Source: Sorghum bicolor
Lineage: Eukaryota > Streptophyta > Magnoliopsida > Poales > Poaceae
DNA: 64,000 nt
Direction: 5' to 3'
Assembly: GCF_000003195.3 (NCBI RefSeq)
Contig: NC_012879.2
Location: 20,608,647-20,672,646 of the forward strand
Part shown: one piece after another, positions 1 through 64,000 of the stretch
Numbering within the stretch: the first letter of the stretch is position 1
Layout of the letters: the number at the start of each line of letters is the position of its first letter
The notes under the pieces: generated by a model
Seen by the model: the letters and a program-made list of their open reading frames with translations, nothing else
What the model was told of the DNA's origin: nothing
Databases searched by the model: none
Program-made: the position numbers and the translations under genes

Positions 1-1
1 G

Positions 2-632
2 AGAGCTAAGCCATATAGAAAATTCTATCTGCTCCCCTTCCATGTTCACAAGTTCAAAATCCATCCTTGACCTTAGAGACCCCTCTTATCCCTCTCCTTT
101 TCAGTCTCATGATGGTCCTAGCAATCCATCAAAATGATCATACCATAGGAGTCATAAAGAGCATGAGGATGACATGTCAAGTAATGCCATAGAAGGAGAG
201 CTAAGCCATATAGAAGATTCTATCAGCTCCCTTGTCTTGATCACAAATTCTAAATGGCTGAAATGTGTAGAATGGAAGGACAAGGAAGAAGCCCTAATGG
301 ATTTTGACCTTGGCTCAATTTCAGATGTTGAGTCTTTAACTCCCCTTGAATATAAGATTCATACATCTATAGAAGAGGACATAGACGGGTGCAATCCAAG
401 AGAAACTCTAAACATTCAGATTAGAGACGAAGATAACATTAATGAGCATGGAATTTATTTCATACCCACTTCGTTTACTCCATGCTCATATGAAACATCT
501 TCCCAATCTATTGGTCTCTACAACATCACCACATTTGAGATCTCCATCCCCCTCTTCCTTTCTATTTACAAAAACTTAAAAAGGGCGGTTGTCGATGCAT
601 ATGTCTATAATAAATATTGCAGATCTCGTTGA
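2..632 (+). pseudogene. Degraded acidic ORF of the 5' retroelement
   Basis: An open frame runs from the window edge to TGA/TGA-type ends, with one in-frame TGA near 142; the uninterrupted part is 174-632 (152 residues). No domain is recognised. The sequence is acidic and Ser/Asn-rich, ending in a basic stretch (AVVDAYVYNKYCRSR). A block around 1-75 (GELSHIENS) recurs 195 bp downstream (GELSHIEDS), an in-frame tandem duplication of 65 codons. Long low-complexity ORFs of this kind are also seen in element E (38366-41277). It is probably the C-terminal end of a retroelement polyprotein or filler ORF; function unknown. Confidence 0.4.
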
Positions 633-639
633 GCTAATC

Positions 640-3600
640 TTGATATACAAAGGTTGAAGTCGGAGGGGAAACTACTTCGCCAACATAAACTGATGGTTTC
701 CCAAGGACATGCTTAGTGTCCTAAAATAAGCACTCATCAGATCGTAACATCAGCTTTTAATTATTTGCAACATTACCTGGTGTATTGAGCATATAAGGAT
801 AATTGTAAAAATATTCCTTCGGGTATTCTTGTCACTAACCTTTCCAGGATTGGGGCAAGAAGATCGTATGAACAACAAGCACAAGGTATGTCCAACCAAT
901 CATCATGCAACACTGAATTAAATTCATCCAAACTTGAATTTTGCAAAATTCAAGCTTGGGGGAGTACCTTACACAAAAACATCCTTTGCCATGTTGCTAT
1001 GTTGGTTGTCCCTACCTTTGAGACATGCTCAATTTGTTAAATACTAAGCACACTACTTCATCTCCACTTGAGTAGATCTCTATAAATGCCATCACGCTAC
1101 CTTTGTTTATCCTAGTAAGTGTTAGTTTGGAAGTACTGCACATACTTCTATTGGCTTTTAAATTAAGCATGGTTCTTAGATTAAACAACCTTCCTTAATC
1201 TGATTAGACATGGAGTCTAGTTTGGTTATTAAACTGAAAACTGCTTGTGTAGACATTGGTATATTTTGTCGGACTAACCCCTACAGAAAAACTTTCAATA
1301 TCGATTTGGGAAGTCCTGAGATAAACTCACATCAGATATGAAGAGAGAGACACATGAAGTTTAACAATTTGCAAAAGAAGGACATAGCTCATTCATCATA
1401 GAGAGATGATCCATGGAAGGAGACAAAGTACATAAACAAGATACACAGCCACTACGAATGGGAAGCTTCCACAAGGTGAGATGGTACCATCACTCTTCAA
1501 TTAATGTAATATCTTAAGATATGTGACTATCACTTTTATAAGCTTCTCCTTAGTTATGGCGTTCACATAAATAAAGAGACAAACATGTATGATTTATAAC
1601 TCCAAATTAACCAACCCAACTGATTCAGCATGTTTAGTCCTTTAATCTTTGTTCCTAGTACTACCTCCATGATCCCACACTCCTAATCATATGAGCTAAA
1701 ATATTGCACATTGAATCTTTGGGAAGATATAAAGAAAAAGATATATACATAGATAGATTATCTTTCCATGAGGTTGAGCGATCTGATCTAACAAATGTTT
1801 TAAATGCTACAATCATGAACTTATCACCCATCAACTTTGTCTTGCTCCCTAGGTTAGAGAAGAACAAATACACTTTTGGTTCTGTTGGTGTTTTCCACCA
1901 ACAGGGCCCATGCACTTGATCTCTGCGTTGTCTCTATGAGCAGGACACATTTAGAGAAACATGGAGGATTTTTCAAGTCTCATACTCTACCAAGTGAAGG
2001 ACCTGGATCTACGAGCACAAACACACTGAGCAAGATACTGCCAACGCCGCACTTCGAACTGCTGGGCAAACGAAGAACATGGGTGACACCGTATCAAGAG
2101 GTGCAGACGTCAAGGTCCACACCTGAATCAAATGACGCACCTAAAGAATAAACACGGTGAGAAGTCTTGTTCAGAAGACTTAAAACATTGAACCCTTGCC
2201 GAAAGGTAAAATCGGTAGTTATCCATATTTATCCTTTCTGCATTCCCTTTTTCCTTAAATTATTTACTTTCCTTAAATAGCTTGTTAGTTAATCATGCTA
2301 TCTTGAAAAGAAATTAAAAATGTTAAAAATAGTAAGCCCCATGTGAGTATGCTCGTGGCATAAAACCCATAAGTACATTCACTGTGGTGGCGTAAAAATA
2401 AAATAAATATATTTCTGTCCTATTAAAATAAAAATATAAAAATATATTTATGATTCTACCAAAGAGAGTAATATTTATTAGAGGAAGCTCAACATGATAA
2501 CGGCTAAGAGATTTTATGCTAACACTTAACCAGTCCCACAATGCTTTGTTGTCTATTTGGGCTCCACAGAATTCAAGGATCAAAGAAGACTAGCAGACGG
2601 AGGACATCCTAATCGCTGTCACGGTGCTGCCGACATTCAAATACACCTCCGCCACCTGCTAGCTACATCAGAAGAAATTACGTCAAAATCCAGCTTGGGG
2701 GAGAGCACCCCCATTTATCCAGCTAAATGTTTCTACCCGTGTTTATACTTTACTCAAATAATAAAAAGATGCATAATCATAAAAACCCAAATAAAGATTT
2801 TATGCTTATATATATATCTTTGCTTAGTTTGCTAAATAAATAAATAAATAAAGTTTGCTATGAACCCTCATGATAAGCTCTCACATGGAAATGATGAATA
2901 GTTGCTCTGCCATGACTAGTTCTCAAAATTGAATTCTCTCTCAAGTTTAGGCATGACTGTTATGAATTAAAATTTGCTCTAAACCTGAACTTGTGGGAAG
3001 AGTACTTGATCTAAAGTCTAAGTCGTTAACAGATACGATATGGGAAGGTTGAGCTGCTGTTTATCTGTTCCTAGAGATGCTAGATTTCTGGAGAATTTTA
3101 TCTTTGAAAATCTTTAAAATGTTGCATGATGAGTTCCTGTATGATGAGAGTTCAAAATCCTACCACAGCCATATATACATGCTTATTAGACTATGAACCA
3201 TACATTACTTTTTACTGCTTATGAGCATTGAGTGTGGTCAAGCTGTGTAGACCCTTAGGAGCTTGTCATGTGGTTAAAATCAAGATTTACTTGTACGTTC
3301 ACTCATACATGCTGCTTCTACTCCGGAAGTACGCATCCACATACATCCACTCATTTCCATCTCTAGATTCACCCAAAATTATTCTACCCCTATCTAGGAG
3401 AGAATAGCCAAAAACATTATCCTATCCCTGTTATTCCATGTGAAATAAAGGCTCGAGATATTTTGGTTACTACCACTTGCTACATTATCCCAGGAGGGTG
3501 AGTGCTCTGAAAAAAGAGTGAATACGAGGAAATAAAAAGGGGCAAGTGCCCGAAACCTCGAAGAAAAGAAAAGTGAGACGAGAGGTAAAAATGGACAAGT

Positions 3601-4328
3601 GTCTGACAGTAGAATTAGGGGTACAAGATACCCACCTGAAATAAAAAAATAAAAAAATAATAAATATAGAGCATCTCATTCCCCTCAAAAGCCTCAAGTG
3701 CAAGGAAGGTATGTACCCCCTCAAAAGAGCAAAAGTAGAATTAGACTTTCACCATCATCACCATACACCATTCATTCGCCACACATGCACATCTTGATTT
3801 GACTTATTGACTTGTTCTTCTGGATCCATAGTTTGACTATGCAATAAATGTCTTGTAAGTATGTATACTTTATCTCCCACCTATGAGCTCCAGATATCAA
3901 GCCTTATTAGATTAGGGTGAGAGAGAAGGCAATGTCACTATGCCTTATACCACAAATACTACATACTTTGAGAGAAGGCATATACCATTACTGCCTTGGT
4001 AAGGATCCAGAAATACCACAAAAGAGAGATTTGAGAGTCATACAAAGGAATCTCTGAGTTTTATTTGAAAATCTACAAAAACTCTAGAGCTATAGTTAAT
4101 CAAAGAACAAGAGACATGGCGCTTGACTTGACCGTTCTATCTTTTAACTGCTCAAGACACAAGTGACGGTTACAAGCCCCATGGTGGAAGGTAATATGAG
4201 TAAGTTTAAATCTTAACAGTTTACCCTAACCTAGAGATGAGATCTTGTTTGAACGCATGTGTACCTTTAAGGCATCAAACCACTGCAAAAACTCTTGAGT
4301 CCATCATTGCTCAGGGACGAGCAAGAGG
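640..4328 (+). other. Non-coding 3' internal region of retroelement
   Basis: No convincing ORF. It contains two internal polypurine motifs identical in core to the one beside the LTR: GCTTGGGGGAG at about 953-964 and about 2692-2703. Segments around 3780-4343 resemble the 3' internal region of element B (50440-50888) and, in reverse, that of element F (42015-42360), so this long 3' leader is a shared property of the family. The short ORFs here look like chance frames. Confidence 0.5.
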
Positions 4329-4343
4329 TAAGCTTGGGGGAGT
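4329..4343 (+). other. Polypurine tract (plus-strand primer)
   Basis: TAAGCTTGGGGGAGT lies directly before the TGTTGACGG start of the LTR, the position expected for the plus-strand priming site of an LTR retrotransposon. Confidence 0.75.
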
Positions 4344-5704
4344 TGTTGACGGTCCTTAAGTACCAAATTTAATTATCAAATAAACAAAGAAAAGGATCCA
4401 AATGCAACCAACACCCAAACTTAGGGTTTTATCTGACAGAATTCCACGAGTTTTGGTGTTTGTCTATTTCTACAGGGGGTTATCAGGAAATATGGAGGAA
4501 AGGCCCACATGTCGGGTTTACATAGAGATATTAACGTGCCGCGCAATTTTCTATCATCTAGAAGACTCCAGAAGCCACGAGAACGAACGAGAAGCTGAGC
4601 GGGCCCGGGGACAGGGCGCCCGCCCTGTCATCTGGACCAATCAGGCTCCGCCTCGTGGATTATGCTCCACCGACCTAAAGGATCAAGGAAAACCGTGCGA
4701 TTAAGGTCGGTTTGATCCGATGGCCCACATTCATTTGGAGGGGCTATATAAGCAGGCCCCCTGGCCCCTAGAGCAGGCACCCCCTTGATCCCTATTCATT
4801 ATTCATAAACAGAGCAAAAGCTAGGGTTTGGAGATGAGAGCTCTCCTCTCTTCCCTAAACTAGAGTACATCTAGATAGTAGCGAGATGGAGAGCGAGGGA
4901 GGATTGGAGGAGAGGCCGGCCTGTCGGTTCTTCCTCCGGTTGTACTTCGCCATGATCAAGCTCTAATCAAGCTTGCTCATGGGATGACTTTGGTAATCTA
5001 CTTCTATTTCATTATGCAATTACTATCCATGTATGTTCTGGTTCACAACTCTTTTGAGTACTTTTAATCTATAGGACCCTATAGGTTAGAGTTGTAGTAT
5101 AGGTGTAAGCGTGGTGCTTAGACCTAGATTACTTGTGGATATTCCCTGTCTAGCCGGATTGGTGGTAGGTCGCGTATGTGACAGCTATGTTGGTCCTCTA
5201 TAGTCCACCTCCCATTAGCAGGACTGGTAGGGTTTATCGGCCTATGGATAAGCATCCTTTGTAGTGTATTATATCACGTGGTTCGTCCCAGACATAGACA
5301 TACCCCTTTGAAGTAGAGAAACCATAGTTATCCTCTCAATTCTCCTACCATCGCTCATATATTAGGTTGCTCTACTCTCTATTCTCCTACCATCGCCCAT
5401 ATACTAGATTGCTCTACTCTCTATTCCCATATTATCACCCATTGTTATCTTACCTTTAATATTGTTCTTATTCAATTCTACCATCTCTCCTATTTACACC
5501 TACCTATCTATCTAGGTTAGGTTAGAGCGTAGATCAGTTCTCCCGTTTCCCTGTGGATACGATAAAACCTTTAACCGGGTAAAAGCTACAACGGTATCCA
5601 TGCGCTTGCGGATTTATCTGTGTGCGTATAAATACCATAGTACACTCTAGTGTCATGCTGGGGATGAAAACCTAGTATTCAAGTGGTGTTAGCAAGTGTC
5701 AACA
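4344..5704 (+). repeat. 3' LTR, Athila-type (1,361 bp)
   Basis: Starts TGTTGA and ends TCAACA. A TATA box (CTATATAAG, 4744-4752) marks the U3/R region. About 120 bp upstream is an inverted repeat, ACAGGGCG-CC-CGCCCTGT (4611-4628), which recurs in the LTRs and internal regions of C and F. It is slightly longer than the LTRs of A, C and F (1,220-1,252 bp). Confidence 0.75.
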
Positions 5705-6840
5705 TTCAATAACTTCTATTTTAGCTTTATCTACCTCAATGCCTCCTTCAGACACTAAGTGTCCTAGCACTATTCCTTCTCTAACCATACAATGACATTT
5801 TCCCAATTAAGGACTAAGTGCTTTTCTTCACACCTTTGCAAAACCTTATCTAAGTTTTCTAGACGATCATCAAAAGTTTTTCCATAAACAAAAAAATCAT
5901 CAATGAAAACTTCCATAATCTTTTCAATCATATCAGAGAATATAGACATCATACATCTTTGAAAAGAAGTAGGTGCATTATATAACCCAAAAGACATTCT
6001 ACGATAAGCATAGGTTCCATAGGGACATGTAAAGGTGGTTTTGCTTTGGTCATCAGGATGGATAGGGATTTGGTGATACCCTGAATATCCATCTAAGAAA
6101 CAAAAGAAGGAATGGTTGGCTAACCGCTCTAGCATCTCATCAATGAAAGGCAATGGAAAGTGATCTTTCTTAGTTGCCTTATTAAGATTTCTATAGTCTA
6201 TGCACATCCGCCATCCTGTGATGGTGCGTTGAGGGATTAACTCATTCCTCTCATTTTGGACAATAGTCATACCTCCCTTTTTAGGTACAACTTGAACAGG
6301 GCTTACCCACTCACTATACGACACATCATAAATGATACCTGCATGCAAAAGTTTCAAAACTTCCTTCTTTACAACTTCTCTCATCGCATTATTGAGTCTA
6401 CATTGGGGTTCTCTAGATGGTGGTATATTAGGATCTGTAGGAATGTGATGGGTGCAAAGAGCAGGACTAATTCCCTTGAGGTCTTGGAGTGAGTAGCCAA
6501 AGGTTGAGTGATGTTTTTCTAGGACTGCCATTAGACGAAGAGTTTGCTCCAGAGCGAGTTTATCACTTATAATGATAGGAGACTCTAGATTGTCACCTAG
6601 AAAAGCGTATCTAAGACCGGTTGGTAAAGGTTTAAGCTCAATAGGAGGTTTAGGTGGTACTGCAAACTCATCTAAAGATTCTTCCTCAAAAGGGTTAGCT
6701 TCTTCTTGTATGAAGAATCTGGCTTCATCTTCTAATCCTAGTTTGGTTAAAAAGTCTAAGGATGCAGCTCTAAATTCCTCCAACGGGTCTTCTTGTGGAT
6801 AAGGTTTTGTCCTAGAGTTTAAAGAATGTGAGATGGACAA
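5705..6840 (-). pseudogene. Element A protease-RT linker and reverse transcriptase
   Basis: A 356-residue open frame (6840 to 5770). An acidic linker (about residues 1-75) precedes the RT. RT motifs: the WVSPVQVVPKKGG block (about 180), CIDYRNLNKATKKD (about 225), FCFLDGYSGYHQI with the first catalytic Asp (about 250), and the catalytic FIDD box in VFIDDFFVYG (about 320) followed by LVLNWE. A frameshift after LNWE breaks the frame; the expected continuation (EVDKAKIEV) is readable to 5705, where the nested LTR cuts it. The canonical copies read FMDD, so FIDD is a conservative change. Confidence 0.8.
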
Positions 6841-7379
6841 TGAGAATTGAAGTTTCTTGCCTAAGCAAATATTAAGCTTCCCAGATTGTCCTTCATAGAG
6901 AAGTCACCTAAAAGGTTGTCCTATCAATAGGTTGAAGTCCCATGTGTCAAAGATGTAAAAGCTTAAATGCACTGGGTTCCTTCTACCTGGATGGGTAGGA
7001 TGTGTAGGATTCCTAAACTGGGGACAATATGTCCTGAGAGACTTCTCATGGATTTTATTATTGGGATTAATGACATGTCTTGTATTAAATGTTCTGCAAG
7101 AGACATAGACATGATATTTATCCCAATAACTGGATTATAGAGGGCTTTTATTTGATCTATATTGATTATGCAATGAATAAGAATAGAAGATGAATTTAAG
7201 CGGATTATTTCAGTGGAAAGCTCTGATTCTTCTAACCATTCATTACTTATACCCGATACTAATTCTCCTGAGGTTCTTCCAGAAGGAATATCCCAGGGGG
7301 ATTAAAAGTATCTCTAGAGTTTCTCTCTGGCCACTTCACAGAGTGAAAATTGAAAACGTTTCCAAATTTGAAAAAGAGA
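6841..7379 (-). pseudogene. Element A aspartic protease region, decayed
   Basis: No long frame, but pieces corresponding to FDTWDF..LIGQPFR and LLYEGQ of copies C and F can be read on the minus strand near 6880-6960. Multiple frameshifts. Included because it lies between gag and RT in the expected order. Confidence 0.45.
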
Positions 7380-8268
7380 TCAGGTTCTGTCTACAATAAA
7401 ATCTGGAAACAAAATATCTTCTTTTTCTTGCTCTAGACATGTGTTAGCTGAAGTAGATGGTGTGTCTGGCGAAGGGTTGGTTTTAGCTAACTGGGGTTGA
7501 GGCTCTACTTCTAGGAGGTAACCTAATTCAGTGGATAGGATTTGATCTAGGATTAATCTTGCTTTCTCAGAAGAGACATGCAAGAAAGATCCTCCTGATG
7601 TAGTGTCAAGAAAATTTCTACTTTCTCTACTCAGACCTTTATAAAAATGTTGTAAAAGAATAGGGTTTGGTAGACTAAGGTCTCGGCCGGATGCTAAAAG
7701 TGTAGTAAATTGATTCCACGCTAAAGCCAAGGTTTCTTTAGATTCTTGCTTTATAGTAAGAATCTTGACTCTAAGGTCGATGATTTGGGAGATGGGATAC
7801 AAATCTAGGAAAAAGTTAGAACGTAAAGTCCCCAATCTCCTTGTTGCTTACCAATGACTCTATTATACCATTGTCTAGCTTTTCCCTTTAATGAGAAGGA
7901 AATAGCTTCCAATGGAGAGTTTCATCAGATACGCCTTCTATGCAAAGACAGTCACATGTTTGCTCAAAGTCTCTAATGTGTAGGTAAGGATTTTCATCTC
8001 CTTCTCTTGAAAAGGATAGGCTTTGGACCAACGCAATCAACCGCAGACTCAGCCTATAGCTACATGTTTGGATAGGTTGTGTTGACTCATGTTGCACTAG
8101 GCTGGTCTCCATGGGTGCAGAGAACTGAAGGATAGGAATGTAATTTAAGGTGTCCATAAAAGAAAAGGTAAGATGTAAGAAAAGGTGAGATAATAGAAAA
8201 AGATAAAAGTGTGATACAAGGTAGAGTAAGATAAGGTTATCTAAGCATATTGTCTTTCTCCCCGGCAA
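7380..8268 (-). pseudogene. Element A Gag, frameshifted
   Basis: Two frames, 8268-7888 and 7835-7380, are homologous to the Gag of elements B, C and F. Shared blocks include TSYRLSLRLIALVQSLSF, GDENPYLHIRDFEQTCD, LHWKLFPS and LLQHFYKGLS. The likely initiator is the Met before DTLNYIPI (near 8155); the hydrophobic stretch upstream of it is probably leader read-through. The plant retrotransposon Gag (Retrotrans_gag type) forms the capsid. No zinc knuckle is visible. Confidence 0.7.
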
Positions 8269-8276
8269 CGGCGCCA
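8260..8276 (-). other. Primer binding site, tRNA-Asp
   Basis: On the minus strand TGGCGCCGTTGCCGGGG, an exact complement of the 3' end of plant tRNA-Asp(GTC) (...CCCCGGCAACGGCGCCA, from general knowledge). It lies 8 bp inside the LTR. The same site is found in B and C, and with two mismatches in F. Confidence 0.85.
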
Positions 8277-8284
8277 GAAATGCT

Positions 8285-9504
8285 TGTTGATATTAGTACG
8301 CACATAAAAGAATCAAAGAGAAATAATCCGAAAGCGCACGGATATCGGTGAGCACTTCACCTAGGAGATAAGTCCAGAGTATCGTATTTATTTTTTACCA
8401 CTAGGAGAAAGCGTGCAAAAGACTAAACTTTTATCCTACCTACTACCCATGGTTGCAAGACAAGATAGCAAGATATAAGTGATATAGAGAGAACTCTTTC
8501 TTTAGTCTTCTTCTAATCTATGGTAAGAGTGTAGATATCGTTCTAAGGGGAGTAACTAGAGAAAAGAGACACCTCAGAGAGTGCTTAACCCTAGTACCAT
8601 ATACCCTACCGTACGTCTTGACAAGACGTGGATGACTGAGACCCAAGAGGATTGTCACTTCCCCCAAAAGGCTACCACAAATCCGGCCAAGCAGGGAGTA
8701 TCTACAAGTATTCCTAGCCCAAGCACAACGCTTACACTATGAATAATTACTCTATTTCCTATGCGAAGCGAATAAAGTAAACTTGTAAACCAAAGAACAA
8801 TAAGAACAATAACTTACAAGTATCAAAAGTTAAATTGCCAAACGATTCTAGAACCAAGCCTTGAGTTAGGAGACTTGACCCCAAAGATACGAAGAAGAAG
8901 GCACCAATAGGCCAGACTTCCTCAACTCTATCTTCACCCTATACTCTCTCAATCTCTCTTGTTGCTATCACCCTAAAGAGACAGATCCATTCGAGGGACC
9001 CCTCTCTGTCTAATTCTCTCTAGAAAATATGAATTAGGGTTTCAGAATTAGATAGAAGGGGGGTCAGGGTCTTTATTTATAGCCCCCTAGGAATCACCAC
9101 ATCCCTTGGATCAAACCGACTTAAACGTGTGCTTAAGATTAATCCTCAAAGTCAGTGGTGGCAAGATCCTCGAGATTCGCTCTGATTAGTGGAGAGCCCT
9201 GGGCAGCTACTCCACCTGGCAGGGGTGCCTGCCCCTGGTAGCTTCCATGTGGGCCTAGGTTTCAGGTGGTGGCTCCTGGAGTTTTCTAAATTGTTCCTGA
9301 GTTGATGTTCCGGTCTTCTCTCTATGTAAATCTGACATGTGGACCTTCTTTTGTTATTATTCCGGTAACCCCCTGCAGAAATAGACAATCACCAAAACTA
9401 ATGGAATCCTATTAGTTATAACCCTATTTCTACTGAGTGCTTGCACATAGTTCCTTCTTCATGTTAACTTGACGGTTAAAATTAGGAGTTATCTACCATC
9501 AACA
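8285..9504 (-). repeat. Element A 5' LTR (1,220 bp)
   Basis: Bounded by TGTTGA..TCAACA. On the minus strand a TATA-like box (CTATAAATAAAG, near 9071-9082) is preceded upstream by a degenerate GGCAGG(N)GCC-type inverted repeat near 9218-9236. Homologous to the LTRs of C and F. Confidence 0.8.
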
Positions 9505-10320
9505 ACCGTCTCACCCGAGACCCAACCAAGCCTCAGACAAGACAGACAAATCTATCTTGCCTAAGACCCAACTAGGCCTCGGACGAGACTGAATAATCTC
9601 CGCCATAGTATGGCTCGGCACAAACACTATAGGAGCAAGAGCACCCATATGATGGCCATAACCAGCTACAGTGCAAGGAATAGAGAGCCTCACCATCACT
9701 GTACAAAGCCATGCTTCGCCCTATGCCTGGTACCAAGACCATAATACCATGACATGTACATATGTATTGCCTGCCTCCTCTTGAAACTATAAAAGGGGAA
9801 GTAGGGTCTCATTTAGGACAAACATGGGCACAGACAGACAAACATGGGCTAGGCACTGTTCGTCTAAATGATCATTTAGACCATTTAAACATCATGTAAA
9901 TGCTACATAGTGGTACACTGTTTCCATTTAATCATCTGCTTAGTCCGTTTAGTGGACCATTTAGCCTATTTAATGGACTGTTTAGCCCAAATAATGGCAA
10001 AATGGTAGGTGACCGACTGTTTATTGTTTAGCGTTTAGGAAAACATTAGGGCTAGGTCAAATACATCAAGACATCGTGAATTGGTCCACCACATACTCAC
10101 AACTCACTTAGAGCCGAGACCTAGGATCCACTCCCTCTCTCACTTAACCCCTACTACGAGCACTTTGGGTGCAGGATAATATAAATCTCTACCTCACTCT
10201 GGGCGTAGGGCATTCTCGGCCTGAACTAGTATAAATTCCTCATGTTCTTTATACATCACCATCTAGATTGAGGGCACACAGATACAAATTCACTAGTTAG
10301 TGTTTATACTATGAGTCCAG
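9505..10320 (+). repeat. LTR remnant of another gypsy element, interrupted by a MITE
   Basis: The segment contains a TATA-like ACTATAAAAGGGGAAG (about 9787-9802) and, after the MITE, an LTR-type terminal part (GGGCGTAGGGCATTCTCGGCC, CAGTATAAATTC-like, CACCATCTAGATTGAGGG). This order is typical of grass gypsy LTRs. The two parts join across a hAT-like MITE at 9854-10048. Neither LTR terminus could be fixed, and no internal region is attached, so it may be a solo LTR or a fragment. Confidence 0.45.
9854..10048. mobile_element. hAT-like MITE (195 bp)
   Basis: Flanked by a perfect 8-bp direct repeat, GGGCTAGG (9846-9853 and 10049-10056), the length made by hAT transposases. The ends form an imperfect terminal inverted repeat: CACTGTTCGTCTAAATG against TAATGTTTTCCTAAACG in reverse complement (about 11 of 17 match). 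The interior is rich in GTTTAG/CTAAAC motifs. No coding capacity. Confidence 0.6.
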
Positions 10321-12196
10321 ACACCGATAGCCACCTTCTATTTATAATGATTCACTCAACAGCTAGCCGTTAGGGGCAAACTCAGGGGTGTCGGATGCTC
10401 TAATGCTTGCCCGTCGGACATGGCCCAGCGTCCAATGCTCCCTGCCACACTCGTTAGATCACTGCCATGTGTCCTTAGTTAAATGTGACCCTTTGATCAC
10501 CAACGGTCACTAAAGCGTTAATGAACTTCTAGAGCACGCATCGGATCCGTTAGACGCCAAGTGTCGGACATGCCACCTCACACCGGACGCTACTCAGTAT
10601 GTTTTGAAAACCTTCGAGCTAGTGTCACACACATCTGCTGGTGTAGATTCAGACACACACCAGTGTTCAACATGCACAATGTTGAAACCCTTCTCTTTAG
10701 CACTGCTACAATGCAAGTATCAAATGCTCTAACAAGAAGACACTAGACGCGCACGACTATTTGCGCTCAACTGCGCTGCACTTGTTGGACATGGCCTTAG
10801 CATGTGATGCTATCTAACCCTGTGTTTGAGGAGTGTTTATTAGTGACAAACACTCATGAGACTTTGCCTTCTCTTCAACTCGGCCTCTGGCATAATGGAA
10901 AATATGCACTTCATTTTTCCAAAAGCGCCTAAACCCCTCTCTACCCTTCAAACTACACCTCCTTTGCAAATGTGCCAACACCACTATGTGTACACCACCA
11001 TTGTGCATGTGTGTTAGCATTTCACAAACATTTTATTCAAAGGAGTTAGGTTAGCACTTTACTAGATCCTAATGCATATGCTCAGATGTTGACCTAGTAG
11101 CACTTGATTTGAGAGAGGACCATGATTTCCCCTCTTGATAGTCGGCTATCTAAATCCAGTCAATCACTTCTCTACTCAACTTAGACCAGCAAAAGCAAAA
11201 CCCTATGGTTATACCTTTGCCTTGATCACTTTACTCCTTGTCCATCACCAAGTGCTTGATCACCATGATCTTCATTTCCATATCCAAGCTCCATCTCTTT
11301 CTTATCATGTGGCCACCCCTCCATGCCACTTTGCTCCTTCATCACTTGTGTTGCTACACCTAACTCAAATCACTTTAACACAATGGAATTAGCAACTTAG
11401 TGTCAATAATTACCAAAACCAAACTTGGGCTTTCACCTAGCAGCCTTTGTCATTGATCTTCCTTTTTTGTGAATTACATAAGTACAAATGTAGACGCTCA
11501 ACACCGCACACTCACCCCATATGGATACATGTACATAAGCCCCCTATGAGCACCTCTAAAAGACTATGATAGCAAATCTCGAGATTAATGAAGTTACCAC
11601 ATATGCCTCATTGTCTACGAGAACAATGTCTACCACTAAAAGTACAACACCATTAAATTCGAGAATAAATTTAGGAAAATACGAGCACTCGTGCCAAGTC
11701 GAGGACTTTAACTCAGGTTTATAGGTTCCAACATAGGAAACCTAAGCAATTGAGCTAGGCTCAGTTTGCTTTTCATCCATCTTCCGTATGTGAGTTGATC
11801 GATGGCACATATGACATGTGGTAAGTGAGTTGGTCAAAGTTGAAGCTCATTCATTGGATAGGCCCATGGATCCTTGTGCTCTGCACTTGGCTTCATTTCA
11901 GCCCTTGATATGAAAAGATATTGAATCAAAGTGTATGATGATGTGTTTCCTTGCTTGTGGTAGAATAATGGGCTTGGCTTGATCAGGGTTTGGTCACCCC
12001 TAACCTATTGCTTGGTAGCCTGACTTGCCATTTAGTAGTGGCAGATCTAGAATTTTTTTAGGTAGGGTGTAACCTATAAGTTAAATGGAAAGTGCAAATA
12101 TAGAGACATAAATTAGTCTTCTTGCCTTGCAAAAAGATGTTCTTCTTGTTCACAATGCCAATGCAACAAGGGGCATGTGGATGGTCATTAAACATC
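10321..12196. other. Intergenic sequence, no gene found
   Basis: Only short unsupported frames. The part from 10380 to 10800 has repeated CGGACGC/GTCGGACATG-type words reminiscent of LTR sequence but no termini, primer site or coding domains. The remainder (10800-12196) is AT-rich and not recognised. Confidence 0.4.
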
Positions 12197-13999
12197 CACT
12201 ACAAGAAATGCATGATTTTTTGACATATTTAGTATGACAATAGACCGTGATGTCATTATATCATCCAGATTATGACATTCTGTAATAGGTATTTTGACCT
12301 AGTGACATAAAAAAGCTGGATGTCATAATAAATGTCATAGAACTATTCTAATTTCATACTATGACAATATTCACTATGTCATGAGGCCTAATTTATAAAT
12401 GTCAAAAAAATTGACATAAGTTGGGTGTCAAAAAATATTTTAGAAATATTTAAAATACTCTTATCTACGTTGGCATGTCTAATTTCCACGTGGGTGGGTA
12501 GTTTTTTTTCTTTTTTCGCAATTTTTTTTCTCAGCCTGATTTCACTTGGTCGGCACACCCCGTGCGCTCTCACAGTCCAATAGGCCAGCCAACTGTTGCT
12601 GGGATTTTTTTTCTAAAAAAACAAAAACTACTCAAAAGTTCGCCGTAGCTAGGCTTTGACCTTCCGTTGGAACTGAAAGACCAAACCAAATGGACCAATT
12701 TGCTGGTGCTTATTTGAGCATTTTGGCTTGATGGTGCTTATTTGAGCATGCTGGCTTTATTTGTTCTCGGGAGTCTGATGGAGGGGAAAACCACTAAAAA
12801 AATAGCGCAAAATCTAGGGTGTCACAGGGTTTTGAACATGGGACCTATTGCCAACAAGTAAACTGAGCTAACCACTAGGTCCATTATTTGGTAGTTGCTT
12901 TTTAGGCGTTCTGGATTTCTTTTCTTCTTTGCATAAGGGGTTCGAACCTGTCCCCCTCCTAAACTGTGTGAGCTATCTGCCTTCTTTTCGCATCATCTAA
13001 TATCCGCACACATAAATTACTCTTCCACTTTTTTTTCATCCCTACTATTTTGTTTTTGTTTCCATTATTTAGGAATTAAAATATCACACACGTAGAAATT
13101 ACTCTTCTATTTTATTTTACATTCCATCAAGGCCGTCAACAATCTCAAAGGTGCAAATCTTAGAACACGATGAGTCGTTGACAGTTGCCCCTAGAAAGAA
13201 AGTGTAAACAATCTAAAAAATCAAGCTATATTATTTCATTATATTCTTTACTACTCTTTTAAATGATGTGTATTGGTTATTTTATTTCTCAAGTAATTGG
13301 AGAATGAGATCTTGTCAAAATTTGAAATTCAAATTTTAAATTGTTCAAAGAAACAACCGAAATGAAGGATCTACAACTTTCACTTTGGTAGTTTCTCCAT
13401 CTGAGGTCGTTTACAAAATTTAAATTTTAAATTTGAGAAATTCAAATATAAAATGATTTCAAATTGAAAAGTTGTTAACTACAATGCTTTGTAACTTTCT
13501 AAGATCTATACTTTTTATTTTAGCCATTTGGTTATTTATTTACTAATATAGTGGTAGTAACATTGTTCACAAATGTTATTCATCCCTCTCATAGTTATGA
13601 TCTAAGTTTTGTGAACAATATTACGACCACTTTGTCATGTGAAAAAATGAACAAAATAGAAGTTGTAGATCTTGATGAGTTCTACAACTTTTATGTTCAC
13701 AACTTTTTCTGTTGAAATCATTTAGTGTTCCAAAAAGAAGTTTGAAGTTGCCATTTTTTGGGATTCAAAATTTAAGTAGATATAACACAATCACATGAAA
13801 AGATGGATAAAGTAATAGTTGTATGAACATAATAAATTAATAGAACATGATTTTAGAAATTTTTAGGAAAAAAATTAATAAATTTAAAGATAGTATGAGG
13901 GAGAAAAACTAGTTATAAAAAATACACTTGAAGATTAAAATAAAAAATATATACATTAGTGTGTTTGTAATTGAAACCTGGGCTCAGCCCAACTAAAAT

Positions 14000-14500
14000 C
14001 CAATAGCATATTTAACCGTTAGATGAAAATGAACGGCCAACATTCAATCCATCGGCTTGAGCTCGTATAAAATCTGAAGAAACCCTACTCCTCTTCCCCT
14101 CCACCGTCGCCCTCCTCAGTCCCTCCTCACCCCGCCACCGCACTTCTGCATCTGGACACTGCTCATTCAGTCTCCTGCTCTTCTGCCTCCCCACCCCACC
14201 GACGCACTTCTGCATCTGGACACTGCACTCCTGATCCCTCATCTCCTTCCACTCTACTAGCTCTGCGCATGACGCAAGTAACGCAGCACTTCTTCCTGCA
14301 TCTCCGCTCAACTGCTCGCTCGTGCTCCCTCAAACAACAGCAGCCGCACTCCAACAGCCACCATGTGCATCTCCTTTCAATTCTTGTCTGTGATTGGCTA
14401 GAGGATAGAAGAAAAACCATGGGTAGTGGAGCTCCGTGGCCCTGGAGGAGTCTTGTTTATTTTTTCTTTTGTATTTTATTTGGATTTTGATTTTCTGAGA
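14000..14500 (+). other. Exon/UTR-like CT-rich segment inside the CACTA element
   Basis: A pyrimidine-rich stretch contains a duplicated 26-bp block (ACTTCTGCATCTGGACACTG at about 14142 and again 63 bp downstream) and ends near an ATG in good context (CCATGGGTAG, about 14418). Composition differs sharply from the AT-rich flanks. It may be the 5' part of a captured gene or of a chimeric transcript; the short frames are not recognised. Confidence 0.3.
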
Positions 14501-14617
14501 TGGACACTGGACCTATTTCATGGCAAACCAGATGTATGAGATTCTTCTTAACTGTGAATTTGCTAGGGGTTTTCGATTCGCTTTTTGTCCATAGTAATTA
14601 GTTGGATTTTGTAACGG

Positions 14618-14853
14618 GGAGCTGCTGCGGCGGCGGCGGGGCGAGCTGTTGCAGCTGGCCCACACGCTCCGCCTCGTCCGCCCGCCTGTTGTCTGGGTCG
14701 TCGTCGAGCCCGCCGCCGACGCGCCCGCCACCGCCGAGGTGCTCCGCGGCACCGGCGTCCTGTACAGGCACCGGCTCGCTGGCGTCCTCCACTTCGCCGA
14801 TGCCGCCGGTGTCTACGACGTCGGGTTCTTCGACCAGATCCGACAGATCGAGT
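14618..14853 (+). pseudogene. Captured GT43 (IRX9/IRX14-type) exon fragment
   Basis: One frame reads LLQLAHTLRLVRPPVVWVVV, then TAEVLRGTGVLYRH, then LAGVLHFADAAGVYDVG and FFDQIRQIE. This matches the family-43 glycosyltransferases of xylan backbone synthesis in the Golgi (blocks HTLRLVRPP, TAEVLR.TGV.YRH, FFD.IRQI known from the family). The 25-30 residues normally lying between YRH and the RL.GV block, including the conserved VHQRN region, are missing. GC content is high, like a grass coding exon, in an AT-rich transposon. The fragment has no full start or terminus and cannot make an active enzyme. Confidence 0.7.
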
Positions 14854-16060
14854 TAGTACCCCCCTCTCCACCTTCTTCAAATCTCACACTCTGCTTTCTT
14901 CCTTCATTCCTTCGATTTCATGCCATGCTTGCTTTTAATTAATCAAATGAATGATGCTGCTCCATATGGCACTAGCACTTTCTCAAAATATTTAATGTGA
15001 TTGAACTCTGAAATTCATTTGCTTGCATTAGGCTAGAAGATGCAGCCAGTGACATAGAACTCTGAATCGGGAGGTAATAAAGGGCCCGTAACCTAATTTG
15101 ATTCCATTATGTGCTTGGTTCTCTGATTTGCACTTCAAGTTCATGGCAAATTGGCAGCATGAGGATACTCCTTCAACTAGTATTTTTTATGTTGACCATC
15201 TGTCCATCTCAAGTTTCTTTTCGATGCTTGCTGCTTGAACAGGTCAGCACCACAGTTGCTGATACTGTCGCATAGTACATGTGCTGGTGAAGAACTTGTT
15301 CTTTGCGTTGCCTAATGTACTTTAATCATAAAAAATATTTTGGAGGGCTACATCCATTCTTATCAGCTGTGTTTCCATTCCTTGCAGGCTCCAGAAACAC
15401 TTTCATTTTTGCATTGACTTCCTATCAGCAAATGGTAAAAATGGTCACTTCTTGATAACTGTAATCTAGTCATTTCTGATCTCGATCATTGACAACAGAA
15501 TGAGAATTTAAAGCTTAATGATAACTGTAATCTGGAAAGAAACTTGAGATATATATGTCATTTATACATTACAGTGTGCCTATTCTAGTACATTGCACCT
15601 CATGCAAGTGACCTCAACCATGTTTTTTTGTGTGGTTCTAGCTACTCAATTTACTTGTTGGTATTGTAAATCATACGATTTTGAACTCTAATTATGTTGT
15701 AAATTGCTTAATAGCTGATTGCTTCTATGGATCCTTTAAAATTACCTTAAGCATATTAGTAAGTTCATGGTTTGCTTCCATGCTTGCAGGTCCTAGAGCA
15801 AATGAGTAGCCAATCACTATTGACTCCTCTATAGAGCAACTTGAGCCTTGGAATTAATTTGTGTTGTGCGCTGCTGTGTTGCCGCTGTTATGAGCTGTTC
15901 TTGTCACTGTTACACTATTGTGTCGCTACTGTTATACAAATTTGAGACAATAGTTTCTTGAATTTTAAGACTATTAGAGTGAAATTATTATGATATCTTG
16001 CTGTGTTCGAGCAGCAAATTCTTGAATTGTAAGACTAATGATTTAAAGATAATATTATGT
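14854..16060 (+). other. Unassigned interior of the CACTA element
   Basis: AT-rich sequence with intron-like pyrimidine tracts and several cag/gtaa-type splice-like sites but no recognisable exon. It may be intron sequence carried along with the GT43 fragment, since the exon is followed at once by a GTTAGT donor-like sequence (near 14851). Confidence 0.3.
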
Positions 16061-16330
16061 GATGTATGGGCTGATTTTTGTGATGTATGAGCTGTATTGG
16101 CTGAATTCTGTGATGTATGGGTTGTGTTGTGATTTGTATGAGTTGGGCTGAATTTTGTGGACTTAAATAGGACAAAAAAAAAGTAAAAGGCCTGAATTTA
16201 GTGGGCTGAAAATAGATGGGCTGAAATTGTAATGCTGAAATTTTGAATGGGCTGCAATTAACAAAATGGATATGGGCTAGAAAAAATAAAAAAAATAATG
16301 GGCTCAACAATTTCAGCCCATAAAAAGAGC
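16061..16330 (+). repeat. Irregular GGGCTGAA minisatellite
   Basis: Words such as GTGATGTATGGGCTG, GGGCTGAATTTTGTG and GGGCTGAAAT recur at irregular spacing just inside the right end of the CACTA element. Any frames here are consequences of the repeat. Confidence 0.5.
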
Positions 16331-16524
16331 TTGTGTGGCCCATGAAGTGCCTGGTTGCTATATGGGCTTCAACAGGCCAAAATTGATGTTATGACATTTA
16401 TTTTTTTGTGCCATGTCATCGCCATGTCAGCTTTGAATCTTACGTGGCATTTTGCCTTGTGGCGATTATTTTCATATGTAATGACATAAATAGAAAGTCA
16501 AAAAATCACAGTATTCTTGTAGTG

Positions 16525-16934
16525 ATCTGTTTTGACCATCAACATTGCATCAAAAGTGATAGTATAAACAACACCATGGTAGTATTTGTTTTAAATTCAC
16601 ATGGCTCCACTTGTACATGGAAATCTATGTGTATGATGGAAGACTATGCAAACACATAAAAAATCAAGTACTATAAGCAAGTGGAACAAAGTCGGCCAAC
16701 CCCACCACAAATCGCCCCGCGTGGCCCACTAGTGTCACCTCACCAATCCATGGCACAAGCCAAGAAACATACTCTCAATTTCATCCCACTATTGGTTGCA
16801 AGTTGGTTCAAGATCAAAGGCTCAAACGAGGCTATATATACATGAATTGTGGGACCCCACCAGGCTTATGTTGGTGCTCAATTGGACTTGGGGGCTTCAT
16901 GCCCATACTCCCATGCACCCCTAGGGCTACCACA
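16525..16934. other. Flank between CACTA element and MFT upstream repeats
   Basis: No gene or repeat recognised. It begins with the ATC target duplication and leads into the first copy of the upstream repeat. Confidence 0.3.
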
Positions 16935-19900
16935 CTAAAGGAGGGCCTTAGTTTTCAATGCCTTGTTTCTAGCATGAAGTTTGTGCTATTTCCATTACGT
17001 CCACTTTCTTTAGTAGAGACACCAACATCTCTAAGCTTGAAGAAACAAATAAAGAATCCAAGCAGTAGAGCATGGAAGAAGAAATCCTAGATCCTAACAC
17101 CTAAGCTCGCCCGCGTGTCACGTAGTCGATCTCCAAACTTGCAAGAAACTAGCTCGATCCCCTTACACAATACCTCCATTAGCAAGTGTGTTTTATGCAT
17201 GGGAACCACACATATTAACTAATGGTTTGAAGGATGTGTGATGAGAATTTGTGGAGTAATGCCTGCTACTATTGCAAAAAAAATTCTTGAATAAATTTCA
17301 TGGTTTAGTGACATTATTGCTGGAGCGCCAATAATAATATTAAAGATTGGAGCTAGGTAGATATTAAACATTTGGAACTAATATATACTATTCACTTTTA
17401 TTGATTTCATATGATGGAAAGGTATAATTGCACATACACTTAACAAATTTTAATACTCCATTTCATCTTCTTCTAGAGTAGATAGTCAATAAAGGAAACA
17501 ACCCCTTTAGGCATTATTCATTTCATCTGCAAACCAAGAGGTTGGAGGGGATGAAATGAACAAGGCCTTGGTTATGTTTACTTATGCATTACAAAGAAGC
17601 AAGCCCCTCGGTTTCAATTTTCTATACCATGTTTCTAGCTTGAAGTTGTTTCCATTTCAACTCACTACTTTAGCAGAGACACAAAATGCATTCAATCTTC
17701 AACAACAAAAAGGGTAAGAAGTTAAGCTTGCAAGGATTTAAGAAGAAATCATGGTTACCAAATAGCATAGTTTTCCCACATGTGTAGTGCAATCGATCTC
17801 TAACCTTGCAAGGTAACCGACACAATTTACTTACACTACCTACTCTCTAACATACTTGGGACAATAATGTGACCGACAATCAACACAACATATTCATATA
17901 TAGTTCAAAAGCCTTTTATTACATGATGAGACTTTGTAATGTGTGTACCCTCAATATTGCAAAAATTGTCTTGAATAAATCTGATGGTTCAATGACTCTA
18001 TGGCTGAAATTATTATAGTATGCAGTCAAAGGTTTGAGCTACGTAGTTAGTAAACTCTAGGTGTTAATGGACTACAAACATATGTTGATTTGAAGAGATG
18101 AAAGTATATAATTGTTGAACACTTCCTGATATGAGCACATATTCGACAGAAGCAATCACCTCTTCCGTTATGTGTACCTATGTGGTCGACAAAAGTAATT
18201 AAGCCTTTCAGTTTCAATTTTGTATACCATGTTTCCAGCTTGAAGTTTGTGTTGTTTCTGTTTCATCTCACTTGCTTTAGCACCGACACTAACGCCTCAA
18301 ATAAAAAACAACCAAAGAAAATAAAAGCCGTGTGAAGTATAGCATGGAAGAAGAATTCCTAGGTCCCAACACGTAATCTCGCTCACGTGCCGCACAATCG
18401 ATCTCTTGCCTTGCAAGATAACCGGCTAGAGCCCCTTACACAATCTCTCCACTAGCTACTCTCTGTCATGCTAGGGAAATTGTGGTAGTCCATCAACCAC
18501 ACAAATTAACTAATGGTTTGAAGGCCTTTCTTTATGTGCTGAGAATTTGTAGAGTAATGTCTGCTACTATTTCAAAAATTTAGTGAACAAATTTGATGGT
18601 GCAGTGACACTATTGTTGGAGCACCTATACTAACATTGTTAAAGATTAGAGATAGTAGTTATTAAATATTTGGAGAAAGGTATAATTGCTCAACACTTAC
18701 AAATTTCATACTCCATTACATCCTCTTCTTGAGCACATAGTGAATAGAAGTAATTTATTTCATCCCCAAACCAAGGGGCTTGGAGGGGATGAAACAAACA
18801 AGGCCTTTGTTATGTTTACCTATGCATTAGACAGAAACAATTTCCTCTATTTCCATTATCTATGCCCTATTTCCAGCTTGAAGTTGTTTCGATTTCATCT
18901 CACTAGCTTTAGCAGAGACACAAAACATCTCTAATCTACAATGACAAAAAGGGTAAGAATTAATCTTGCAAGGATTTTAAGACGAAACCATGGGTGCCAA
19001 ATAGCATGGTTTGCCCCCATCTGTCATGCAATCGAAGGTAACTAGGCCTACCAGAGCCCCTTACACAATTTCAACTAGCTACTCTCTAACATACTTGGGA
19101 CAATAAGGTGATAGATTGAACACTAGAGCTCTTCTTCACCATAAACGTTTGCATCTCCCCTCCTATCATTGTGTTCTGTGCTTTCTTGCTGTTGAAGAGG
19201 ACCTTTCTCATCTCTTCTTCCATTGTCCTTTCTCCATTGCTTGCTGGGGTATTCTTCAGATTGTGGTGCCAAATACGTTAGATACATTTCAGGTCTTTGA
19301 GACCTTTAAAGACCAGCTTCAGCTTCCTTTCTTCATTTATGTCATAATCACAATGTGCTGGGCCACATGGACTTCGTGCAATGACAAAATCTTCGGGGGC
19401 ATTGATAATTCAATTTCCAGGTGCAAGGCAATTTTTTGTAAAGAGTTTGCCCAGGTTATCCTGAGAGCAAAGAAGACCCTTCAACCGCATCTTTCTTCAT
19501 GGCTACAAGCCTTTGTATTTCAGTTTTGCTTTTTTTGTTGATTCCTTTTGCTCCTCTTTGGATCTTGTAACTCCTTTTGTAATTAAACTTATTTCTTTTT
19601 GATACATTTCAGTAAGGGATCAAACCCTTTCTGTTTCCTCAAAAAACAACTTCATATATGGTTCGAAGGCCTTTTATTATATGGCAAGACTTTGTTATGT
19701 ATGTATGCTCACTATTGCAAAATTAGTCTCGAGCGTATATGTTCATTTGAAGAGATGAAAGTATATAATTGTCCAACACTTCACATTTTCACTTCTCTGT
19801 TGTATGTTCCTCTTGATATGAGCACATATTCGACAGAAGCAACCACCCCTTCCGTTATGTGTACCTTTGCTGTCAACAAAAGCAAGCCTTTCAGTTTCAA

Positions 19901-20170
19901 TTTTGCCTTGTTTCCGGCCTGATTTTTGTGATGTTTCCATTTCATCTCATTTGCTTTAGGAGAGATACTAAAAGTCTGTAAGCTTGAACAACAAAAGAGA
20001 AAAAAAGGCAAGCAATAGAGCATGGAAGAAGAAATCGTGGCTCCCAACAGCTAAGCTCGCCCAGGTGTTGCGCAATCAATCTGCAGTTTGCCAGATAACC
20101 AGCCGGAGCCCCTTACACAATCTCTCCACTAGCTACTAGTATCTGGCATGCATGGGACAAGTGACAAACA
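16935..20170 (+). repeat. Higher-order tandem repeat upstream of MFT
   Basis: A unit of about 600 bp occurs about five times. The anchor block TTTCATCTCAC..GCTTTAG lies near 16998, 17655, 18262, 18893 and 19938, each followed by GAGCATGGAAGAAGAAAT-like sequence and by GAGCCCCTTACACAATCTC. Copies 1 and 3 share TTAACTAATGGTTTGAAGG and TGAGAATTTGTAGAGTAATG. Copies 2 and 4 share ACATACTTGGGACAATAA and ACATATTCGACAGAAGC. The real period is therefore an A-B dimer of about 1.25 kb; the fifth, A-type copy ends about 100 bp before the MFT TATA box. Copy 4 carries a LINE insertion. Confidence 0.7.
19113..19650 (+). mobile_element. 5'-truncated L1-type LINE
   Basis: An open frame (19116-19541) contains the zinc-binding C-terminal region of plant LINE reverse transcriptases (zf-RVT type): C..C spacing in YHCVLCFLAVEEDLSHLFFHC followed by ..ACW and a Trp-rich tail. 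The 3' end, GGGATCAAACCCTTTCTGTTTCCTC followed by six A, resembles LINE 3' ends. It interrupts copy 4 of the upstream repeat: sequence left (GGGACAATAAGGTGA) and right (TTCATATATGGTTCGAAGG) is contiguous in copy 2. Target duplication not resolved. Confidence 0.65.
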
Positions 20171-20200
20171 ATCAACAACAGCAACATCATCATCATGCAT
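20147..20200 (+). promoter_or_regulatory. RY (Sph) motifs upstream of MFT
   Basis: CATGCATG at 20147-20154 and CATGCAT at 20194-20200, 76-136 bp before the TATA box. RY elements are bound by B3 regulators of seed programmes (ABI3/VP1, FUS3); MFT genes are known seed-dormancy/ABA-response genes, so the motif fits. The equivalent places in repeat copies 1 and 3 read TTATGCATGGG and GTCATGCTAGGG and lack the 8-mer. Confidence 0.45.
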
Positions 20201-20275
20201 TCTTATCTTTCTCATAGTCATCAACCAAACATGTCGATGTCATCCTTCCACCACCACCACCCTCCATCTCCAGCT

Positions 20276-20283
20276 TATAAATA
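20276..20283 (+). promoter_or_regulatory. TATA box of the MFT gene
   Basis: TATAAATA, 121 bp upstream of the ATG. Transcription would be expected to start near 20305-20315, giving a 5' UTR of about 85-90 bp. Confidence 0.6.
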
Positions 20284-20396
20284 CTCCGTGACCCCTGCTC
20301 ACAATCTCCACTCTAGCTAACATCGTGTCACACGGTAGCTCTCGATCAGATCGAGTGAGCCATCAGCAGGGAGCACAGTTTGTGTGTCCAGCCGCC

Positions 20397-22151
20397 ATGG
20401 CTGCCCATGTGGACCCGCTGGTGGTGGGGAGGGTGATCGGCGATGTGGTGGACCTGTTCGTGCCGACGGTGGCCATGTCGGTGCGCTTCGGCACCAAGGA
20501 CGTAACCAACGGCTGCGAGATCAAGCCATCCCTCACCGCCGCTGCTCCGGTCGTCCAGATTGCCGGCAGGGCCAACGACCTCTTCACCCTGGTCAGTACT
20601 GACGGTGCTCTTATTTATTTTAGCAGCTGGTTGATAATGATGACAAACTAAACATTTACGGGATCGTTGTGCGTGTGTTTATGATCTGTACGCGTGCATG
20701 TGATCAGGTTATGACTGACCCAGATGCTCCGAGCCCCAGCGAGCCAACGATGAGGGAGTTGATCCACTGGTAACCTCTTGCTTGCTTGTCATGTGGTATT
20801 GCATTCTACTTTTTGTGGCTAATTTTTTCCATCTACTTTTGGGGATCGACCTCCTGCGTGCAAATTGAAGGCTGGTGGTTAACATACCAGGTGGAGCCGA
20901 TCCTTCTCAAGGTAAACAACATGCATGTGCACGAAAACGACTGCTGGCATGCTTACAGCTTACTTTGTGTGTGTACATCTATGCCACTATATATGTGTCA
21001 CGTCAGTTGCTTGCTTAATCTTTGATTGATTCAAAGTAGTACAAGCATTAGAAGTCGATTGGGCTGTCTAGACTAGCTCTAGAGAAAGCTGCAGGGACAT
21101 ATTGCGGCGATCCATCGAATGCACACTCCTGCATAGCTGCAGGTCGACAGTAGTTGGTGCGTGCTGGCGGCGGAAACCTGTCCAGCCCCGGAAGCAGAGG
21201 TCGTGGCGGCGGCGGGGCCGGACCCCTCGTCGGCACACGTTACCTGCTGGCCTCCTCCCCACTCCACTGTGCACGATGCCGCCCACGAGGCGTACGTGTC
21301 GACCGCGGCGCCGCACCTCGTCGTCCTCAGCAGCCTTGCACAACAGGCCACCAGTCGGTGTAAACGGGCATGCTCAGTTGCTCACGTCACCCTAGTTAGC
21401 TAGCGTCCTTTTGGCCGGTACCTGTTCATCATCTCATTATATTAGACTGACAAATCAGCTAGCATATGGGAGCCATCGTAATTCAATTCTGAGCGGCGAA
21501 ACTATAGAGGAAATTAGAGGGATTGTCTTATACTCGATAGTAGAATTTTTTTTCCTTTTTTTGAGAATTTTTATTAATTTCTTCGTCCCTTATAATGAAT
21601 TACCAAGTATTACCTTAAAAGTATACGATCAAGCTTATTATGACACTTTGTTTAAGAATCAATAGCGACCGTGAAATTCATGCATTTGTTTATTCTCTGA
21701 ATTATTGTCAAAAGGTCGAGTGCGTGAACCTGCCTTGTGTTTTTTTTTTTTTAAAAAAGAAGCTGTCTTAATCTGATGGCGATATATTTTTCGTAAAGTT
21801 CCATGTTTCCCTGATCGGTAGCTCCACCAGCCAACACGTGTTAGCAGCACGCACTCTTGTTTTATTTGCTCGCTGCTGACGCGTTCTTCCGCATTATCTG
21901 CAGGTGAGACGGTGATGCCGTACCTGGGCCCGTGCCCGCCGGTGGGCATCCACCGCTACGTTCTGGTGGTGTACCAGCAGAAGGCCCGCTTCAGGGCTCC
22001 GCCGGTGCTAGCACCGGGGGCGGAGGTGGAGGCGTCGCGCGCACGGTTCAGGAACCGCGCCTTTGCCGACCGCCATGACCTAGGCCTCCCAGTCGCCGCC
22101 ATGTACTTCAACGCGCAGAAGGAGCCAGCCAACCGCCACCGTCACTACTGA
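20397..22151 (+). CDS. MFT: MFT-like PEBP protein (four exons, 181 aa)
   Basis: Exons: 20397-20591 (195 nt), 20708-20769 (62 nt), 20871-20911 (41 nt), 21904-22151 (248 nt), all with GT..AG introns. The 62- and 41-nt exons are the hallmark of the FT/TFL1/MFT family. The start is in perfect context (GCCGCCATGG). The protein has the PEBP ligand-pocket motifs DPDAPSPSEP (residues 69-78) and GIHR (114-117), and the MFT-type N terminus (DPLVVGRVIGDVVD) and C terminus (YFNAQKEPANR). MFT proteins act in seed dormancy and ABA response, probably through bZIP/14-3-3 partners. Departures from the usual MFT sequence: Leu83 where MFT has Trp (FT Tyr85, TFL1 His88), Asn90 for Asp, Cys110 for Arg. The intron-2 acceptor (TTGAAG) is weak. 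Otherwise intact. Confidence 0.92.
20912..21903 (+). other. MFT intron 3 with GC-rich insert
   Basis: A 992-bp intron, GTAAAC..CTGCAG. The part 21140-21360 is GC-rich and open in several frames, unlike the AT-rich remainder. One plus-strand frame (21161-21403) reads smoothly but matches no family I recognise. It may be a captured exon fragment. It does not belong to the MFT message. Confidence 0.5.
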
Positions 22152-22685
22152 GCCTGAGGCCACTCCGCTGGCTGATCCAACAAGCTTTAGCAACCAAGCT
22201 TTAGCTAGCCGCTGCCGTCAGCGTCCGATCAGAAAGAAGACAAGTTTTCTTGTCGTTGTTGTCACCTAGTAGTAGTACCTTTAATTAAGCCGGCGTGTTT
22301 GTGTGATTGAGACTTGTCTCTCTTTATTATTGAAAATACATTCTCTCAACTTGTGGTGTCTCATTATTTTATTTATTATTTATATCCAGGTGTCATCAAG
22401 TCACTAGCCGTAATCATTTGTTTCTCCTATTTATATTTTTTCTAATTATCAATTTGTTTAAAAAATCCTTTTGTTTTTAATAACATAAAAAAGCATTTTC
22501 TAGTTGATGGTGTCTACCAACTAGCCTCAAGAATTCCTTAATTTATTCATAAAACATTTTTTTAAATAGAAAAATCAGCCCTCCAACAACTCGGGATAGT
22601 CACTCCCTCAACATCTACCATGCATAAAACCTCACATGTGTTTCTTGATATCCGTTGAGTATGTGCTCTTTCATCCATGAATATA
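22152..22685 (+). other. MFT 3' UTR and flank
   Basis: AT-rich sequence after the stop codon. A plausible 3' end lies near 22320-22370, after TTTATTATTGAAAATACATT, but no canonical AATAAA is seen. Nothing else recognised. Confidence 0.4.
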
Positions 22686-22930
22686 CACTGTTGCACGAAG
22701 GGCTTGTTGTCCTGGTTGAAACAGGCCTTTAGTCCTGGGCTGCGAGCCGGGACAAAGGTTTCGCGACTAAATGTCCCACCTTTAGTCCCGGTTCGCAGGC
22801 CCGGGACTAAAGGGGAACTTTAGTTCGGGTTGGTATTACCAACCGGGACAAAATGGCTCGCCACTAACTCACATGGCGCAGCCCCTTTTAGTCCCGGTTG
22901 GTATTACCAATCAAGACTAATGGTTTTTTT
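22686..22930 (+). mobile_element. CACTA element end fragment (TTTAGTCCCGGTT family)
   Basis: Begins CACTGTTGCACGAAGGGC (22686), a degenerate CACTA terminus, followed by alternating-orientation copies of TTTAGTCCCGGTT and CCGGGACTAAAG (22725-22925), the subterminal repeats of a widespread grass CACTA family. No transposase and no partner end follow, so this is an end fragment or a very short deletion derivative. Confidence 0.6.
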
Positions 22931-23087
22931 TCTTTTTTCTTTTTCTTTTCAATTCATTTTTTATTTTGGTTTTCAACTATATTGTTTTCTAATTTATTCT
23001 TCGCTGCTATTATCCGTATACGTTGCACATATACGAGAGAGTTATTATTGCACACAAATAAAGTATGAAACTATAGATATATATATA

Positions 23088-23460
23088 GGATAATTCCTTT
23101 TTACTCATAGTAGTAGTTACTCCCATGTGTATATCTCTAGATTTAGGGCGTATATGGCCCAATGAAGTGTATGTAGATGAGGTATATGATCATACTAAAC
23201 CATCTAAGGTAGTATATATGTTAAGTATGCATGCATACATAGAGTATGTGATTATACTTATTATATATACTACAGTAGTGACATTTTAGTAATATATTAA
23301 AAGATATGAATTCCTTTGAAATTTTTTCACATGGTAAGATCAAGAGTATCTTAATATATGTATATGAACATAGTCCAACTGATAAACAAGTATGAATACA
23401 TACGTAACGTGGTTTATTGAAGATGGGAGTAATTACTCCCGGGGTACGAAAAATGCATCC
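23088..23460. mobile_element. MITE with GTAGTTACTCCCAT inverted repeats (373 bp)
   Basis: The left arm GGATAATTCCTTTTTACTCA..GTAGTTACTCCCAT pairs, with mismatches, with the right arm in reverse complement (GGATGCATTTTTCGTACC..GTAATTACTCCCAT). Both outer flanks are TATATA, a possible AT-rich target duplication. No coding capacity. Superfamily not decided. Confidence 0.5.
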
Positions 23461-23487
23461 TATATATGTATATATATATATATATGA
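23461..23487. repeat. TA-rich microsatellite
   Basis: TATATATGTATATATATATA-type tract between the two MITEs. Confidence 0.8.
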
Positions 23488-23505
23488 TCTAGTGAAACAC
23501 ATCTC

Positions 23506-23697
23506 CCGTGCAAACTATGTAAACTCTAATCTGGACCGTAGGATGTTGATCCAAGGGGGCGTGAAGAGATTGGGTAATTTTGCACTTAACCGCCCACTCT
23601 TAATCACACTTTTACAAATCCCTCCTTCCACCTCTCTCATGCGTCCCCTTGGATCAACATCCTGCGGTCCAGATTAGAGTTTGCACAGTTTGCACGG
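23506..23697. mobile_element. Foldback MITE with ~55-bp inverted repeats (192 bp)
   Basis: The left arm starts CCGTGCAAACTATGTAAACT and the right arm in reverse complement starts CCGTGCAAACTGTGCAAACT; the pairing continues through TCTAATCTGGACCG and GGATGTTGATCCAAGGGG. The short unique centre is about 80 bp. The right tip abuts the first base of the element B LTR (23698). Confidence 0.7.
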
Positions 23698-25109
23698 TGT
23701 TGACGGTACTTTCACTATGATTTTTGACCACTAAAACCGTCAACAAAAGTTAAGTTTTGGGGATAACACCAAGCCACTAAGTAGTGACATAGGTACAATT
23801 CACTTGGTTCCACATGTACATGTCATTATTTGGATGCAGGTGGAAACAGCCACAAATCAAGCCTAATCAAGCTCAAATGAAGCAAAGATGATCAAGAACC
23901 AGAACCACCATATATCAACAAAAGATTGAAGATGACAAGTGGGGACATCATGTGGAGCAAGGTGGTGGGCCAACCCCCCAAAGTGTAAGTCGGCCGACCT
24001 ACATTTGGTGGGCCCCCACTTGGTCCACACTCCCACCGACATCACCATCTTCTAGAAGGTTGGTGGGGCCCACATGGAAGCAAATGGTCGGTTGACCGAC
24101 CTGTCATGTGGGCCCACCTTGGGTCGGTTTGCTCCAACCGACATCCCCATGATGAACATGTGATGGAAATTCTCGACCATTGATCATATGGCGGTTCCAA
24201 GGTCGGTTTGATCCAACGGTGGAGAAGAAGGAGCACATGGATCGCTGACGTGGCGCTGGAGTAGCCCCTACTCCATCCCCCCCTATATATACCCCCTTAG
24301 AGAGCCTAGTTAATCATGATGTATCTTAGGAAGAGCTACTCTTAGCTAAGTGTGAGAATAGAGGGAAGAGAGTGAGGAGTTCCTCGAGGAGGAGTCCCGG
24401 CTTGTCGGGAGTCTTCTTCCAGGAGCACCTCAGTGGATGCTTGTCTTCTAGTAAGTCTCCTTTCTAGTTGCCTTTCATCTGAGTACTTCTAGTATTTACT
24501 TTCTATCTTAGTTTATTTTAAGTATACAACCGGCCTATCTGACACATTGCTTTGCCTTGTGTGAAGTGCTTGAAACCTTAGTTGGGTCTAGAGTAGTAGA
24601 ATTAGTGTAGACGTGGTGTCTAGACTAAGTCTGCACTTGTGGACTTCTTGTCACACCTGAAGAATGCCACCAGCGAAGCGTGACAGACCTCTGCTGGACA
24701 TTAGGAGTTCTCTTCAGTGTGTTGTTAGGCAAGTTGCAAATAATAGTTGGCCTACATGGTAGCTACCTAGGGAAGTGTTTCGCCGCACCCTTTTCACCTA
24801 TCGGCCATAGTAGGAAGGGAGTTAACTCTCAAGTATACTTAGGTAGCTTAGCCAGAAGTCAAATACAAGAAATACTTCTCTACCCAATCCTAAGCCCTTT
24901 GATCATCATCCGATGACTCAATTGGTCTAGTTATACCACTTCTCATTCCCCGTGGAAAATACGATACCTGAAATACTCCTGGTGAAGTGCTACATTGACC
25001 ACCGTCCGCTTGCGGTAAAACCGTTTGCCACTTTTGGTGTCACACAAGCATTTCTACTGCTGTGCCAAGGACTGACAATCCTAGGTAGTGACGCTAAGAA
25101 GAGTCAACA
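23698..25109 (+). repeat. Element B 5' LTR (1,412 bp)
   Basis: TGTTGACGG..GTCAACA, followed by a perfect tRNA-Asp primer site. TATATATA at 24284-24291. Near the start a short inverted repeat (TGTTGACGGT / ACCGTCAACA) brackets 23698-23753. It carries several TCGGCCGAC/GGTCGGTT words upstream of the TATA box. Confidence 0.85.
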
Positions 25110-25117
25110 AGCATTTC

Positions 25118-25134
25118 TGGCGCCGTTGCCGGGG
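25118..25134 (+). other. Primer binding site, tRNA-Asp (element B)
   Basis: TGGCGCCGTTGCCGGGG, an exact complement of the plant tRNA-Asp(GTC) 3' end, 8 bp after the LTR. Confidence 0.85.
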
Positions 25135-25204
25135 AGCGGTAGCTGGTCAACTAGACTCAAAGTCGTCAAGTTATCCTTGTTTGATTAGAACCTTTACCTA
25201 TCCC

Positions 25205-25870
25205 ATGGATCAAACAACCCTCTTTGACTATGCTGCTCCATTGGGTGCTGAGCTGGAGCCGCCTAGTTCCTCTCAGGCCATTTTGGCCGTTCGTTATGAG
25301 CTTCGCCCAAGTCTCATAGCGATGGTTTAGCAAAATCCATTTTCAGGAGAAGGAGATGAAAATCCCTATACTCACCTACGTGATTTCTAGCAGCTTTGCT
25401 CGTGCATTCACATCCAAGGGATGAGGTGAGTTACCCTTAAGTGGAAGCTCTTCCCGTTCTCTTTTATGGGAAAAGCCAGACGATGGTACTCTTGCTCTGT
25501 AGGTAGTGTAGACGGACAATGGGAGAAGCTGCAAGCCAAGTTTTGCCTTACCTACTTCCCCATTTCCCGTGTGGCTCATCTCTATAGAGAGATCCTAAAC
25601 TTCAAGCAAGAAGAGAAGGAATCTCTAGGTGCGGCTTGGGCACAAATCACAGACTTAGCATCCTCAGGCCCAGACTTAGCCATAATCGAGCCAACGCTAA
25701 TGCAGCATTTCTACCTCGATCTTAGGCAAAGTTCCACACAATTCCTTGATCTAGCCTCGAAGGGAGCATTCCTTCATTTACCCATTAGTGAAGGTAGGGT
25801 GGTCCTAGCAACCATACTAGACAACACCCCCTACACTGATGACCATAGTGATGCCCTTGAGGAAGACTAA
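25205..25870 (+). pseudogene. Element B Gag, three premature stops
   Basis: One reading frame from ATG 25205 to 25870, interrupted by TAG (25328), TAG (near 25388) and TGA (near 25424), with no frameshift. Blocks shared with other Athila-type Gags here: GDENPYTHLRDF, WKLFPFSFMGKARRWY, FKQEEKESLGAAWAQ, LMQHFYLDL. Gag would form the virus-like particle. The stops are single-base changes, so decay is by point mutation. Confidence 0.75.
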
Positions 25871-25966
25871 GCCCCTAGGGACGAAACCTCATCAGCCGAC
25901 GCTACAGTAGCCACATCACAAGTTGTCGAGCCTAAACCACAATCCCAAACACCTCCAAGGGAAGAA

Positions 25967-26620
25967 GTGATTCACCCCTTGGAGTATCCGCTTAACATTG
26001 AGATGGATCTTTTCGCCAATTATGGCAATGTCTCGAAACAACCTGTGCAAAAGAGAAACCACAACGCTCCAAAAGAGCACGTATCTTCTTGCTTAGAGTC
26101 TTGTTACCTCAAAGCAACTACTCAGGAGCTCCTGACCGTTATGAGCAACGAATGGCTAAAGGAGTCAGAAGCGTCGTATGATGTTATGAGGCTTCTCTCC
26201 TGCTTCACAACCATTCGTTGTCTCATAAGCAGGACTCCCGTGGATTCTCTTTATGACCCTGCCGTAGGAGCATCTGTAATGTCTAAGAATTTAGCATTAG
26301 CACTCCTAGGCGAGGAACCGTTAGTTCCGACTGAAAAGTTTCTCATGTTACCATCTGGAGAATTGGTCGAGAGCTGCGGCCTTGCACAGAACGTCTCTGT
26401 TGTCATTAACAAGGCCCATGTCCTCTTGAATTTATACATCTTTGATGTAGAGGACATTGACCTATTAATTGGGCACCCACTTATGAGATTCATTGATGGA
26501 CTTCACAGCGGGCACCTCAAGGGTCAGATAGGGAAGAACTTAAACCTATCCATTCCCTATGTCGGCTCGATAAACGCCAAAATCGAGCCGAACCCCGAAA
26601 CTGATCCGATAGAGGAGGTG
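25967..26620 (+). pseudogene. Element B Gag C-terminus / aspartic protease, truncated
   Basis: An open frame 25967-26626 containing SLYDPAVGASVMSKNLALAL (about residues 90-110), aligned with the protease active-site strand of Ty3 elements (normally D-T/S-G), then LLNLYIFDVEDIDLLIGHPL, the second protease half. The DTG is replaced by D-P-A-V-G. The frame stops where the sequence switches to the element E tail at about 26620, so RT, RNase H and integrase are missing. Confidence 0.7.
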
Positions 26621-26850
26621 ATATGACCACGCTAGTAAGCAAGATGTCACAAGCTCCAAGTCAAGCTACAACTACTCAAGTTTTACCTATACCGACACGA
26701 GCCCAAGTCATCGATGGACCGGTTACACTAGTCGTGCAAAGACGCTACAACAAGAGGTCCACGCGCTACTTTGTTTGATTCACTTTAACATTAATGAGAA
26801 TTATATACTACCTAACTGTTGTACCTTGATTGTACTCAGGTATATAGAAG
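26620..26850 (+). pseudogene. Polyprotein tail of an E-type element
   Basis: The segment 26620-26776 repeats 41117-41270 at about 96% identity (MSQAPSQATTTQV.., then RAK.LQQEVHALL). This is the C-terminal tail common to grass gypsy polyproteins. A one-base deletion (ACACTAGTC against ACACGTAGTC) breaks the frame. After 26776 the copies diverge: here HFNINENYILP-like sequence continues towards an LTR, whereas the other copy runs into element F. Confidence 0.6.
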
Positions 26851-27828
26851 AAGAGAATGATGTATCGACACTGAAGAACGGACCAGTGCAAGTCTCAGAA
26901 AGACACTAGCAAAACAGATCAAAAGAGTAAAAAACGGACCAGTGGAAGACAAGAATGGACCAGTGCAAAAAAATCTTCATAACATTTTACTCACAAAATC
27001 AATGAAGGCTTATGAGGACATTTTTGAAAGCTCATCAATGCTTTCCAATGCCTCAAGTTTCACCTCATTTGGACATCGCAATCAAGAGTTATGCTTAGAT
27101 TAGTCAAGACTTCTCAGAAGGTCAACAGTCTGTCGTGACAGAATGTTGGTACAACTTGCCGTGCAAAACTATACCAATCTACAACGTTTCATGGTGCATG
27201 GCATACATTGCTGGAAAGCTCTTAGAGTCTAGTTTCACACCCAAGAAACGGTTCGTCATGTGGAGTTACCAATAAGAAGTTATGGTCAGTTTATTGGAAA
27301 CTACTCTGTAGGCCAACAGTCACGTGAAGCCAGTTCGGGAATCCATTCCGAGGGGACCTTTCACATTGCCTTCCCTCAAAAACTCTTTCATTTTCATACC
27401 TATCTAGCAGGGTTGTTTCTAGTATAAATATCCCCTACCTCTAAGCCATTAGCAACCTTTGATCATTTTGATAAACTACATGATATTGCAGCCGCACTGC
27501 TGAGTGCCTTACTCAACCTTTGTTCTTCCATGTTCTTCTTGGACTTGTGAAGTGAATCCTCTGGGTTCCCCTACTTCGTGCTCTATGGCTTCCGTTTGGC
27601 TGCACCGTATTGCGTGGATTAGTTCCGGATTGTGGTTTTACGGTCGTTCGGAGATCGAGTCGATGTCTTCGTGGTTTCGGCGCCTCTCTCCCCGTCGCTT
27701 GGTTGCATCCAACCTTTGTTAGGTATAAAGCTAGTTACCCGATGTTCGCAGCAAGTTATCCTTGTTCTTTGGTCTACTATCGTGAAGATAGGGCCACCCT
27801 CGTACCGATCCATATCGGTAGCCTATCA
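26850..27828 (+). repeat. Element E LTR (left boundary approximate)
   Basis: Ends CTATCA at 27828, two bases before a tRNA-iMet primer site. TATAAATA at 27423-27430. The left terminus could not be fixed; it lies somewhere after the polyprotein tail. Frames at 27504-27930 are LTR sequence. Confidence 0.55.
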
Positions 27829-27830
27829 AC

Positions 27831-27842
27831 TGGTATCAAAGC
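27831..27842 (+). other. Primer binding site, initiator tRNA-Met (element E)
   Basis: TGGTATCAAAGC, one mismatch to the standard TGGTATCAGAGC of many plant LTR elements. It distinguishes E from the tRNA-Asp primed Athila-type copies. Confidence 0.7.
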
Positions 27843-28429
27843 TTTCGTTGTCACGGTAGATATCACAATCATCCACATATCTACCTTTAGTTTATCTATT
27901 GTTTGTTACTGTTTTGTTCATCACCTATAGTCTACTGAAAAAGCCACAAAAAAAAATCCTAGGGCCCTTTGACGGTACTGTTATCTTGTGTTTTTGTGTT
28001 CATCAAGTTGCTAATCACCCTCTTTACATATATTGTGTTGTGTTTCATTTGTTATCCGCACCCCTGTTAGTATAAAAAAAAGAGTTCAAAAAAAAGTCAG
28101 TGAAAAAAAATTCAAAGAAAAGAAAAGAGAAAGAACAAAAAAAGTAGAAGAGGAGGAAAGGGGTTGTATTGCGGTTTGCTCACTGAAAAATTCATTTTAC
28201 CTATTCAGATTCTTTGTGATTTATATACCAGCAACATTATATCTTTTGAGCACATCAAACCACTTGATTTTCAATACCGTAGCCTCCCTTGTTTAGCCAC
28301 CTATAGCTCCACCAAAAACTAAAACCAGGACATTCGACTCGTAATCCTTGTGACCTCGAAATCACTTCTGTTGAGCTGCTACACAAGCACAATTCACTGT
28401 CCTTGAGAACAGAAAAGAGCATTGGTAAG
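27843..28429 (+). other. Element E leader, A-rich
   Basis: Untranslated leader with a strongly purine-rich stretch (about 28070-28160, many A runs). It is split from the rest of E by element D; the last bases GTAAG (28425-28429) are the left target duplication of D. Confidence 0.5.
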
Positions 28430-30616
28430 TGAAAGATCTAGGCCTGTATTTGGGTTTTGTTAATTAATGACAACTCTTGTGGACTAACCTTTCAACTCAA
28501 GTGTGTGAAGGAAAAGTTGGTTTAGTTCACAACGGAAGATGGACATCGACATCATTTGATTGATAGCATGTTGGAATGCTCAAATCAACATGGCAAACAA
28601 GTGAAGACCAAAGCAAGATTTGGCTTCGATGGACCGGTTGCGACGCAATGGTGAAGGGTAAGCTAATGGGCTTGGCGCCGATGGACTTAGGCGAAGGTGA
28701 AGGGCAAGCTAGTGAGCTTGGCTCCGAAGGACCGAAGCAACGGTGAAGAGCAAGTAAGGCTAAGGTTGATGGACTTGGATGCTTTGTGATGGTTTGAGTG
28801 ATCCACATCATATTTGAGGACGAAGCCAAAGACAAATTGATCATATCAAGTGGCTTTGTCAACATGTCGGCTTGTGCAAGGCAAAGGTATGAAACATAGG
28901 TTGTTTCATTTCACCGGACATAAGGTGTTTTAGAGAAGATTCAAATGGCCGGATTTAGGATAGATAGCCGTACTATTAAGAGGGCCAAATATGCCTTGCA
29001 TTGCGGTCATCTAGTGCCACTTGTGAGTTCTAACGTTGAGATACGATCAGTGTTGAAGTGGCAGTTTTACAAAAACTTTATGAAAAATGATTTGCCTAAA
29101 AGCTAACTAGTGGCAAGTTGAACGGTTTTCTCTTTTGAGAAATCATTTATTGGTGTTGGCTTTTCGTGATAAAAGGTTTTTGAGAAGCGCTTTTATCTAA
29201 CCGTTTTATGCGTTGGAACACTCCATTGTTATGGGATGCTTGCTCAAAGTATTGGAGAAGATGCGCTTGTGGAAGTGGTTTCTGGGCAAGGGCGGACTAT
29301 CTGTTGTTACGGGCGTGGACTGTCCGCGGGCCAATCCTAGGAAACCAGGCAGTTTCTGATGGTTCTATAGTTAACTTTCACGTAGACGGCGGACAGTCCG
29401 CGCCTGTAAGGGCAGACAGTCCGTAGGTATTTTTTCGTGGAACCAAACAGATTGTTTTTCAATCTGCTCTGGGCTGACTGCGTGACCGTGGACAGTCCGC
29501 GCCTGTAAGGGCGGACAGTCCGCGGGTCATTTTCCTCGGCGAGCAGAGTTGCTGGACTTCCTGTCCAGGGGTTTGTTTTTCAGCGGCGGACTGTCCGCGC
29601 CCTGTAGGGCGGACTGTCCGTGGTTCAGCAGTTTGAACCCAACGGCTAGTTGAATTTAATCGCGGACTGTCCGGGGTTTCTACTGCGGACTGTCCGCGAG
29701 TCGCGAATCAGAGCATAACGGCTAGTTTTGTGGGGCTCCTCTATATATAGTTGGATGCCCGGTTGGTGAGGGCTCTCTTGGCCATTTTTACAGCATACTC
29801 TTTGGGAGAGCTCCTCTCTAGCACCTCCTCTCACACCCTTTGCTTAGTGTAACATTTGCAGAGTTGAGTGTGCTCACTAGAGCGGATCCTTGCGTGAGAG
29901 TTTACTCGTGGCACTAGGTGGTTGTTGTGCAAGTGTGGTTGTTTATTACTCTTGGAGTTTGCCGGCTCCTAGACGGCTTGGTGATTGTCTTCGTGAAGCA
30001 TGCAAGAAGCTTTGTGTGGTGCTCCAAAGTTAGCTTTGTGAGGGGCTATCGAGCTCATCCCCGCCGGAGGAAGGCGAAGAGCATCTCTAGTAAAATTGAG
30101 GCTTGTGTGGGTGTCTAGTTGATTCGTCCGACACAAGTTTAGAGCTCACGTGGAGCCTACCTAGTGAGGTAGTCCGAAGCTTGCGGGCTTGGAACTAACA
30201 AGACGAGCGGCAATCCTAGAACTCGCCTCAACATGGACTAAGTGACCGGCAAGTCACCGAACCACGGAAAAACATCATGTGTCATCCTCTCCATTGTGGT
30301 TTGCCTATCGCAACACAAGCTTATTTTATTGATATGTATACTTTGTGCTTGTGTTGATTATGCTTGAGCTCTTTGTCTACTTCATGATCACTAGTATGCT
30401 TAGTTGATACATTGTGTTTTCAATAATTCATATTGTGAAAAGTATCTTGATCTTGCTTTAGCTCTTCATATTAAGGTTGCTTGCTTTCTAGATAGAGGGG
30501 TGAAGTTGTAGCTAGAACGCTAATTCTCTTCTGTATTTAAATTGTTTTTGCGCTTGCTCTTAATTTTTTAGAAATGACTATTCACCCCCCCTCTAGTAGG
30601 CCATCTCGATCCTTCA
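28430..30616 (+). repeat. Element D 5' LTR (2,187 bp)
   Basis: TGAAAGATCTAGG..TTCA. TATATATAG at 29742-29750. Between about 29285 and 29700, upstream of the TATA box, are ten copies of a GCGGAC(T/A)GTCCGC palindrome, several in pairs separated by CCTGTAAGG or CCTGTAGG. Frames read across the palindromes are not genes. Confidence 0.9.
29285..29700 (+). promoter_or_regulatory. Palindrome array in U3 of element D
   Basis: Ten GCGGACTGTCCGC-like sites, the most regular at about 29388, 29510, 29584 and 29684. Position (40-460 bp upstream of TATA) and dyad symmetry suggest binding sites for a dimeric regulator. Sirevirus LTRs are known to carry palindromic motifs; the protein bound is not shown by the sequence. 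Confidence 0.6.
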
Positions 30617-30618
30617 AG

Positions 30619-30630
30619 TGGTATCAAAGC
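30619..30630 (+). other. Primer binding site, initiator tRNA-Met (element D)
   Basis: TGGTATCAAAGC, two bases after the LTR. Confidence 0.8.
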
Positions 30631-30668
30631 GACAGTCTCTCTTTTGTGGACTTCACCGACCCGAGAGG

Positions 30669-32354
30669 ATGGCGACTTATGGGTTAGATGTTGAGTGTCC
30701 ACACATTTTTGATGGCACACACTTTACAAGTTGGAAAGATTGGATGATGAACAATTTTAAATTCATTAGCCCTCAATTATTGTGGATTGTGGATGTCGGC
30801 TTTTCTTTTGCATTGGATAAAAAGAATGCAACCCAAGCGCAAAGGAAGTGTCTATATCTCGATTGCCAAGCTACTAACATTTTCTATCAATCTATGGATG
30901 ATAACATATTTGGTGAAATCATGGACTTGACAAGTGCTCATGAAATTTGGTTTCATCTAAATAAGAAGTATGGGATGACCTCCAATAATATTGATGGAGA
31001 ATATGAAAAGATGGAAGATCATGAGAAGATAGTGAATGATGATGTTGAGCTCATTCATGACATGAGGGTTGTGAAGGAATGCTCCATCTCAAGCTCAAGT
31101 GATGAAATTGAAATATCAACCACAAGCTCACTTGAAAACAATGATGATTACTCATGTTCCGTGGCAAATGATGATTCTACAAGCCCATCTACATCACCTC
31201 TTTGTCATATGTCTAATGATGACACAAAGGTAAAACTTGATAGTGATGTCGTTGCCCATGCTTACACATATGATGAGCTTGTAGATGTTGTTAAAGGAAT
31301 GTCTCTTTATGTTGAAGAAATAGAAACCAAAATGACAAACTTGGAACATGAAAATCACAATTTAAGGAAATCATATGATTGTTCCGAACATTTGCTTGGT
31401 AAATTTGTTTATAAGCTTGTGACCTTAAGCTTGACTCATGAGATTCTTTGCCTTAAACATAAGAAGCTTAAAATTGACCATAAATCTCTCATTGAAAGCA
31501 TTTCCAAAGAAGACACTAAAATTGATGAGAGCTCATCATATGAGTTGGATGGTCAATTACAATGTGTTGCTAACTCTTGTGATGAAGGCTATAAAAATGT
31601 ATCCACCTCTAGTGATGATTTATTAGAAATGCCTTGTTCTTCAAATTCGGATATATGTTTTTCTTCTATGGATTGTGAGACTAACAATGTAGAAGAAAAC
31701 AATGAGTCAAATGATGAAGTGAAGAACTTGAGTATGGATGGGCATGTAATAGAAAAAGTGACACACAAGCAAATGATGGAAAGTCACAAGAAGTATGGCA
31801 ACATTAATGGTATTGTGTACAACAACACAAATATCAAAGGCAAAAGATGGGGCAAGAAAACTTATGAGAGAGAAATGAGAAGACTTGAAGAAGAAAAGCT
31901 TTCTCATTATATGTGTTTCAAGTGCCACAAGATGGGACACCTAGCCTCAAGTTGTCTAAGCAAGAAAGAAAAGATGCCACAAGACTCAAGTGAAGATGAG
32001 TCAACATTCTCCCATGAAGAAGCAAATGTCAATCACAAGGTTGATAACAAGATGGGAAGGAAGAAAACTAGAAGAGGAGGAAGAAGAAGAAATTGGTAAA
32101 ATAATTTCTCCTCCGATGAGTACTATCAAGATCACTACAAGAAACACTTTGTCAAAAGTTGTCTCAAAGGTAGCATTCCTAAGCCAAGCTCAATTCATGA
32201 TAATAACTTGCTTAGGAAGGATGGAAATGGTACCAGAAAGGTAACAATTGCTAATCATTCCATTATACATGCAAAGGCCAATTGGGTGCCCAAGCATGAA
32301 TTGACTAACATGAGAGGACCCAACGGTGGTTGGGTACCATCAAAATTTGAATGA
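30669..32354 (+). pseudogene. Element D copia-type Gag
   Basis: Start at ATG 30669 (MATYGLDVECPHIFDGTHF); the open frame upstream belongs to the leader. N-terminal copia Gag core (about residues 1-125: FDGTHFTSWKDWM, QATNIFYQSMDD, SAHEIWFHLNKKYG), a long acidic Ser-rich middle with a coiled-coil-like stretch (about 205-300), and a CCHC zinc knuckle CFKCHKMGHLASSC (about 417-430). A single in-frame TAA (32097) separates this from a C-terminal tail in the same frame ending at 32354. Gag packages the RNA; it is not followed by pol. Confidence 0.8.
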
Positions 32355-33114
32355 TTAGTAGGTACCATGATGGCATTGGAAACTTGGCATTATTTGACTC
32401 ACTATTCTTAATTGACAAGAAGCCAAGTTGGAGTTACTATATTTCATATCTTGATCCAAGGCTATCACTAGTGATGATATGAGCGAGCCATTCTAGTGAT
32501 TGGTCACATCTTGGCACCACAAGTTCAACTTCAACAAGATAACCGCTTAAAAGTGTGTGAAGAAGCTTGAAGAAGGATCAAACCGAATTTGGGGTATTTT
32601 GGATGAAATCTCTAATTGGAAGCTCATGAATGTGCTCTAGTTCAAGCAAATGATGAAGAACTCATATATATTATTGCTTGATGAATTGGCTAAAATTGAA
32701 AGCATCTAGGCCAAAAGGAATTGGTGATCCAAGAATTCTATCATGCCTTTTATTGTTCCATAATTGGAATTCACTATATCTTGGACTATCAACTTCCTTC
32801 AAACGGTGGTATGGAAAATCAATAATGCACAACATTACATCATCTCACTAGCATGCCTTTAATCTCACATTGCTTACACTAGGTTTATCTTGCTATTTTT
32901 ATGTGTTGGCTTCTTATGTCAATATATTGCATATTTGTGATTGTCCATGAGCAATGTCATTGGAACATACAAAGAAAAATGTGAGATCAAGGAATTTAAT
33001 GGAATTCATGTCAAAATATGTCTTGGGGACTTGTTTAATCTGTTTCAGAAGAGTCAAATGAGCTTTGGAAGTCATTGGAATCAAATACTCAAAGAAACAG
33101 CAAGCTGTTTGTGC
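32355..33114 (+). other. Element D spacer where pol is missing
   Basis: About 760 bp without a supported ORF or any copia pol motif (no integrase DDE, no YVDD). AT-rich. It leads into the promoter-like block at 33115. Confidence 0.6.
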
Positions 33115-33434
33115 AGTTCAGGCAGTCGCGGACTGTCCGCCCTTTGGACCGCGGACTGTCCGCAAGTGATTTTAGGTCAGTGCATAGAATCTGTACAGAA
33201 CAGTCGGGGCTCAGAAATTTCAACTGCGGACTGTCCGCCACATGGACCGTGGACTGTCTGCGCATCGGGTTTTGACCCAGAACCGACCCGACGGGATAAG
33301 ACCAAGTCATCATACCTCTTCGAGAAAATCAGAACTCTCTCTCTCTCTCTCTCAACCGTGTGAGCACAAGGAAGAAGAAGGAAGGGGACCAAGGGATTGG
33401 AGGCTTCCCCGGACACTCCGCGATCTCCTCCATC
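33115..33434 (+). promoter_or_regulatory. Candidate internal promoter of element D gene 2
   Basis: Four GCGGACTGTCCGC-like palindromes at about 33127, 33150, 33225 and 33248, in two pairs, the same motif as in the LTR U3. They are followed by a pyrimidine patch (CTCTCTCTCTCTCTCTCTC, 33336-33354) and by the ATG at 33435. No clear TATA box. A further degenerate palindrome lies in the intron (about 33677). Confidence 0.5.
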
Positions 33435-35595
33435 ATGTCCTCCCGGTATCTCAATGCTCTCTTCTCATATTTGAATGAATTTCGAGTTTGAATGATGTTA
33501 GGGTTGATTCCCGATCTCCTTTTTGAGCCATGGATTTGAGAAACTTTTTGGGGAAAGATGTTGCTAGTGATGATGTTATGTCTGAAGTTTGGTTGAAAAT
33601 CATTGGTTGAATCATGAGATATATGGATGGATTGATAGCACTGCACTGTTGCTGTTCGTGCGTGAACAGTAACCACAGACTGTCCGCAATGAAAATTTTT
33701 GCACAGCAACAACAGCTATGGTTACATGATATTTGCAAAATTCAAATGCTTGTCTATCCTAGTATTATCAGCAATCAGTTCATCAGCTAGTCACTGATTC
33801 AAATTACATATGCTTAGTCATGGATTTCTTGATTAAATCAAAATCGGTTGTGATTGTTATTCTCATATTATTTGCAACCAAGAGTGATGGCATATTCAAA
33901 TTATGATTATGACTTATCAATGGTAGTTATTCTTCAACATTCATGCATGTCACTTACACATTGCTATATCCTTTATATAATAACAGTGGCAGTGGCTCAT
34001 CAAAGAAAACAACTTCCAAGAAGAAGGGAAGCACTTCAAAGAAAAGAAGAGCTAATGATGATGATGATCTTGATTGGAGCCCAAACCCAAGGGAAGATAT
34101 TGATGAAGAAGATGAGAATGATGATGGAGAGATAGATGTCTCCAACTACAAAGGAAAGTTCGAAAAATGGGATATGGACAGCTATGCAAGAAAGAGAAGC
34201 CTAGATCAATATGACCAAGAAAATGATGCTACCATACCCTTCTTTTACACCAAGGTACAACACGATGCTTTCTTTGGGTACATCATTAATGCTACAGTTC
34301 ACAAGCATCAATACATCAATATGTGATATATGTTGGAGAAAGATAGATTGACTGGGTTGCTAGACAAGTTTCATGCCATGGGAATATATGACTCTCTTGA
34401 GCACCAATGCAATTGGAATGATTTGATTGTCAGATAGTTCTATGCTACCATGGAGATTAGGACTGACAAAGATGAGATTGAGTGGATGTTTGGCAAGAGA
34501 AGATACAATGCAACTTTTGATGAGTTTGCTGAAGCTAATGAGTTGGACAATGGATTTTTTGCTAACTCCATTAATCTTGATGAAGAAGAAATTATATCTG
34601 AGGAGCAAAGGAGACAGTTCTATGAGCCTGGAGAGCAAAACATCTCAGTGGGAGAATCTAGAGGGTTGAAACACCATCCAGCTGCCATAAATAAGATTGC
34701 AAGGTTGACTTTCATGCTTAAGGGAGGTGATAGAGGCAAGATAAGATTCAAGTATTGGAATGTAATTCATCATATCATGTATTCTCAGAAGTTTGATGTT
34801 GTCACCTTCACGATGAATCAATTGGCAATCTTGAAGCATGACATGACCACAAATCTTTATTTTGCTCCATATATCATGTCACTCATTCTTCAGAAGACAA
34901 GATTCAATGGGGAATGCAGAGTGCAGCATGAGCCATTTAGACCATTCTTGAATGACAGAGAGTTTCATATTAGAGCACTTACTCCCTTCCCTCCTGTTGG
35001 GGGAGCTGAGGCAGGACATGGCCAAGATCATGGTCATGGTCATGATGAGCATATGGGCGGCACAAATATTCCACATGTTGAGCCTGAGGCACATGGTTGG
35101 GTTCCTCCTGCAGTGTACTTTCATCCATACTTCTAGGGGATGCAAAATTCATGCAATACATCTTTTGCTCAGTTTGGTCAGAATATGCAGCAACAGATGC
35201 AGCAAGGGTTCAACACCATGGGGCAGCAGTGGCAGGGGCACATGGATACTAGCTTCCAGCAGTTTGGACAACACCTTCACTCCACTATGTACCAGCCTAT
35301 CATGTCCAGCCTTCAGAATGTCCAGCAGGGGCTGCATAATGATATTGATGCTCTCAGTGCACAGTTGGGCACCTTGTCTACTCAGGAGCAGTATCAGCAG
35401 ATTCAGAACAGGCAGACTCATCTTGAGCAGCAGGTTGATGTGTTGAACACAAATTTCAACATCTTCAGTGATCACTTCAGCATGATTTATCTGAGGCCTG
35501 TTCCACCTCCTACACAGTGTCCATATCAGCCGTTCTATCCTCCTCAGTTTCCTCCTCCACAGTTCTACCCTCCTAGCAATGATGGTGATGCTTGA
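33435..35595 (+). pseudogene. Element D gene 2: intron-containing ORF (540 codons incl. stop)
   Basis: Exon 1 33435-33445 (MSSR), intron 33446-33986 (GTATCT..AACAG, 541 bp), exon 2 33987-35595. The join keeps the frame exactly, and the total is 1,620 nt. Exon 2 has three in-frame stops (34324 TGA, 34435 TAG, 35134 TAG) and no frameshift. N-terminus: Lys/Ser-rich, nuclear-signal-like (SKKTTSKKK, SKKRR), then acidic. The middle (about 110-330) resembles the plant-specific retroelement ORFs of grasses (LDKFHAMGIYDSLEHQCNW, FYATMEI..EIEWMFGKRRY). His-rich stretch near 350, Gln-rich coiled-coil-like part (about 385-490), Pro-rich tail. Placed between gag and the 3' LTR, the usual env-like position. 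Function unknown. Confidence 0.65.
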
Positions 35596-36126
35596 TGTCT
35601 CCTTTTGGGTAATCTAATGACAAAGGGGAGAAGTTGTGAAGAAGAAGTCAAGAATCATTGAACTCAAAGGGCGGCTTGCATGGATTTGCTTATGGACATT
35701 TGCATTGCATGTTTATTTAAATTATTGAACAATGCATTAGTGTGTAAACTATCTTAGTGGTGAAATAACTTTGAACTCCTATGTGTGCGGCTTGTTAGAA
35801 CTTAAACTCTTATGATATCATGTCCTATGTGTGCTTGATCATCCATTTTTATCATTATGATAGCACTAATATTCTTGTGAAAAGTTCTAGCAATGATTGT
35901 TGTATTTCGAGGATATTATTCATGATTATGGTCTTCAAAGGTGATATCTTATATTTTGTGTTCCTCAAATACCACTGTATAGGGAAACTCCACCAAAAAT
36001 TTCTAAATTTATGCATATGTGCAATCATTGAATTCAGATCTCTATGCACATATGTAGGGGGAGCTTTCTCAATATGGTTAAACTTCAATTATTCTTATCT
36101 TCTATTTGAGGTTGTCATGAATTACC
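35596..36126 (+). other. Element D 3' untranslated internal region
   Basis: No supported ORF. Ends at the polypurine tract 36127-36140. A stretch near 36052 (TAGGGGGAG) is a second, weaker polypurine motif. Confidence 0.5.
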
Positions 36127-36140
36127 AAAAAGGGGGAGAT
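36127..36140 (+). other. Polypurine tract of element D
   Basis: AAAAAGGGGGAGAT immediately before the LTR start TG at 36141. Confidence 0.85.
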
Positions 36141-38295
36141 TGTAAGATCTAGGCCCGTATTTGGGTTTTGGTAATTAATGACAACTCTTGTGGACTAACC
36201 TTTCAATTCAAGTGTGTGAAGGAAAAGTTGGTTTAGTTCACAAGGGAAGATGGACATCGACATCATTTGATTGATAGCATGTTGGAATGCTCAAATCAAC
36301 ATGGCAAACAAGTGAAGACCAAAGCAAGACTTGGCTTCGATGGACCGGTTGCGATGCAATGGTGAAGGGCAAGCTAATGGGCTTGGCGCTGTTGGACTTA
36401 GGCAAAGGTGATGGGAAAGCTAGTGAGCTTGGCTCCGAAGGACCGAAGCAACGGTGAAGAGCAAGTAAGGCTAAGGTTGATGGACTTGGATGCTTTGTGA
36501 TGGTTTGAGTGATCCACATCATATTTGAGGACGAAGCCAAAGACAAATTGATCATATCAAGTGGCTTTGTCAACATGTCGGCTTGTGCAAGGCAAAGGTA
36601 TGAAACATAGGTTGTTTCATTTCACCGGACATAAGGTGTTTTAGAGAAGATTCAAATGGCCGGATTTAGAATAGATAGCCGTACTATTAAGAGGGGAAAA
36701 TATGCCTTGCATTGTGGTCATCTAGTGCCACTTGTGAGTTCTAACATTGAGATACGATCAGTGTTGAAGTGGCGGTTTTACAAAACCTTTATGAAAAATG
36801 ATTTGCCTAATAGCTAACCGGTGGCAAGTTGAGCGGTTTTCTCTTTTGAGAAATCGTTTATTGGTGTTGGCTTTCCGTGATAAAATGTTTTTGATAAGCG
36901 CTTTTATCTAACTGTTTGATGCGTTGGAACACTCCATTGGTATGGGGTGCTTGCTCAAAGTATTGGAGAAGATGCGCTTGTGGAAGTGGTTTCTGGGCAA
37001 GGGCGGACTGTCTGCTGTTGTGGGCGCGGACTGTCCGCAGACCAATCCTAGGAAACCAGACAGTTTCGGGTGGTTCTGCAGCTGACTTTCGCGTAGACGG
37101 CGGACAGTCCGCAGGTATTTTTTTGTGGAACCAAACAGATTGTTTTTCAATCTGCTCGGGGCTGACTGCGTGACCGCGGATAGTCCGCGCCTGTAAGGGC
37201 GGACAGTCCGCGGGTCATTTTCCTCGGCGAGCAGAGTTGCTGTCCAGGGTTTTGTTTTTCAGCGGCGGACTGTCCGCGCCCTGTAGGGCGGACTGTCCGC
37301 GGTTCAGCAGTTTGTACCCAACGGCTAGTTGAAGTTAATTGCGGACTGTCCGGAGTTTCTACTGCGGATTGTCCGCGTGTCACGAATCAGAGCATAACAG
37401 CTAGTTTTGGGGGGCTCCTCTATATATAGTTGGATGCCCGGTTGGTGAGGGCTCTCTTGGCCATTTTTACAGCATACTCTTTGGGAGAGCTCCTCTCTAG
37501 CACCTCCTCTCACACCCTTTCCTTAGTGTAACATTTGGAGAATTGAATGTGCTCACTAGTGCAGATCTTTGCGTGAGAGATTACTCGTGGCACTAGGTGG
37601 TCATCGTGCAAGTGTGGTTGCTTATTACTCTTGGAGTATGCTGGCTCCTAGACGACTTGGTGATTGTCTTCGTGAAGCACGCAAGAAGCTTTGTGCGGTG
37701 CTCCGAAGTTGGCTTTGTGAGGGGCAATCGAGCTCATCCCCGCCGGAGGAAGGTGAAGAGCATCTCTAGTAAAATCGAGGCTTGTGTGGGTGTCTAGTTG
37801 ATTCGTCCGACTCAAGTTGAGAGCTCACATGGAGCCTACCTAGTGAGGTAGTTCAAAGCTTGCGATCTTGGAACTAACAAGAGGAGCGGCAATCCTAGAA
37901 CTTGCCTCAACATGGACTAAGTGACCGGCAAGTCACCGAACCACAGAAAAACATCGTGTGTCATCCTCTCCATTGTGGTTTGCCTATCTCAACACAAGCT
38001 TATCTTATTGTTATGTATACTTTGTGCTTGTGTTGATTATGCTTGAGCTCTTTGTCTACTTCATGATCACTAGTATGTTTAGTTGATACATTGTGTTTTC
38101 AATAATTCATATTGTGAAAAGTATCTTGATCTTGCTTTAGCTCTTCATATTAAGGTTGCTTGCTTTCTAGATAGAGGGGTGAAGTTGTAGCTAGAACGCT
38201 AATTCTCTTCCGTATTTAAATTGTTTTTGCGCTTGCTCTTAATTTTTTAGAAATGACTATTCACCCCCCCTCTAGTCGGCCATCTCGATTCTTCA
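36141..38295 (+). repeat. Element D 3' LTR (2,155 bp)
   Basis: TGTAAGATCTAGG..TTCA. TATATATAG at 37421-37429. Nine palindromes (about 37002-37380), one fewer than the 5' LTR. Small differences from the 5' LTR along its length, a few per cent, imply an old but not ancient insertion. Confidence 0.9.
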
Positions 38296-38300
38296 GTAAG

Positions 38301-41277
38301 TAAGAGGTGAGATTGTGTGATTCCACAAATTTACCCATTCCACTATATCTTGCATAAGTGCTAACATGCCAGGATCCAATTCGAACGTTCGTGGTGGTCG
38401 ATATGGAGAAAAAGAAACATCAGTTTCGCGGGCTAAGTTACGCCAACTACAAAACTCACTAGTGGAGGCCATGGAGAAGATGTTTGATGAACGTCTTCCT
38501 GTGGTGCGCGGTCGGGCTAAACAACATAGCTCAGCCAACTCTCGCCGTTGTCTCTTTGGCCATAGTGGAAAACATGGAGGAGGTGCTCATGGGCATAGCA
38601 TTCGCCCCCTTATGCTCATTGATGATGAAGACTACTGTGTGTCCCCCAAAAGAAAAATTCAGCAAGAGTGCCACCAACCAAAATTGAGTGAGAGAAATCA
38701 AAAGGAAAAGATGAGACATTCCACCATACATGAGAAAGAGTGGCACCAACCAAAATTCAGTGAGAGAGTTCAAAATAAGAAGAGAGATTCCACAATATTT
38801 AAGGAGAGCCACAAAATTCTATGTGAGAGTGATCCACAAAAATTGAGAGAAAAAAGAGATGAATCATGTGAGGAATTATTTACTTCTAACATCATAATAC
38901 CTTCTATTCTTGTTCCTTTTGCGATGCAGGTTCATGAAGAAAATGATGTTGTGAATTATGATCAGCCCCCAATCTTTGATGAGGAAGAACAAGTGATTGT
39001 CAATGACAACGATACACATGCATATGTGGCTTCACAAGACGTTGAAGTAATTGTGCATTAAAACCTATGTGAGAATGAGAGCCACATTGCCAAAATGAGA
39101 GAGAGTGAAAACAAAAGTCAGTTGAGTGATTCCACCCACTATAAGGTTGAGAGTGTCAACAATGAGAGTGTGAAGGATACACCACAGAAAAATAGATATT
39201 TAGAATGCAGGCCAAGTGAGGATATCTTTGAAACTAACACTTTCATCTCTACTTCTAGTTTTGTCTTTTCAAATGTGCAGGTTGGTGATGAGAATAGGGA
39301 AGAGATGGATGCTCACGACAACACCATACTTGTTGAGAGAAATGAGAAGGTAGCCATTTAACTAAACCCATTGTGTGTTGCCCAAAACCTGAACCATGAC
39401 ATGAATAATGGTAAGATTACAGAGGTGCAATCCTTAGTACTTGCACCACCAAAAAGTCTAAAAGTTATTAAAAATAAATCAGATTTGAATTTGCAAAATA
39501 AAATGGCAAGTAATTATGATAATACATATGGTTCAAATGGGATTAACCATACACGAAATATTTGCACTGATTTGATTATTGCACATGTTCACCCGTGTGC
39601 TGAAATTTTGCAAGTTGATAACCAAAGTTCAATCATACATGATCTTTTCTATGGTTTGATATGGTTCATATACATGATGATTTGCATTCATATGTGTGAT
39701 ACGATGCATTATGTTTCAATGCTCATACATCTTAGAGATGGCTGCACATTTCTCAACCCTTTAGTTAATTGATCAAAACCATCTAAGATCAACAATGAAG
39801 GTAAAAATTCAGAGATTCAAACCTTGGTACATGTAGAATCATTGGATTTAAAATACATGAAAAATAAATCAAGTCTAATTGTTCAACACATACTGAGTAC
39901 TTGTGATAACACTGTTTCAGTAATAAAACATAACCAAAACATTTGTGCTGATTTGACTGGAACTCATGTTGATACAAGTACTAAATTTCTTTTTGATGAT
40001 AGTCTTTGTGCTTTGAATGATCCTTGCAGCACTTCATATAGCAACCAACAACACCTCATCCAGTCGGTTACTTGTGATGATTTGTTTAAAAGGATATCTC
40101 CTCTTGAATGTTTGTGTTATACTATGCTTAACATGCCTATCAATATTCAACAAATGCTTGAGAAAATTTTTAACATAACATCTTTGAGTTCATTGAATAC
40201 TACTCATAGCTTCCAGTTTACAATTGTCTTGATTGGAGAACATGTTGTAGATACATTCTAGGTTTATGCAATTTGTGTAACATATAACAAACTTGCTGAT
40301 TTAGAATAAAAAATGTTGAGAGATAAACAAAGTGAGAAATCTTTTAAGATGCAGCAAATGCTTGGTGCTTATGGGTTCAATCAATTCATGTTGTCAGCAT
40401 GTTCGTACCATCCACTTAAAGTTAGAAATCTTGTGCAAAGCAAAGCCTATACACCGAAAAGTTGTTCATCCACACCTTGGAGCATTGAGTTTAAAAATGA
40501 TACTTCTAAGCCCTTGAATAAATTTTGCTGCCACAATCATTTTTGGAATAACATTGGTTCTCAACATCCATTTGATGAAAAGTTTGATCTTCTAAAGATA
40601 AAACATGATAACATGAATCAAATGATTGGATTGGAAGAAATTTTTGTGCTTCCATCCTCTAAACTATTTGCAGGTTCACCAAAGTTGAGAGAATGTTTCT
40701 TACATGGAAAAGGAAATAATGCAAAAATAATTCATAATGGAACAAATGAACAAAACAAAAGGAATGATTATTGAAATTATCAAGTACATCCACCCTCTAT
40801 TTTGTCTAAGCTGTTTTCAGGTAAACAAAAGTCGTGGATGACTTTTCTTGAAGGGAGGGAGGATGATGAGACCATACCAAGGCAATTAACATTCAAGCAT
40901 CCACTCAAGGTGAAAGCTAAACTTAATTCCAAATCATTTAGGTTTCCACATACAAGGCTACTACTTGGTTTATATGATTATAGATTCAAACACTTTGCTA
41001 TCATGGAACAAGAAGATTGCGATGTTATCACAACATTACAAATTGATGGCCTAGCACAACTCTTTGGATCAGAAGAGTTAGAGTCGAGGACGACTCCTTT
41101 TCAAGAGCAGGAGGATGATATGACCACGCTAGTAAGCAAGATGTCACAAGCTCCAAGTCAAGCTACAACTACTCAAGTTTTACCTACACCGGCACCAGCC
41201 CAAGTCATCGATGGACCGGTTACACGTAGTCGTGCAAAGATGCTACAACAAGAGGTCCACGCGCTACTTTGTGAGAT
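38301..41277 (+). pseudogene. Element E single long ORF (~975 codons), six nonsense changes
   Basis: From ATG 38366 to about 41277 one frame is open except for six stops (at about 39059, 39359, 39770, 40259, 40307 and 40772); there is no frameshift. The N-terminus is Gly/Arg-rich (MPGSNSNVRGGRYGEKE). The middle is repetitive: a block starting KITEVQSLVLAPP (near 39412) recurs about 134 codons later as KNSEIQTLVHVES (near 39815), including ICTDLI..HVHP / ICADLT..HVDT. The C-terminus has the grass gypsy polyprotein tail GPVTRSRAKMLQQEVHALLC. No protease, RT or integrase motif is seen, so E is probably a non-autonomous element whose ORF replaced pol. Function unknown. Confidence 0.55.
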
Positions 41278-42014
41278 CAAAGTAAACTCATAAACCAAAG
41301 AACAATAAAACAAAGAACTTACTAGAATTTAGAAGTTGAAATACTGAAGAATCCTAGGAGCAAGCCTCGGGTTAGGAGACTTGATCCCGCAGGTACAACC
41401 TTAGAGTAGACACCGACAGGCCGGGCATCCTCCAATCTACACCTCCACTCTATCTCTCTCAATCTAGAAGAACTAATTATAATCTCACATTGGATGCTAA
41501 GCCCAAGGAGATTGGAACCCTAGAGGGACCTCTCTCTCTGAATCCTCTCTGGAAAATATGCTAATGAATAATGGGATTGCCCTCCTCCAGGGGCCAGGTG
41601 CCTTGCTTATATAGCCCTTTCAAATAAACGTGGGCCGTCGGATCAAACCGACCATAATTGAGCGGTTTTCCTTGATCCTTAGAGGCGATGGAGCATAATC
41701 TGCGAGACTCGTGCTGATTAGCCACCATAGGGGGGCGAGCGCCCTACTGTTGGGCTCGCTCGGCCTACCGCTCGTTCGTGTTGCTTCTGGACTCTTCTAG
41801 ACCGAGGAAAATTGGTGCACACGTTAATATCTCTATGTAAACCCGACGTGTGGATCTTTACTCCATATTTCCTAATAACCCCCTGCAGAAATAGATAAAC
41901 AACAAAACTCATGGAATTCTATCAAATCAAACCCTAATTCTAGGTGTTGCTTGCATATGGATCCTTTTCCTTGTTTATTTGATGATTAAAATTAATACTT
42001 AAGAATCCTCAACA
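41278..42014 (-). repeat. Element F 3' LTR, truncated
   Basis: Matches the part of the 5' LTR at about 49333-50110; the remaining ~475 bp (R/U5 side) are absent. It has one copy of the 21-bp GGGCGCCC unit where the 5' LTR has three. Confidence 0.8.
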
Positions 42015-42030
42015 AACTCCCCCATACTTA
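42015..42030 (-). other. Polypurine tract of element F
   Basis: On the minus strand TAAGTATGGGGGAGTT directly before the LTR start TGTTGA. Confidence 0.75.
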
Positions 42031-43330
42031 GGTTTTTACTCATCCTCGAGAAAAGGATGGTTCAGAAAAACAACTAGGGTTAAAACATTATAAAGCATTC
42101 TTTTCATACCTGCAGGGTGTTGTAAAATGTGCACTGTGTACTGCAGTCAGGGAATTATATGGTCGAAGTAGAGATCCTTTCTTCTTCTCAACCCTGCCAC
42201 TTGGAGTTTTTGTATATTTTTGAAAAGAAAACTTAGCATACCTTTATTCTCATAGGCGCTCTCAGATCACTCATTTATCTTTCGTATATCTCACTGAGGA
42301 TGTTTTAATTTGTAGAAATTCTCAAGCTTACTTACCTTGCATTTATTGCCTGATCAAAATGGGATCCGAGGATAGGAATGCCATACTCTTAGATCAAAGA
42401 CTTTGAAAGTTAAAATCTTGTCAACTCTTAATGGCATATTGCTTATTAGAGGGACCATGGGCTATCATTTTCTTTTTATCATATTTTTATCATCTCATAA
42501 ATTTTTTTCCTTAGGTGGATATTGGGCTCTAATTCTACTGCCGGACACTTGTCTATTTTTTCTACGAGGTTTCCGAGCACTTCCTCCTTTTTATTTCCTT
42601 GAAATTTATATTTTTGCATAGCCCATGCCTCTAATGCAATAATACTTCAGAAGAGTGAATCTTTCTGAATAAAAATGTCTTAATCTTAGGAGTATGATAA
42701 ATCTCTCAACAAGGGTCTAACTCGTTTGGAACAAACTCAATACAAAGCAGATAGCTTAAATTATCATAATTAATATTTTCAGGTTTAGTAGGCATATAAA
42801 ACACTAAGGACTGTAGCTATATTTTTAAAAAATTTTGAAAGAAATTCTCCAAGCGACAAAGATATCAAGAATAAGTTAATCATACTCTACCATCTCATAT
42901 TCCACAATGACTTAAGTAACACAGGGTTTTTAAAATGATTTTTCAATAATTGCAGGTTTTCAGGAGATATCATCAAGTGAGATTGATCATGATTAGAAAT
43001 ATTTTATCTTTTTAATTTATCATGTTTAGAGACAATATTCTACAAGAACCAAGATGTATGTGTATGTGTATAAATAAAGCGTACAGAGTATGTACCTGAA
43101 TCGTGGAGAGGTGCGGTTGAAGTTCGTTCGACATGTCGGGGGATCCCCCCATACTTGTTTTCTATTTTCTTGCATAAAAACAAAGTGGAGACACACGAGG
43201 CATAATAATAATGAAGTAATCTTTACATATTCTCTTGAGGCATTTATTTCAAAAAACCGACTAATGAATAATAAATCGAATCTAATAATGAATAACTAAG
43301 ATACAAGCCTCAAGATCTAATCTGAACAGC
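42031..43330 (-). other. Element F 3' non-coding region
   Basis: No supported ORF. A second polypurine motif (AAGTATGGGGGGATCC on the minus strand) lies at about 43140-43156. Counterpart of 640-4328 and 50111-50888. Confidence 0.5.
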
Positions 43331-43960
43331 TCAGTGGTGCTCTAGCTCCTTTATCCTATCAGTGGCCCTGGAAGGGTCGCGTCTAAGGTTGAGCATAGTA
43401 GTGTTCAAGTTAGAGACCTGCCTATTAAGGAAGTTAACAGAGGACTGGAGCTCCATCATTAGCTTGTCTGTCCCACGGACTTCCTTATCTAAGTCGGATA
43501 CAGTCTTACGGCGCTTAGGAGGTGTCTCAAAGGAGTTGAGGGCGTGCTTTCGAGCTTCCTTCGGTGGGATGAAGCGAACCTTCGCTGCTCTGTTTCCCTC
43601 GAAGTAGGGCCTCTCTTCCTCTGTGGTGTAGTGGACGTTGCTGATCTCGCCGCTCCTGTTGGTCTTGACACCTACAACCCTCTCATTGGGCTTGGGCGGC
43701 AGGACCCTCGTGCCGGCTGGCACCTTGACAATCGCCTCCTGCTTGGCTGATGGCCCATTAAGAAGAAGGAGTTGTGGTGGCGCGGTGAGAACTGGTTGAG
43801 GGTACTAGGATTAGGTGGAGCTGCGCTGGCGTGATGACATGGCTGCTGGCTGTCGCTCTGTGTTGGCTGGCATGAGCGCGTAGGCATCTGGATCTTCCTT
43901 AGGCTTCTTATTAAGGTTGCAGGGAACGATCTTCCAATCTGGGTTGAACTCGTCGGCCAT
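43331..43960 (-). pseudogene. Element F ORF downstream of integrase (210 codons)
   Basis: ATG at 43960, stop at 43331, one frame with two close in-frame stops around codons 50-52. The N-terminus (MADEFNPDWKIVPCNLN) is clearly homologous to the ORF starting at 63880 in element C. The C-terminal third is coiled-coil-like (VSDLDKEVRGTDKLMMELQS). No signal peptide or membrane segment was seen, so nothing supports an envelope function despite the env-like position. A conserved TATA/TGACGTCA block lies upstream (44025-44048). Function unknown. Confidence 0.6.
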
Positions 43961-44024
43961 TGGAGCAACGAGAGACTAAGAAAGCTCTAATTGAGGAAGG
44001 AAATAATGAATTGGTGTTGAAAGC

Positions 44025-44048
44025 TGACGTCAGAGGTATGTTTATATA
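44025..44048 (-). promoter_or_regulatory. Internal TATA + TGACGTCA block before the F downstream ORF
   Basis: On the minus strand TATATAAA (44048-44041) is followed by TGACGTCA (44032-44025) and, 65 bp later, by the ATG (43960). The surrounding sequence (GCACTTTTGACCCC before, TTTCAACACCAAT after) is nearly the same in element C at 63783-63806. TGACGTCA is a classic bZIP site. Confidence 0.55.
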
Positions 44049-44335
44049 GGGGTCAAAAGTGCTTCTAGAATATTCCACGGGATATATCCCGCCGCCAAAC
44101 TTGATTAACAACCCATCCGTAGGGTTTTTTGGATAGAGATGGGTGAGATTATCGTAATGGAAAAAGACGGCGGTGAGAGGGGCCAGGGGCAGGGCGCCCG
44201 CCCTAAAGCCTAGGGCGCCCGCCCTGGGCCTGCCTCCTCTGTCTGCCCGCTCGCTCGTGAGTGTTTCTAGAAGTATTATTATCCCGAAAAAAATATATAC
44301 ATGGCCCAAAAACATCAGATTAAAAAGGTTGGGAT
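44049..44335 (-). other. Intergenic spacer of element F with GGGCGCCC repeats
   Basis: Non-coding spacer after integrase. Contains two AGGGCG-CC-CGCCCT inverted repeats at about 44190-44226, the same motif as in the LTR U3. Confidence 0.55.
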
Positions 44336-45620
44336 CTAATTCTCAATTGGAAGGTAAAAATGGATCACGCCTATTTCCTCTAATTCTTTATTGGGTTCTA
44401 AAAATAATTTAAGACGTTGACCATTTACCTTGAATAACGTACCTTCGTCATTTTGAAGTGTGATAGCTCCGTGGGATGATGAATTGATTACCTTGTATGG
44501 TCCTTCCCATTTACTCCGGAATTTTCCATGCCCAAAAAGCTTCACCCATGGAATTAAAAAGTAATACCTTATCTCCGAGTGAGAACTCCTTCTTCTTGAT
44601 TCTCTTGTCATGCCATCTTTTGACTCTATCTTTGTAGATCTTCGAATTATGATATGTTTTCTCTCGCCATTCTTCCAATTCTGATAACTGTATTCTTCTA
44701 TGATCTCCAGCAACATCTAGGTCCATATTCCATCTCCTTATGGCTAAGTGTGCTTTGAACTCTAGTTCAACAGGTATGTGGCAAGTCTTCCTGTACACCA
44801 ATTGGTATGGAGACATCCCAATTGGGGTCTTGTATGCAGTCTGGTATGCCCAGAGTGCATCGGGTAACATGTCCTTCCATGCCGTTCCCATCTCATTTAC
44901 TGTCTTCTGAAGAATGTTCTTGATTTGCTTGTTGGAAGTCTTTGCTTGGCCACTTGTCTGAGGATGATAGGGGGTAGCGACGTTGTGACAGATTCCATGT
45001 CTTGATAGATAGTGCTCGAACCGTTTGTGGATGAAATGTGATCCTCCATCACTTATCACTACTCTGGGGACTCCAAATCTTGGAAATATGATTTCTTCAA
45101 ACATCCTCTTTGAACTTACATTTTCGGCGTGCTTGCATGGTAGGGCCTCTACCCACTTGGAGACGTAGTCAACCGCCACCAAGATGAACTCACACTTCTT
45201 TGATGGGGGAAATGGACCCATGTAGTCTATTCCCCAGACATCAAAGAGCTCTATCTGAAGATTGTTGGTGAGTGGCATGGCATCTCTTGTATTTATGTTT
45301 CCGTGTCTTTGACATAACCCACATCTTCTGTTATATTCCTTCGTGTCTTCATACATTGTAGGCTAGTAGAATCCACATTGCCAGATCTTTGAATGTGTAT
45401 GGAATGCTCCATGATGACCTCCATATGGTGATGAATGGCATCTGTCAATGATCTTCCATCCTTCCTCAGTGGTCACACATCTCCTGAGTAAGCCATCAGA
45501 GCATACTCGGAAGAGGTATGGCTCATCCCATATGTGTGAACGACTTTCTTGAATAAGCTTTTTCTTGTTTGCTCCTGGTGGTTCATACCCTGAAACCATA
45601 AAATTAACAATATCTGCATA
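44336..45620 (-). pseudogene. Element F integrase
   Basis: Frames 45599-45363, 45356-44511 and 44716-44336. Zinc-binding region: H..H..C..C in HHGAFHTHSKIWQCG and [10 protein letters not shown]. Catalytic core: D in [16 protein letters not shown] in [10 protein letters not shown]; the third residue, Glu in copy C (SGQAETSNKQ), is Lys here ([10 protein letters not shown]). The C-terminal GPY-type region (KWEGPYKVINSS) is in a shifted frame; no chromodomain, as expected for the Athila group. The 45360 break is one TAG (ACAATGTAGGCTAG region), and a frameshift lies near 44550. Confidence 0.8.
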
Positions 45621-46210
45621 CTAGGGGTCAGACCTGTTGACTCCGTAGAGCATGTCATCCTGGAGTGAATCATTGATGGGTGTTTCCTGTGGATTCTTAA
45701 AGTGCATTCTAGACAAGTGATCAGCAACAGAATTTTCTACTCCCTTTTTATCTTTTATTTCTAATTCAAATTCTTGGAGTAATAAGATCCATCTAATTAA
45801 GCGAGGTTTAACATCTTTTTTAGTGAGCAGATATTTCAATGCAGCATGATCAGTGTAATCAATTATTTTAGCTGCAACTAAATAAGATCTAAATTTATCA
45901 ATGGCAAAGACAAGAGCCAAAAGCTCGTTTTCAGTGGTTGCATAATTAAGTTGAGCTCCCGTCAAAGTTTTACTAGCGTAAGGAATTGCATGATGCTTCT
46001 TATCTTTAGTTTGTCCCAAAACTGCCCCCATAGCATAATCACTAGCATCACACATAATTTCAAAAGGCAGCGACCAATCAGGGGGTTGAATGATTGGTGC
46101 AGAGATGAGTGCATTCTTTATTAATTCAAAAGTTGTGAGACATGCATCATCAAATTCGAAAGGAGCATCCTTGGCTAGCAAAAAAGAGTGAGTGGTCTAG
46201 CAATGAATGA
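45621..46210 (-). pseudogene. Element F RNase H
   Basis: Frame 46181-45621: [18 protein letters not shown] (first Asp), [20 protein letters not shown] (Glu), [13 protein letters not shown] (third Asp; IVYTDH in C), [13 protein letters not shown] at the end. RNase H removes the RNA strand during reverse transcription. The catalytic residues appear present. Confidence 0.8.
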
Positions 46211-47119
46211 AAAATCTTTTATGAATCTGTGATAAAAACTAGCATGGCGAAGAAAGCTTCGAATTCCTTTTACATTTACAGGTGGAGGTAGTTGTTCAAT
46301 TACTTCAATTTTAGCTTTGTCTACCTCAATACCTCTTTCAGACACTAGGTGTCCCAGCACTATTCCTCCCTAACCATAAAATGACATTTTTCCCAATTGA
46401 GGACTAAGTGCTTTTCTTCACATCTTTGCAAAACCTTGTCTAAGTTTTGAATACAATTATCAAAAGTTTTTCCATATACAGAGAAATCATCCATGAAAAC
46501 TTCCATAATCTCTTGAATCATATCAGAAAATATAGACATCATGCATCTTTGAAAAGAAGCTGGTGCATTACATAGCCCAAAAGACATCTACGATAAGCGT
46601 ACGTTTCGTAAGGGCATGTAAAAGTGGTTTTGCTTTGATCATCGGGATGGATCGGGATCTGGTGGTACCCTGAATATCCATCTAAGAAACAGAAGAACGA
46701 GTGGTTCGCTAACCGCTCTAACATCTCATATGTAAAGGGTAAAGGAAAGTGATCCTTTTTCGTGGCTTTGTTTAGTTTTCTATAGTCTATGCACATCCGC
46801 CACCCTGTGAGGTGCGTTGCGGAATTAGTTCATTCTTTTCATTCATAACAACAGTCATGCCTCCCTTCTTAGGCACAACTTGAACAGGGCTCACCCACTC
46901 ACTATGCGGCACAGGATATATAATCCCTGCATGCAGCAACTTTATAACTTCCTTTTTAATTACTTCCTTCATCGCGTTGTTAAGTCTACGTTGGGGCTCT
47001 CGAGAAGGTGAAATAGAAGGATCTGTCGGAATACGATGGGTACAAATCATAGGACTGATTCCTGTAAGATCTTGGAGTGAGTAGCTAAATACTAAGTGAT
47101 GTTTTTCTAGAACAGTCAT
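46211..47119 (-). pseudogene. Element F reverse transcriptase, frameshifted
   Basis: Frames 47119-46787, 46796-46539, 46587-46360 and 46360-46175. Motifs in order: SEWVSPVQVVPKKGGM, CIDYRKLNKATKKDHF, FFCFLDGYSGYHQI (catalytic Asp), MSFGLCNAPASFQRCM, VFMDDFSVYG (catalytic DD), LVLNWEKCHFMV, then the connection IEVDKAKIEVIEQLPPP. At least three 1-2 base frameshifts. Confidence 0.85.
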
Positions 47120-47970
47120 TAATCGCAGAGTTTGCTCCTGAGTGAGTTTATCACTGATGATTATAGGAAACTCTGGATTATTATTTAGGAAAGCATAGGC
47201 AAGACCGGGTGGTAAAGGTTTAAGCTCTATGGGAGGTCTAGGTGTTTCTGCAAACTCATCTAAGGGTTCAGTTCAGAAGGTTCAGCCTCCTCTTCTATGA
47301 ATAAAGGAGCTTCTTCCTCTAAGTCTGGTTCATTTAAAAGCTCTAGAGATGCAACTTTTACCTCTTCCATAGGATCAGGCAGAAGATATGATTCAGTCTT
47401 ATTATTCAAAGAATGAGAAAATGTTATTGGAAATTTGAAATATTTTCCAAAAGAAATGTGTAGCTTTCTAGTTTGACCTTCATAAAGGAGTCTTCTAAAA
47501 GGTTGTCCTATCAACTGGTCGAAGTCCCATGTATCAAAGATATAAAAGTTCAAATGAACCATGGAGCCTTCTACCATAAAGGGTAGGACATTCACAATTC
47601 CAAGACTGGGGTCTAATTGTCCCGAAGAATCCTTTATGAACTTTGTTGTGGGGGTTAAAACTAATTTTCCAAATAATTTATGTGCAAAAGCTTTAGACAT
47701 GATGTTGATCCCCACAACAGGATTATATAGAGCATCAAATTGATCAGAATCATAAGCACGACATACAGGTATAGGAGGTGTATCCAAACGGATCTCTTCA
47801 GAGGAAAGCTCTGACTCCTCCAACCATTCCCTACTCGTGATTGATATAAGCTCTCTCAATTGATATTCATTTGTTAAACAAATGCTAGAATGGCCGCTTT
47901 GGGGTTTGTCTATAGAATGGTAATTTGAAATATTTCCAAAATCGACAAAAAGATCAGATTCTATATCCAA
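47120..47970 (-). pseudogene. Element F aspartic protease and linker
   Basis: Part of the frame 48300-47260. DALYNPVVGINIMSKAFAHK stands at the protease active-site strand, with Asn-Pro-Val-Val-Gly instead of Asp-Thr/Ser-Gly; VHLNFYIFDTWDFDQLIGQP is the second conserved half. An acidic linker (EEEAPLFIEEEAEP) leads to RT. A frameshift lies near 47262. Confidence 0.7.
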
Positions 47971-48728
47971 CATGAAATCAGGTGGTGGAATTTCTTCCTT
48001 TTGTGCCTCAGAACCTGGGATTGCTGAAGCAGATGGAAAATTTGGCAGAGTGTCCACTTCTGTTTTGTAGGTTTCATCATGGAGGGTATTATCTATCTCA
48101 GCTTCTAGGATTCTATCTAAGATCGCCCTAGCTTCATGAGTTGGGATAGAAAAGAAAGAACCTCTAGACATTGTATGCAGCAATTGTTTATGATTTTTCG
48201 AAAGACCTCGAAAGAAATGTAAAAGAAGAATAGTGTCTTCAAGATTAAGTTTTGGACTAGATTCTAAAAGCTCAGAAAAACGTTTCCAGGATTTACCCAA
48301 AGTTTCATTTTCTTTTTGTTTAAAAGATAGAACTTCGAGTCTAAGATTGGCGATACGGTCGAGGGAATAAAAATCTAGACAAAAGTTGCCTCGTAAAACT
48401 CCCCATTCACCTCGTTGTTGACTTACCTTCTATCTATACCATTGTCTAGCTTCTCCCTTTAAAGAAAACAGAAAAAGCTTCCAACGTAAAGTTTTATCAG
48501 AAATGCCTTCATTGCGAAGACAATCGCATGTTTGCTCAAAATCTCTAATATGAACCAAGGGTTTTCGTCTTCCTTTCCCAAAAAAGATAGGTTCTCAATC
48601 ATGGCAATTAACCTCAAACTTAACCTATACTGGGATGTTTGGATAGGCTGTGATGACTCCCATGGTAAAAGGTCAGTTTCCGAAGGTGTTGCAAATTGAT
48701 AAATTGATTTAGAATCTTGGTTTTCCAT
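47971..48728 (-). pseudogene. Element F Gag
   Basis: Start at ATG 48728 (MENQDSKSIYQFATPS); the frame breaks near 48560 and resumes in 48300-47971. Blocks QTSQYRLSLRLIAMIENLSF, GKEDENPW, LLLHFFRGLSKNHKQLL, EARAILDRILEAE. Same Gag type as A, B and C. Confidence 0.75.
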
Positions 48729-48833
48729 AAGGTAGAGTAAAGAAAATAAAGAATTTAAAAAGATAAGAAAAGATAAAAGTATAGATACAAGCTAGTAGCA
48801 AGACTCAAGGTTATCTCAGCAAACCGTCTTTCC

Positions 48834-48850
48834 CCCCAGCAACGGCGCGA
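48834..48850 (-). other. Primer binding site, tRNA-Asp, two mismatches (element F)
   Basis: Minus strand TCGCGCCGTTGCTGGGG against the expected TGGCGCCGTTGCCGGGG. Confidence 0.75.
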
Positions 48851-48858
48851 GAAATGCT

Positions 48859-50110
48859 TGTTGATATTTGGTAACGCAATCAAGAAATGATCTGCAAGCG
48901 TACGGATATCGGTGAGCACTTCACCTGGGAGGTTATCTAGAGTATCATATTTATATTTTACCACTAGGGGAAAGCGTGCATCTGACTAACCAAATCTATT
49001 ACTACTAACCTTTAGGCTACAACCACTATGATTTGATGTGAGTGATGTATAGAGGAGACTACAACTGCACCCTCGTTCTAACCTTGGTAAGGATGATCTA
49101 CTGTTCTATTAGGGAGGCTTACGGAATCTAGACACCACAGAGGATGTTCAACCCGCACATATAAACCCTACCGATCCTGCTAATGGGATTATGGGCTACA
49201 AAGGTAGCTACGGAAATGTCACGTTCGTCGCTACTACCACGATCCGGCTAGACAGAGGATATCTATGAGTATCCTAGCCCAAATACCACGTTTACGCCAG
49301 CGATGATTACTCTAAACTCTACACGAATATATCAAAGTAAACTCATAAACCAAAGATCAATAAAACAAAGAACTTACTAGAATTTAGAAGTCGAAATACT
49401 GAAGAATCCTAGGAGCAAGCCTCGGGTTAGGAGACTCGATCCCGTAGGTACAACCTCGGAGTAGACACCGACAGGCCGGGCTTCCTCCGATCTACACCCC
49501 CACTCTATCTCTCTCAATCTAGAAGAACTAATTCTAATCTCACATTGGATGCTAAGCCCTAGGAGATTGGAACCCTAGAGGGACCTCTCTCTCTGAATCG
49601 TCTCTGGAAATATGCTAATGAATAATGGGATTGCCCTCCTCCAGGGGCCAGGGGCCTTGCTTATATAGCCCTTTCAAATGAACCTGGGCCGTTGGATCAA
49701 ACCAACCTTAATTGAACGGTTTTCCTTGATCCTCAGAGGCGGTGGAGCATAATTTGCGAGACTCGTGCTGATTGGCCACCATAGGGGGGCGGGCGCCCTC
49801 GGGAGTAGGGCGGGCGCCCTCGGGAGTAGGGCGGGCGCCCTACTGCTGGGCCCGGTCGGCCTCCCACACATTCGTGTGGCTTGTGGACTCTTCTAGACCA
49901 GGGAAAATTGGTGCACATGTTAATATCTCTATGTCAACCCGACGTGTGGGCCTTTCCTCCATATTTTCGGATAACCCCCTGCAGAAATAGATAAACAACA
50001 AAACTCGTGGAATTCTGTCAGATCAAACCCTAATTCTAGGTGTTGCTTGCATATGGATCCTTTTCCTTGTTTATTTGATGATTAAAATTAATACTTAAGG
50101 ATCATCAACA
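48859..50110 (-). repeat. Element F 5' LTR (1,252 bp)
   Basis: TGTTGA..TCAACA. TATA (GGCTATATAAGC on the minus strand, near 49659-49670). Upstream of it, at 49784-49842, is a 21-bp unit with GGGCGGGCGCCCT in three tandem copies. Confidence 0.85.
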
Positions 50111-50888
50111 CTCCTCATTAGCAATTAAATCACTACCAAAGCCAAATCATGTAGATCATAGTGAGAGTTTTGTTATATTCCTAAGATCAAGATCCCACAC
50201 ACCACATTTCGTGCCACTCCTACACTAGGAGCACGCAACATCCCATTGCATCCTACAAATATAGATGCTCCATATGCTCAATAGTATAGAATCTCTCTCT
50301 AAGTGTTAAATATAGATGAGACACAAAAGCAGAGGCTAAAAAAAAGCTAGCCTTGTCTCATAGAAACAAAGAAATAGAGAGAGCAAAGTCAATAAAGGAG
50401 CTATCTAGTTATCATTCTCATATCATACACACTTGCACATCTTGATCTCAGACTATGACACTCCTCTCCTTAGATCCTTGCTTTGACTTTACAATAAATA
50501 CAATGCATGATATGCTACCTTGTTTTTCCCTACCAAGCTCCACATAAGCCTGATAGATGTAGGGTGTAGCAAGAAGGGCTTAGTGTGCCTTGGTAAGATG
50601 GCTTTACAAACTAAGGGGTTTGAGAGAGTGATAAATGAGGAGTCAGAATAAACTATGTGCTCTTTTTTGAACTATCGTGAAAACTCTAAGTACCAAGAAT
50701 AGAAGTTTGGGAGCTGATTTTGTCTTAGTACTATTCCTCTTATCAACTTCTCAAGGAAATCTGCTACACGCTTACCACATAACCCATTTGCATGAGCTAG
50801 GTCCTGAATACAACTATATGCACCATGTTCTTTAACTTATCTCTAACATTTACTCGAGGATGAGTAAAGGCTCAAGTGTGGGTGATCT
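50111..50888 (+). other. Athila-type 3' internal region (element B, 3' side)
   Basis: No ORF. Layout and words match the region before the LTR at 4344 (for example the CTCCA.ATA..AAGCCT..TAGATTAGGGTG-like block near 50545 and CTCGAGGATGAGTAAAGG at 50850). The polypurine tract before the LTR is degenerate (CTCAAGTGTGGGTGATCT). Confidence 0.5.
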
Positions 50889-51588
50889 TGTTGACGGTAC
50901 TTTTACTATGATTTTTGACCACTAAAACCGTCAACAAAAGTTAAGTTTTGGGGATAACACCAAGCCACTAAGTAGTGACATAGGTATAATTCACTTGGTT
51001 CCACATGTACATGTCATTATTTGGATGTAGGTGGAAATAGCCACAAATCAAGCCTGATCAAGCTCAAATGAAGCAAAGATGATCAAGAACCAAAACCACC
51101 ATATATCAACAAAAGATTGAAGATGAGAAGTGGGGACATCATGTGGAGCAAGGTGGTGGGCCAACCCCCCAAAGTGTAGGTCGGCCGACCTACATTTGGT
51201 GGGCTCCCACCTAGTCCACACTCCCACTGACATCACCATCTTCTAGAAGGTTAGTGGGGCCCACATGGAAGCAAATGGTCGGTCGACCGACCTGTCATGT
51301 AGGCCCACCTTGAGTCGGTTCACTCCCACCGACATCCCCATGATGAACATGTGATGGAAATTTCCAACCATTGATCATATGGTGGTTCCAAGGTTGGTTT
51401 GATCCAACGGTGGAGAAGAAGGAGCACACGGATCGCTGACGTGGTGCTGGAGTAGCCCCTACTCCATCTTCCCCTATAAATACCCCCCTTAGAGAGCCTA
51501 GTTAATCATGATGTATCTTAGGAAGAGCTACTCTTAGCTAAGTGTGAGAATAGAGGGAAGAGAGTGAGGAGTTCCCCGAGGAGGAGTT
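50889..51588 (+). repeat. Partial LTR of the element B family
   Basis: Matches 23698-24387 to GAGGAGGAGT, then changes abruptly to unrelated sequence. TATAAATA near 51475. Most likely the truncated 3' LTR of element B. Confidence 0.75.
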
Positions 51589-52574
51589 TTAAGACGCAAC
51601 CGTCACCTCCTTCGCGACCGCGCCCATGCTATCCCTACGTACGGAGGGTGGACTATAGAGGAACCAACGCAGCTGTCACCTACATGGACTACCACACGAC
51701 CCGGCACGTCAGGGGGCACTCGCAGACAAACAAGATATGTAGACACCACGTCTACATATTATCTATTATCGACCCAACGATCGATTAGGTAAACGCTATA
51801 TGAGTAATTACATGAATTCAATAAGATCAAACCAACTATCCTATACATATAATCAAAGTAGACAATGACTAATGTAATTAAGAACATATAAATCTATTAA
51901 GAATAAAGTCTCCCTAATATACAATGAAATACTATAAAGTAGATCTAGAACTATTACCAAACTCTTACGCTCCAGGCTAACGCTAGGGGCTCCAGATCCC
52001 GATGAAGAACTAGATCTCCTCTACTTCTCATCTAACTAACTAGAACTATGAACTAGAAGGCTCTTGATGAACTTGAAGGTGCTTGATGCTTGATGGCTTG
52101 AGGCCTTGATGAATAATGAGGTGTTGTCTCCAGGGGGGTCTACCCATGTATTTATAGTCCGGTGGGAGTTGCGCGCGCTGTCAGATCAAATTGACTTAAC
52201 CAAGGGCTGAGATAACTCCTCAAAGGCGGTGGAGGAAGCTTCCGAAAGGGGAGCACGAAACCCTAGAGGGGGGCGCCTACCGGCGCTAGGGTGGGGCTGG
52301 CCGGCCCCACCTGGTGGCGGCTGGTCCTTCCCTCGCGTCGGGTGTCTTCTAGAGTATTCCTGAACCCTCTCACGCTGTTTCCCGTGGCGGATACGTTTCC
52401 GTGTTTAATTTGCATTAGAGTCCCTATTTTGCAGCTTTCCTAAAATCCACCTTGGAAAATACAGAATATACAAAACTCGTAGAAATTGTTAGTTTAAACC
52501 CGATACTAGTGTGTATTCATGTTCTCCTTCAGGTTTAAAGTTATAATAAAAGTTGACGTTATCGACCGTCGACA
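51589..52574 (-). repeat. LTR fragment of an unidentified element, minus strand
   Basis: The right end reads TGTCGACGGTCGATAACG on the minus strand, an LTR-type start. A TATA-like box (CTATAAATAC, near 52148-52157) is preceded by a GGCGCCTACCGGCGC block (52266-52282). The left side is truncated against the B-type LTR. No internal region is attached. Confidence 0.5.
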
Positions 52575-53584
52575 TCGATTGATCGTGCAAATTGACTAAG
52601 TTAAAGATTGCATATCACTTGAAGCTCGAAGTTGGTGAAATGAAGACTAAATGAAGAAAAAGATGACTTTGCCCTGGTCCGTATAATGCACAGTGTTCAT
52701 TTGTACAAGGAGCAATTTAGTCATTTAGTATATTGGGCGAAGTCGGGGGCCCTATAAATACCCCACTGACATGTATAGTACGGATCAAGTAATAAAGCTT
52801 TGTCTTACGACTCAAGTTTGATTTTGAATATTTGTGTGACTGATTGCAGAGTTCAAGATCTTTCACCCAACATTTTGGCGCCCACCGTTTGTGTGTGCTC
52901 GAAGACTCTCACGACCGCAAGGCTAAGATGGGAAGACCAGGAAAGAAAGTTGTCAATGGAGCAACATTAGATGAACCTTCAAGAGGAGAAGATCAAAGCC
53001 TCAATTACAACTTATCTCAAGAACATAACCTTTTAAAACAAGTGATGCTGAAGAGCAAAGACTCAAAGAACTTGAAGATCTAGTTTTGAGAAAACAAAAA
53101 GAACTTGAAGAATGCCGCACAACAGCAAGAGAGAAGTCTCCCAAACAAAGAATAGAGGAGGCTGAAGCCACTCTTTGTGAATGAAATGAACAATTGCAAA
53201 GTGCAAGTCACGAAGTCATAAACATAGAAGAACCAAACTCAGCAACCAAAGCTTCACAAGAGAAGAACTCTCACAAATCATTCATATCAATTGATTCAAC
53301 TTCACCTCTCTCAGTAAATTTGCAATTGGCACAATGGCCCCTAGGGTATAATTTCAACATGATACCAACTTTCGATGGCCAATCTGATCCAAGGCAATTC
53401 TTGATGAGCTTCGAAGTTGCAGTAATATCATGAGGAGGAGATGAAACCACGCTCGCCAAATCACTTGTCATGGCAGTCAGAGGGCCAGCCCAACAGTGGT
53501 ACTCTTCACTCAAAGCAAAATCCATACATTCATGTGATCAACTCAAAGCAAATTTACTAGTTGATTTCCTAGGCTTTCAGCCAA
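52575..53584 (+). mobile_element. Ty3/gypsy fragment: LTR end, primer site and gag
   Basis: LTR 3' part to AACA at 52872 (TATAAATA 52753-52760); primer site TGGCGCCCACC at 52876, unlike the Athila sites; then leader and a broken gag: frames 52844-53083, and 53194-53433 continuing through a TGA (53431) into 53584. Gag blocks: FNMIPTFDGQSDPRQFLMSF, GPAQQWYSSLKAKSIHSCDQ. Truncated where the CACTA transposase begins. Confidence 0.7.
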
Positions 53585-55011
53585 GGTACATGACCTTTCA
53601 ACATTTTTCAAATAGACACCTTCAAGGTCACCAAAACAATGGGTGCATGCATTATATTCCTTGTTTGTCTATCCTGAAAGATTACTTAGAGCCGGTCAAT
53701 CATTGGTTGTCATGAACAACAATGCTCGCAGGTCAAATGCTTCTTGTTTGTACTCATCCCACACATGCACACCTGGTTTGCTCCATAGAACAGGAGTTCC
53801 TCAACTAATGGCCTTAGGTAGACATCGAAGTCATTGCTAGGTTGCTTCATGCCTTAGATGAGCACCGGCATCATAATGAACTTCTGCTTCGTGCATAACC
53901 ATGGAGGAAGGTTGTAGATACATAGAGTAACGGGTCAAGTTCTATGACTCGAGCTCTGGTCCCCAAAAGGATTAAATCCATCCGTACTCAATTCAAACCT
54001 TAGGTTTCTTGCATCGTCTGCAACGTCCAGGAATTCTCTATCTATTTCTCTCCATTGGGACCCATCTGTAGGGTGTCTCAACATGTTGTCCACCTTAGGG
54101 TCTTCTTTGTGTATCCAACAACTTTGTGTGGTCCTTGTTTTTGAACAGTCATTTTAGGCGTGGTATTATTGGAGCGTACCACATAACCTTGGTAGAGATT
54201 TTCTTCTTTGGACGTTCTTCATCCTCAACATCGCCAGGTTCATCTCGCAGGATCTTGTACCGTGACACATTGCAAACAGGGCATTCATCTAAATTCTTGT
54301 GCTCGGCATGGTACAGGATGCAATCATTAGGACATGTATGTATCTTCTCAATTTGTAATCCTATAGGGCAGACGATCTTTTTTTCTTCGTATGTAGTGGT
54401 GGGCAATTCGTTAGGCTTCAAAAGTATCTTTTTTTTATCTTCAGTAATTTCCCAAATGCCTTGTCAGATATACCATTCTCTGCCTTCCACTATAACAACT
54501 ACAGTGTTGTGCCTAGCTTTTTCTGTCTATCTTTGGTGAATGGGTATAGTAGCTTCTTGTGATCTTCTAGTATTTGGTCAAACATAGCCTTCTCCTTTTT
54601 ACTTTCATAATCTCTCTATGCGTCGCGAATGACATCACCAAGAGCATCGTCATCTTCAGCGATAGTGTTTTCTCCATCCACCTCTTCTTCACCTTCCTCA
54701 ATCGCGAAGTCACAGTATTGAGCAAAAACATCGTCAGAGTCCGCTTGTTTTTCTTCACCTTCTTCTATCATAACCCCGATCTCTCTGTGCTTGGTCCAAC
54801 AAATGTAGTTTGGCATGAAACCCGACTTGAACAAGTGCAAGTGAATACTTCTTGAGCTAAAAAATTCTTTCAAATTCATATACTTGGCACATGGGCAGCA
54901 CATAAAACTATGCCGCTTGTTTTCCTCTGTAAGTCTTAAGAAATCTCGCACGCCCTCAATGAACTCGTTGGAGCGGCTATCGACATTGTACATCCAATGG
55001 CATGTCGTCAT
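53585..55011 (-). pseudogene. TNP2-type CACTA transposase, decayed
   Basis: Start MTTCHWMYNVDSRSNEFIEG (55011). The N-terminal Transpos_assoc-type zinc region has FMCCPCAKYMN and LHLFKSGFMPNYICW. After an acidic spacer and a break come the TNP2 blocks: KIVCPIGLQIEKIHTCPNDC, LDECPVCNVSRYK, VMWYAPIIPRLK (54421-54149), then DGSQWREIDREF, NLRFELSTDGFNPFG, LCIYNLPPWLC, DVYLRPL, and WDEYKQEAFDLRALL with LSNLSG to 53600. At least two nonsense codons and several frameshifts. TNP2 cuts the element ends. Confidence 0.75.
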
Positions 55012-55569
55012 CTACATTATCATGGAATTTGCATTTTTCTATTAAAAGGTGTAATTTTATCTCTAAATAAAATTAATTGGAAGAATTTTTAAAGTCAAAA
55101 TTAATTTATTTTAAAATTACAAAGAATCAACATTGTTTAATATTTTAAAATGAGAACAGGGACAAATTAAAGTAAAAAATCCTAATATGTCTATAATAGA
55201 ACTAAACATGATTTGTGCATACATACTAGTAATGATGTGTGTATACTATTTTTAGGTACTACATTTATCATCTTTCATAAAAATTCAAACATGAAAAGTG
55301 ATTAAGCTAGCAACATGAAATAAAATCACCAGATACAACATGAAATTATGTATGGTCCTGCTAAAACATAAGAGGATGAAGCTAGCATCCTTTTAAACAA
55401 ATCAACGATGTTGTAGAAGCATTGAAGTGGATTGATCGCTGGAGATGAGATCAAGAACAAGCATGAATAATGGAAGAAGAAGCAAGAACAATGGAAACAA
55501 GCAAGAACAAGAGCTCGGGCTCTGGCAGGGATGAAGAAAAGAGAGAGGGAGCTTGAATTTATAGGGGAG
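55012..55569 (-). other. Non-coding 5' region of the CACTA fragment
   Basis: AT-rich, no supported ORF; lies between the transposase start and the subterminal repeats. Confidence 0.4.
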
Positions 55570-55892
55570 GGTTTAATCCCGGTTAGTAACACAAAGCGGG
55601 TCTAAAGCCCATCCGTTAGATCTAGTTGGTGGCATGGACCGAGACAAAAGCTTTAGTCCTGGTCAGTGGCACAAACCGGATCTAAAGGTTGGGCTTTAGT
55701 CCCGGTTGGTGACACCAACTGGGACTAAAGGTCCCTTCCGACAGCGTCTGACAACAGAGCCGTTGGGGAGGGACCTTTAGTCCGGGTTGGTGTTACCAAT
55801 TGGGACTAAAGACCCTTTTTGTCCCAGACGCCAAAAATGCCAAGACTAAAGGTATTTGAGCACATTGACGAAAGGCCTGTTCTCTAGTAGCG

Positions 55893-56134
55893 ATAGGTTG
55901 GCCATGGCCAACGATAGACCATTGTTCGTGGATGGTTGTTGTAGGCAAAACCGCTAAAGGCTGGCTACAACTAACTGGCTAGAGACTCGCTGCAAACTAA
56001 CTGGATTGTGTTAGCTTTGGAGACTGGATCATGTTAGCCTTGGCTGGTTGTTGTTGGCCGAAGGCTCAATAGTACAAAAAAGCTCTATGACGGCGTTGGG
56101 CCTAATTTATATAGATGGTTCAAGTTATCGAGCG
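55893..56134. other. Spacer between two CACTA remnants
   Basis: Short imperfect repeats of GGCTGG/AACTGGCT words; no gene recognised. Confidence 0.3.
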
Positions 56135-58065
56135 TTAGTACAAAGAAAATGGTCGGCCCAACTCAAGAACCGTCAGTAAAAACACATTTAAGAAAATTGA
56201 CAGTGCAAATGGTGCATTTCAACTAGCGGTTCCCTTAAGTGAACTGCGTGTGTGAACGGATTTCCACTAGCAGTTCATTTAAGCCAACCGCCAGTGTAAA
56301 TGCACAATTTACACTAGCGGTTTCCTTAAGTAAACCGCCAATGTAAATCTATTTATATTGGTAGTTCCTTAAGCCAGCCGGGTGAAGTTTCTGGTATAAA
56401 TACTCCTTTCTCTCTGAGCAAAACTGTTTCTCGCAGCCACCTTTTATTAGAGGTCATTTTGGAGATCCAGATTTCACAAAATACAAGGGGAGAGGTTTTG
56501 ACTTTTAATTTTTTGGAAGGATGTTGCTAAGAAAGGTTAGTTTATATCTCTCTTGCCTCTTTTTGTTCATTCTTGCTCAATTTGAGCCAAGCATTTTGGA
56601 TCTAAGGTTTCACCATGTGTTAGAGAGAAGAGTAACTAGGTTATTATCTTTATTTTCTCAAATGAGGTTGCTTAAGATGGTTAGATGATGTCTCTCGTGT
56701 CTTCTATTTCATTTTTGCTTGTCAATTTAGTTTATTCAAGATATATTTAGTTATTTCCATGAATGATATATTCTTGTGTATTTATGTAGAGAGAGAAATA
56801 CAGGTTATTTTGTTAGTTTTTGAAATTATGTAGTTTTTATCTTTATTTCTCAATTTGATTTAATTATCCACGATGTATTTATGTTTCATGAATGGTGTGT
56901 TTGTATAGAGAGAGCAAGATACATTTAAAAATTAAGATTTTTTGTTTATTAATTGCAAAATATGAAAGAGGTTTTTTTGTTTATCACTATGTTGTTGACT
57001 GAGGTTACTTAGTAGGATTAATTTCATTCTTTTACCTTTTAGCGAACCTAGCTTTGAGGTCTACAAATTAGAAAATATATAAGTGGGATATTTTTATCTT
57101 CATTTCTTCGAAGAAGGTTGGTGATCAAAAGATTAGATAATAAATACATACTTGTTTTGCATTGATTATAATTAATTCATTATATTTTTTAAGGAATGAT
57201 GAAGAGCTCATTCTAGATGCATAATTTATCAAGGCTAGATCCATCATACATACCCGAGCTCCATTGGTTTATTGATGCCGCTAAGAATCATGCTTGGAGA
57301 ACAAAGATGAAGCACATATATTATCAATGTATGGGCTACAAAAATGTTGTTGTATTTGATTACACTGAACCAATCATTTTTCATTTGGTCTGCCAATGAT
57401 TGAGGAAGGATTACCTAATTTGGATAAAGTATGGAGAGGGTAGCTCTGTGCCTTATACAACTGGTAACCTTGCGAACATCGATGCTAATGGTCTAGATAT
57501 GCTTGTTAATGGATTTCAGTTCATACACAAGACATAGACAACCTCTTTCCCAGAGTGAGCATGTTGTGCCAAATGTTACAATTATGGAAGATGCAAAATT
57601 CTTAGAGACAATGTTGCGGCTGTCATACAGATCCATCAATGTTATTAATAAATGGTACCAAGGCCCTAATGAGGGCAGCAGAAGACTTTTGTACGATGAG
57701 TCTATGGGTTGTACTAAAGAGTTCACAATGTTGCGTTCTATGCTAAAGTTGTTGGTGTTAAAAGCTAGATATAGTATATCTGACGCTGACTTCCATGTGT
57801 TCTTGTGTATTATTGTAGACATGCTTCGAGAGAACCAATTTCCACTAACATGTACTATGCAAAGAAGCTAATCTATCTTGTCACTATGGGTGTCAAGAAG
57901 ATCCATGCGCGTAGAAATCATTGTATCCTATTTTGAGGTGATGATTATAAGGACATGGAGAGCTGTCCAAAGTGTAGTGCAAGCAGGTACAATACGAATA
58001 AAGACTATCGAGAGAAAGAGTGTGTTGCCTCCATGTCTAAAGGAAAGAAGCGAAAGAATACCCAA
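56135..58065 (+). mobile_element. Second CACTA element, 5' part, interrupted by element C
   Basis: The start is degenerate (GTTAGTACAAAGAAAATGG for CACTACAAGAAAA). Subterminal repeats of a second type, ACTAGCGGTT..TTAAG..AACCGCCAGTGTAAAT, fill 56200-56395. A 5' exon/intron-like region and TNP2 sequence follow. The LTR of element C (58066) interrupts it; the rest is outside the window. Confidence 0.7.
57188..58065 (+). pseudogene. TNP2-type CACTA transposase, N-terminal part, decayed
   Basis: Blocks of a TNP2 N-terminus: LSRLDPSYIPELHWFIDAAK (57220), IYYQCMGYKNVV (zinc region, first Cys lost), LANIDANGLDMLVNGFQF, then YDESMGCTKEFTMLRSMLKL, AKKLIYLVTMGVKKIHA near 57870, and DMESCPKCSASRYNTNKDYR. 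Frames shift at least twice (57399 stop, 57530, 57870). Different lineage from the copy at 53585-55011. Confidence 0.65.
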
Positions 58066-59287
58066 TGTTGATGGTTCTTAAGTATCAATTTTAATTATCA
58101 AATAAACAAGAGAAAGGACGCAAACAACACCTAGAATTAGGGTTTGATCTGATAGAATTCCACGAGTTTTGTTGTTTATCTGTTTCTGTAGGGGGTTATA
58201 GGGAAATAAGGAAGAAAGGCCCACATGTCGGGATTACATAGAGATATCAACGCACCGCGCAATTTTCTACCATCTAGAAGACTCCAGAAGCCACAGGAAC
58301 GAAGCGGAGGCCGAACGGGGCCTGGCCCAGGGTGCCCGCCCTGAGGACCAGGGCGCCCGCCCCCTCCTAGACTCCAATCAGAACTCTTTTCACGGATCAA
58401 GCTCCACCGACCTAAAGGATCAAGGATAACCATTCAATCAATGTCGGTTTGATCCGACGGCTCACGTTCACTTGAGGGGACTATAAAACCAGACTCTCTG
58501 GCCCCAAGAGGAGACAAGTTCATCATAGACTTGAGAGGCGCCCTTGAAGGAATACCTCTTCTCTAAATAAAATTTCTTTTAGGCTTAGCATCCAGTATGA
58601 GTAGAATTAGATGTTCTAGTTTCTACTAGATTGAGAGAGATAGAGTGGAGGTGTAGATCGGAGGAAGCCCGACCTGTCGGTGTCTACTCTGAGGTTGTAC
58701 CTGCGGGACCAAGTCTTCTAACCCGAGGCTTGCTCCTAGGATTCTTCAGTGCTTCGACTTCTAAATTCTAGTAAGTTCTTGCTTTATTGTTCTTTGGTTT
58801 ATGAGTTTACTTTAATCTCTTCGCGTGGAGTTTAGAGTAATCATCTCTAGCGTAGACGTGGTGTTTGGGCTAGGATACTCATAGATATTCCCTGACTAGC
58901 TGGACCGTGGCAGTAGCGAGGAACGTGACATTTCCGAGTTACCTTTGAAAACCATATCTCGTTAGCAGGAAGGATAGGGTTTATAGGTGCGGGTCGAACA
59001 TCCTCTGTGGTGTCTAGATTCTGTAAGCTTCCCCATTAGAACAGTAGATCATCCTTACCAAGGTTAGAAAGAGATTTCGGTTGCAGTCTTCTCTATTTAT
59101 CACTCACATCGAGAAACATTCTTTGTAGCCTAAAGGTTATTAGTAATAGACCGGGTTAGTCAGATGCACGCTTTCTCCTAGTGGTAAAAAAATAAATACG
59201 ATACTCTGGATAACCTCCCGGGTGAAGTGCTCACCGATATCCGTGCGCTTGCGGATCAATTCCTTACTGCGTTCCCAAATATCAACA
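58066..59287 (+). repeat. Element C 5' LTR (1,222 bp)
   Basis: TGTTGA..TCAACA. TATAAAA at 58482-58488. Two GGGCGCCCGCCC-type inverted repeats at 58327-58362 upstream of it. Confidence 0.9.
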
Positions 59288-59295
59288 AGCATTTC

Positions 59296-59312
59296 TGGCG
59301 CCGTTGCCGGGG
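59296..59312 (+). other. Primer binding site, tRNA-Asp (element C)
   Basis: TGGCGCCGTTGCCGGGG, a perfect match to the plant tRNA-Asp(GTC) 3' end complement, 8 bp after the LTR. Confidence 0.85.
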
Positions 59313-59421
59313 AGAAAGACGGTTTGCTGAGATAACCTTGAGTCTTACTATTAGCTTGTATCTATACTTTTATCTTTTCTTATCTTTTATAATCTTTACT
59401 TATTTTCTTTATTCTTACCTT

Positions 59422-60253
59422 ATGGAAAACCAAGATTCTAAATCAATCTACGAATCTACAATCCCTTCAGTAACTAACCTTTTACCATGGGAGTCATCAC
59501 AGCCTATCCAAACATCCCAGTATAGGTTAAGTTCTAGGTTGATTACCATGATTCAAAACCTATCTTTTTCGGGAAAGGAAGACGAAAACCCTTACCATTA
59601 GAGATTTTGAGCAAACATGTGATCGTCTTCGCATTGAAGGCATTTCTGATAAGACTTTACGTTGGAAGCTTTTTCCTTTTTCTTTAAGGGGAGAAGCTAG
59701 ACAATGGTACAGTCAGAAGGTAAGTCAACAACAAGGTGAATGGGGAGTTTTACGAGCCAACTTTTGTCTAGATTTTTATTCCCTTGACCGTATCGGCGAC
59801 CTTAGACTCGAAGTCCTATCTTTTAAACAAAAAGATAATGAAGCTTTGGAAGAATCCTAGAAACGTTTTTTTGATCTTTTAGAATCTGGTCCAAACCTTA
59901 ATCTTGAAGACCCTGTTCTTTTATTTCACTTTTTTCGAGGTCTTCAAAAAGATTATAAACAAATGCTACATACAATGTCTAGAGGTTCTTTCTTTCGCAT
60001 TACTGATGATGCTAGAGTGATCCTAGATAGAATCCTAGAAGCTGAGATGGATAATACCCTTCATGATAAAACCCACGAAGCCGAAGTAGACACTCTGCCA
60101 AATTCTCCATCTACTTTAGCTATCCCAAGTTCTGAGCCACAAAAGGAAGAAATTCCACCACCGAACTTCATGCTGGATATAGAATCTGATCTTTTTGCCG
60201 ATTTTGGAAACATTTCAAACTACCATTCCATAGACAAACCCCAAAATGGCTAG
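59422..60253 (+). pseudogene. Element C Gag, frameshifted
   Basis: Start ATG 59422 (MENQDSKSIYESTIPS). Frameshift near 59597 after GKEDENPYH; the second frame carries IRDFEQTCDRL, LRWKLFPFSLRGEARQWY, LFHFFRGLQKDYKQML and ARVILDRILEAEMD, with one TAG at about 59858. Gag core as in F. Confidence 0.75.
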
Positions 60254-60900
60254 TTTAGCATTTGTTTACCAAGCGAACATCAATTAAGAGAGCTTATCTC
60301 AGTCATGAGTAGCGAGTGGTTGGAGGAATCAGAGCTTTCCTCTGATGTGATCTGTTTGGACACACCCTCTATAACTATACGCTGTGCTTATGATTTTGAT
60401 CGATTTGATGCTCTCTATAATCCTGTTGTGGGGATCAACATCATGTCTGAATCTTATGCACTTAAACTATTTACAAATCTTGTCTTAACCCCCACAACAA
60501 AGGTCATAAAGGAATCTTCGGGACGATTAGTCCCCAGTCTTGGAATTATAAATGTCCTACCTCTTATGGTAGAAGGCTCCATGGTTTATTTAAACTTCTA
60601 TATCTTTGATACATGGGACTTCGACCTGTTGATAGGACAACCTTTTAGAAGACTCCTTTATGAAGGTCATACTGGAAAGCTACACATTTCTTTTAGAAAA
60701 ACCTTTAAATTTCCAATAACAATTTCACACTCCTTGAATAATAAGGCCGAGTCATATCTTTTGCCTGATCCTATGGAGGAGGTAAAGGCTGCATCTCTAG
60801 AGCTTTTAGATGAATCAGACTTAGAAGACGAAACTCCTTTCTTCACAGAAGAAGAAGCTGAACCTTCTGAACCTGAACCCTTAGATGAGTTTGCAGAAAC
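60254..60900 (+). pseudogene. Element C aspartic protease
   Basis: Continues the gag frame after a TAG (60251). DALYNPVVGINIMSESYALK at the active-site strand, VYLNFYIFDTWDFDLLIGQP as second half, then the acidic linker (EEEAEPSEPEPLDEF). As in F, the catalytic Asp of D-T/S-G is Asn. Confidence 0.7.
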
Positions 60901-61600
60901 ACCTAGACCTCCTATAGAGCTTAAAACTTTACCACCCGGTCTTATCTATGCTTTCCTAAACAATAATCCAGAGTTTCCTGTGATCATCAGCGATAAACTC
61001 ACTCAGGAGCAAACTCTGCGATTGATGACCATTCTTGAGAAACATCACTCAGTTTTCGGCTACTCACTCCAAGATCTTACATGAATCAGTCCTATGATTT
61101 GTACCCATCGTATTCCAACAGATCCTTCTGTTTCACCTTCTCGAGAGCCCCAACGTAGACTTAACAACATGATGAGAGAGGTAGTTAAAAAGGAAGTTAT
61201 GTAAAACCACTTTTACATGCCCATATGGAACTTATGCTTACCGTAGAATGTCTTTTGGGTTATGTAATGCACTAGCTTCTTTTCAAAGATGCATGATGTC
61301 TATATTTTCTTATATGATTGAAGAGATTATTGAAGTTTTCATGGATGATTTCTCTGTTTGTGGAAAAACTTTTGATAGTTGTCTTGAAAACTTAGACAAG
61401 GTTTTGCAAAGATGTGAAGAAAAGCACTTAGTCCTTAATTGGGAAAAATGTCATTTGATGGTTAGGGAAGGAATAGTGCTAGGACACCTAGTGTCTGAAA
61501 GAGGTATTGAGGTAGACAAAGCTAAAATTGAAGTAATTGAACAACTACCTCCACCTGTGAATATAAAAGGAATTCGAAGCTTTCTTGGCCATGCTGGTTT
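60901..61600 (+). pseudogene. Element C reverse transcriptase with internal deletion
   Basis: The N-terminal part runs to REVVKKEV (61199), with a TGA at 61081. The next bases (TAAAACCACTTTTACATGCCC) correspond to KTTFTCP, so about 105 codons are missing, including CIDYRKLNKATKKD and the first catalytic Asp (FLDGYSGYHQI). The remainder is intact: MSFGLCNALASFQRCM, VFMDDFSVCG, LVLNWEKCHLMV, IEVDKAKIEVIEQ. Confidence 0.8.
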
Positions 61601-62195
61601 TTTATCGTAGATTCATAAAAGATTTCTCATTTATTGCTAGACCACTTACTCTTTTGCTAGCCAAGGATGCTCCTTTCGAATTTGATGATGCATGTCTAAC
61701 ATCTTTCAACTTATTAAAGAAAGCACTCATCTCTGCACCAATCATTCAACCCCCTGATTGGTCGTTGCCTTTTGAAATTATGTGTGATGCTAGTGATTAT
61801 GCTGTGGGGGCAGTTTTGGGACAAACTAAAAATAAGAAGCATCATGCAATTGCTTATGCCAGTAAAACTTTGACAGGAGCTCAACTTAATTATGCAACCA
61901 CTGAAAAAGAGCTTCTGGCTGTTGTCTTTGCCATTGATAAATTTAGATCTTATTTAGTTGGAGCTAAAATAATTGTTTACACTGATCATGCTGCACTAAA
62001 ATATTTACTCACTAAAAAAGATGCTAAACCTCGCCTGATTAGATGGATCTTATTACTCCAAGAATTTGACTTAGAAATAAAAGATAAAAAGGGAGTAGAA
62101 AATTCTGTTGCTGATCATTTGTCTAGAATGTATTTTAAGAATCCACAGGAAACCCCCATCAATGATTCACTCCGGGACAACATACTCTACGGGAT
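61585..62195 (+). pseudogene. Element C RNase H
   Basis: Frame 61585-62415, shifted relative to RT at [72 protein letters not shown]. All catalytic acidic residues are present. Confidence 0.8.
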
Positions 62196-63498
62196 TAACA
62201 GGTCTGACCCCTGGTATGCAGATATTGTTAATTTTATGGTTTCAGGGTATGTACCACCAGGAGCGAACAAGAAGAATCTTATTCAAGAAAGTCGTTCACA
62301 TATATGGGATGAGCCATACCTCTTCCGAGTATGCTCTGATGGCTTACTCAGGAGATGTGTAACCACTGAGGAAGGATGGAAGATCATCGACAGGTGTCAT
62401 TCATCACCATATTGAGGTCATTATGGAGCATTCCGTACACATTCAAAGATCTGGCAGTGTGGATTCTACTGGCCTACAATGTATGAAGACACGAAGCAAT
62501 ATATCAGAAGATGTGGGCCATGTCAAAGGCACGAAAAAATAAACACAAGGGATGCCATGCCACTCACCAACAACCTTCAGATTGAACTCTTTGATGTCTG
62601 GGGAATAGACTATATGGGTTCATTTCCCCCATCAAAGAAGTGTGAGTAGATCTTGGTGGCAGTTGACTACGTCTCCAAGTGGGTAGAAGCACTACCTTGC
62701 AAACACGCCGACAACATCAGTTCAAAGAGGATGTTTGAAGAAGTTATATTTCCAAGATTTAGAGTTCCCAGAGTAGTGATAAGTGATGGAGGAGCACACT
62801 TCATCGACGAACGCTTCAAGCAGTATCTATCAAAACATGGAATCCGTCACAACGTCGCTACCCCCTACCATCCTCAGACAAGTGGCCAAGCAGAGACTTC
62901 CAACAAGCAAGTCAAGAACATTCTTCAGAAGACAGTGAATGAAATGGGAATGGCATGGAAAGACAAGTTACCCGATGCACGCTGGGCATACCGGACAGCA
63001 TACAAGACCCCAATTGGAATGTCCCCATACCAATTGGTGTACGGGAAGACTTGCCACCGACCTGTTGAACTAGAATTCAAAGCACACTGGGCCATAATGA
63101 GATGGAATATGGACCTAGATGTCGTTGGAGATCATAGAAGAATGCAACTATCATAATTGGAAGAATGGCGAGAGAAAGCATATCACAATTCAAAGATCTA
63201 TAAAGAAAGAGTCAAAAGGTGGCATGACAAGAGGATCAAGAAGAAGGAGTTCACACCCGGAGATAAGGTATTACTTTTTAATTCTAGGGTGAAGCTTTTC
63301 GGGCATGGAAAACTCCGAAGTAAATGGGAAGGACCATTCAAGGTGATCAATTTATCATCCCACGGAGCTATCACACTTCAAAATGATAAAGGTACGTTAT
63401 TCAAGGTAAATGGTCGACATCTTAAATTATTTTTAGAGCCTAATAAAGAATTAGAAGAAATAGACGTAATCCATTTTTACTTTCCCATGGAGAATTAG
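62196..63498 (+). pseudogene. Element C integrase
   Basis: Frames to 62415, then 62416-62652 with stops (TGA 62413, TAG 62647), 62653-63156 and 63157-63498. Zinc region RRCGPCQRHEK; catalytic D in [16 protein letters not shown] in VVISDGGAHF, E in SGQAETSNKQ, all retained. C-terminal KWEGPFKVINLSSHGAI, no chromodomain. Broken only by point nonsense codons. Confidence 0.8.
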
Positions 63499-63879
63499 AG
63501 CCCGACCTTTTTAATCTGACATTTTTGGGTCACACATATTTTTTCCTAATAAGTTTTGCATCTAGAAACACGCTCGAGGAAGCGGGCCCACAGAGGGGCC
63601 AGACACAGGGTGAGCGCCCTGATGAAGAGGGCGGGCGCCCAGCCCCTGTCCCCTCTTGGTCCCGGTTTCCTCCGTTATGGAAAAAACACTTATGGTAATC
63701 CGAATAATCCCTCAGATGGAAAGTTTAGCACGCCCATCGACGGGAGCAACCCGAACAACCCCTAGGGGCACTTTTTGACCCCTATATAAACAAACCCCTG
63801 ACGTCAGTTTTCAAACACCAATCCACCCAAGCCTTCTCTTCTTCTTCAATTAGAGCTTGTTTAGACCCTTGCTGCTCCA
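63499..63879 (+). promoter_or_regulatory. Internal promoter-like region of element C
   Basis: A non-coding spacer with GGGCGGGCGCCC at 63630-63641 (same motif as LTR U3), then CACTTTTTGACCCC, TATATAAA (63783-63790), TGACGTCA (63799-63806) and a pyrimidine-rich leader to the ATG at 63880. The TATA-to-ATG distance is about 95 bp, suitable for a short 5' UTR. The block is conserved in F (44025-44048). Confidence 0.55.
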
Positions 63880-64000
63880 ATGCCCGAAAAGTTCCATGAC
63901 GATTGGGAAGTCGTCCCCTTCAACCTCAACATGAAGCCTATGGAAGACCCCAACGCCCGTGCTCTCGTCCCGGCCAACATAGAGCGACAGCTAGAAGCCA
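63880..64000 (+). CDS. Element C downstream ORF, start only
   Basis: ATG 63880, open to the window end (40 codons): MPEKFHDDWEVVPFNLNMKP, then PANIERQLEA. Homologous to the F ORF beginning at 43960. It sits downstream of integrase. Function unknown. Confidence 0.6.
   Translation, partial: MPEKFHDDWEVVPFNLNMKPMEDPNARALVPANIERQLEA

What the first reader, a model, noticed from the sequence alone, without database searches (positions are those of the whole stretch)
63783..63806. Conserved TATATAAA + TGACGTCA block before the post-integrase ORF in Athila-type elements
Elements C (63783-63806) and F (44048-44025, minus) share the block CCCCTATATAAACA..CCTGACGTCAG at the same distance before the ATG of their third ORF, in a spacer that is otherwise diverged. 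A TATA box plus a bZIP palindrome makes an internal promoter, separate from the LTR, the simplest explanation.
Basis: partly seen in the sequence, partly recalled or inferred. Interest (0 to 1): 0.75.

Follow-up and report, generated by a model that had tools for sequence, protein, structure and literature searches.

The report
Internal promoter in a plant retrotransposon
A family of jumping elements in a plant genome carries, in front of its third gene, a second promoter-like region that resembles the promoter at the element's ends, which suggests that this gene is switched on separately from the others.

Summary
The block is real and not confined to two copies. TATATAAA and TGACGTCA start 16 bp apart in both C and F. 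The host genome holds 1,362 matches with up to 2 mismatches, against 0 for the reversed pattern. Of 12 copies picked by the upstream integrase end, 12 have the block, 11 keep TATATAAA and 7 keep TGACGTCA. The TATA stretch is almost invariant (0.988 pairwise identity; 0.815 just upstream of the block).

The main new point: the spacer also holds a 21-bp-period pair of GC-rich quasi-palindromes starting about 155 and 176 bp before the TATA. In the window, matches with at most one mismatch occur only here and in this family's LTRs, where they mostly start 132, 153 or 174 bp before the LTR TATA. The LTR core also resembles the block, weakly. So the spacer looks like an LTR (U3)-type promoter for ORF3, a ~209-aa protein with no predicted membrane span.

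TGACGTCA as a bZIP site is the weakest part. No transcript was seen, and a splice-acceptor rival remains. A promoter before the third ORF is already described for Athila6A (PMC4977677); the LTR-matched layout is a variant.

The parts
63773..63807 (+). Conserved core block of element C: TATATAAA and TGACGTCA with their C-rich surroundings
   Evidence: 33 of 35 columns identical to F; 0.942 mean pairwise identity in 15 copies
63783..63790 (+). TATA box of the proposed ORF3 promoter (C)
   Evidence: TATATAAA intact in 11 of 12 integrase-anchored copies
63799..63806 (.). TGACGTCA palindrome (C); role uncertain
   Evidence: intact in 7 of 12 integrase-anchored copies
63607..63641 (.). Pair of GC-rich quasi-palindromes (63607-63620 and 63628-63641), period 21, starting 176 and 155 bp before the TATA
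   Evidence: aligned to the C 5' LTR repeats with local score 26, shuffle maximum 17 in 300
63847..63858 (+). Conserved CAATTAGAGCTT after a pyrimidine-rich stretch, 33 nt before the ORF3 ATG (leader element, or 3' splice site in the rival reading)
   Evidence: 0.978 mean pairwise identity
63880..64000 (+). Start of ORF3 of element C, cut by the window end
   Evidence: Sequence; relatives with the same N-terminus; continues in L121
44024..44058 (-). Core block of element F (TATATAAA 44048-44041, TGACGTCA 44032-44025)
44191..44225 (.). GC-rich repeat pair of element F (44191-44204, 44212-44225), starting 156 and 177 bp before the TATA
43331..43960 (-). ORF3 of element F, not intact: read in two frames (43811-43960 and 43331-43804)
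   Evidence: relatives
58066..59294 (+). 5' LTR of element C: GC repeats at 58329 and 58350, TATA core from 58481; primer binding site from 59296
48852..50110 (-). 5' LTR of element F: GC repeats at 49786, 49807, 49828, TATA core from 49668
41273..42014 (-). 3' LTR part of element F: one GC repeat at 41732, TATA core from 41614

Best explanation
The spacer between integrase and ORF3 is a second RNA polymerase II promoter that drives ORF3 on its own short mRNA. Its core is a TATA box followed by a C-rich stretch, with transcription expected to start about 30 bp after the TATA (near 63813 in C, 44018 in F). The leader of about 55-70 nt contains no ATG, so the ORF3 ATG would be the first. About 155 and 176 bp upstream lie two copies of a GC-rich quasi-palindrome with a 21-bp period. 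The LTR promoters of the same family carry the same kind of motif, mostly 132, 153 or 174 bp before their own TATA. I therefore read the spacer as a U3-like promoter module that shares a DNA-binding factor with the LTR, so that gag-pol and ORF3 can be switched together from separate starts. Shown: the sequence layout, its conservation, and the shared repeats. Inferred: promoter activity, start site, shared factor, co-regulation, and any role of TGACGTCA.
For: 1,362 block matches in the genome, reversed-pattern control 0. All 30 exact-match loci cut out have an ORF3 match just downstream; 26 of 30 also have the integrase end. In 12 copies chosen by integrase end (first 12 of 39 non-window places listed) the block is present in 12, TATATAAA intact in 11, TGACGTCA in 7, and a GC motif with at most 2 mismatches stands 154-155 or 175-177 bp before the TATA in 12. 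Mean pairwise identity in 15 copies (these 12 with C, F and L129): TATA stretch 0.988, block 0.942, GC motifs 0.915 and 0.870, their 7-nt linker 0.689, stretch before the block 0.815. GC motif to TATA: 155/176 (C), 156/177 (F) in the spacer; mostly 132, 153, 174 in LTRs. In the window, motif matches with at most 1 mismatch occur only in these LTRs and spacers. 27 of 30 block loci keep a GC motif, 26 of them with one starting 154-156 bp upstream. No ATG between TATA and the ORF3 ATG in C or F. Database proteins that read through other copies show the GC motif in two different frames at the same distance, so DNA rather than a peptide is kept. An ENV ORF promoter is reported for Athila6A (PMC4977677, passages).
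Against: No transcript, start-site or reporter data. Beyond the GC repeats the spacer does not align significantly to the LTR: local alignments recover the repeats; scores against the 4.3-kb LTR piece were reached by 19 and 21 of 300 shuffles and against the LTR of element A by 94 and 78 of 300. The LTR of element A has no GC motif. The core resemblance is weak: LTR cores score 4-6 where shown, against 14-16 for the blocks, and some unrelated TATA sites also score 4-6. In sense orientation the motif centre is GG in the spacer but CC in 20 of 22 LTR motif matches. LTR cores lack TGACGTCA. A strong splice-donor sequence exists in gag of C and F, and the leader could hold an acceptor. From C and F alone the excess conservation was modest. 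3 of 30 block loci show no GC motif. The 12 anchored copies are close relatives of C; distant subfamilies were not sampled without bias.
Confidence: 0.72

Rival explanations
1. The conserved spacer is a 3' splice region: ORF3 is expressed from an LTR-started RNA by splicing, with CTGAC at TGACGTCA as branch point, then the pyrimidine-rich stretch, and CAATTAG|AG as acceptor shortly before the ATG.
For: AAGGTAAGT, a 9-of-9 match to the donor consensus used, lies in gag at 59717 in C and 48429 in F, aligned to each other. CAATTAGAGCTT is among the best-kept stretches (0.978), 33 nt from the ATG in C and F. Splicing is reported for barley Bagy2 (PMC7264820, passages) and acceptors are predicted for Athila and Bagy2 (PMC2829016, passages). 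Athila6A is described with an intron as well as an ENV ORF promoter (PMC4977677, passages), so both may be true.
Against: It does not explain why the TATA stretch is the best-kept part or why LTR-type GC repeats stand at similar distances before it. The donor-like sequence lies in gag coding sequence and is absent from element A. Splice sites were not scored with a trained model.
Confidence: 0.15
2. The conservation only reflects recent common descent of copies in one genome; the block has no function of its own.
For: The copies are related (C 5' LTR and the LTR downstream of C are 93.6% identical). With C and F alone, block-wise column shuffles reached the observed value in 3,741 of 20,000.
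Against: Flanks in the same copies are clearly less alike (0.815-0.849 against 0.942 and 0.988). C and F differ at 42% of columns just upstream of the block. A GC motif starts 154-156 bp before the TATA in 26 of 30 loci.
Confidence: 0.06
3. The GC repeats form an RNA or DNA structure, such as a 14-bp stem with a 7-nt loop, or pairing between spacer and 3' LTR repeats in the genomic RNA, used in replication, packaging or silencing rather than transcription.
For: Each motif differs from its own reverse complement at 2 of 14 positions, and the 21-bp period leaves a 7-nt loop. In sense orientation the spacer copies are close to the reverse complement of the LTR copies.
Against: Several LTRs keep only one copy, so a hairpin of two copies is not needed. 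Similar distance to a TATA in both places fits binding sites better. No folding or covariation test was run.
Confidence: 0.07

Closest known systems
ENV ORF (internal) promoter of Arabidopsis Athila6A (PMC4977677)
   Same: Athila element with a promoter before the ORF that follows the pol genes
   Different: There the annotation of start sites draws on RNA data; the passages read here describe no LTR-like GC repeats, TATA block or TGACGTCA. Here only sequence evidence exists, and the ORF product has no predicted membrane span.
Repeated palindromic motifs (RMs) of Sireviruses (PMC2829016)
   Same: GC-rich palindromic repeats both upstream of the LTR TATA box and before the third (ENV-like) gene, taken there as support for an internal promoter
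   Different: Sireviruses are Ty1/copia, have 8-32 RM copies per element, and the authors say they could not conclusively identify an internal promoter. Here the element is Ty3/gypsy in domain order, with 1-3 copies near fixed distances from a TATA.
gene23 of the maize element Grande, transcribed from its own promoter (via the review PMC7264820)
   Same: Accessory ORF in the 3' internal region with its own promoter; its product is called nuclear in the title of the cited 2013 paper (not read)
   Different: gene23 is antisense to gag-pol; ORF3 here is in sense
Internal promoter of foamy viruses (recalled; no passage read)
   Same: A second promoter inside a reverse-transcribing element, before 3' accessory genes
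   Different: Animal retroviruses; no sequence comparison was made

Membership tests
Athila-type Ty3/gypsy elements | Domain order RT - RNase H - integrase | tested here: met
   Pfam RVT_1 in element A, RT_RNaseH in C, rve in F, in that order by aligned position; no single copy showed all three
Athila-type Ty3/gypsy elements | Primer binding site of the tRNA-Asp type reported for Calypso and Diaspora (PMC1142308, passage) | tested here: inconclusive
   TGGCGCCGTTGCCGGGG directly after the C 5' LTR at 59296 and its complement in A near 8260; that this pairs with tRNA-Asp is recalled, not computed
Athila-type Ty3/gypsy elements | Extra sense ORF between integrase and 3' LTR | tested here: met
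   ORF3, ~209 aa; 204 database relatives with E <= 0.001 for a 157-aa piece; alignment
Athila-type Ty3/gypsy elements | The extra ORF is envelope-like, with membrane spans (true of some elements only) | tested here: not met
   Highest 19-residue hydropathy 0.92 among 57 full-length relatives; no Pfam family above its curated cut-off in 4 tested; model shows one confident helix, 154-208, the rest at low confidence
Athila-type Ty3/gypsy elements | Place in the RT tree | not tested
Internal promoter of a 3' ORF (Athila6A kind) | Transcript starts mapped inside the element before the ORF | not testable with these tools
   No RNA data available
Internal promoter of a 3' ORF (Athila6A kind) | Conserved core-promoter-like sequence before the ORF | tested here: met
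Sirevirus repeated motifs | GC-rich palindromic repeats in the LTR before the TATA and before the third gene | tested here: met
   compared with PMC2829016 section 9. Here the palindrome is imperfect (2 of 14)
Sirevirus repeated motifs | Ty1/copia element | tested here: not met
   Integrase follows RNase H, the Ty3/gypsy order; so Sirevirus-like in layout, not a Sirevirus

The most novel reading that the evidence does not exclude
The element runs two promoters from one control code: LTR and ORF3 promoters share the phased GC quasi-palindromes, and the same trans-acting factor, possibly ORF3 itself (a basic protein with a long C-terminal helix and a PPKRRK-like stretch), binds both and couples ORF3 output to gag-pol output in a feedback loop.
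Probability: 0.15. Interest if true: 0.8.

Novelty: new variant of a known kind. Interest (0 to 1): 0.52.

Why it matters
How plant retrotransposons express the ORF behind integrase is argued over between splicing, readthrough and an internal promoter (PMC2829016, passages). This family gives a directly testable case: over a thousand block copies in one genome, a defined TATA, a defined start region, and LTR-matched repeats that can be tested in a reporter. The paired layout also suggests how an element could coordinate two promoters.

Tried and rejected
Viral contigs were searched for the block (0) and for integrase relatives (4 stretches matched a pattern, none confirmed), and the prokaryote genome contigs for integrase relatives (9 stretches, none confirmed): no related DNA there. 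The 14-mer CCCCTATATAAACA alone turns up by chance in viral contigs (120 stretches, scan stopped at its limit); of the 120 matches fetched, none has TGACGTCA within 20 bases after it. Rfam and tRNA scans of the window: nothing. The ORF3 fold (mean pLDDT 55.4) was too poor for a fold search. A peptide reading of the spacer was rejected: the same DNA is read in different frames in different copies. Database proteins served only as indirect evidence for other copies; they were found with queries that include the block, so their count is biased. The rearranged read P0131 was not interpreted. An ORF3-anchored search of the genome was asked for but did not complete, so more distant subfamilies were not sampled without bias.

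Full report
What was checked. C and F are two copies of one LTR element family in the window: 43840-46631 aligns to 64000-61203 at 88.5% and 46944-50110 to 61200-58066 at 85.6%. A third, more diverged copy (A, about 5.7-9.5 kb) has no match to this spacer. TATATAAA and TGACGTCA start 16 bp apart in both copies; the distance to the ORF3 ATG is 97 bp in C and 88 bp in F, not equal.

How strong two copies are. Pol is mostly 84-98% identical per 50-column window, extremes 80 and 100%; the GC-to-block stretch is 58%; the block is 33 of 35. Column shuffles of the spacer reached an equally good 35-column window in 437 of 20,000, block-wise shuffles in 3,741 of 20,000. The two copies alone were suggestive, not decisive.

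Whole genome. The genome search answered three times among many busy replies. The pattern CTATATAAACANNCCNCTGACGTCAG, up to 2 mismatches, has 687 forward and 675 reverse matches in 709 Mb, and 0 for the reversed control. The 30 exact-match loci cut out all have an ORF3 match just downstream; 26 also have the integrase end upstream. These loci were selected for the block, so they say nothing about how well the block itself is kept.

Copies chosen without the block. A search with the integrase end of C listed 40 places (40 scored of 1,751 candidates), 39 besides C itself. I fetched the 420 bases after the first 12 of the 39. All 12 have the block at the expected place, one of them (L179) with a shifted gap. 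TATATAAA is intact in 11 of 12 (L181 reads TATACAAA) and TGACGTCA in 7 of 12; two of the five failures are TGACATCA, as expected from loss of a methylated CpG (inference). With C, F and L129 added (15 copies), mean pairwise identity is 0.988 for the TATA stretch, 0.942 for the block, 0.910 for TGACGTCA, 0.978 for CAATTAGAGCTT, 0.915 and 0.870 for the GC motifs, 0.689 for the 7-nt linker between them, 0.815 between GC motifs and block, 0.849 before the GC motifs, 0.867 in the leader after the block and 0.896 at the ORF3 start. The block window ranks 9th of 384 windows of 35 columns; the best ones start at 63761-63768 and overlap it. These copies resemble C; distant subfamilies were not sampled in this way.

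The GC repeats. The motif AGGGCG-CC-CGCCCT (LTR form) or AGGGCG-GG-CGCCCT (spacer form) has matches with at most one mismatch in the window only in this family's LTRs and in the two spacers; with 2-3 mismatches a few other matches appear, two of them (51178, 52740) outside these places; 0 or 1 was expected per resampled sequence at up to 3 mismatches (10 resamplings). Repeats come at a 21-bp period. Distances from motif start to TATA are 174/153/132 (F 5' LTR), 153/132 (C 5' LTR; 152/131 by the reference point), 132 (F 3' LTR and the LTR piece at 4.3 kb), 176/155 (C spacer) and 177/156 (F spacer); the LTR of element A has no match. Over 13 LTR stretches in window and neighbourhood, 12 with a TATA match, 16 of 21 motif distances are exactly 132, 153 or 174; the others are 129 twice, 149, 157 and 167; 20 of 22 motif matches have the CC form. 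C spacer and C LTR repeats align over 46 bp with score 26, shuffle maximum 17 in 300; F spacer against C LTR scored 18 (0 of 300), against F LTR 18 (1 of 300); C spacer against F LTR 16 (4 of 300); against the 4.3-kb piece 13 and 13 (19 and 21 of 300); against the LTR of A 11 and 11 (94 and 78 of 300). In 27 of 30 block loci a GC motif is present, in 26 of them starting 154-156 bp before the TATA and in one 149 bp.

The core. LTR cores read CTATATAAGGAGACCCCCTGGCCCC, CTATATAAGCAAGGCCCCTGGCCCC or variants; the block mostly reads CTATATAAACAGACCCCTGACGTCAG. Of 97 CTATAWAW sites in 264 kb, 14 have a GC motif (at most 2 mismatches) within 185 bp upstream; these rank 1, 2, 3, 5, 6, 7, 8, 12, 15, 16, 21, 22, 24 and 25 for similarity of the following 20 bases to the internal core. 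The first three are internal blocks (scores 14-16). The LTR sites shown score 4-6, and so do some unrelated sites, so this is weak resemblance.

Other copies through proteins. Database proteins that happen to read through the spacer (11 besides the window's own, E <= 1) keep YIN-x-PLTS, the translation of the block, in 9 of 11; one is degenerate (P0127); one (P0128) is read in another frame and ends A-P-I, which fits a stop at TATATAA. The GC motif starts 156 nt before the TATA in the 7 proteins where it is seen in the first frame (two of them variants), and appears in a second frame in P0130 at 155 when the 2-nt offset is added. Pairwise identity is 0.861 for the block peptide against 0.565 upstream in 9 sequences. 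The queries contained the block, so this set is biased.

ORF3. 204 relatives of a 157-aa piece have E <= 0.001 (120 listed). Of the 69 listed ones that keep the N-terminal motif, 68 start with M and one with V. Full-length relatives are about 209 aa, with no strong hydrophobic span (57 examined), no Pfam family above cut-off (4 tested), and one confident C-terminal helix in a model of otherwise low confidence. 50 of 57 carry a PPKRRK-like stretch; that this is a nuclear signal is inference. It is not envelope-like by membrane spans. ORF3 of F is broken.

Mechanism. I read the spacer as a U3-like promoter for ORF3. Shown: layout, conservation, repeats shared with the LTR. Inferred: activity, start site, shared factor. 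TGACGTCA as a bZIP site is the weakest step: it is lost more often than the TATA, the LTR has no such site, and it would lie downstream of the TATA.

Splicing rival. AAGGTAAGT lies in gag at aligned places in C and F but not in A, and the leader has a pyrimidine-rich stretch before CAATTAG. In Athila6A both an intron and an ENV ORF promoter are described, so the two are not exclusive.

Literature. Ten searches: Athila with internal promoter, subgenomic, transcriptional start site, ENV ORF, splicing, palindromic motif, TATA box, long-read transcripts; env-like ORFs with internal promoter; TGACGTCA with LTR retrotransposon. Read in passages: PMC4977677, PMC2829016 (and its section 9), PMC1142308, PMC11410651, PMC7264820; the rest seen as listings. 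In these listings and passages I saw no report of LTR-matched GC repeats before the third ORF of a Ty3/gypsy element; most subscription papers are not held, so this is not proof of absence.

Noticed in passing
window 59717 (+) and 48429 (-): Splice-donor-like AAGGTAAGT inside gag of C and F, absent from A
   Followed up: partly
window 28430-30616 and 36141-38295: A 2.2-kb direct repeat at 93.9% identity, flanking an ORF with a weak copia-type gag match at 30618-32099 (below Pfam's cut-off); looks like the LTR pair of another element
   Followed up: no
window 16959-20137: Several overlapping diverged direct repeats (75-79% identity)
   Followed up: no
L143, upstream of the block: Copy with F-type ORF3 (90% identity) and intact block, but no GC repeats and no integrase end found upstream
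   Followed up: no
protein P0131: Database protein that seems to join an ORF3-like start, a gag-like piece and the block peptide; a rearranged copy or chimera
   Followed up: no
window 58329-58363 and 63607-63641: In element C the first GC repeat has the same AGGGTG variant in LTR and spacer, as if the two places change together; one case only
   Followed up: partly
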